NCBI GenBank assembly: GCA_012839235.1
Contig: DUNS01000297.1
Location: forward strand, 1 to 35,196
Origin: Clostridiales bacterium
GTDB taxonomy: Bacteria; Bacillota; Clostridia; Lachnospirales; Lachnospiraceae
Direction: 5' to 3'
DNA length: 35,196 nt
This document shows positions 1 to 35,196 of this stretch, one piece after another. Positions within the stretch are counted from its first letter, which is position 1. Each line of letters begins with the position of its first letter. The notes beneath the pieces are model-generated. The model was not told where the DNA came from and did not search any database. It saw nothing but the letters and a program-made list of their open reading frames with translations. A program made the translations under genes and the position numbers.

Positions 1-1
1 A

Positions 2-193
2 GAAAAGATGAAATATGAGATAGCTGAGGAGCTAGGCTATCTTGATAAAGTAATGGCTACTGGGTGGAAGTCCTTAACGGCCAGGGAGTCTGGTCGTATC
101 GGAGGGCTTATGACCAAGAAACGATACGAAGAGAGGAAGAAACAAGCTAAGAATATGGATAAGGAAAGCATGGTTTCTAAGAGTGAAGCTTAG
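2..193 (+). CDS. alpha/beta-type small acid-soluble spore protein, 5' end outside window
   Basis: DNA-coating protein of the dormant spore. The visible part reads EK-MKYEIAEELG followed by SLTARESGRIGGLM, which fits the two conserved blocks of alpha/beta SASPs. These are the K-x-EIA-E stretch around the germination-protease cleavage site and the block that ends in a G-x-x-GG turn (GSVGGEITKR in Bacillus, GRIGGLMTKK here). Family members normally carry 10-20 residues before this block and the frame is open back to base 2, so the true start is probably left of the window. The ATG at 8 is only the first visible Met and has no visible ribosome binding site. The C-terminal tail is very basic then acidic. 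Assignment is by motif and I cannot tell which paralogue it is. Confidence 0.72.
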   Translation, partial: EKMKYEIAEELGYLDKVMATGWKSLTARESGRIGGLMTKKRYEERKKQAKNMDKESMVSKSEA

Positions 194-214
194 TATTTTA
201 TCAATATGATTTCT

Positions 215-295
215 AGTAAAGAGCATATATAGTATTATTCCAACAATCAAGTGAGAAGATATCTCCTGTGGCTAATACTACATATGCTCTTTACT
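215..295. terminator. long hairpin between convergent genes, probable bidirectional terminator
   Basis: Arms 215-237 and 273-295 are complementary over 23 bp with one mismatch, around a 35-nt loop. It sits between the spore-protein stop and the stop of the convergent ROK gene. There is only a weak T-rich tract after either arm (aatttt on the plus side), so termination efficiency is uncertain. The arm is unusually long for a simple terminator. Confidence 0.5.
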
Positions 296-319
296 AATTT
301 TAAATATGATAAAGAAATA

Positions 320-1483
320 TTATTTGGACTTAAGTTCTATGTTATTAAGCTTAAGATAGTTAATCCCGAGAAAACCCTTAATCCCTACACAAATACCACC
401 AAGTAGTATTGAGGTATCCTGAAGTACTGAGGGAACTATCTTAACATAGCTATTCATTCTACTGGATAAAGATGCTTCTATACGATCAGTAATATGTGGG
501 AAATTGATTGTAAATAAGCTATTTATTACTACAATATCTGGATTATACGCATTTAAAACATTGTTGACACATACAGACATATATTTAACAAATTGCTTCA
601 TAATATCACGGGCATCAGGATCTTTATTCTCATACATATCCCTAAATTCTTCAAAGCTTACTTCATCAAGTCCCTTTTTATCTGCAAACTGCTTAAGTAA
701 GGTTCTTTCAGAAACATACTGCTCTAGACAACCCTTGTTACCACAAGGACACTGGCGTCCGTCGATTTCAACTATAGTATGTCCAAACTCACCAGCTCTT
801 CCGTTATAACCAGTATAAAGTTGATGATCAATAATAATACCAAGTCCGACACCAGAATGAATACTAATGTTAGCTATATTATTATAATCATATTGGAAGG
901 TCATCTCACCGATTACTGAGAGATTAGCCTCATTCTCTAAATATACAGGAGTATTAAAATGGGCGTTCAATTCTTCAGCCAGATTAAGATTAGACATATC
1001 ATAATAAGGGGTAAATGATACACGATTATCTGAACTTACACCATGTATGCCAAGAGTTATTCCAACAAGACCATAAGGGCTATCCTTAGGTAGCTTCATT
1101 GATTCAACAAGACGAATTAATTCATCAATAAGGTTATATGGATTTTTAGGAGTCTTAATCTGCTTAAGACTACAATCCTCTCCCACTAAGTCTGACACGA
1201 GGGCAGATATTGTATCTACTCCTATATCGATGCATATAACATGTCCTGCTTTTTTATTTAAACTTAATAAAATGGGCTTTCTGCCAAGATTAGTGTCATC
1301 GCTACCAATCTCTATTACCAGTTTCTTATTAATTAATTCCTGAACTATGGCAGATATGGTTGCCTTTGTTAACCCAAGATATTTAGCTATAGCTGCTCTT
1401 GATATAGCTGTTTTGTTAATAATAGTTTCCAATACTAAATTAGTATTTATATCACGTATTAATTCTTTGCTGCCTGTTATCAT
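320..1483 (-). CDS. ROK-family transcriptional repressor, XylR-like
   Basis: Sugar-responsive DNA-binding repressor of 387 residues. Residues 1-70 form a winged helix-turn-helix (SRAAIAKYLGLTKATIS is the recognition region). Residues 80-380 form a ROK sugar-kinase-like domain. The zinc site of ROK proteins is present: H235 in GEFGH and C245, C247, C252 in CPCGNKGC. The phosphate loop is degenerate (DIGVDT in place of DIGGT), as expected for a regulator and not a kinase. A GTG lies 9 bases upstream, but GAAAGGTG precedes the ATG at 1483 at normal spacing, so I start there. It is divergent from xylB across 0.5 kb, so xylose or a xylo-sugar is the probable inducer by context. No XylR-type operator was recognised. 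Confidence 0.85.
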   Translation of the reverse strand: MITGSKELIRDINTNLVLETIINKTAISRAAIAKYLGLTKATISAIVQELINKKLVIEIGSDDTNLGRKPILLSLNKKAGHVICIDIGVDTISALVSDLVGEDCSLKQIKTPKNPYNLIDELIRLVESMKLPKDSPYGLVGITLGIHGVSSDNRVSFTPYYDMSNLNLAEELNAHFNTPVYLENEANLSVIGEMTFQYDYNNIANISIHSGVGLGIIIDHQLYTGYNGRAGEFGHTIVEIDGRQCPCGNKGCLEQYVSERTLLKQFADKKGLDEVSFEEFRDMYENKDPDARDIMKQFVKYMSVCVNNVLNAYNPDIVVINSLFTINFPHITDRIEASLSSRMNSYVKIVPSVLQDTSILLGGICVGIKGFLGINYLKLNNIELKSK

Positions 1484-1530
1484 AACAGTCACCTTTCGTT
1501 TTGAATTCTTTATAAGACAATGGCAGTAGT

Positions 1531-1559
1531 ACTATACTCCCCTTGCTTTCATTGTTTAA
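1531..1559 (-). promoter_or_regulatory. sigma-A-type promoter of the ROK gene
   Basis: On the minus strand TTAAAC (1554-1559) and TATAGT (1531-1536) are separated by 17 bases, about 50 bases upstream of the start codon. Confidence 0.55.
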
Positions 1560-1616
1560 TGGTATCATATAAATTGGAAATTGTGAAGAGCTATTTAAGT
1601 TAGCATACTCCGGCAG

Positions 1617-1843
1617 TTACTATTCATCCTTTTAGATATTTATGTGACCAGAAAAATGTTCCATGGGAATGTAATTCGCATTGGGTGGTGACGCTCTCGC
1701 TTAGTTCCATTACGTAGCGTGTACATAGGGTCTAAAAAACAGACCCAGTTCTAAAAGACAGAACCTAAGTACCGACGAATGCAAATACTCACCATGGGAA
1801 TCATTTTTCTGGTCTTATATACTTTAACAAGGATGAATAGTAA
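1617..1843. repeat. 227-bp inverted-repeat element with nested hairpins (MITE-like or structured RNA)
   Basis: The ends are perfect 15-bp inverted repeats (1617-1631 and 1829-1843). Further inward, 1646-1658 pairs perfectly with 1802-1814 (13 bp), and GCATT at 1678-1682 pairs with 1778-1782. The apex contains two tandem hairpins with near-identical cores, TCTAAAAAACAGA (1731-1743) and TCTAAAAGACAGA (1750-1762). The stems are GGGTCT/AGACCC and GTTCT/AGAAC. ACGCT (1691-1695) can pair with AGCGT (1716-1720), and CTTAG (1700-1704) with CTAAG (1765-1769), which would form a pseudoknot. I see no ORF and no clear target-site duplication. It could be a miniature transposable element or a structured non-coding RNA; the sequence alone does not decide. 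Confidence 0.6.
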
Positions 1844-1855
1844 GATGAGATATGC

Positions 1856-1884
1856 TTGACATATATAGGGATGGTTGATATATT
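1856..1884 (+). promoter_or_regulatory. sigma-A-type promoter of xylB
   Basis: Consensus -35 TTGACA (1856-1861), a 17-base spacer, and -10 TATATT (1879-1884). It predicts an mRNA start near 1891 and a leader of about 130 nt before xylB. Confidence 0.8.
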
Positions 1885-1958
1885 TAATACATATAGTTTA
1901 GTCACAAAATCAATTAATAAAGTTCTTTATATTGAGGTGAATTCGTACACTGTGAATT

Positions 1959-2020
1959 ATGGAAATCAGAGATTTTCATGTTGAAGGTTTGCAGGCTACA
2001 AGGAAAGGGTGGTTATTGTT
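1959..2020 (+). repeat. leader repeat, copy A (hairpin plus conserved block) ending at the xylB start
   Basis: Hairpin ATGGAAATC / GATTTTCAT with an AGA loop (1959-1979), then GTTTGCAGGCT and a GAAAGGG-TGGTTATT block running into the start codon. The same arrangement occurs at 18377-18439 before an unrelated gene, with the hairpin core and the TTTGCAGGCT block conserved. Confidence 0.7.
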
Positions 2021-3490
2021 ATGTTGTACATTGGTGTGGATTTAGGAACTTCCTCTGTGAAACTTCTACTAATGGATGAAGCTGGTGATATTAAGGGGAT
2101 CGTAACCAAGGAGTATCCAATTTACTTTCCGAAGACAGGCTGGTCAGAGCAAGACCCAGAAGACTGGTATAGTGCCTTGGTTAGTGGGATTAAAGAATTA
2201 ACAAAGGATTGTAATAAAACTGATATTGATGGAATTAGCTTCAGCGGCCAGATGCATGGAATGGTTATTCTTGATGAGGATGATAATGTGATAAGGCCTG
2301 CTATTCTATGGAATGACGGCCGTACTGGGGAGGAATGTGATTATTTAAATAAGGAGATTGGCAGAGATAAAATATCTAGTTATACAGCTAATATTGCCTT
2401 AACTGGTTTTACTGCGCCAAAGCTTCTATGGGTTAAAAAGCATGAACCAGAGAACTTCGCTAAGATTAAGAAGGTAATGCTTCCTAAGGATTACATAGCC
2501 TATAAACTTTCTGGAATTCACTGTACAGATGTCTCCGATGCTTCGGGAATGTTACTTTTTGATGTTAAGAATAAATGCTGGTCCAAAGAAATGTTAGATA
2601 TCTGCGGGTTAAAAGAAGAACAGATGGCTAAAATCCATGAATCCTCTCATGTGGTTGGTAGCTTGACAGAAAAAGCTGCAAGTGAACTAGGCTTACCACA
2701 TACTATCAAGGTTATTGCAGGAGGAGGAGACCAGGCAGTTGCAGCAGTTGGAACTGGAACCGTAGGGGAAGGTATGTGCAACATTTCACTGGGAACATCT
2801 GGTGTTGTATTTGTTGCCTCCCAGAAGTTTGCAGTAGATGATGATAATGCCCTTCATTCTTTCTGCCATGCTGATGGGAAGTATCATTTTATGGGAGTTA
2901 TGCTTTCGGCAGCGGCATCTAATAAGTGGTGGATGGATGAAATAATAGGAACTAGAAATTATACCAAGGAGCAAGAGGGAATAACAGAGCTTGGTGAGAA
3001 CAATGTATATTTTCTACCATATCTTATGGGTGAAAGGACTCCCCATAATAACCCTAATGCCAGGGGTACTTTTATAGGTATGACCATGGATACCACCAGA
3101 GAAGATATGACTCAGGCAGTACTTGAAGGTGTCGCATTTGCACTTAGGGATTCCTTTGAGATAACCCAATCACTTGGTGTTGACATCAAGAGAGTTCGTA
3201 TCAATGGAGGAGGAGCTAAGAGTCCACTTTGGTGCAAGATAATGGCTAATGTTCTTAATGTAAAGGTTGATAAGATTAATTCAGAGGAAGGTCCTGCCTT
3301 TGGGGCAGCAATTTTGGCTGCAGTAGGATGTGGCAGATATGCTACAGTAGAGGAAGCTTGTTCTAAGCTAATTAAGGTTACTCAAACTACAGACCAAGAT
3401 CCTGAGTTAGTAGACAGATACAATAAGAAATACCAAGTGTTTAAAGAACTTTATCCTACATTAAAGGATATGTTTAATAAGATGGTGTAA
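2021..3490 (+). CDS. xylB: xylulokinase
   Basis: Phosphorylates D-xylulose with ATP to D-xylulose 5-phosphate, feeding the pentose phosphate pathway in the cytoplasm. It has 489 residues, the normal length for this FGGY-family kinase. Visible motifs are DLGTSSVK near the N-terminus (phosphate binding), FSGQMHG around 74-80 and ILWNDGR around 95-101 (substrate side). GGGDQAVAAVGTG follows with the presumed catalytic base D237, then RINGGGAKSPLW in the C-terminal ATPase lobe. A GTG at 2009 is in frame, but the ATG at 2021 matches the family start (MLYIGVDLGTS) and has AAAGGGTGG at good spacing. It has its own promoter and terminator. No xylose isomerase gene is adjacent. Confidence 0.93.
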   Translation: MLYIGVDLGTSSVKLLLMDEAGDIKGIVTKEYPIYFPKTGWSEQDPEDWYSALVSGIKELTKDCNKTDIDGISFSGQMHGMVILDEDDNVIRPAILWNDGRTGEECDYLNKEIGRDKISSYTANIALTGFTAPKLLWVKKHEPENFAKIKKVMLPKDYIAYKLSGIHCTDVSDASGMLLFDVKNKCWSKEMLDICGLKEEQMAKIHESSHVVGSLTEKAASELGLPHTIKVIAGGGDQAVAAVGTGTVGEGMCNISLGTSGVVFVASQKFAVDDDNALHSFCHADGKYHFMGVMLSAAASNKWWMDEIIGTRNYTKEQEGITELGENNVYFLPYLMGERTPHNNPNARGTFIGMTMDTTREDMTQAVLEGVAFALRDSFEITQSLGVDIKRVRINGGGAKSPLWCKIMANVLNVKVDKINSEEGPAFGAAILAAVGCGRYATVEEACSKLIKVTQTTDQDPELVDRYNKKYQVFKELYPTLKDMFNKMV

Positions 3491-3500
3491 GAATATTTGT

Positions 3501-3541
3501 AAAGTAGCGACAAGATTGATATCTTTTCGCTACTTTTTTTT
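3501..3541 (+). terminator. Rho-independent terminator of xylB
   Basis: A 10-bp stem AAAGTAGCGA (3501-3510) with TCGCTACTTT (3527-3536), followed by an uninterrupted T tract. Confidence 0.9.
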
Positions 3542-3695
3542 ATTTGCCACCATATTTTATCTATGGTAATATTAATTCTCAGAAGAATACTAAGTAATTA
3601 CGAAACTATTCAGCTAATTAAACTAATTAGGATTAATAGATTATTGTGTTGTTTCGCAAATACCTACTAGTATTTCTTGGAAAGGAGTACTTACA

Positions 3696-4472
3696 ATGGA
3701 GCCTTATACAAGCTTTGCATCTGTTTATGATATGTTTATGGATAATATACCCTATGATCAGTGGGCAGACTATGTTGATGGTTTACTAAAAAAGTACGGC
3801 ATTCATGGAGGACTACTCCTAGAACTGGGCTGTGGTACAGGTAGCATGACAAGAAGATTATCTAACAAAGGATATGATGTGATAGGAATTGACTCCTCTG
3901 AGGAGATGCTTGCTATCGCTAGAGATAAAACTGAGGATAGTTCAATTCTATATCTTTGCCAAGATATGAGGGAATTCGAATTATATGGTACAGTAGCTGC
4001 AGTTGTAAGTGTCTGCGACAGTATGAATTACATTTTGTCAGAAGAAGATCTGATTAAAATATTTAGATTAGTTAATAACTACCTAGATCCTAAAGGGCTA
4101 TTTATATTTGATTTAGATACAGAATATGCCTATAAAGATATTATTGGAGATAAGACAATAGCTGAGAACCGAGAGGAAGGAAGCTTTATTTGGGAAAATA
4201 CTTATTATGAGGAGGAAAAGATTAACCAGATTGATCTAACTCTTTTCATTCCAACAGAAGATAGTAGCTCTAATAAGCTGTTTATTAAGGAAGAGGAGAC
4301 CCATTATCGCAGGGCCTATTCAATTGATACTATTAAAAGACTGATTGAAGAAGCAGGTATGGAATGGGTTACCGCATTTCATACATTATCAGAAGAGGCC
4401 CCAAGAAAAGATAGTGAAAGAATTTATGTAATTGCTAGGGAAAAACATCAAAAGGATAAATACTATATATAA
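3696..4472 (+). CDS. class I SAM-dependent methyltransferase, YqeM-like
   Basis: Methyltransferase of 258 residues with a Rossmann fold; the substrate is unknown. The N-terminus (FASVYDMFM..IPYDQWADY) is the signature of the Firmicutes YqeM-type group. SAM-binding motif I is LELGCGTG (43-49), the acidic residue after strand 2 lies in GIDSSEEML (64-72), and motif II is QDMREF (89-94). The ATG is preceded by AAAGGAG at about 9 bases. It lies upstream of hslO with a 98-base gap. No membrane segment is visible. The name YqeM is used only for resemblance. Confidence 0.8.
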   Translation: MEPYTSFASVYDMFMDNIPYDQWADYVDGLLKKYGIHGGLLLELGCGTGSMTRRLSNKGYDVIGIDSSEEMLAIARDKTEDSSILYLCQDMREFELYGTVAAVVSVCDSMNYILSEEDLIKIFRLVNNYLDPKGLFIFDLDTEYAYKDIIGDKTIAENREEGSFIWENTYYEEEKINQIDLTLFIPTEDSSSNKLFIKEEETHYRRAYSIDTIKRLIEEAGMEWVTAFHTLSEEAPRKDSERIYVIAREKHQKDKYYI

Positions 4473-4570
4473 TACACTTGATTATTAATAGATATAAGAT
4501 GTATATAAGATAATGAAACTAAGAACCATAGATATATGAGAAATTAATATTATTAAAATTGGAGGTATAT

Positions 4571-5455
4571 ATGACCGATTATATAGTAAGAGCAAGTGCA
4601 GCTGATGGACATATAAGAGCATTTGCAACAACAACAAGAGAGATGACTGAGTATGCTAGAGAGATTCACAATACAAGTCCAATAGCTACAGCAGCATTGG
4701 GAAGAACATTAGCTGCAGGGGCAATGATGGGTATTATGATGAAGGGGGAGAAGGATCTTCTAACCCTACAGATTAAAGGGGATGGACCAATGGGAGGAGT
4801 AACTGTTACTGCTAATTCTAAAGCAGAGGTTAAGGGTTATGTCTACAATCCAGAAGTTATGTTACCCCCTAGTGTAGAAGGTAAATTAGATGTAGGTGGA
4901 GCAATTGGATCTGGAACCTTACGTGTTATAAAGGACTTGGGCCTTAAAGAGCCTTATGTAGGGCAGACTAATCTAGTGACAGGTGAAATAGCAGAGGATT
5001 TAACCTATTATTTTGCTACTAGTGATCAAGTTCCCTCCTCTGTTGCTTTAGGTGTTCTTATGAATAAAGATAACACAGTTAAAAGGGCAGGAGGATTTAT
5101 AATTCAACTTATGCCATTTGCTTCTGATGAGATAATTGATAAGCTTGAAGCAAAGTTAGGACAGATTACAGGTATTACCAACCTTCTAGACCAGAATATG
5201 TCTCCGGAGATGATATTAGAGTATGTCCTTGGGGATTTTGATTTAGAGATACTTGGGAAGGAAGCTACGTCTTATGTCTGCGATTGTAGTAAAGAAAGAG
5301 TTGAGAAAGCTATCATGACAATCGGGGCAGAGGATATTAGTGAAATGATTGAAGATAATGAACCAATCGAAGTAAACTGCCATTTTTGTAACAAAAATTA
5401 TGACTTTTCTATAGATGAGCTAAAAGAGATACTTGAAAAGAGTGGTAAAAATTAG
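4571..5455 (+). CDS. hslO: redox-regulated chaperone Hsp33
   Basis: Holdase chaperone activated by disulfide formation under oxidative stress. It has 294 residues, the usual length. The C-terminal zinc switch is intact: C237-x-C239, then C270-x-x-C273, matching the family pattern of CxC and CxxC about 30 residues apart. The N-terminal domain opens with DYIVRASAADGHIRAFA, typical of HslO. The longer frame starts at a TTG at 4559, but GGAGGT at 4561-4566 is a strong ribosome binding site for the ATG at 4571. It lies between a methyltransferase and a GH94 gene and could be transcribed with the former. Confidence 0.95.
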   Translation: MTDYIVRASAADGHIRAFATTTREMTEYAREIHNTSPIATAALGRTLAAGAMMGIMMKGEKDLLTLQIKGDGPMGGVTVTANSKAEVKGYVYNPEVMLPPSVEGKLDVGGAIGSGTLRVIKDLGLKEPYVGQTNLVTGEIAEDLTYYFATSDQVPSSVALGVLMNKDNTVKRAGGFIIQLMPFASDEIIDKLEAKLGQITGITNLLDQNMSPEMILEYVLGDFDLEILGKEATSYVCDCSKERVEKAIMTIGAEDISEMIEDNEPIEVNCHFCNKNYDFSIDELKEILEKSGKN

Positions 5456-5554
5456 ACCAAAATGTTAAAATGTTCTGGGCAGCACCTTTAAGGGAGGTGG
5501 CTCCTAGTTATCCTATCAAATATTATATGATTAATATAGAAAGGTGGGTTATAT

Positions 5555-7960
5555 ATGAATTTTGGTTTTTTTGATGAGACAAACAAGGAGTATGTCATTA
5601 CTAGACCAGATACTCCAGCACCATGGGCTAATTATCTTGGTTCACCAGAGTACGGTGCAATAATTAGCAACAACGGAGGTGGCTATAGCTTTGTTAAAAG
5701 TGGAGCCAATGGAAGAATAACTCGATATCAGTTTAATCAAGAGGATAAACCGGGAAGATATGTTTATCTAAGAGATGAGGATGATAAGGACTATTGGTCA
5801 GCCTCCTGGCAACCGGTAGGAAAGCCATTAGGAGCAGGCTATGATCAATACCAGAGCCAGTGCTGCCATGGAACAGCCTATACAACAATCAAGGCTCAGT
5901 ACAAGGGTATAGCATCAGAAGTGCTTTACTATGTTCCCCTAGATGAAACCCACGAAGTTTGGCATGTTAAGGTAAAAAACACAGATGATAGACCTAGAAA
6001 TATTTCTGCTTTTGGCTATGTAGAGTTTACCAATGATGATAATTATGAACAAGATTCAATAAATCTTCAGTATACCTTATTTATTACAAAGACTTATTTT
6101 AAAGGAAATAAGATATTACAAGTAATTAATGAGAATACTGAAAGAGATGAAACTGGATCTAATAATATGGAACGCTTCTTTGGATTAGCAGGTGCTAAGG
6201 TAAGCTCATATAATGGGGATAAGTCATCTTTTATTGGAGGTTATAGGAGTTATAGTAATCCCATTGCTGTGGAAAGAGGTAGATGTGATAATGTACTTAA
6301 TTACAATTCCAATAGCTGTGGAGCCTTACATACAACTATGTCCTTAGAGCCTGGGGAGGTAAAGGAATTTACCTTTATCCTTGGTAAAAAGAATGATAAG
6401 GAATCTGCAAAAATAATAGAACGATATGATGATGTTAATAAAGTGCATTCAGAGCTATCAATATTAAAGAAATATTGGCATGAGAAGCTTAATAACTTCC
6501 AGGTAAAAACCCCTGATGAGAACTTTAATGCCATGGTTAATACATGGAATGCATATCAATGCTTTATAACATTCATATGGTCTAGAGCAGCTTCTTTTAC
6601 TTATTGTGGACTTAGAAATGGTTATGGTTATAGGGATACTGTCCAGGATATTCAGGGAATTATCCATCTGGATCCAGCTATGGCAAAGGATAAAATAATT
6701 TTTATGCTTTCAGCTCAAGTTGATAATGGAGGTGGTTTACCTCTAGTTAAATTCGACCATAATGCCGGTCATGAGGATACACCTGATGATCCTTCCTATG
6801 TTCAGGCAACAGGACATCCTGCATACCGTGCAGATGATGCCTTGTGGCTATTCCCAACCATATACAAATATATATCTGAAACAGGAGATACAGAGTTTTT
6901 AGATGAGGTAATACCATTCGCTAATAAGGATGAAGGTACAGTATATGAGCATCTTAAGAGAGCGATTAATTTCTCCATGGAAAGATTAGGAGCACATAAG
7001 ATGCCTGCAGGGCTTCATGCGGACTGGAATGATTGCTTAAGACTTGGAAAGAAGGGCGAATCCACATTTGTAGCTTTACAGCTATATTATGGAATGTCTG
7101 TAATAAAAGATATTGCTCACGGTAAAAATGATAAAGAATATGTAGACTACATTGATAAAGTTCAAGGGGAGTTAAAAGATAGTATTAATGACAATTGCTT
7201 TGAGGGAGATCGTTTTATTCGTGGATTTAAGGAAGATGGTCAGGTTATCGGCTCTAAGAAGGATCCTGAGGCTAGCATGTGGCTAAATCCCCAGTCATGG
7301 GCTGTTATTAGTGGACTTGCTACTAAGGATCAATCTGAAAAAATATTAGAAAGTGTTAATAGGGAACTTAATACAGACTATGGAGTAAGACTCATGGCCC
7401 CTCCCTATAGAGACCATGCATTTGAAGGTGCATTAGCCATATTATTTAATCCTACTACAAAGGAAAATGGTGGTATATTCTCCCAGTCCCAAGGTTGGAT
7501 TATTCTGGCGGAGTCATTAATGGGTAATGGTAATAGAGCTTATGAGTATTTTAAGGAAACCTCCCCAGCTTCAATGAATGATAAAGCTGAAGTAAGAGTT
7601 CTGGAACCTTATGTTCATGGTCAATTTGTGGAAAGCGTTGACAGTCCTTTTGAAGGACGAGCTCATGTTCACTGGCTGACAGGAACTGCATCAACGGTTA
7701 TGGTTGGTTGTGTTGAAGGTATCCTTGGTATGAGACCAGATCCTAATGGGTTAAGAATATCCCCTAGTATTCCAAGTACATGGAATGAATTAACCATAAA
7801 GAAGAAATTTAGAGGCAAAACCTTGAATATTAAGATTTCAAATCCTTCTGGAGCAGAGAATGGATTTAAGGAATTCTATGTTAATGGTGTAAAGCAGGAG
7901 ACTAATTATCTAGCAGAAAAGTTAATGAAGGATAATAACGAAATTTTATTAGTTATGTAG
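5555..7960 (+). CDS. GH94 disaccharide phosphorylase (cellobiose/chitobiose phosphorylase type)
   Basis: Inverting phosphorylase that splits a beta-linked disaccharide with phosphate to give alpha-glucose (or N-acetylglucosamine) 1-phosphate plus a free sugar. It has 801 residues and no signal peptide, so it is cytoplasmic. The N-terminal beta-sandwich begins FGFFDETNKEYVITRPDTPAPW, is followed by a linker, and then by the (alpha/alpha)6 barrel with GYGYRDTVQD (about 357-365). The catalytic loop GLHADWNDCL contains D490 and D493, one of which is the general acid. The loop after DWNDCL is short (RLGKKGES), as I recall for chitobiose phosphorylase, whereas classic cellobiose phosphorylases have a longer insert. 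Specificity is therefore open. The ribosome binding site is GAAAGGTGGG. Confidence 0.85.
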   Translation: MNFGFFDETNKEYVITRPDTPAPWANYLGSPEYGAIISNNGGGYSFVKSGANGRITRYQFNQEDKPGRYVYLRDEDDKDYWSASWQPVGKPLGAGYDQYQSQCCHGTAYTTIKAQYKGIASEVLYYVPLDETHEVWHVKVKNTDDRPRNISAFGYVEFTNDDNYEQDSINLQYTLFITKTYFKGNKILQVINENTERDETGSNNMERFFGLAGAKVSSYNGDKSSFIGGYRSYSNPIAVERGRCDNVLNYNSNSCGALHTTMSLEPGEVKEFTFILGKKNDKESAKIIERYDDVNKVHSELSILKKYWHEKLNNFQVKTPDENFNAMVNTWNAYQCFITFIWSRAASFTYCGLRNGYGYRDTVQDIQGIIHLDPAMAKDKIIFMLSAQVDNGGGLPLVKFDHNAGHEDTPDDPSYVQATGHPAYRADDALWLFPTIYKYISETGDTEFLDEVIPFANKDEGTVYEHLKRAINFSMERLGAHKMPAGLHADWNDCLRLGKKGESTFVALQLYYGMSVIKDIAHGKNDKEYVDYIDKVQGELKDSINDNCFEGDRFIRGFKEDGQVIGSKKDPEASMWLNPQSWAVISGLATKDQSEKILESVNRELNTDYGVRLMAPPYRDHAFEGALAILFNPTTKENGGIFSQSQGWIILAESLMGNGNRAYEYFKETSPASMNDKAEVRVLEPYVHGQFVESVDSPFEGRAHVHWLTGTASTVMVGCVEGILGMRPDPNGLRISPSIPSTWNELTIKKKFRGKTLNIKISNPSGAENGFKEFYVNGVKQETNYLAEKLMKDNNEILLVM

Positions 7961-7970
7961 CTCTTTTAAA

Positions 7971-7998
7971 AGCATATCTGTGCACCAGATATTTTGCT
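7971..7998 (+). terminator. weak hairpin after the GH94 gene
   Basis: ATATCTG (7974-7980) pairs with CAGATAT (7986-7992) around a 5-nt loop, followed by only three T residues. It may be a weak terminator or attenuator ahead of purF. Confidence 0.3.
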
Positions 7999-8083
7999 GT
8001 AAAGGGATATTATTAGTTAATGGATAGAGTTTCTATCAAAAAATGACATTTAATCACAAGTCTTTATGAGAGGATGAACACTA

Positions 8084-9517
8084 ATGGAACATGAAAGTAG
8101 CAATATTTCTTCGGGATTACATGAAGAATGTGGAGTTTTTGGAGTTTATGATTTGAATGGCAATGATGTGGCATCTACAATTTACTATGGCTTATTTGCC
8201 CTGCAGCATAGAGGTCAGGAAAGCTGTGGTATAGCAGTAAGTGATACTAATGGTCCCCTTGGCAGAGTCAAATCCCATAAAGGTATGGGATTAGTTAGTG
8301 AGGTTATTTCCCATGAAGACTTGGAAGCCCTTCCTGGTAATATAGGAGTTGGCCATGTTCGTTATGCAACAGCTGGGGAGAGCACTATCCAAAATACTCA
8401 GCCCTTAGTTCTTAACTATGCCAAAGGTACATTAGCACTAGCCCATAATGGAAATCTTATAAACACACCAGAGCTCAAGAAAGAACTAGAATATACAGGT
8501 GCTATTTTTCAAACAACCGTTGATACAGAGATAATAGCTTATCACATTGCAAGGGAACGACTTCACAGTAAAACCATAGAAGAAGCGGTGGCAAAAACTA
8601 TGAAAAAGCTAAGTGGAGCATATTCCTTAGTAATTATGAGTCCAAGAAAATTAATTGGAGCTAGGGATCCATTAGGATTTCATCCTCTTGTAATAGGTAA
8701 ATTAGATAATTCTTATATATTGGCATCAGAAACAGCAGCTCTTAATGCAGTAGATGCTGAGTTTATAAGAGATGTCCTTCCTGGAGAAGTCGTTATGATT
8801 GACAAAGAGGGAATACACTCTAATACTTCATTATGCCAAGATAAAGTAGCAAGATGTATCTTTGAGTATATATATTTTGCTAGACCTGATACCCGGATTG
8901 ACGGTGTTAGTGTATACGATTCAAGAATAATGGCAGGAAGAATTCTAGCACAAACCTACCCTACTAATGCAGATATTGTAGTAGGTGTGCCGGATTCTGG
9001 GAATGCAGCAGCTCTTGGCTATGCTCTAGAATCAGGAATTCCCTTTGGTATGGCCTTTGTAAAGAATAGTTATGTAGGACGTACATTTATTAAACCAAAG
9101 CAAGCCTTAAGGGTAAGCAGTGTACGAATTAAGCTTAACGTTCTTCCTGAGGTTGTTAAGGGTAAAAGAGTTGTAATGATTGATGACTCAATAGTTAGAG
9201 GAACAACTAGTGCTAATATTGTTAGAATGCTAAAGAAGGCAGGAGCAACAGAGGTCCATGTTCGAATTAGCTCTCCTCCATTCCTTAACCCATGCTATTA
9301 TGGAACAGATATTCCTACAGGTGATCATCTGATTGCAAGACATAATACTATAGATCAGATAAGGGATGTAATCGGTGCAGATTCTTTGGGATACCTATCT
9401 GTAGACAGGCTTAGTGATTTGGTTAAAGGTGATAGGGGCTATTGTGATGCTTGCTTTACTGGGAATTATCCTATAGATCCTCCTAAGGGAGAAATACGTG
9501 GAGAACATGATGTTTAA
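8084..9517 (+). CDS. purF: amidophosphoribosyltransferase, iron-sulfur type
   Basis: First committed enzyme of purine synthesis: PRPP plus glutamine to phosphoribosylamine. It has 477 residues. The N-terminal glutaminase nucleophile is C16 in EECGVFGV, preceded by a 15-residue propeptide that would be removed to expose the cysteine, as in Bacillus subtilis PurF. The PRPP-binding motif is VVMIDDSIVRGTT at about 362-374. Cysteines in CIFEYIYFARPD, NPCYYGTDIP and YCDACFTGNYP match the 4Fe-4S ligands of the Bacillus-type enzyme. The ribosome binding site is GAGAGGATGA. No purine riboswitch or PurR box was recognised upstream. The next genes (dut, ABC-F) lie close behind in the same direction. Confidence 0.95.
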   Translation: MEHESSNISSGLHEECGVFGVYDLNGNDVASTIYYGLFALQHRGQESCGIAVSDTNGPLGRVKSHKGMGLVSEVISHEDLEALPGNIGVGHVRYATAGESTIQNTQPLVLNYAKGTLALAHNGNLINTPELKKELEYTGAIFQTTVDTEIIAYHIARERLHSKTIEEAVAKTMKKLSGAYSLVIMSPRKLIGARDPLGFHPLVIGKLDNSYILASETAALNAVDAEFIRDVLPGEVVMIDKEGIHSNTSLCQDKVARCIFEYIYFARPDTRIDGVSVYDSRIMAGRILAQTYPTNADIVVGVPDSGNAAALGYALESGIPFGMAFVKNSYVGRTFIKPKQALRVSSVRIKLNVLPEVVKGKRVVMIDDSIVRGTTSANIVRMLKKAGATEVHVRISSPPFLNPCYYGTDIPTGDHLIARHNTIDQIRDVIGADSLGYLSVDRLSDLVKGDRGYCDACFTGNYPIDPPKGEIRGEHDV

Positions 9518-9627
9518 GTTATGATTGAATAATATAGATTTTTCAATGGCAACTTTGTGCCTATGGCCAAAAGCTTGCGGGTTGCAAAGAAGATACAGTA
9601 GTTAGTGTGAAAGGTATGGATAAAGTT

Positions 9628-10167
9628 ATGAATAAGGTTGCAAGATTTGAAAAGGTTAGTATAGAACAGTTTACAAAGGATTGGTTAGATACCTTTCATG
9701 AAGCAGATAGTAGTAAGGATAGTAATATATTAGCTGAGATAAAAAGAATATATGATAATATAAAACTTCCAAAAAGAGCTACAAAAGGCTCTGCAGGCTA
9801 TGATTTTTATAGCCCAATAGACTTTACTCTAAAACCAGGTGAAACAATAAAACTACCAACTGGGATTAGAACCTTTATTGAAGAGGGATGGGCCCTTACC
9901 TGTTATCCAAGAAGTGGATTAGGGTTTAAATATAGATTACAGTTAAACAACACAGTAGGTATTGTGGATAGTGATTATTATGATTCCGATAATGAAGGAC
10001 ATATCTTCTGTAAGATGACCAATGACAGTAATGAAGGTAAAACAGTTTCGATTGAAGAAGGAATGGGCTTTATGCAGGGAATATTTCTGCAATATGGCTT
10101 AGTCTATGATGATGATACGGACGCAATTCGTAATGGGGGCTTTGGGAGTACAACTAATCAAGGATAG
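9628..10167 (+). CDS. dut: dUTP diphosphatase (dUTPase family)
   Basis: Hydrolyses dUTP to dUMP and pyrophosphate, keeping uracil out of DNA. It has 179 residues, longer than the usual 140-150 because of an N-terminal extension of about 45 residues. The five family motifs are visible: ATKGSAGYD (51-59), PRSGLG (94-99), NNTVGIVDSDYYD (107-119) with the catalytic Asp and Tyr, a motif-4 region EEGMGFMQGIF, and RNGGFGSTT (168-176). An in-frame GTG lies at 9607 and another ATG at 9616. I chose the ATG at 9628, about 13 bases after GAAAGG, because its spacing matches several other leaders in the window. It is probably cotranscribed with purF (110-base gap) and the ABC-F gene (36-base gap). Confidence 0.85.
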   Translation: MNKVARFEKVSIEQFTKDWLDTFHEADSSKDSNILAEIKRIYDNIKLPKRATKGSAGYDFYSPIDFTLKPGETIKLPTGIRTFIEEGWALTCYPRSGLGFKYRLQLNNTVGIVDSDYYDSDNEGHIFCKMTNDSNEGKTVSIEEGMGFMQGIFLQYGLVYDDDTDAIRNGGFGSTTNQG

Positions 10168-10203
10168 GTAGAGAGTTAAAGCTCAGGAAAGGCAAGATTT
10201 AAG

Positions 10204-12081
10204 ATGAATTTATTAACGATAGACAATATGAGTAAAAGCTATACTGAGCGTTTACTCTTTGATAAAGTAACCCTTGGAATCCATGAGGGGGATAAGATAG
10301 GTGTTATCGGTATTAATGGTACTGGTAAGTCCACTCTCCTTAAGATTATTGCTGGGCTAGAGGAGCCAGATGAGGGCACAGTCACTAAGGGAAAGACTGT
10401 TAGAATTGGTTACCTTCCTCAGACACCAGAGTTTGATAATGATTTATCCATCCTTGCCAATGTGGTGATTAACCAAAAAGCGGAGGAGGAATATCGTAAT
10501 TTGGAAGGTGAAGCCAGAGCAATGCTGACCAAGCTTGGCATTAATGATTCTAGTATTTCACCTGAATTTTTATCTGGAGGACAAAAAAAGAGAGTTGCCC
10601 TAGTTCGCACTCTTCTTACACCAGCAGATATACTTGTACTTGATGAGCCTACGAACCATCTGGATAATGAGATGGCAGAATGGTTAGAGGATTATCTGAA
10701 TAAATATCGTGGGGCATTTATCATGGTTACCCATGATAGATATTTTCTAGATAAAGTAACCAATAAAATAGTTGAGATAGATAAAGGACAAATATATCAG
10801 TATGATGCTAACTTTTCAAAATTCTTAGAACTTAAAGCCCAGAGAGAAGATATGATAGAAGCCACGGAACGTAAGGCCAAGAGTCTGTATCGTATGGAGC
10901 TTGAGTGGATGAAACGTGGGGCAAGGGCTAGGTCCACTAAGCAGAAGGCTAGAATAGAACGATTTCAGGAGTTGAAAAATCGTGGAGTAATAGAAGAAGA
11001 AGGAAAGGTAGAAATCAACGCACTTTCCTCTCGTATGGGTAAGAAGACTATTGAGCTATATAACATAGATAAATCTTTCCCACGCAAATCTGTGCCTGGG
11101 GCCCAAGGTTTGCCGACTACGATGGAAGGCATGGCTGCTAATATATTAATAAAGGACTTTACTTATATATTCCTTCCAGAGGATCGGATTGGAATCATAG
11201 GCCCTAATGGCTGTGGTAAGACCACATTACTTAAAATAATATCTGAAAAAGTGGAGCCTGATTCCGGAACTGTTGAAATTGGTTCTACAATAAAGATCGG
11301 ATACTTCTCCCAAGAAAATGAATATATGGATGATAATCTTAGAGTGATTGACTATGTTAGAGAGACAGCAGAATATATTCAAACCTCAGAGGGGTCCATG
11401 TCTGCTTCTATGATGTGTGAACGGTTTTTATTTACTGGTTCAATGCAGTACTCTTTGATCGGTAAATTATCAGGTGGGGAGAAGAGAAGGCTTTATCTTC
11501 TAAAGATTCTTATGGAAGCTCCTAATGTACTTATACTAGATGAGCCTACTAATGACTTGGATATTTATACCCTGGCTGTACTTGAAGAATACTTAGAAAC
11601 ATTTCCTGGCATAGTTATATCAGTTTCCCATGACCGATATTTTCTAGATAAAATGGCAACACGAATATTTGCCTTTGAGGGTGAAGGAGTTATCAAGCAG
11701 TACGAGGGGAACTTCACAGATTACAAGGAAGCTAAGAGTCTTTCAGAGGATGATAATATTATTGGGAATGAAGAATGTCCTAGTTATATTGATGAAAAGA
11801 AAGCTGAGAATATAGCTAACTGGAAGCAGAAAGATACAAGACTAAAGTTCACTTATAAAGAACAGATGGAATATGATACCATAGATGAAGATATAGAAAA
11901 ACTTGAGCTTGAAATTGAGGAAACCGATAATGCCATTACCCTTGCTGCCACAGATTATACAAAGCTGAATGAGCTTATGGAAAAAAAAGAAGGGCTTGAG
12001 AAAGCCCTAGAAGTTAAGATGGAACGATGGGTTTATCTTAATGATCTGGCAGAGAAGATAGAAGCTCAAAAAGACAATTAG
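10204..12081 (+). CDS. ABC-F family ATPase (YdiF/Uup-like)
   Basis: Soluble protein of 625 residues with two ABC ATPase domains and no membrane segments; ABC-F proteins act on ribosomes. Domain 1 has Walker A GINGTGKST (36-44), signature LSGGQKKRV (about 123-131) and Walker B ILVLDEPTNHLD. Domain 2 has GPNGCGKTT (about 333-341), LSGGEKRRL and VLILDEPTNDLD. The interdomain linker is basic and helical (RMELEWMKRGARARSTK). The C-terminal 60 residues look like the coiled coil of the YdiF/Uup group. The subtype, and whether it gives antibiotic protection, cannot be judged from sequence alone. Its stop lies 10 bases from the convergent aminotransferase stop, with no terminator visible between them. 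Confidence 0.9.
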   Translation: MNLLTIDNMSKSYTERLLFDKVTLGIHEGDKIGVIGINGTGKSTLLKIIAGLEEPDEGTVTKGKTVRIGYLPQTPEFDNDLSILANVVINQKAEEEYRNLEGEARAMLTKLGINDSSISPEFLSGGQKKRVALVRTLLTPADILVLDEPTNHLDNEMAEWLEDYLNKYRGAFIMVTHDRYFLDKVTNKIVEIDKGQIYQYDANFSKFLELKAQREDMIEATERKAKSLYRMELEWMKRGARARSTKQKARIERFQELKNRGVIEEEGKVEINALSSRMGKKTIELYNIDKSFPRKSVPGAQGLPTTMEGMAANILIKDFTYIFLPEDRIGIIGPNGCGKTTLLKIISEKVEPDSGTVEIGSTIKIGYFSQENEYMDDNLRVIDYVRETAEYIQTSEGSMSASMMCERFLFTGSMQYSLIGKLSGGEKRRLYLLKILMEAPNVLILDEPTNDLDIYTLAVLEEYLETFPGIVISVSHDRYFLDKMATRIFAFEGEGVIKQYEGNFTDYKEAKSLSEDDNIIGNEECPSYIDEKKAENIANWKQKDTRLKFTYKEQMEYDTIDEDIEKLELEIEETDNAITLAATDYTKLNELMEKKEGLEKALEVKMERWVYLNDLAEKIEAQKDN

Positions 12082-12091
12082 TAATCATAAG

Positions 12092-13189
12092 CTAACTTAA
12101 TTCATTAAGAATGACTTGCAGTAATTGGTCATTCTTATCCTGGGTTAGGAAGCAAAATCGAATAAATCTATCAGCTAAGAAAGGAAATGTTGAGCAATTT
12201 CTAATCATATACCCTTTCTTGATAGCGGCATCGAATAAATTAAAGGAGGAGATATCCTCCTTTAATATTTTAATAAGGATAAAATTAGCACTTGGTTTGT
12301 AGTATTTGAGGCCGGAGCAATTATCAAGTATACTGCAGATACGATTTCTTTCTTCTTTTATTAGCTTTCTTGTATCATTGATATACTGCCCGTCAGTAAA
12401 CATGTATTCACCAGCTACTGCAGCCAGAGAATTAATTGTCCATGGATTTTTTCTTTGATTGATTTCCTTAATTAGTTCTTTATTGCTACATATAGCGTAG
12501 CCTAATCTGAGTCCTGGGGCTGCAAAGAACTTGGAGGTCCCCCGCAAGATTATAAGGTTATTATAGTTCTTAGTAAGAGGAACGGATGTTATAGACATTA
12601 AATCATCAACAAACTCTACATAGGTTTCATCTACCATTACAAAGATGTCTTTCTTCTGGCAGATATCTAATATTTCCTTCATGTCATCATTTTTAATGGA
12701 TGTAGAAGTAGGATTATTAGGATTGCATAGTATTAGAAAGTCCACATCCTTTGATAGTTCATGGTCTAAAGAGGATATGTTTAAGGCGAAATCATTATCT
12801 TCATCTAAAGGATAATAGATAGCATCTCCCCCGCCAAGCTTAACTTCCCTTTCATATTCAGAATAAGTGGGACCAATAATAAGTGCTTTTTTAGGACCCT
12901 TAATCTGTATAAACAAAGATATTAACTCCGTAGCACCATTTCCCACAATAATTTTGTCCATATCAATATTAACATAATCAGCAATATGCTTTCTTAGGGA
13001 GCTATATTCCCTATCTGGGTAACTCATAATGGCATCAATTCTACTGGCCAAGCCAGATTTGAGCTTTGGGGAAAGACCAAGGGGATTCACATTATCTGAA
13101 AAGCTAGTTATACTATCTTTCTTAATTCTGTATAATTTTTCAATTGCTTCAAGATCACTTCCGTGAAAATGTTCTGTATATTTAGTCAT
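12092..13189 (-). CDS. PLP-dependent class I/II aminotransferase, CobD/HisC-like
   Basis: Fold-type I PLP enzyme of 365 residues. Visible sites are GNGATELI (83-90, phosphate cup), NPNNP (156-160), D187 in VDETYVEF (pairs with the pyridine nitrogen), K220 in TSKFFAAPGLRLGY (Schiff base) and the following arginine in GLRLGY. The opening HGSDLE and FSDNVNPLG resemble L-threonine-O-3-phosphate decarboxylase (CobD), and the fold is shared with histidinol-phosphate aminotransferase. No cobalamin or histidine genes are nearby to choose between them. AAAGGAGGTCAC precedes the ATG. Confidence 0.8.
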   Translation of the reverse strand: MTKYTEHFHGSDLEAIEKLYRIKKDSITSFSDNVNPLGLSPKLKSGLASRIDAIMSYPDREYSSLRKHIADYVNIDMDKIIVGNGATELISLFIQIKGPKKALIIGPTYSEYEREVKLGGGDAIYYPLDEDNDFALNISSLDHELSKDVDFLILCNPNNPTSTSIKNDDMKEILDICQKKDIFVMVDETYVEFVDDLMSITSVPLTKNYNNLIILRGTSKFFAAPGLRLGYAICSNKELIKEINQRKNPWTINSLAAVAGEYMFTDGQYINDTRKLIKEERNRICSILDNCSGLKYYKPSANFILIKILKEDISSFNLFDAAIKKGYMIRNCSTFPFLADRFIRFCFLTQDKNDQLLQVILNELS

Positions 13190-13235
13190 TGTGACCTCCT
13201 TTGTAGATAAATACTAGATTTTTTTCCATATATGC

Positions 13236-13264
13236 ATTATAATTATTATTAATATTATTTGCAA
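13236..13264 (-). promoter_or_regulatory. sigma-A-type promoter of the aminotransferase gene
   Basis: On the minus strand TTGCAA (13259-13264), a 17-base spacer, and a perfect TATAAT (13236-13241). Confidence 0.65.
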
Positions 13265-13367
13265 GAAAATACAGGATATAGACAAAAGATTAGATCTAGC
13301 CTTGAACAAATCCACTGAAGAGAAATAGGCGAATACTTTGCTAAAATATACTACTTGAGGTGATAAA

Positions 13368-16300
13368 TTGAAGGAAAAGATAGGGCGTTTTTCAAAAGGG
13401 GATTTTGATTATCAGCTACCTTTTATTTATCTTTCTGAAGGCAGCATTGATATTACAATTGAAGCTGGTAAAACACATGAGGGTAGTTTTACTATAAGTA
13501 ATAGTGCTTCCCAGACTATGAGGGGAATTCTGTGCTCATCTCATAGGTTGTTAACCTTTAAGGAAGCTAAATTTGTCGGTTCGGTTAATAAAATCTATTA
13601 TCAATTCGATGGAAGTAATCTAAAGGCTGGAGAAACTATTAAGGGTACAATCAGTATAATTACTGATTGTGGAGAACAGATTCTGGATTTTGTTGTTAAC
13701 ACCGAGGCCCCTTATTTCATGTCACCTCTTGGTAAAATCAAAGATCTTTTTCAATTCGCCAGTTTAGCAAGAATGGATTGGAGCGAAGCAAAAAAAATAT
13801 TTAGATCCGAGGATTTTGAACGGGTATTTTTACAAACTGAAGAAAAATACAAGTCAATCTATCGTAATCTATGTAAAAGTATTTCTACCAGTCAGGCTTT
13901 AGAAGAATTTCTAATAGCTATACATAAAAAATCCAAGGTAGAACTTAATATTGATAAAGTTATACTAGAGTATCAATTGTTTGAAGAGAGTTTGATGGAT
14001 AAATTGACCCTAACTAAGAATCAATGGGGTTATGTAGAGATAAAAGTAAGCACAGATGTAGAGTTTATTCAATTTGAGCAAAAGTTTATATGGGGTGACT
14101 TCTTTTTAGGTAATACTTATCCGGTGTCATTTGTAATAGATCCCAAGAAGATGAGATACGGGAATAATTATGGACGGATATGGATTAAAACTGTTCATGA
14201 GACAATAATGGTTGAAGTAAGATGCTCCCGTCGAAGAGAGATAGAGCAGGATGAGAGCTTAGCTAGACTGTCTTATAAATCCTTTTATAAATTAGGGAGA
14301 AGCTATATAAACTTTAGACTTAATAAAATTGATCGTGAAAAGTATATTGTAGATAGTCGAAGACTTATAGCATTAATGGCAGAGGACCCTGAGGAGTTTA
14401 CTAAAGGGCTGTTATTAACCTACATAGAGATTATCTCTGGTAACATGAAAAAAGCAGAAGATTTGATGAGGGAGTTAGCCCAGCAGGAGGCATTGCTAAA
14501 AAGTAGTTCGATACTTCTTTACTGTGGATATCTTTACCTTAGAACTTTAATATATAATGATGAGACAATTAAAGATGAAGCTAGTAAGGCCATCCGAGGG
14601 TTCTATGAAAGGGGATACCCTGATTGGAGACTTTTATGGTTTCTACTGAACATAGACAAGCAGTATGAAGGGAATAGAAGCTTAAAGCTGGCTCATATTA
14701 AGGAGCAGTTTAAGGGGGGATGCTACAGTCCTATATTATACTATGAGGCAGCAGTAATATATAATGAAGAACCATATCTACTTAATGAAATCAATTCATT
14801 TGAGACACAGGTTCTTAATTTTAGTATAAAAAATTCCTTGGTTACCTTAGATGTAGCCATGCAGTATACATATTTAGTTAATAGGAAAAAGCACTATCAT
14901 CATATGCTGTATAAGGGTCTAGTGATGCTATATAAGCATTTCCCAGAGACAGACATACTATCAGCTATATGCAGCACCCTAATTAAGGGAATTAAAAAGT
15001 CTAAGGAATTTCATAAGTGGTATCGCATGGGGGTTGAGGCACAGCTACCTATTACTGAGCTTTACGAGTACTTTATGTATTCTAGTAATGAGGCTGATGA
15101 TGAGTTGCTACCTCAATCAGTCCTATTATATTATATATATAATAGCAATTTGAACGAAAGAAAAAAGGCATACCTCTATGCCAATATTATTGAGAACAAA
15201 GATAAGATTGAGCCTATATATAGATCATATTTGAAGAAGATGGAAGTTTTTGCAGTAAAGCAATTAGAGGCTCATAATGTTAGTCGCAACTTATCAGTAC
15301 TATATAATGAATTCTTTTCCCATGAGAATATAGATTCCAATGTGGCACATAGTCTGCCCTATGTTATGTATAGAAATGAGATAAGCTGTGATAATCCCAA
15401 CATTACATCTGTTGTTGTAATACATGATGAGTGGGAAGAGGAAGAAAGTGCTCAATTTGTTGACGGTAAGGCATTGGTTGATATTTATACTGATCATGCC
15501 AAGATATTCCTTGTAGATTCTATAGGAAATCGTTATCTTAAGTCAGTGGACTACGCCAAAGCACCCCTTATGAAGTCGGAAGACTTTGAAACAAGTTGTA
15601 TGGAATATAGCAATCATCCAAAGCTACTACTTCATCTTTTTAATAGGTTTCAGAATTATCGCATAATCAATGAAAAGTCAATATCTATAAGGAAGAAAAT
15701 ATTGTCTATAGAAGGGCTACCAGAACTATATTACTATGATTGCTTGGAGGATTTAGCCGAATACTATTATGAAAACTATGATGATGAGCAATTAGAGTAT
15801 TATCTTAGCCTAATTGATATTCATAGGGCTAGACCTGAGAAGAGAATCAGGCTATTGGAATATATGGTGAGAAGAGGACTATATTCTAAGGTTCAAGATG
15901 CTATCCAAACCTTTGGTTATGAAGATATTTCTATAAATCTATTAGTCAAATATTGCTCAGGATGGTTGGATAATAGCAATGAAGATAATAAAGAGGAATT
16001 TGTGCTGGATCTATGTACTTACGCTTTTTCCAAGCATAAGTATGATGAAGCTATATTAAAATATTTAGTACGATATTATCATGGATCCACTAGGGAAATG
16101 TTTGAAATATGGAAAGCTGCTATAAAGTTTGAAGTCGATACTCGAAAGATAGAAAAACGACTACTGGTCCAGATGCTTTTCACCGAGGGATATGTCCAAG
16201 GAAGCTTTCTAGTATTTAATGAATATTATAAAAATGTTACGAACCGCTTGATTGTTAGGGCATTCCTATCATTTTATGCATATAAATATGTGATTCATGG

Positions 16301-16916
16301 ATGGGTAATAAACAAAGAGCTTTTTCCTATTATGAGGAGAGAGTTGAATTATGAGGAAAATGATCTATGTCTAATTGCCTGGCTAAAATATAATTGCAAG
16401 AATAAAGGGCTTTCAGATAATGATAAAGCATTTATTGAGTACCAAATTCATCGTTTGGTTAAAAAGGGTACTATACTACCATTCTTTACAGAGTATAGTG
16501 AGATTATAAAGCTTCCAGAACGAATTATTGATAAGTGCTTTGTGGAATATAAGACTGACCCTCGTAAACAAGTATTTATCCATTATCGTTTATTAAATAA
16601 TGGAGATTCAGAAGAGTATATTACAGAGAAGATGCCTAATGTGTTTATGGGTATTCACCTTAAGGAATTTGTACTTTTTTATCATGAGATACTTCAATAC
16701 TATATAACTGAGGAATATGGGGATGATGTAATAGTTACAGAAAGCTTTCAGCTTCATCATGATACTACCCCTTCAGAAGGTGAATCAAGGCATAACCAGA
16801 TAAACCTGATGCTTATGACAAAAGAAATGAATGATGATACAACCCTTTTAGAGCTTATGGAGCAGTACGTTCGAACTGACTATTTTATAGGACAATGTTT
16901 TCAGCCGATTGATTAA
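13368..16916 (+). CDS. giant DUF5717-like protein: two beta-sandwich domains plus long helical region
   Basis: Function unknown; 1182 residues, no signal peptide and no membrane segment seen. Residues about 17-115 form a beta-rich domain (EAGKTHEGSFTISNSAS, then LKAGETIKGTISIITDCGE). Residues 215-288 form a second domain of similar build (YPVSFVIDPKKMRYGNNYGR). From about 300 to the C-terminus the protein is almost entirely helical with many aromatic residues, consistent with a TPR-like solenoid. I recall this architecture as DUF5717 of Lachnospiraceae, but could not search. The start is a TTG with GAGGTGAT ahead at normal spacing; no early ATG is available. It heads a four-gene same-strand cluster with the Hsp70-like, TPR-like and membrane coiled-coil genes. 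A scaffold role is inference. Confidence 0.75.
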   Translation: MKEKIGRFSKGDFDYQLPFIYLSEGSIDITIEAGKTHEGSFTISNSASQTMRGILCSSHRLLTFKEAKFVGSVNKIYYQFDGSNLKAGETIKGTISIITDCGEQILDFVVNTEAPYFMSPLGKIKDLFQFASLARMDWSEAKKIFRSEDFERVFLQTEEKYKSIYRNLCKSISTSQALEEFLIAIHKKSKVELNIDKVILEYQLFEESLMDKLTLTKNQWGYVEIKVSTDVEFIQFEQKFIWGDFFLGNTYPVSFVIDPKKMRYGNNYGRIWIKTVHETIMVEVRCSRRREIEQDESLARLSYKSFYKLGRSYINFRLNKIDREKYIVDSRRLIALMAEDPEEFTKGLLLTYIEIISGNMKKAEDLMRELAQQEALLKSSSILLYCGYLYLRTLIYNDETIKDEASKAIRGFYERGYPDWRLLWFLLNIDKQYEGNRSLKLAHIKEQFKGGCYSPILYYEAAVIYNEEPYLLNEINSFETQVLNFSIKNSLVTLDVAMQYTYLVNRKKHYHHMLYKGLVMLYKHFPETDILSAICSTLIKGIKKSKEFHKWYRMGVEAQLPITELYEYFMYSSNEADDELLPQSVLLYYIYNSNLNERKKAYLYANIIENKDKIEPIYRSYLKKMEVFAVKQLEAHNVSRNLSVLYNEFFSHENIDSNVAHSLPYVMYRNEISCDNPNITSVVVIHDEWEEEESAQFVDGKALVDIYTDHAKIFLVDSIGNRYLKSVDYAKAPLMKSEDFETSCMEYSNHPKLLLHLFNRFQNYRIINEKSISIRKKILSIEGLPELYYYDCLEDLAEYYYENYDDEQLEYYLSLIDIHRARPEKRIRLLEYMVRRGLYSKVQDAIQTFGYEDISINLLVKYCSGWLDNSNEDNKEEFVLDLCTYAFSKHKYDEAILKYLVRYYHGSTREMFEIWKAAIKFEVDTRKIEKRLLVQMLFTEGYVQGSFLVFNEYYKNVTNRLIVRAFLSFYAYKYVIHGWVINKELFPIMRRELNYEENDLCLIAWLKYNCKNKGLSDNDKAFIEYQIHRLVKKGTILPFFTEYSEIIKLPERIIDKCFVEYKTDPRKQVFIHYRLLNNGDSEEYITEKMPNVFMGIHLKEFVLFYHEILQYYITEEYGDDVIVTESFQLHHDTTPSEGESRHNQINLMLMTKEMNDDTTLLELMEQYVRTDYFIGQCFQPID

Positions 16917-16958
16917 ACATGACAGGGTGGTTGATCTTTTTCTCCCGGGCTTTTGAGA

Positions 16959-16990
16959 CACTACATGGCGGCATCATGTGAGTTTAGTGT
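16959..16990 (+). repeat. leader hairpin with TTTAGTGTGAA box before the Hsp70-like gene
   Basis: ACATG/CATGT flank a 7-nt loop (16963-16979), with an outer ACACT/AGTGT pairing across a bulge. The 3' side carries TTTAGTGTGAA (16983-16993), which recurs at 18301 and, as GTTAGTGTGAA, at 9601. Confidence 0.4.
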
Positions 16991-17027
16991 GAACAAAAAT
17001 TATAGGATGAAAGGCAAGGATACTAAG

Positions 17028-18287
17028 ATGGACAAGTATAGAAAACTAATCATAGGGTATGACCTATGTGAAGACTTTACCCAGGTTAGTTGCTATAGCT
17101 ACAAGCAGCATGAGCCAATTACAATAAGTGATAAAGATGATGATAATGGCTTAATACCAACAGTACTATGTGTTAAGCATGATACTAAACAATGGCTTTT
17201 TGGTGAAGATGCTCTTAGCTGTGCATTTGAAAATGAAGGAATATTGATTGACAACATTCTTGCTAAAATAAAATCTAATGAAGAGACAATTATTTATGAT
17301 CAGAAATTCTCTGGAATTAATCTTTTGGAGAAGTTTCTTCGGAAATCACTAATGCTGGTTAAAAAATATTTTCCCACTGAACCAATTACTAAAATAGTTG
17401 TAACTATTAGCAATTCTGATCCCCATTTAGTTAATGCCATCTATGAAGCCTTGTATCTTCTAGGAATAGATAAGGATCGAGCAGTTATAATAAGCCATGC
17501 GGGTGTGTATATGTACTATGCCTTAAGTCAAGAAAGGGCCCTATGGATGAATGATGTGGGCTTATTTGACTTTGATGAAACTGGGCTTAATTATTACCAG
17601 ATACATATTAATCGAAACACAAGGCCTATTGTAGCAGGGCTTATAAAGAAGGATCTTACAGATATTTTAACTATTGACATGTTAGAAGATAAGAACATAG
17701 ATCTTGGATATGTCTTTTGCAGTGCAGCTGATAGGATTTTATATAAGCAAATCATATCAACCCTATACTTTACGGGTAAGGGCTTTAAGGGGAATTGGGC
17801 TGAAGATGCTATTAAAAGTCTTTGCCGAGGGCGAAGGGCCTTTATTGGGCAAAACTTATATACTAAGGGAGCATGCTACGCAGCTAAGGAGTTGTCTGGT
17901 GATAGGGAGTTAAGTGATTATATTCTTTTAAATGAAGAAATGATTACATGCTCCATATGGATCCGTGTATATAAGGATGGTAAAGTGAAAGAGGTTCCCA
18001 TCAGCGAAGCAGCAGTAGAATGGTATTTGGTGAAACAAAATATAGAGGTTATACTTGATAATGAGGCAGAGATAAATCTTATATTAAAAAATATCATGAC
18101 AAAGGAAGTTGTTAGAGAAAGGTTAGTATTAAACCAGCTTCCTGAACGGCCAAGGAGAATGACTCGTTTAGACATTCACATATCCTGTTTGAGCAATTCT
18201 CAGTTAAAGGTTGATATCACTGATTTGGGATTTGGTGAACTTTATCCTGCCAGTGGACATGTATGGGAGTTTGTATTAGAAATGTAA
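17028..18287 (+). CDS. degenerate Hsp70/actin-fold protein, DUF5716-like
   Basis: 419 residues; function unknown. It can be laid out as an Hsp70. IIGYDLCEDFTQV (8-20) sits where Hsp70 has IGIDLGTTNS, and PTVLCV...WLFGEDAL (44-63) where it has the early P-S-V...VGEEA stretch. IVVTISNSDPHLVNAIYEAL (123-142) with the following ISHAG fits the VITVPAYF region, and GLFDFDETGLNYYQI (178-192) fits DLGGGTFDVS. The C-terminal RPRRMTRLDIHISCL..QLKVDITD resembles the substrate-binding beta-sandwich. The glycine-rich phosphate loops are not conserved, so ATP use is doubtful. There is no helical lid. Upstream in-frame starts exist (TTG 16953, ATG 17007); 17028 follows GAAAGGCAAGG. I recall such proteins as DUF5716, not checked. 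Confidence 0.7.
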   Translation: MDKYRKLIIGYDLCEDFTQVSCYSYKQHEPITISDKDDDNGLIPTVLCVKHDTKQWLFGEDALSCAFENEGILIDNILAKIKSNEETIIYDQKFSGINLLEKFLRKSLMLVKKYFPTEPITKIVVTISNSDPHLVNAIYEALYLLGIDKDRAVIISHAGVYMYYALSQERALWMNDVGLFDFDETGLNYYQIHINRNTRPIVAGLIKKDLTDILTIDMLEDKNIDLGYVFCSAADRILYKQIISTLYFTGKGFKGNWAEDAIKSLCRGRRAFIGQNLYTKGACYAAKELSGDRELSDYILLNEEMITCSIWIRVYKDGKVKEVPISEAAVEWYLVKQNIEVILDNEAEINLILKNIMTKEVVRERLVLNQLPERPRRMTRLDIHISCLSNSQLKVDITDLGFGELYPASGHVWEFVLEM

Positions 18288-18300
18288 AGAAATGAGGGCG

Positions 18301-18351
18301 TTTAGTGTGAAAGATAAGACTTTCACAAGTGAATGGTATTCACAATTCACT
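18301..18351 (+). promoter_or_regulatory. tandem palindromes in the leader of the TPR-like gene
   Basis: TTTAGTGTGAA begins the block. TGTGAAAG (18306-18313) pairs with CTTTCACA (18320-18327). GTGAAT (18329-18334) can pair with ATTCAC (18338-18343), or AGTGAAT (18328-18334) with ATTCACT (18345-18351). The last two foldings exclude each other. It may be an attenuator-like RNA or a protein-binding array of GTGAA half-sites. Confidence 0.4.
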
Positions 18352-18373
18352 TTGCAAATATTGTGCTCTATGC

Positions 18374-18439
18374 TACATGAAAATCAGAGATTTTCATGTA
18401 TAAAGTTTGCAGGCTGTGATGAAAGGGATGGTTATTAAC
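18374..18439 (+). repeat. leader repeat, copy B, ending at the TPR-gene start
   Basis: Perfect 12-bp hairpin TACATGAAAATC / GATTTTCATGTA with an AGA loop (18374-18400), then AAGTTTGCAGGCT and GATGAAAGGGATGGTTATT before the ATG. It matches copy A at 1959-2020 before xylB in the hairpin core, the TTTGCAGGCT block and the initiation block. Confidence 0.7.
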
Positions 18440-19264
18440 ATGGGCAACTTAATATTGTGTAGTGGAGAACGTACTAGTAGACCTTATGTGTTTCCATCCT
18501 CTAATTTTCGTATATATTCTATAGAGGAATTATGCTATTATTTATATAATCATGTATACTTGATAGAGGAAAGCTTAATCACTGATTCATTAATTGATTG
18601 GATAGGTACTGAATTAAAGCTCACTGAAAGGTCCCAAAAGCTGAAGAACATGAAGGAACAAGGGGCGGATATTAAAACCATTGTTACTTGTATCTTATGT
18701 AGCTGTGATTATTATAATGAAGGTGAGATTAAGGACATATTAAAGGTTTTAGATACTATTATCGGAATGCCTTTAGTAAAGAGAAATATTATTAGAGCTA
18801 CAGAATTTCTTAAGAATAAAAAATACTTGGAGTCCTTAAGGGCTTATGAATTAATACTTAGCTCAGAGGGTGCAACTGATTTGACCTCAGAGGAGTACGG
18901 CAGTATTCTTCATAATATGGGAGTGGCTTTGGTAAATACAAAAGGATTGTCATCTGCTAGTGAACTATTTCTTAGAGCTTATGAGAGAAATCAGCGGGAG
19001 GAAAGTCTTAAGCAATATCTCTATACCATTAAGCTAAAGGGAGAAGATATTGATAAGGAATTAGAGCAACTACAATTGGATGATAGCTTAAAGAAGGAGA
19101 TAGATAACAATATTGAAATAATATTTGAAGAGGCTAATGAAAGTCATAGTATGTCACGTATAAAGCGATTAAGACAATATATAGCTGAAGGAAAGATAGC
19201 AGAGTATTATAGGGATGTAGATGAGACTATAGAAAAGTGGAAGGTAGCAGAAAGACCATTATAA
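18440..19264 (+). CDS. TPR-like helical protein of the Hsp70-like cluster
   Basis: 274 residues, soluble, function unknown. The N-terminus MGNLILCSGE...PYVFPSSNFRIYSIEELCYYLYNHVYLIEE is a compact motif I associate with uncharacterised Lachnospiraceae proteins. Residues about 112-190 are paired amphipathic helices with TPR character (KKYLESLRAYELIL, then YGSILHNMGVALVNTKGLSSASELFLRAYE). The C-terminal 80 residues are highly charged helix. The longer frame begins at a TTG at 18407, but the conserved leader repeat ends at the ATG at 18440, which I take as the start. Only 20 bases separate its stop from the next gene's start, so the two are surely cotranscribed. A co-chaperone-like or adaptor role is inference from the neighbours. 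Confidence 0.7.
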   Translation: MGNLILCSGERTSRPYVFPSSNFRIYSIEELCYYLYNHVYLIEESLITDSLIDWIGTELKLTERSQKLKNMKEQGADIKTIVTCILCSCDYYNEGEIKDILKVLDTIIGMPLVKRNIIRATEFLKNKKYLESLRAYELILSSEGATDLTSEEYGSILHNMGVALVNTKGLSSASELFLRAYERNQREESLKQYLYTIKLKGEDIDKELEQLQLDDSLKKEIDNNIEIIFEEANESHSMSRIKRLRQYIAEGKIAEYYRDVDETIEKWKVAERPL

Positions 19265-19284
19265 AGAAAGGCATGGATATAAGA

Positions 19285-20472
19285 ATGGGGTTCCTAGATA
19301 TTTTTAAAAAGGGAGAAAGTAGGGAGGAGAGGAATAGCTCATCAGGAAGTGTTAAAACTACAACTGCCAATGTCAACTCTAACAGTATGGAGCAGCTAGG
19401 GTTTATTAAAGAAAATTGTGATATGATCGCAGAAAGTGATCGTCAGATAGCAGAAGCTAAAGTTGAATATCAGGCAGTAACCTCCTATCTTACTGATATG
19501 CAAAAGATTGATATGATTCCAAGGGATCAAAGAGAAAATCTTGAGGATGCGGCTAAAAAAATTTACAACCTTACTTTGGAGAGAAACAAATTCCAGGAAA
19601 ATCACACCAGAATATTGGATCGACAGTATCGGATTTTTGAGCGTTATGAGTTGCAAATACCAAAAGAATTGCCTTCTATTAAAGAAAAGGAAGAATATCA
19701 GAAAAAAATAGATAAGGACATAGAATATCTGGAAAATGAGAAGCATATTCTGGCTGAGGAAAAAGAAGATATTATTGGCAAGCAAGGATATCTTAGGTCT
19801 ATTGCCATTGCAACAAGCGTTGTTGTGGTACTATTGTTTATGCTTTTTGCATTTCTTGGAAGAGATGATAATCTTAACCTTTCAATTCCTTTTCTACTTA
19901 CAGTGCTTATGGGTATGGCATCCGCATTTTATATTTTTATGGAGACCAGAAAAAATAATTATGATTTTCAATTAGTACAATTAAAGCAAAATAGACAGAT
20001 TGTTCTTATGAATAAGGTGAAGATTAAGTCTGTTAATAACTTAAATTACTTGGACTATACATACAATAAGTACATGGTGGACAATTATGAGGATTTAAAG
20101 TCACTGTGGGACGAGTTTATAATGCTTAAGGATGTGATAAAGCGATACCAGAGTAATACTGAGATGCTGGAGTTCTATAATAAAGAGCTGGTTGATGAAT
20201 TGAATAGATTCGATGTTGCTGATGCAGAAATATGGATATATCAACCACTGGCTATCCTTGATAATAGAGAAATGGTAGAAATCAGACATAGACTTAATGT
20301 TCGCAGACAAAAGCTTAGGGACAGAATGGATGCCTCCATGAAGCAAAAGGAGGAATCATTGGAATTAATTAATTCAGTAATTAAGGCTAATCCTCAGTAT
20401 AAGAGTGAAACTAAAAGACTTTTGAAAGAGTATGGAATAGTAAGTCGGGGTAGTTTAAAGGTTGAAGAATAA
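19285..20472 (+). CDS. coiled-coil protein with two transmembrane segments
   Basis: 395 residues, function unknown. Layout: a short amphipathic start MGFLDIFKKG, a Ser/Thr/Asn-rich linker to about 35, and charged coiled coil from about 40 to 165. A hydrophobic segment at 172-192 (SIAIATSVVVVLLFMLFAFLG), a short loop and a second at 200-218 (IPFLLTVLMGMASAFYIFM) form a hairpin through the membrane. A long helical C-terminal part follows. Both termini are therefore on the same side, probably the cytoplasm. Alternative starts lie at 19237 and 19273; MGFLDIFKKG at 19285 is chosen as a typical N-terminus after GAAAGGCATGGATATAAGA. It is the last gene of the cluster and could anchor the soluble partners at the membrane (inference). 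Confidence 0.7.
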   Translation: MGFLDIFKKGESREERNSSSGSVKTTTANVNSNSMEQLGFIKENCDMIAESDRQIAEAKVEYQAVTSYLTDMQKIDMIPRDQRENLEDAAKKIYNLTLERNKFQENHTRILDRQYRIFERYELQIPKELPSIKEKEEYQKKIDKDIEYLENEKHILAEEKEDIIGKQGYLRSIAIATSVVVVLLFMLFAFLGRDDNLNLSIPFLLTVLMGMASAFYIFMETRKNNYDFQLVQLKQNRQIVLMNKVKIKSVNNLNYLDYTYNKYMVDNYEDLKSLWDEFIMLKDVIKRYQSNTEMLEFYNKELVDELNRFDVADAEIWIYQPLAILDNREMVEIRHRLNVRRQKLRDRMDASMKQKEESLELINSVIKANPQYKSETKRLLKEYGIVSRGSLKVEE

Positions 20473-20477
20473 ATGAC

Positions 20478-20506
20478 TTGACATTTTTTAAATTATTGAA
20501 TAGTAT
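20478..20506 (+). promoter_or_regulatory. promoter of the valS T-box leader
   Basis: TTGACA (20478-20483), a 17-base spacer, and TAGTAT (20501-20506), starting 5 bases after the stop of the upstream cluster. Confidence 0.75.
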
Positions 20507-20539
20507 ATTAGTTAATTATCATATGTTAAATGTATTGAT

Positions 20540-20770
20540 GGAGAGGATAGATAAGTAGGGCTTATCAGAGAGGATTACCCACCGGCTGAAAGGTGATCTA
20601 AAGCAAGCTTGCCTATTGTAGCTCTTGAACAACATTTCTGAACCCTTATGGTGCGTAGGAAGTGTCGGGAAGTCCCGTTATAGACAAAGAGATGGAGAGG
20701 TGTATTTTTTATCTCCATGAATAAAGGTGGTACCACGGTTCTTCGTCCTTTGGGATGAAGAACCTTTTTT
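20540..20770 (+). promoter_or_regulatory. T-box riboswitch, valine specific (GUA specifier), with terminator
   Basis: tRNA-sensing leader that allows read-through into valS when uncharged tRNA-Val accumulates. The T-box AAAGGTGGTACCACGG is at 20723-20738. The competing terminator is GGTTCTTCGTCC (20737-20748) with GGATGAAGAACC (20753-20764), followed by six T. In stem I, AGAG (20542-20545) pairs with CTCT (20622-20625) and GTAGG (20555-20559) with CCTAT (20612-20616). The internal loop between them holds GTA at 20618-20620 followed by a purine, a valine specifier that fits the downstream gene. The apical hairpin CACC-GGCTGAAA-GGTG is at about 20580-20595. Confidence 0.95.
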
Positions 20771-20827
20771 GTTTTATTAACTTTATTAGATTTAATTATG
20801 GAAATTAAGAATGAAAGGGAGACATTT

Positions 20828-23488
20828 ATGAACAAGGAACTAGCAAAAACCTATGATCCAAAGGATATTGAGGACAGAAGGTATCAAGAGTGGATAAAGA
20901 ACAATTATTTTCATGCTGATGTGGATAAAAGTAAAAAACCATTTACTATTATTATGCCACCTCCTAATATAACAGGTCAATTGCACATGGGTCATGCCTT
21001 AGATAATACCATGCAGGATATTTTAATTCGTTTTAAAAGAATGGAAGGATATAACGCCCTATGGCAGCCAGGAACAGATCATGCCAGTATTGCTACGGAG
21101 GTTAAGATTATTGAGCAATTAAAAGAGGAAGGCATCGACAAGGAGGAGCTTGGTAGAGAAGGCTTCTTGGAAAGAGCTTGGCAATGGAAGGATGAATACG
21201 GCGGAAGGATCATATCTCAGCTAAAGAAGCTGGGTTCCTCTTGTGATTGGGAAAGAGAACGCTTTACTATGGATGAGGGCTGCTCACATGCTGTTACTGA
21301 AGTGTTTATTAAGCTATACAAAGAGGGCTATATATATAAGGGCTCTAGAATAATTAACTGGTGTCCAGTATGTCAGACATCAATATCCGATGCTGAGGTT
21401 GAGCATGAGGAACAGGCAGGTCATTTCTGGCATATTAAGTATCCCATTGTAGATAGTGATGAATTTGTTGAGATAGCTACAACCAGACCAGAGACCATGC
21501 TTGGTGATACTGCGGTTGCTGTTCATCCAGAGGATGAAAGATATAAACACCTAATTGGTAAGATGGTTATGCTTCCTTTAGTTAATAAAGAAATTCCAAT
21601 CATTGCAGATAGCTATGTTGATAAGGAATTTGGTACTGGTGTAGTTAAGATTACACCTGCCCACGACCCTAATGATTTTGAGGTTGGTAAAAGACATAAG
21701 CTTCCTGAAATTAATATCATGAATGATGATGCTACTATTAATGAACAGGGTGGCAAGTATGTTGGAATGGACCGTTACGTTGCAAGAAAGCAAATTGTAA
21801 AGGATCTAGATGAATTAGGATTGTTGGTTGAGATAGAGGATCATGAACACAACGTAGGTACCCATGATCGCTGCCATGCAACGGTTGAGCCTATGATTAA
21901 GCAACAGTGGTTTGTTAAGATGGATGAGCTTATAAAACCAGCAATAGAAGCGGTTAAAACCGGTGAAGTTCAGTTCGTTCCAGAACGTTTTGACAAGATA
22001 TACTTTAACTGGACTGATAATATAAGGGATTGGTGTATATCCAGACAGCTTTGGTGGGGTCATAGAATTCCAGCATATTACTGTGATGGATGTGGTGAAA
22101 TCATAGTTGATAAAGAGGAACCTTCTAGATGTCCTACCTGTGCTAGTACTAATCTAAGACAGGATGAGGATACTTTGGATACTTGGTTTAGCTCTGCTTT
22201 ATGGCCATTCTCCACCCTTGGCTGGCCTGAGAAGACTGAGGATTTGGATTACTTCTATCCAACAGATGTATTGGTTACAGGATATGATATCATATTCTTC
22301 TGGGTAGTAAGGATGGTATTCTCAGGATATGCTCATATGGGAGAGAAACCATTTAGCAAGGTATTAATCCATGGACTTGTTAGGGATTCTCAAGGAAGAA
22401 AGATGAGTAAATCCTTAGGTAATGGTATTGATCCCTTAGATGTGATAGATAAATATGGTGCAGATGCTCTGCGCTTCACCTTAATTACTGGTAATGCCCC
22501 TGGTAATGATATGCGTTTCTATTGGGAAAGAGTAGAGGCAAGTAGAAACTTTGCTAATAAGGTATGGAATGCATCCCGTTTTATAATGATGAATCTTGAA
22601 AAGGCTCAGATAAGTGAGACTATTGATGAAAGCTTATTAACAATAGCCGATAAGTGGATACTTTCTAAGGCTAATACTCTTGTTAAAGAAGCCACTGACA
22701 ATATGGATAGCTTTGAATTGGGTATCGCTGTTGGTAAGATATATGACTTCATCTGGGAAGAATTTTGTGACTGGTATATAGAAATGGTTAAACCAAGGCT
22801 ATATAGTGAAAGTGATGAAACCAAGGCTGCAGCCTTATGGACCCTTAATAAAGTACTTGTTACCTCTCTTAAGCTTCTCCATCCATATATGCCATTTATC
22901 ACAGAGGAGATATTCTGTACCTTGCAGGAGATGACTGGCATAGAGGAAGCAAAGTCTATAATGATTGCCAAATGGCCAGAATATAAGAAGGAATATAGCT
23001 TTACTAAGGAAGAGGAAGCAGTTGAGATGATCAAGGCAGCAGTAAAGGGTATCCGTAATGTACGTACTGATATGAACGTTGCCCCTAGTAGAAAAGCCAA
23101 AGTTATCGTAGTATCAGATAGTGATAAAATCAGAAGTATATTCACTGAAGGCAAGATATTCTTTGGTACCTTAGGATTTGCTAGTGAAGTATTAGTTCAA
23201 GAGGATAAAGCAGGTGTTCCTGAGGATGCAGTATCCACAGTTATTCCAGGAGCAGTAATATATATTCCATTTGCTGACCTAGTAGATATTGATAAGGAGA
23301 TAGAGCGTCTAACTAAAGAAAAGGAAAGACTGACAGGAGAGTTAAAGCGTGTTAATGGTATGCTCGCCAATGAGAACTTCGTAAAGAAGGCTCCAGAAAG
23401 CAAGATTGAAGAAGAAAAAGCGAAGCTTGCTAATTATACTGACATGATGAAGCAGGTATCTGAGAGACTAGAGCAGTTAAGTAAATAA
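20828..23488 (+). CDS. valS: valyl-tRNA synthetase
   Basis: Class Ia synthetase that charges tRNA-Val in the cytoplasm; 886 residues. [15 protein letters not shown] (45-58) contains the HIGH-type motif HMGH, and KMSKS is at about 525-529 ([16 protein letters not shown]). Between them lies the CP1 editing domain, with [19 protein letters not shown]. Cysteine pairs in [10 protein letters not shown] and in CDGCGE...CPTC suggest zinc knuckles. The C-terminal 70 residues form the tRNA-binding coiled coil typical of ValS ([20 protein letters not shown]). An in-frame ATG lies at 20798, but GAAAGGGAG precedes the ATG at 20828, where the family begins. Expression is controlled by the upstream T-box. 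Confidence 0.97.
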
Positions 23489-23513
23489 GAAATAAAGAAA
23501 ATATTAAAATAAG

Positions 23514-23565
23514 ACACCATACTAGAATGGAAATTAATAAGTTCTCAAGCTAGTATGGTGTTTTT
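23514..23565 (+). terminator. Rho-independent terminator of valS
   Basis: Perfect 12-bp stem ACACCATACTAG (23514-23525) with CTAGTATGGTGT (23550-23561), then T residues. Between 23566 and 23698 I see no gene or site. Confidence 0.85.
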
Positions 23566-23712
23566 GTAATTAAATTACCTATTATCTTAAATAAGATTGT
23601 TAAATAAAATGATGATAACATAACCTATGAGAAATTGTTTTAGATTCATATTATTGGATAAATTGACTAGTTTATATAAAAATACTTGGTGGAAATTATT
23701 GACAACTGATAC

Positions 23713-23741
23713 TTGAAAAGCATATGTGATTATGATATATT
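23713..23741 (+). promoter_or_regulatory. predicted promoter of the antitoxin antisense RNA
   Basis: TTGAAA (23713-23718), a 17-base spacer, and TATATT (23736-23741). A TTGACA at 23699 lies nearby but its spacing to a good -10 is poorer. Confidence 0.5.
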
Positions 23742-23747
23742 TATCAA

Positions 23748-23842
23748 GTGTGAGGAACAACCGCATACAAAGTGGGGTTATCTTACATCACTACAAATAG
23801 CTGCCCGGTCCACATCAGGTTTGGGCAGTTATTCTTTTTTCC
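23748..23842 (+). ncRNA. predicted antisense RNA antitoxin (RatA-like arrangement)
   Basis: The predicted transcript runs from the promoter at 23713-23741 to the T-rich tract after the hairpin at 23798-23831, about 95 nt. It would be complementary to the last codons and 3' end of the toxin mRNA made from the other strand. This is the layout of type I pairs such as txpA/ratA in Bacillus subtilis. Existence and ends are inferred from promoter and terminator only. Confidence 0.45.
23798..23840. terminator. bidirectional terminator shared by toxin mRNA and antisense RNA
   Basis: TAGCTGCCC (23798-23806) pairs with GGGCAGTTA (23823-23831), one G-U pair included. On the plus strand it is followed by TTCTTTTTT. 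On the minus strand the hairpin overlaps the toxin stop codon, which is usual for holin-like type I toxin genes. Confidence 0.65.
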
Positions 23843-23927
23843 TGCGTTGTCTGTCTAAATAGCTAATCAATGAAATCAGTAGCATTCCAAATGCCAGCAT
23901 TAGTGCAATCGCTTCATAAGTACTCAT
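23829..23927 (-). CDS. small holin-like type I toxin (TxpA/Hol_Tox-like)
   Basis: A 32-residue peptide: MSTYEAIALMLAFGM opens it, a hydrophobic stretch LLISLISYL follows, and it ends in a basic tail DRQRRKKE. This is one membrane helix with a charged C-terminus, the pattern of the 'putative holin-like toxin' family, whose members commonly start MSTYE. AAGGAGGTGGC lies just before the ATG, a near-perfect ribosome binding site that argues strongly for translation. A strong hairpin overlaps the stop. A predicted antisense RNA converges on its 3' end. Overproduction would be expected to damage the membrane, by family knowledge. It is too short for ordinary ORF calling. Confidence 0.85.
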   Translation of the reverse strand: MSTYEAIALMLAFGMLLISLISYLDRQRRKKE

Positions 23928-24066
23928 GGTGCCACCTCCTTAACAAATCTTTGAGAAAGGCTCAATGATCTGTGTGTCAAGCTACTTGTACACGGTTGTC
24001 CGTTCCAAAATGAAGTTGAAAGCTTAGGAGATAGTGGATTAATAAGTAAAGGTAGTACATTGGTGA

Positions 24067-24104
24067 TTATGTAATTATTATACTACAATTACATAATTTT
24101 ACAA
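24067..24104 (-). promoter_or_regulatory. toxin promoter embedded in a perfect 10-bp dyad
   Basis: On the minus strand TTGTAA (24099-24104), a 16-base spacer and TATAAT (24077-24082) lie about 150 bases upstream of the toxin start. The -10 sits in the loop of a perfect inverted repeat, TTATGTAATT (24067-24076) with AATTACATAA (24087-24096), which looks like an operator. Confidence 0.5.
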
Positions 24105-24313
24105 TGACTTTTTTGTTTCATATTTATCAAATATATAGTAAATTAGGATTAGTTACGACAGAAATCGAAGAAGCATCTAATAGTATTAAAAGTAGCGGAT
24201 TTTACATGTTTGCCCATCTGCTTGAGACAAGTAGAAAGCTCCTGGGTCACATTAAAGAAAGCTTGCATAAAATTGATATATTCGTTATGATTATTGAAGA
24301 TGAACAATGTTAA
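24104..24313 (+). CDS. doubtful 69-residue ORF before mgsA
   Basis: An open frame whose second half reads as a plausible amphipathic helix pair (TEIEEASNSIKSSGF, then LLETSRKLLGHIKESLHKID). It ends 18 bases before mgsA, in the right place for an operon partner. There is no ribosome binding site at the ATG, which lies at the -35 of the opposing toxin promoter. It could be a remnant, or a real small gene with another start. I do not recognise it. Confidence 0.2.
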   Translation: MTFLFHIYQIYSKLGLVTTEIEEASNSIKSSGFYMFAHLLETSRKLLGHIKESLHKIDIFVMIIEDEQC

Positions 24314-24331
24314 AAAGGGAGGATATTTTCT

Positions 24332-24811
24332 ATGATTCAGGATGATTATATAGACTTTACAATTAGGAAGCAGAAGCATATCGTATTGATAGCCCATGAT
24401 TCTAAAAAGCAGGCTCTGATTGAATGGGTTGATAAAAATAAGGACGAACTAAAAGGGCATTTTCTAAGTGGTACTGGAACTACAGCAAGACTTATTGTTG
24501 ATAAGGTAGGACTTCCTGTAAAAGCATATAATAGTGGTCCCCTAGGTGGTGACCTACAGATAGGAGCAAGAATTGTTGAAGGAAGTATTGACTTTGCTAT
24601 CTTTTTCTGGGATCCATTAGCTTCACAGCCCCATGATCCTGATGTTAAGGCATTACTGCGAATATGTGCTGTATATGACATACCCTTGGCAACCAATCGT
24701 TCTACAGCTGATTTTATGTTGACATCTAAGTATATGAATGAAGACTATGAAAGACATGTTATAAATTATAATAAAACCATCCAAGAAAGAATGAAGGAAT
24801 TCGGTAAATAA
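24332..24811 (+). CDS. mgsA: methylglyoxal synthase
   Basis: Converts dihydroxyacetone phosphate to methylglyoxal and phosphate, a bypass that relieves sugar-phosphate build-up. It has 159 residues. Visible motifs are IAHDSKKQ (20-27), SGTGTTARL (46-54, phosphate binding), SGPLGGDLQIGA (68-79) with the catalytic Asp at 74, FFWDPL (91-96) and QPHDPDVKALLR with the conserved His 101. The N-terminus is about 15 residues longer than in Bacillus MgsA, but GGGAGG is well placed for the ATG at 24332. A strong terminator follows. Its neighbours do not explain its position. Confidence 0.93.
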   Translation: MIQDDYIDFTIRKQKHIVLIAHDSKKQALIEWVDKNKDELKGHFLSGTGTTARLIVDKVGLPVKAYNSGPLGGDLQIGARIVEGSIDFAIFFWDPLASQPHDPDVKALLRICAVYDIPLATNRSTADFMLTSKYMNEDYERHVINYNKTIQERMKEFGK

Positions 24812-24828
24812 TATAATGCATAAGGTTT

Positions 24829-24866
24829 CTCTCCAGTACTCATATGAGTACTGGAGGGAATTTTTT
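24829..24866 (+). terminator. Rho-independent terminator of mgsA
   Basis: The core 24831-24856 is a perfect 26-bp palindrome (CTCCAGTACTCAT and its complement), followed by GGAA and six T. Confidence 0.9.
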
Positions 24867-24905
24867 AGCTGTTGGATTATCCTTTGTGAAGAGCTAAATA
24901 ATCTA

Positions 24906-24934
24906 TTGACAGCTTTTTTTATAAATGCTAATAT
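24906..24934 (+). promoter_or_regulatory. promoter of the GntR-led operon
   Basis: TTGACA (24906-24911), a 17-base spacer, and TAATAT (24929-24934). Confidence 0.75.
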
Positions 24935-24935
24935 G

Positions 24936-24949
24936 TAATCAGACAACTT
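24936..24949 (+). promoter_or_regulatory. operator-like repeat 1, TAATCAGACAACTT
   Basis: It directly follows the -10 of the GntR promoter. Read on the other strand it is AAGTTGTCTGATTA, whose TTGTCTGA core resembles half-sites of FadR-type GntR regulators. A second copy is at 25042. Autorepression is inferred. Confidence 0.5.
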
Positions 24950-25041
24950 TGTATATAGTGGTGGGATTATAACTATAAAACAGGGTAATATCCATAAATA
25001 ATGAATGGTTTTATATTAAATATATGATTATACCTATAAAA

Positions 25042-25055
25042 TAATCAGACATCTT
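25042..25055 (+). promoter_or_regulatory. operator-like repeat 2, TAATCAGACATCTT
   Basis: It matches repeat 1 at 13 of 14 positions in the same orientation, 106 bases downstream. It lies just after a TATAAAAT that could be a second -10, upstream of the GntR start. Confidence 0.5.
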
Positions 25056-25100
25056 CTAAAGCTACTATTATACATTATAATTCCAATGGAGGTGAAAACT

Positions 25101-25790
25101 ATGCCAAAAGAAACCTATCTTTCAGAGAAAGTGGCAGAGCAACTAATGCAATATATTATAAATAATAACTTGAAAGCAGGAGACAAACTGCCCAATGAGT
25201 TTACTCTTGCGGAAAAATTAGGGGTTGGGCGTAGTACTTTACGTGAAGGAATACGATCCCTTGTCAGTCGTAATGTATTACAAACTAGACGAGGGGCAGG
25301 TACTTTTGTAGCGAAAGAAAATGTTGGTGTAATTGATGATCCTTTGGGATTTGCCTTTATTGAAGATAAACAAAGGCTTGCCCGTGATTTAATGGAAATC
25401 AGGCTGATGATTGAACCTCGAATTGCCGCCATAGCAGCTAAGAATGCAACGAAAGAGGAGATAGATAAAATAACTCATCTGGCCAAAGAAACAGAAAACA
25501 TTATTCTTGCTGGAGGGAATCATATTGATAAAGATATAGAATTTCATTCCCAAATAGCTATCGCCAGCAAAAACCTTGTAGCACCAACAATACTTCCAAT
25601 TATCCAAAATTCTATTTCCATATTTATAGATGTCACGGCAAGTAAGCTTCGACGTGAAACCATCGATACCCATCGATTAATAGTAGAAGCCATCCAGCGG
25701 GGTGATGAAATTGCGGCATCCGACGCCGTTTATCTACATCTTATTTATAACCGACAACTTATATTAGAAAAAGTAAGTGAGAATCTATAA
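25101..25790 (+). CDS. FadR-subfamily GntR transcriptional regulator
   Basis: Repressor of 229 residues. The N-terminal winged helix (about 8-72) has the GntR signature LPNEFTLAEKLGVGRSTLREGIRSL and RRGAGTFV. The C-terminal FCD domain (about 92-222) carries the metal ligands expected for organic-acid-sensing members: D145 and H149 in DIEFH, H191 and H213. The start follows GGAGGTG; an in-frame ATG at 25086 overlaps that site and is rejected. It leads a same-strand group with a GH94 enzyme and a sugar-acid-type dehydratase, so an aldonate such as gluconate or cellobionate is the likely effector (inference). Confidence 0.9.
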   Translation: MPKETYLSEKVAEQLMQYIINNNLKAGDKLPNEFTLAEKLGVGRSTLREGIRSLVSRNVLQTRRGAGTFVAKENVGVIDDPLGFAFIEDKQRLARDLMEIRLMIEPRIAAIAAKNATKEEIDKITHLAKETENIILAGGNHIDKDIEFHSQIAIASKNLVAPTILPIIQNSISIFIDVTASKLRRETIDTHRLIVEAIQRGDEIAASDAVYLHLIYNRQLILEKVSENL

Positions 25791-25911
25791 TATACAAATT
25801 ATTTTAAATATTTAGTAACCCCAAAACCATATAGCATCTTGTGAGCTTATATATACTGAAGATGCATAATATAACCCATTGATGAAATCTTATAACAGAA
25901 GAGGTAGAGAT

Positions 25912-28299
25912 ATGATAAGAGCAACATCCAATAATGAATATTATGAATTGAACAGTCCAACGATTATGCCAAAAGCTTCAGGCTTTTTATGGAATGAAAA
26001 TATGATGCTACAATTAAATTGCCGTGGTTATGTAGTAGCTCAGTTTATGCAACCTGAGCCTGCAAAGTACTCCCATGCTCCAAACCTTGAGGCAAAAACA
26101 TTTATGCAACCTGAACAACCGTATTATGCACATCATCCTGGACGTTTTATATATGTAAAGGATGAAGATGATGGTAGTGTTTTTTCAGCACCATATGAAC
26201 CGGTTCGAGTTTCTCCAGATAAGTATACATTTTCTGTGGGGAAGAAGGATATTAAATGGATAACAGAAAATAATGGGATTGCTATTGAAATGTGCTTAAG
26301 TCTTCCCAAAGAGGATCCCCTAGAGATGTGGAGGATAAAAGTAAGAAATCTTTCTCAAAATAAGAGAAAGATTAGCATATATCCATATTTTACAGTAGGC
26401 TATATGTCTTGGATGAATCAAGAAGGTGAATATAAGGAGGAGTTACAGGCTATTGTTTGTTCATCTGTAACTCCTTATCAAAAGTATAAAGACTATTTTA
26501 CAATCAAGGATTATAAAGATAAAACCTTTTTGTTGGCTGACAAAAGGCCAACTTCCTGGGAAGCTAATCTGGAGAGCTTTGAAGGGGAGGGAGGAATAAC
26601 ACAGCCGACATCTATTATGAATGACCTATTGTCTAAAGGTGATGCACGTTATGAAATGCCCCTTTGTGTATTTCAATATAAATTAGAAATGGACCCAAAT
26701 GAAGAAATAGAATATAGGTTTATATTTGGACCAGCTAAGAATGAAGAAGAGATAGATTCTATCCGCAACAAGTACTTTATTGATGGGAAGCAATGTGGTA
26801 AAGATGGATTTGAGTTAGCCCTAGAAGAATATGATCAATATATTGCAGATGGCAAAGGCTGTATCGAGATTGAAACTCCGGATAAGGATTTTGATAATTT
26901 TGTGAACCATTGGCTACCAAGACAGCTTTATTATCATGGCAAAACAAATCGCCTTTCGACTGATCCACAAACCCGTAATTATTTGCAGGATAATATGGGG
27001 ATGAGCTATATAAAACCGGAGATAGCTAGAAAAGCGTTGTTAATTGCTTTAGGACAACAGCATGAGAGTGGAGCGATGCCAGACGGCATAAAATTACATA
27101 AGGATGCTGAGTTGAAATATATCAATCAAGTGCCACATACGGATCACTGTATTTGGTTACCTATCAGTATAGAGCTTTATCTGGATGAAACAGACGATTA
27201 TGGAATACTTAATGAAATAGTTCCGTTTTCTGAAGGTAAAGAAACAGCTACAGTTTTTGAGCATATTAATCGTGGTATGTACTGGCTCATAAAGGATAGA
27301 GATGAGCGAGGCTTGAATTATATTAACCAAGGTGATTGGTGTGATCCAATGAACATGGTGGGTTATAAGGGCAAGGGTGTTTCTGGATGGCTAACTATTG
27401 CTACTGCTTATGTATTTCGTATCTGGTCAGATATATGTGAAAAGTTTGGTAGGCTAGATAAAGCTAATGAATTTAGAGAGGAAGCAAGAAAGACAAAGGA
27501 AAACATTAACAAATACTTATGGGACGGTAAATGGTATGCCCGGGGAATAACCGATGATAATATACTGTTTGGAATAAGTAAAGATAAAGAGGGCAGTATT
27601 TATATCAATCCTCAGGGATGGGCATTACTTAGTGGCTCCGTTGACGAAGAAAAAAAGGAGTCAATATTGAGATCTGTTCAAGAGAAACTTGAAACACCTT
27701 ATGGTGTAGAAATGCTGGCTCCTGCATATACTGGCATGCGTGAGGATGTGGGCAGATTAACGCAGAAATATCCAGGATCTGCTGAAAATGGTGCTGTCTA
27801 TAATCATGCGGCGGCATTCTATATATATGCGTTATTTTCTATTAATGAAAATGAAAATGCATACAGATTATTAAGAAAAATGCTTCCAGGTCCTGACTTG
27901 GATGATGCCATCCAAAGAGGACAATTGCCTGTATTTATACCCAATTATTACCGTGGTGCTTACAGACAAATTCCAAGAACTGCAGGAAAATCAAGTCATT
28001 TATTTAATACAGGGACAACTACGTGGTTCTATCGATGTCTTATAGATGGTTTATTTGGTCTGCAGGGAAATCGAGAAGGTCTTTCTATTAAGCCACAGCT
28101 TCCTTCTGACTGGAAAGAAGTTAAAGTAAGACGCTATTTTAGAGGTGCAAAATTCAATATTTATATCAAGCAAGAATCTGATATTAATAATATGGAAATA
28201 TATGTTGATGACCTTCTAATTGATGATGGAATTATCAGGAATATAAAACCTGGCAAGCAGTATAATGTTCTTGTAAGTATACCATCATCAAAACAGTAG
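25912..28299 (+). CDS. GH94 phosphorylase, probable cellobionic acid phosphorylase
   Basis: 795 residues, cytoplasmic. Cellobionic acid phosphorylase splits 4-O-beta-glucosyl-gluconate with phosphate into glucose 1-phosphate and gluconate. The N-terminal domain reads [15 protein letters not shown] and [19 protein letters not shown]. In the (alpha/alpha)6 barrel, [10 protein letters not shown] (355-364) replaces the RDxxQD block of cellobiose phosphorylase, and the catalytic loop is [20 protein letters not shown] (473-492) with D475 and D478 in place of DWND. From memory these are traits of the cellobionic acid subgroup, not of cellobiose or chitobiose enzymes. A TTG upstream (25879) extends the frame, but GAAGAGGT favours 25912. 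The acid-type regulator before it and the dehydratase after it support the assignment. Confidence 0.75.
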
Positions 28300-28330
28300 A
28301 TTTAACTATAACAAAAGAGGTATGAGTAAT

Positions 28331-30049
28331 ATGCTTAGAAGTCAAAATATGCGAAATGTAGCAGCAGAGATGGATTCGTTAAAGATAGGTGCTGGATGGA
28401 GTATCGATGATTTATCCAAACCCCAGATCATGGTGCAAAGCACTTGGGGTGAGAGTCATCCCGGTAGCGTCCATCTTGGAAAACTTGTTGAAAAAGTAAG
28501 AGTTGGGGTTGAAGAAGAAGGTGGAAAACCAGCTCAGTATACAGTAACTGATATTTGTGATGGAATTGCCCAGGGACATGATGGTATGAACTATTCTCTT
28601 GTTTCAAGAGAAATAATAGCCAATGCAATAGAAATTCAGATGAAAGCAACACCTTTTGATGGTGCTGTATTTACGTCTTCATGTGATAAAGCCGTTCCAG
28701 CACACCTTTTGGCGATTGCAAGAAATAACATTCCTTCGATATTTATCCCTGGAGGAGTTATGTATGAAGGACCAAATAACCTAACATTGGAACAGATAGG
28801 CACTTATCATGCGCAATTTTTAAGAAATGAAATTAGTTTAGAAGAATATAACAATTACAAGCAAAGTGCATGCCCTAGCTGTGGTGCATGCCAGTTTATG
28901 GGTACTGCATCAACAATGCAGATTATGGCAGAAGCTTTAGGTATGGCACTTCCAGGGTCGGCCTTAGTACCTGCAGAAGATAGCAATCTATGGGAGATGG
29001 CTAAAGAGGCAGGAAATCAAATCTTAAAACTGATTAAACTAAACCTGACTCCTGAAAAAATAATGACCCAGAAGGCATTTGAAAATGCGATTATGGTCCA
29101 TGCAGCAATTGCCGGATCAACAAATACATTGCTTCACCTACCAGCAATTGCACATGAACTAGGAATTAGTATCGAAGCGGAATTATTTGATGAAATTCAT
29201 AGAAAAATACCATATATTTCGAATATTCGCCCAAGTGGCAAATACCCTGCAGAGTATTTCTGGTATGCAGGGGGAACCCCCATAATAATGGAGCGGATTA
29301 AAAAACATCTGAATTTAGATGTTATTACAGTTACAGGCAGAACCTTGGGAGATAATCTTGAAGAATTACAAAAAAATGGTTATTATGAAAAATGCAATAA
29401 ATACCTAGATGAAAAGGGTATTAGTAAAAATCATATAATAACAGATTACGATACTCCTATACAGAAGCAAGGGGCTGTAGCTGTATTAAAGGGCAATCTT
29501 GCTCCCGAGGGGGCTGTTGCTAAACATTCAGCAATACCAAAGGAAATGCTTCAAGTTACATGTGTAGCAAGACCATTCAATTGTGAGGAAGAGGCATATA
29601 AGTCTGTTATTGAAAAAAGAATTAAGCCTGGTGACGCTGTTATTATAAGGTATGAAGGCCCAAAAGGATCAGGTATGCCAGAGATGTTTTATACTACAGA
29701 AGCTATCGTATCCGATCCTGAACTAGCTAATTCTGTGGCACTTATAACTGATGGAAGATATTCAGGTGCAACAAGGGGACCTGCAATAGGTCATGTATGT
29801 CCTGAAGCTACCGAAGGAGGACCTATTGCTTTGGTAGAAGAAGGAGATTTAATTAGAATTGATATTCCGAATCGTACCCTTGATATTATAGGAGTTAATG
29901 GTGTAAATAAGACACCTAGGGAAATAGAAAAGATTTTAGAGGAAAGAAAGAGCAAATTGGTAATACCAAAATTAAAAGATAAAAGTGGAGTTTTGAAAAT
30001 CTACTCCAAACTTGCAGTATCCGCAATGAAGGGTGCATATATGGAGTAA
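28331..30049 (+). CDS. IlvD/Edd-family dehydratase, probable aldonate dehydratase
   Basis: Iron-sulfur hydro-lyase, about 572 residues. The family blocks are clear: [53 protein letters not shown], then LPGSA and [20 protein letters not shown]. Counting from the upstream Met (28322), C79, C121 and C190 are the likely cluster ligands. The N-terminal HPGSVHL lacks the NPC cysteine that sugar-acid dehydratases with a 2Fe-2S centre carry. This makes it closer to E. coli IlvD and Edd in this region. The family includes dihydroxy-acid, phosphogluconate, gluconate, xylonate and arabonate dehydratases; context 31 bases after a GH94 gene favours gluconate or another aldonate. Two ATGs (28322 and 28331) follow AGAGG; the second has better spacing. 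Confidence 0.8.
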
Positions 30050-30064
30050 TGAAAGAATAAAAAA

Positions 30065-30111
30065 TTAGCCTTTGAAAATGTTAGTCAATTTTCGAAGGCC
30101 AATTTTATTTT
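30065..30111. terminator. bidirectional terminator between the dehydratase and LysR genes
   Basis: Arms 30065-30079 and 30088-30102 pair over 15 positions with one mismatch and one G-T pair around an 8-nt loop. TTTTATTTT follows on the plus strand, and an A-rich tract before the stem supplies T residues for the minus strand. Confidence 0.85.
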
Positions 30112-30113
30112 GA

Positions 30114-31001
30114 TCATTCATTCATATTAGCTGTTAAGCAATCTATAAAGTATCTTCCCCCATCAGATATCTGAATATCCTTATTATAGGCTGCAACTAG
30201 AAGACGGGGAGGTATCTTCTTGATAGTTGGGATAATAGTTAATTGTTCCGATTCCTCCACACAGAAATCAGGTACAAAAGCAATTCCTAAACCAATCTTA
30301 GCTAGATCAATTAGTAGATCATTACTACTAAGCTCCACTGATGGGACAAGGTCCAAGCTATTCTCCAAGAACAAATTGTGTAGGAATATACTAGTGGTAG
30401 CTCGCTTTTCCAGCATGAGAATAGGGTGAGTCTGAAGCTCCTTTAATGATATGGGCTTATCCATTATAGGAAAGGATTCAGGATTAGCAATAAATACATC
30501 ATTAAATTTCTTTACAGGAAGAATTTCCATCATATCTGTAAGACCAGGATTGGGAGAATTGGTCACAATAATATCAACTTCATTTCTTTCAAGGAGAGTA
30601 GCACATTGCTGTGAAGTTCCATTAGTTACTTTTATATGAATATTAGGATACTGTTTATGGAAATCCTTAAGAAAGGGAACAAGATAATATCTGCATATGG
30701 TATCACTAGATCCGATACGGAGCTGTACACCACTCTTAGGGTCTGCACATAGCTGGTTTTCACCACGTATGATTAGGTTAATTGCTGGTTCAACATGCTT
30801 AAGAAGTAGCTCCCCTTCCTTAGTTAGTGCAACCCTCTTAGTGCTTCTGATAAATAGGGTTTGATTTAACCTTTTTTCCAGGGTCTTAATGGATTGGCTA
30901 ACAGCAGACTGGGATATGAATAGATCATTGGCAGCATCTGAAAAACTCAAGCTCTTTGCTACGTGATAGAAAACCTTGTAAAGTTCATAATTAATATCCA
31001 T
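30114..31001 (-). CDS. LysR-family transcriptional regulator
   Basis: 295 residues, normal family length. The N-terminal helix-turn-helix (1-60) reads YKVFYHVAKSLSFSDAANDLFISQSAVSQSIKTLEKRL. The C-terminal substrate-binding domain (about 90-290) begins LRIGSSDTICRYYLVPFLKDFHKQYPNI and has the usual periplasmic-binding-protein-like fold. GGGAAGGTAGG precedes the start at somewhat long spacing. It is convergent with the dehydratase and divergent from purL across 216 bases. LysR proteins often regulate a divergent gene, but purL is an unusual target, so its regulon is unknown. Confidence 0.9.
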   Translation of the reverse strand: MDINYELYKVFYHVAKSLSFSDAANDLFISQSAVSQSIKTLEKRLNQTLFIRSTKRVALTKEGELLLKHVEPAINLIIRGENQLCADPKSGVQLRIGSSDTICRYYLVPFLKDFHKQYPNIHIKVTNGTSQQCATLLERNEVDIIVTNSPNPGLTDMMEILPVKKFNDVFIANPESFPIMDKPISLKELQTHPILMLEKRATTSIFLHNLFLENSLDLVPSVELSSNDLLIDLAKIGLGIAFVPDFCVEESEQLTIIPTIKKIPPRLLVAAYNKDIQISDGGRYFIDCLTANMNE

Positions 31002-31134
31002 AAAATCCTACCTTCCCTTTATCATAAAGTGATACTTATAACCCTAATCTAGTAAAATAAAATGTTCTAAAACTGTAATTAATATACCCAGTAATTATTA
31101 GAAAACCTAATGAAAGGGTTAACTTATATTAATT

Positions 31135-31162
31135 TTGATTATAAATCATCCTATGCTATAAT
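31135..31162 (+). promoter_or_regulatory. promoter of purL
   Basis: TTGATT (31135-31140), a 16-base spacer and a perfect TATAAT (31157-31162). It lies inside the in-frame upstream extension of purL, which argues against the earlier start at 31110. Confidence 0.75.
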
Positions 31163-31217
31163 GCAAGTAAAACCAAGAGTAGAAGATGTGCCAGCCAATG
31201 AAAAAAGGAGTGTTGGA

Positions 31218-34200
31218 ATGAATAATATTAGAAGAATATATGTTGAGAAAAAAGCTCCATACGCGGTCAAGACCAATGAACTTAAGATGGAGATTATTAA
31301 TTACTTAGGGATAAAGAGCATTGATAGAGTTAGAGTTTTAAATCGTTATGATATAGAGAATGTTAGTGATGAAACCTATAAGAAATCTTTGGGAGTTGTA
31401 TTTTCAGAACCACCATTAGATGTTTTATATGAGGAAGAGTTTCAGTCAGAGACTGGTGATAGAATTTTTTCTGTTGAATATTTACCTGGGCAGTTTGATC
31501 AAAGGGCAGATTCCGCTGTTCAATGTGTGAAATTACTTAATGAAAAGGAAGAACCAATTATTCGTTTTGCAACAACATATATCTTATCAGGAACATTTAC
31601 AGATAAGGAATATGAGAGCATTAAGGAATACTGTATTAATCCAGTGGATTCAAGAGAAGCTGATGAGGCAAAACCAACGACATTAGCTACTGTTTTTGAA
31701 GAGCCTGAGGATGTTAAGATTATAGAAGGTTTCATTGATATGAAGGAGGATGAACTTCTTCACTTATTTGATAGCTTAAACCTTGCAATGACCATAGATG
31801 ATTTTAAGCATATTCAAAATTATTATATCAATGATGAGCATAGAAATCCCTCTATGACTGAAATCAAGGTTCTTGACACCTATTGGTCAGATCACTGTAG
31901 GCATACAACATTTTTAACGGAGTTAAAGGATATAGAATTTGAAGAAGGATATTATAGTGAGCCAATTAAAGCAGCTTATAGTAATTATCTTTCAGACAGA
32001 GAAGTACTTTATAAGAATAAAAAAGGTAAGGATATATCATTGATGGATATGGCTTTACTTGGAATGAAGAAATTAAAAGCTGATGGAAAGCTAGAGGACA
32101 TGGAGGAATCTGATGAGATTAATGCATGCTCTATAATTGTCCCAGTTGAAATTGATGGAAAGACTGAGGAATGGTTAATCTTCTTTAAGAATGAAACCCA
32201 TAACCATCCAACTGAGATTGAGCCATTTGGTGGAGCGGCTACCTGTCTAGGAGGAGCAATTCGTGATCCCTTATCTGGTAGAGGCTATGTATACCAGGCA
32301 ATGAGAGTTACAGGTGCGGCAGATCCAACCGTTCCTATAAAAGACACCATAGAAGGTAAGCTGCCTCAGCGTAAAATATGTACAGGTGCAGCAGAAGGCT
32401 ATAGCTCCTACGGTAATCAGATTGGACTGGCAACTGGATCAGTAGATGAGGTATATCATCCAGGCTATGTTGCCAAGCGAATGGAAATCGGTGCAGTGAT
32501 GGGAGCTGCCCCAAGGAAGAATGTAATTAGAGAAAACTCTGATCCAGGGGATGTAATTATCCTTATGGGAGGAAGAACGGGTAGAGATGGCCTTGGTGGT
32601 GCAACAGGATCCTCTAAGAGTCATACTACAGAATCCATAACTGTCAGTGGTGCAGAGGTTCAGAAGGGTAATGCTCCAACTGAGAGAAAGCTTCAGAGAT
32701 TATTCCGTAGACCAGAGGTTAGTATATTAATTAAGAAATGTAATGATTTTGGAGCTGGCGGTGTATCAGTGGCAATCGGTGAATTAGCCGATGGACTTGT
32801 TATTGATTTAGATAAAGTACCTAAAAAATACGCTGGACTGGATGGAACTGAGCTTGCTATATCAGAATCCCAGGAAAGAATGGCAGTTGTAGTTGATCCG
32901 AAAAATGTAGATATAATGTTGGAATATGCAGACCAAGAGAATCTTGAAGCTATAGTTGTAGCTGAAGTTACTAAAACCCCAAGGCTTATTATGAACTGGA
33001 GAGGACAGGAGATTGTTAATATCTCCAGAGAGTTCCTTGATACCAACGGTGCCCATCAGGAGGCATCTGCCTTTGTTAGTATGCCTTCCCAAAATGACAA
33101 TTATCTAAAGGCAGGTGCCATTTGCTTAGGGGCTGATAGAGAGCAAAAGAGTGGTTTGAAAGAGAAGTGGTTACAGACTTTATCACATCTTAATGTATGC
33201 TCCAAAAAAGGCTTGGTTGAGATGTTCGATAGTACTATAGGAGTAGGAACAGTTACTATGCCTTACGGAGGAAAGTATCAGCTATCCCCTATGCAAACTA
33301 TGGTCGCTAAGCTCCCTGTACTAAAAGGGGAAAGCGATACAGTGACTATGATGAGTTATGGCTTTGATCCTTATCTATCTACCTGGTCACCATTTCATGG
33401 TTCTGCATACGCAGTTGTATCTTCTGTAGCAAAGATTGTGGCTGCAGGTGGAGACCCAACTAAGATACGTTTTACATTTCAAGAGTATTTTCGAAGACTT
33501 GAAAATGATCCTAAGCGCTGGGGTGAGCCAGTAGCAGCATTACTTGGTGCTTATGATGCTCAGGTTAGATTAGGCCTTCCTTCTATCGGTGGTAAGGATA
33601 GTATGTCTGGAAGCTTTAATGATATTGATGTTCCTCCAACCTTAGTTTCATTTGCAGTTGATGTGGCTAAGACAGGAGATGTAATTAGCTCTGAGCTTAA
33701 AAGACCTGGGAGTGTATTGGTAGAATTTGGTGTTAAGAAAGATGAATATGATCTTCCTGTATACGAAAAGGTTATGGAGGCTTATAGCAAAATCAATCAA
33801 CTTATGAACAAGGGCATAGTTGTGTCTGCCTATGCTGTTGGATTTGGAGGCTTAGCTGAGGCAATTAGTAAGATGGCATTTGGTAATAAGCTCGGTCTTG
33901 CCATTGATAATAATATTTCCTCTCATGATTTATTCCTTCCAAGCTATGGTTCTATATTGGTGGAGATGGAAGAGAAAAATCTTAATAATGACCTGTTAAA
34001 AGATCTGAATTATAGATTGATTGGTAAAATCACTGAGGAAGAAGCTTTTGTATATGAGAACATTAGCATTACTATAGATGAGGCTTTAAAGGCTTGGACT
34101 AATACATTAGAGAAGGTATATCCAACTAAGACTTCCCAGGTAGCTGCTTCCCATGAACTTAAGACAAAATTACATGATGAAAGTAAGGTTTATATTGCTA

Positions 34201-35012
34201 AGAATAAGGTGGCTAAGCCAAAGGTATTCATTCCAGTATTCCCAGGAACCAACTGCGAATATGATTCTATGAAAGCATTTGAATTAGCTGGGGCAGAAGT
34301 GGAAACGGTGGTATTTAGAAACCTAACTGAGGAAGATATCCGTGAATCTGTTAATGCTTTTGAGAAAGCAATTAAGCAATCTCAGATACTAATGTTTCCT
34401 GGTGGTTTTTCAGCTGGTGATGAACCTGATGGTTCAGGTAAGTTCATTGCAACAGCATTTAGAAATACTAGGATTACCGAGGCAGTTAATGATCTTCTAG
34501 CTAATAGAGATGGGCTTATACTTGGAATATGTAATGGCTTTCAAGCTCTGATCAAGCTGGGACTTGTACCTTATGGTGAGATTAGAACCCTTAAGGAGGA
34601 TTCCCCAACCTTAACCACTAATCATATTGGTCGTCATATTTCTAAGTACGTTCATACTAAAGTTGTATCCAATAAATCTCCTTGGTTAAGACTTGCAGAG
34701 CTTGGAGGGGTATATACAATTCCTGCTTCCCATGGAGAAGGCCGTTTTGTGGCAAGTGACGAATGTATTAAGAAGCTTGTAGAGAATGGTCAGGTGGCAA
34801 CTAGGTATGTTGACTTAGATGGAAATCCTACTATGGATGAGGACTATAATCCTAATGGTTCCTACTATGCAATTGAGGGAATTACTAGCCCTGACGGTAG
34901 AATTCTTGGTAAGATGGCCCACTCAGAACGTATAGGAGATTCTGTGGGGATTAATATATTAGGAAAGCAGGATCAACAGATATTTGCATCGGGAGTATCT
35001 TATTTTAAATAA
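31218..35012 (+). CDS. purL: phosphoribosylformylglycinamidine synthase, single-chain
   Basis: Converts FGAR, glutamine and ATP to FGAM in purine synthesis. At 1264 residues it fuses everything that is split into PurS, PurL and PurQ in Bacillus. Order: an N-terminal PurS-like part, a linker with LDTYWSDHCRHTTF, synthetase half 1 (FKNETHNHPTEIEPFGGAATCLGG), and synthetase half 2 (SPFHGSAYAVVSSVAKIVAAGGDP). A class I glutaminase domain at the end starts PKVFIPVFPGTNCEYDS. The glutaminase nucleophile is about C1105 in LGICNGFQ and its His about 1172 in PASHGEGRF. AAAAGGAG precedes the ATG at 31218. The frame is open back to 31110, but the promoter lies inside that stretch. It is not adjacent to purF or other pur genes. 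Confidence 0.95.
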   Translation: MNNIRRIYVEKKAPYAVKTNELKMEIINYLGIKSIDRVRVLNRYDIENVSDETYKKSLGVVFSEPPLDVLYEEEFQSETGDRIFSVEYLPGQFDQRADSAVQCVKLLNEKEEPIIRFATTYILSGTFTDKEYESIKEYCINPVDSREADEAKPTTLATVFEEPEDVKIIEGFIDMKEDELLHLFDSLNLAMTIDDFKHIQNYYINDEHRNPSMTEIKVLDTYWSDHCRHTTFLTELKDIEFEEGYYSEPIKAAYSNYLSDREVLYKNKKGKDISLMDMALLGMKKLKADGKLEDMEESDEINACSIIVPVEIDGKTEEWLIFFKNETHNHPTEIEPFGGAATCLGGAIRDPLSGRGYVYQAMRVTGAADPTVPIKDTIEGKLPQRKICTGAAEGYSSYGNQIGLATGSVDEVYHPGYVAKRMEIGAVMGAAPRKNVIRENSDPGDVIILMGGRTGRDGLGGATGSSKSHTTESITVSGAEVQKGNAPTERKLQRLFRRPEVSILIKKCNDFGAGGVSVAIGELADGLVIDLDKVPKKYAGLDGTELAISESQERMAVVVDPKNVDIMLEYADQENLEAIVVAEVTKTPRLIMNWRGQEIVNISREFLDTNGAHQEASAFVSMPSQNDNYLKAGAICLGADREQKSGLKEKWLQTLSHLNVCSKKGLVEMFDSTIGVGTVTMPYGGKYQLSPMQTMVAKLPVLKGESDTVTMMSYGFDPYLSTWSPFHGSAYAVVSSVAKIVAAGGDPTKIRFTFQEYFRRLENDPKRWGEPVAALLGAYDAQVRLGLPSIGGKDSMSGSFNDIDVPPTLVSFAVDVAKTGDVISSELKRPGSVLVEFGVKKDEYDLPVYEKVMEAYSKINQLMNKGIVVSAYAVGFGGLAEAISKMAFGNKLGLAIDNNISSHDLFLPSYGSILVEMEEKNLNNDLLKDLNYRLIGKITEEEAFVYENISITIDEALKAWTNTLEKVYPTKTSQVAASHELKTKLHDESKVYIAKNKVAKPKVFIPVFPGTNCEYDSMKAFELAGAEVETVVFRNLTEEDIRESVNAFEKAIKQSQILMFPGGFSAGDEPDGSGKFIATAFRNTRITEAVNDLLANRDGLILGICNGFQALIKLGLVPYGEIRTLKEDSPTLTTNHIGRHISKYVHTKVVSNKSPWLRLAELGGVYTIPASHGEGRFVASDECIKKLVENGQVATRYVDLDGNPTMDEDYNPNGSYYAIEGITSPDGRILGKMAHSERIGDSVGINILGKQDQQIFASGVSYFK

Positions 35013-35053
35013 ACTATTCTTTTATCCTATTAAATATATATTGTACAAACAAG

Positions 35054-35088
35054 ATAATCACATAGTTTCTTACTATGTGATTATTTTG
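35054..35088 (+). terminator. Rho-independent terminator of purL
   Basis: Perfect 12-bp stem ATAATCACATAG (35054-35065) with CTATGTGATTAT (35073-35084), a 7-nt loop, then TTTT. Confidence 0.85.
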
Positions 35089-35106
35089 TGAAATATAGGA
35101 AACTAA

Positions 35107-35135
35107 TTGATTTGGGTACAAGTTTTTGATAATAT
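35107..35135 (+). promoter_or_regulatory. promoter of a gene beyond the right edge
   Basis: TTGATT (35107-35112), a 17-base spacer and TAATAT (35130-35135). AAAGGAG near 35182-35188 looks like the ribosome binding site of the next gene, whose start is not in the window. Confidence 0.6.
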
Positions 35136-35196
35136 ATTATAGGTGATGAACAGCTGTAAGAATCATCTAATTATAGTAATAAAGGAGACATTAGGA

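What the first reader, a model, noticed from the sequence alone, without database searches (positions are those of the whole stretch)
13368..20472. Four-gene Hsp70-like / giant scaffold / TPR / membrane coiled-coil cluster of unknown function
Seen: four consecutive same-strand genes with no terminator between them. They encode a 1182-residue protein with two beta-sandwich domains and a long helical region, an Hsp70/actin-fold protein, a TPR-like protein, and a coiled-coil protein with a two-helix membrane hairpin. Known: TPR proteins commonly partner Hsp70s, and coiled-coil membrane hairpins serve as anchors. Inferred: the four products form a membrane-associated chaperone-like or scaffold machine specific to a clostridial lineage. 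I recall the first two as DUF5717 and DUF5716, with no described function.
Basis: partly seen in the sequence, partly recalled or inferred. Interest (0 to 1): 0.85.

Follow-up and report, generated by a model that had tools for sequence, protein, structure and literature searches.

The report
Stripped-down bacterial Hsp70 chaperone operon
This gene cluster, carried by nearly every genome sampled from one large family of clostridia, looks like the leftover frame of a bigger chaperone machine that sister families still have: the ATP-burning Hsp70 motors are gone, while an ATPase-dead Hsp70, its scaffold and a helper protein remain, in about half of cases with a membrane anchor.

Summary
The four genes are real and are probably one transcription unit, closed off from valS by a T-box leader and attenuator. 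DUF5717-DUF5716-TPR keeps its order in all 22 other family neighbourhoods examined; DUF5716 is found in 293 of 299 genomes of the family and in 0 of the 281 other genomes of a class sample. The fourth, membrane coiled-coil gene is beside it in only 12 of 23.

In sister families of the order the locus is a larger operon, not described in the papers searched: beta-sandwich protein, alpha-solenoid protein, Hsp70-A, GrpE-domain protein, Hsp70-B, Hsp70-C, Hsp70-vWA, TPR, in some also the membrane coiled coil, then valS. DUF5717 is the first two fused. DUF5716 is Hsp70-B, a pseudo-Hsp70: key ATPase residues are absent (K70 0 of 21, T199 0 of 21) and NBD subdomain IIB, the GrpE-docking lobe, is gone. 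The intact Hsp70s and the GrpE-domain protein were not found in the family genomes tested.

So the cluster is a chaperone machine stripped of its motors. Proposed function: a nucleotide-independent client-holding or assembly scaffold, membrane-tethered where gene four persists. Derivation shown by sequence; function inferred.

The parts
13368..16916 (+). DUF5717 protein (1182 aa): fusion of a two-beta-sandwich protein (about residues 1-300, '17N') and an alpha-solenoid/TPR-like protein (about 300-1182, '17C')
   Evidence: Pfam DUF5717_N and DUF5717; separate ~400-aa and ~900-aa genes in sister families; pairwise to G874 17N E 5e-37 and 17C E 3e-90; AF2/Foldseek of residues 1-307: PapD/ASH-like Ig domain; 17C profile matches TPR designs, E 2.4e-5
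17028..18287 (+). DUF5716 protein: pseudo-Hsp70 (degenerate NBD without subdomain IIB, SBD-beta, no lid), orthologue of Hsp70-B of sister families; ORF as listed starts at 16953, ATG 17028 preferred
18440..19264 (+). TPR protein (ORF as listed starts at 18407; ATG 18440 aligns with homologues)
19285..20472 (+). coiled-coil protein with two-helix membrane hairpin (ORF as listed starts at 19237; ATG 19285 aligns with homologues); present in about half of family loci and in some sister-family operons
20526..20764 (+). T-box leader (20526-20753) and its attenuator terminator (20737-20764) of valS: downstream border of the cluster
20798..23488 (+). valS: not part of the machine but the ancestral right-hand neighbour, also next to the membrane coiled-coil gene in 6 of 8 sister-family loci that carry that gene

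Best explanation
The cluster is the reduced form of a dedicated Hsp70 machine. In sister families of the order the operon encodes three Hsp70s with complete ATPase motifs (Hsp70-A, Hsp70-C, Hsp70-vWA), one pseudo-Hsp70 (Hsp70-B), a GrpE-domain protein, a beta-sandwich protein (17N), an alpha-solenoid protein (17C), a TPR protein and, in some, a membrane coiled-coil protein. In the window's family (by recall and genus count almost certainly Lachnospiraceae) 17N and 17C are fused into DUF5717, the pseudo-Hsp70 is kept as DUF5716, TPR is kept, the membrane anchor is kept in about half, and the intact Hsp70s and the GrpE-domain protein are lost (all this shown by sequence). Inferred mechanism: DUF5716 no longer runs an ATP/GrpE cycle; its SBD-beta-like domain and the beta-sandwich and solenoid surfaces of DUF5717 hold a specific client or sub-complex in place, the TPR protein couples this to partners, and the coiled-coil hairpin protein tethers the assembly to the membrane where present. 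It would act as a static assembly or holding platform rather than a folding motor. The client is unknown.
For: Orthology: DUF5716 vs Hsp70-B full-length hhalign probability 100, E 3.9e-57; Hsp70-B of L103 matches both DUF5716_C (1.8e-25) and HSP70 (1.9e-16); window vs G874: DUF5716 1e-34, DUF5717 3e-90 and 5e-37, membrane protein 1e-33; TPR hhalign 3.7e-18; Hsp70-B + DUF5716 on one side of a 100/100 branch. Operon: 17 of 37 sister-family loci mapped carry contiguous 17C-HspA-GrpEx-HspB-HspC-HspV-TPR (G874 with HspV and TPR each in two ORFs), gaps mostly under 60 nt. Dead ATPase: K70 0 of 21, T199 0 of 21, E171 0 of 21 in DUF5716, and 0, 0 and 1 of 24 in Hsp70-B; against 29/29, 18/19, 22/22 for each of these in Hsp70-A, -vWA, -C. 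Subdomain IIB 12-24 residues in DUF5716 against 71-90 in all others. GrpE-domain protein in 0 of 15 family genomes, but in 58 of 59 sister-family genomes that have 17N/17C. Retention: 293 of 299 family genomes. A second, separate reduction: the G884 locus has 17N-17C-HspB only.
Against: No expression, interaction, localisation or knock-out data. The AF2 model of DUF5716 was poor (mean pLDDT 44.5) and not used. The A1 profile match to DnaK is weak stretch by stretch (i-Evalues 0.0035 and 11; E 3.6e-6 for the whole chain). Long branches in the Hsp70 tree were flagged by the tool. Loss of the intact Hsp70s genome-wide was tested in 4 family genomes only. The membrane anchor is missing from about half of family loci, so tethering cannot be general. 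Hsp70-B keeps D194 in 23 of 24 and G341 in 24 of 24, so nucleotide binding is not excluded, at least in sister families.
Confidence: 0.6

Rival explanations
1. The cluster is a co-chaperone platform for the housekeeping DnaK/GrpE: after losing its own Hsp70s it recruits canonical DnaK through the TPR protein or the DUF5717 solenoid, as Hsp110- or Ssz1-like non-canonical Hsp70s assist canonical ones.
For: Family genomes tested keep canonical DnaK (4 of 4). TPR proteins often partner Hsp70s (general knowledge). The A1 profile also touches Ssz1-type entries, but only at E 0.77-1.3 (the name Ssz1 is recalled, the entries say 'putative heat shock protein').
Against: No J domain in the seven L103 operon proteins scanned nor in the window's four. 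The DnaK linker motif is not conserved in any of the four operon Hsp70 groups, and subdomain IIB is gone in DUF5716.
Confidence: 0.2
2. It is part of an envelope, division or cytoskeletal assembly system: the actin-fold DUF5716 and the ASH-like DUF5717 build a membrane-attached scaffold in the manner of ciliary and centrosomal ASH-domain proteins.
For: Foldseek matches of the second beta-sandwich to HYDIN, CEP192 and central-apparatus domains; membrane hairpin protein in about half of loci.
Against: ASH/PapD-like domains are generic interaction domains; only one domain of the model is confident; no link to division or envelope genes seen.
Confidence: 0.15
3. It is a conflict/defence system like the Hsp70-GrpE theme of GAP1-N2 neighbourhoods or the Hsp70-like part of CoCoNuTs.
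For: Part list overlaps: Hsp70, GrpE, vWA, TPR, beta-sandwich proteins (PMC7159879 section 29; PMC11090510 passages).
Against: Present in 293 of 299 family genomes, mostly with one match, with fixed order and no variable effector seen; no GTPase, McrB/C or nuclease domain in the scanned operon proteins; the window's four proteins have no PADLOC match. Three intact sister Hsp70s match PDC-M61B weakly (4e-5 to 5.5e-9), probably the generic Hsp70 part.
Confidence: 0.05

Closest known systems
Canonical DnaK-GrpE Hsp70 system
   Same: Sister-family operons encode three Hsp70s with complete ATPase motifs and a GrpE-domain protein; DUF5716 is homologous over NBD and SBD-beta.
   Different: No J domain found in the operon proteins scanned, no alpha-helical lid, DnaK linker motif not conserved, four different Hsp70s side by side, one carrying a vWA domain; in the window's family only the ATPase-dead one remains.
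GAP1-N2 GTPase-centric neighbourhoods, Hsp70-GrpE theme (PMC7159879, section 29 read)
   Same: Hsp70 + GrpE, a beta-sandwich protein, and TPR in one neighbourhood of Firmicutes and Actinobacteria; vWA genes in another theme of the same class.
   Different: No GTPase or DnaJ domain in the seven operon proteins scanned; four Hsp70s; beta-sandwiches look ASH/PapD-like rather than FNIII; conserved, near-universal in a family rather than mobile.
Ribosome-associated complex, non-canonical Hsp70 Ssz1 (recalled)
   Same: A degenerate Hsp70 without functional ATPase cycle or lid kept as a structural partner.
   Different: No zuotin-like J protein; sequence similarity only E about 1; no evidence for ribosome binding.
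CoCoNuT CnuD Hsp70-like proteins (PMC11090510, passages read)
   Same: Hsp70-like NBD/SBD with degenerate motifs and helical-repeat partners.
   Different: No McrB/McrC or HEPN partner in the operon proteins scanned.

Membership tests
Hsp70 (canonical chaperone) for DUF5716 | sequence homology over NBD and SBD-beta | tested here: met
   hhalign to Hsp70-B E 3.9e-57; Hsp70-B matches PF00012; DnaK chains E 3.6e-6
Hsp70 (canonical chaperone) for DUF5716 | ATPase residues (phosphate-1 TTN, K70, E171, T199) | tested here: not met
   each 0 of 21 rows
Hsp70 (canonical chaperone) for DUF5716 | NBD subdomain IIB (adenine and GrpE lobe; boundaries recalled) | tested here: not met
   12-24 residues in 21 rows, against 78 in DnaK
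Hsp70 (canonical chaperone) for DUF5716 | alpha-helical lid and LLLDVT linker | tested here: not met
   median 16 residues after SBD-beta against 141 in DnaK; linker not conserved
Hsp70 (canonical chaperone) for sister-family Hsp70-A, -C, -vWA | ATPase residues | tested here: met
   K70 29/29, 22/22, 18/19
DUF5717 / DUF5716 Pfam families | profile match over curated cut-off | tested here: met
GAP1-N2 Hsp70-GrpE conflict systems | GTPase component and DnaJ- or TPR-fused FNIII protein | tested here: not met
   no such Pfam hit at E up to 0.01 in the seven L103 operon proteins; none in the window's four; genes further away were not scanned for this
Known anti-phage systems (PADLOC) | profile match of the window proteins | tested here: not met
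   0 of 4 window proteins at E up to 0.001
Ssz1/RAC-like complex | J-protein partner and ribosome binding | tested here: inconclusive
   no J domain in the proteins scanned; ribosome binding not testable with these tools

The most novel reading that the evidence does not exclude
A whole family of clostridia turned a four-Hsp70 chaperone machine into a nucleotide-independent scaffold by removing the motors and the exchange factor (and the exchange factor's docking lobe from the remaining Hsp70), and this motorless remnant is near-universal and probably important for growth. The full operon would be an undescribed multi-Hsp70 complex in which paralogues, one with a vWA domain, work together on one scaffold.
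Probability: 0.55. Interest if true: 0.87.

Novelty: new variant of a known kind. Interest (0 to 1): 0.75.

Why it matters
Two domains of unknown function, DUF5716 and DUF5717, get an evolutionary identity and therefore testable roles. The order offers a natural series from a full multi-Hsp70 operon, through split copies and partial reductions, to a motorless remnant, which makes it possible to ask what Hsp70 paralogues do for each other and what a chaperone can still do without ATP. Because the remnant is near-universal in a very large and ecologically important family, its client would be a good candidate for a lineage-specific core process.

Tried and rejected
Tried without result: viral-contig scans with DUF5717 and DUF5716 profiles found no relatives; the genome-contig scan with the single DUF5716 protein found one locus (L001). 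Profiles of DUF5717 (A2), the membrane protein (A4) and 17N (A7) gave no significant PDB sequence match (best E 0.22, 0.18 and 0.087). The AF2 model of DUF5716 with two sequences was poor and was not searched. The idea that the membrane protein derives from the GrpE-domain protein was tested and not supported (hhalign probability 0.13). Guilt by association: no other gene is conserved beside the cluster in 20 family loci; the next most frequent are ordinary housekeeping-type families in 11, 10, 9 and 9 of 20.

Considered and rejected: membrane anchor as a universal part (absent in 9 of 20 genomes); membrane anchor as an invention of the family (found in 8 sister-family loci); defence island (see rivals). 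An early reading that the system is confined to the family, from Pfam searches of class and phylum samples, was overturned by the profile search of the order: the class and phylum samples hold very few sister-family genomes, and Pfam profiles are less sensitive. In split genomes (G894, G961, G968, G975, G982, G997) I first noted the Hsp70 genes as scattered; coordinates show blocks (for example GrpEx, HspB, HspC and HspV on one contig of G975 and of G894), with identities there inferred from size and order.

Rows dropped: motif counts use Hsp70 rows over 350 bits and over 400 aa, so for example the G279 and G987 Hsp70-B rows (66 and 44 bits) are left out; the tree uses 65 of 122 rows. Family loci were picked by me mainly from the best-scoring DUF5716 hits, plus some divergent ones (G137, G279, G332, G357). 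Sister loci mapped: 37 of 59 genomes with a 17N/17C match.
Full report
1. The observation. Homologue alignments move three starts: DUF5716 to 17028, TPR to 18440, membrane protein to 19285. No terminator-like site lies in a gap between the genes. The cluster ends before valS, which has its own T-box leader and attenuator (20526-20764). Whether the four genes are co-transcribed is inferred, not shown.

2. Distribution in the family. PF18980 (DUF5716_C) is found in 10 of 291 genomes of a class sample; all ten belong to the window's family, none of the 281 others match. PF18983 gives the same ten. In a phylum sample 5 of 299 match: four of the family plus one sub-cut-off hit. Within the family 293 of 299 genomes, nearly all of different genera, have it (242 of 245 of the good-quality ones); seven genomes show two matches, the others one. 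Of the six without, three have a DUF5717 match (G387 and G417 at the very start of a contig, G435 full length) and three have neither (G318, G380, G512). So 296 of 299 have at least one of the two.

3. Order of genes in the family. In 20 fetched neighbourhoods DUF5717-DUF5716-TPR is consecutive in 20; two more divergent genomes agree, one of them (G332) with DUF5716 and TPR in one 684-aa ORF. In G279 DUF5717 lacks its N-terminal part (853 aa). The membrane coiled-coil gene follows in 11 of the 20 plus the window, and not in G332 or G357, so in 12 of 23 loci; a whole-genome search found no copy elsewhere in the 9 genomes of the 20 that lack it. In a class sample its profile matched 5 of 148 genomes, all of the family.

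4. The larger operon. A profile of 20 DUF5717 proteins searched against 146 genomes of the order hit 74: 15 of the family and 59 of sister families, where DUF5717 is usually two separate matches, about 1-290 and 300-1184, in ORFs of about 400 and 900 aa. I mapped 37 of those 59 loci. In 17 of 37 the genes run without interruption 17C-HspA-GrpEx-HspB-HspC-HspV-TPR, preceded by 17N or with it fused or not recognised (in G874 HspV and TPR are each in two ORFs; G886 and G949 have one extra predicted ORF between). G987 is the same without a recognised TPR. Eleven are cut by a contig or stretch end, six have 17N-17C with the other genes on other contigs, and two are reduced (G884: 17N-17C-HspB; G938: partly). 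Gaps are mostly under 60 nt. The membrane coiled-coil protein is in 8 of the 37, after TPR, and valS (66-74% identical to the window's) follows it in 6 of those 8. This is the same right-hand border as in the window, so the window retains the ancestral layout with the middle removed.

5. What the sister proteins are. In L103: 17N and 17C match DUF5717_N/DUF5717; Hsp70-A HSP70 1.8e-77; GrpEx GrpE 1.4e-14 in its last 130 residues; Hsp70-B DUF5716_C 1.8e-25 and HSP70 1.9e-16; Hsp70-C HSP70 2.5e-57; Hsp70-vWA HSP70 2.5e-95 plus vWA 1.3e-10. The GrpEx profile matches solved GrpE at 8.6e-7. No DnaJ or GTPase domain was reported in these seven. The HPD tripeptide occurs in 8 of 23 Hsp70-C and 1 of 21 Hsp70-vWA rows, without a J-domain match in the L103 scan.

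6. DUF5716 is Hsp70-B. Full-length profile alignment: probability 100, E 3.9e-57. Against the G874 protein: E 1e-34. A tree of 65 Hsp70 rows puts Hsp70-B and DUF5716 on one side of a 100/100 branch from DnaK, Hsp70-A, -C and -vWA, with long-branch warnings. Position in the operon agrees.

7. Motors and pseudo-motor. Aligned to E. coli DnaK: Hsp70-A (29 rows), Hsp70-C (22) and Hsp70-vWA (19) keep K70, E171, D194, G196, G197 and T199 in 29/29, 22/22 and 18/19 rows. Hsp70-B (24) has K70 0, T199 0, T12 0, N13 0, E171 1. DUF5716 (21) has 0 for all of these, but D194 in 14 and G341 in 21. NBD subdomain IIB (DnaK 229-306, recalled boundaries; GrpE docks there, recalled) has 71-90 residues in all groups except DUF5716 (12-24). 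All four operon Hsp70 groups lack a DnaK-like lid; Hsp70-vWA has the vWA domain instead, without a canonical DxSxS metal motif (0 of 18).

8. Linked losses. Of 146 order genomes, 58 have both 17N/17C and GrpEx (E below 1e-30), 2 only GrpEx (G912, G979), 16 only 17N/17C (15 of the family and G884) and 70 neither. Ten further weak GrpEx hits, nine at the GrpE end and one elsewhere (G899), were not counted. PF00012 in four family genomes (including the window's) finds DnaK and shorter actin-like proteins of about 340 aa, not the operon Hsp70s; in two order genomes without 17N/17C (G060, G262) it likewise finds DnaK and proteins of about 340 aa. Shared ancestry means the 146 genomes are not independent. 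Outside the order, an extended 17C profile matched 10 of 216 class genomes: 7 of the family and 3 others only over a 130-160-residue TPR-like stretch (E 9.6e-4 to 3.9e-6).

9. DUF5717 folds. AF2 of residues 1-307 from two sequences has mean pLDDT 59; the second beta-sandwich (191-290) has block means of 81-92 with one of 68. Foldseek gives 323 PDB matches at E up to 0.001, headed by ciliary central-apparatus proteins; the clearest single-domain match is a HYDIN PapD-like domain (2e6j, TM 0.75 by target, 1.8 A over 106 columns). The long alignments have low TM and large rmsd, so only the domain type should be read from this. 17C matches designed TPR proteins at 2.4e-5.

10. Mechanism. Shown by sequence: homology, fusion, losses, dead ATPase site, missing subdomain IIB. 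Inferred: without hydrolysis, exchange factor or lid, DUF5716 can only hold or position; DUF5717 supplies interaction surfaces; TPR supplies coupling; the hairpin protein supplies a tether where present. The near-universal retention argues for an important role. The client is not known and no neighbour gives it away.

11. Literature. Searches for DUF5716/DUF5717 (one unrelated paper), their Pfam accessions (none), and combinations of Hsp70, GrpE, vWA, TPR, paralogues and taxa found no description of this operon in the open-access library; subscription papers are not covered. Closest: PMC7159879 (section 29 and passages read), PMC11090510, PMC11019930 and PMC8265645 (passages only).

Noticed in passing
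window 20526-20764: T-box leader with attenuator before valS, just under Rfam's gathering score (91.2 against 93), so missed by the default scan.
   Followed up: yes
window 18375-18399: Perfect 11-bp AT-rich inverted repeat with a 3-nt loop in the 152-nt gap between DUF5716 and TPR; no T run follows. Unexplained.
   Followed up: no
window 12092-13189: Divergent aminotransferase (hisC-like) directly upstream; the same divergent neighbour in 8 of 20 family loci.
   Followed up: partly
window 5555-7960 and 25879-28299: Two GH94-type phosphorylase genes in one window.
   Followed up: no
window 4559-5455: An Hsp33 chaperone gene lies 8 kb upstream; not checked for conservation.
   Followed up: no
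G884:C115 (L133): Sister-family genome with 17N-17C-HspB and no GrpEx match: apparently a separate reduction to the same core. Its other Hsp70s were not searched genome-wide.
   Followed up: partly
G894, G961, G968, G975, G982, G997 (f197): Operon split into blocks on different contigs while the parts are kept.
   Followed up: partly
G332:C1 (L135): DUF5716 and TPR in one 684-aa ORF, a gene fusion supporting interaction.
   Followed up: no
Hsp70-vWA proteins of sister families, e.g. L103:12517-14673: vWA domain without the canonical DxSxS metal motif in 18 of 18 checked.
   Followed up: partly
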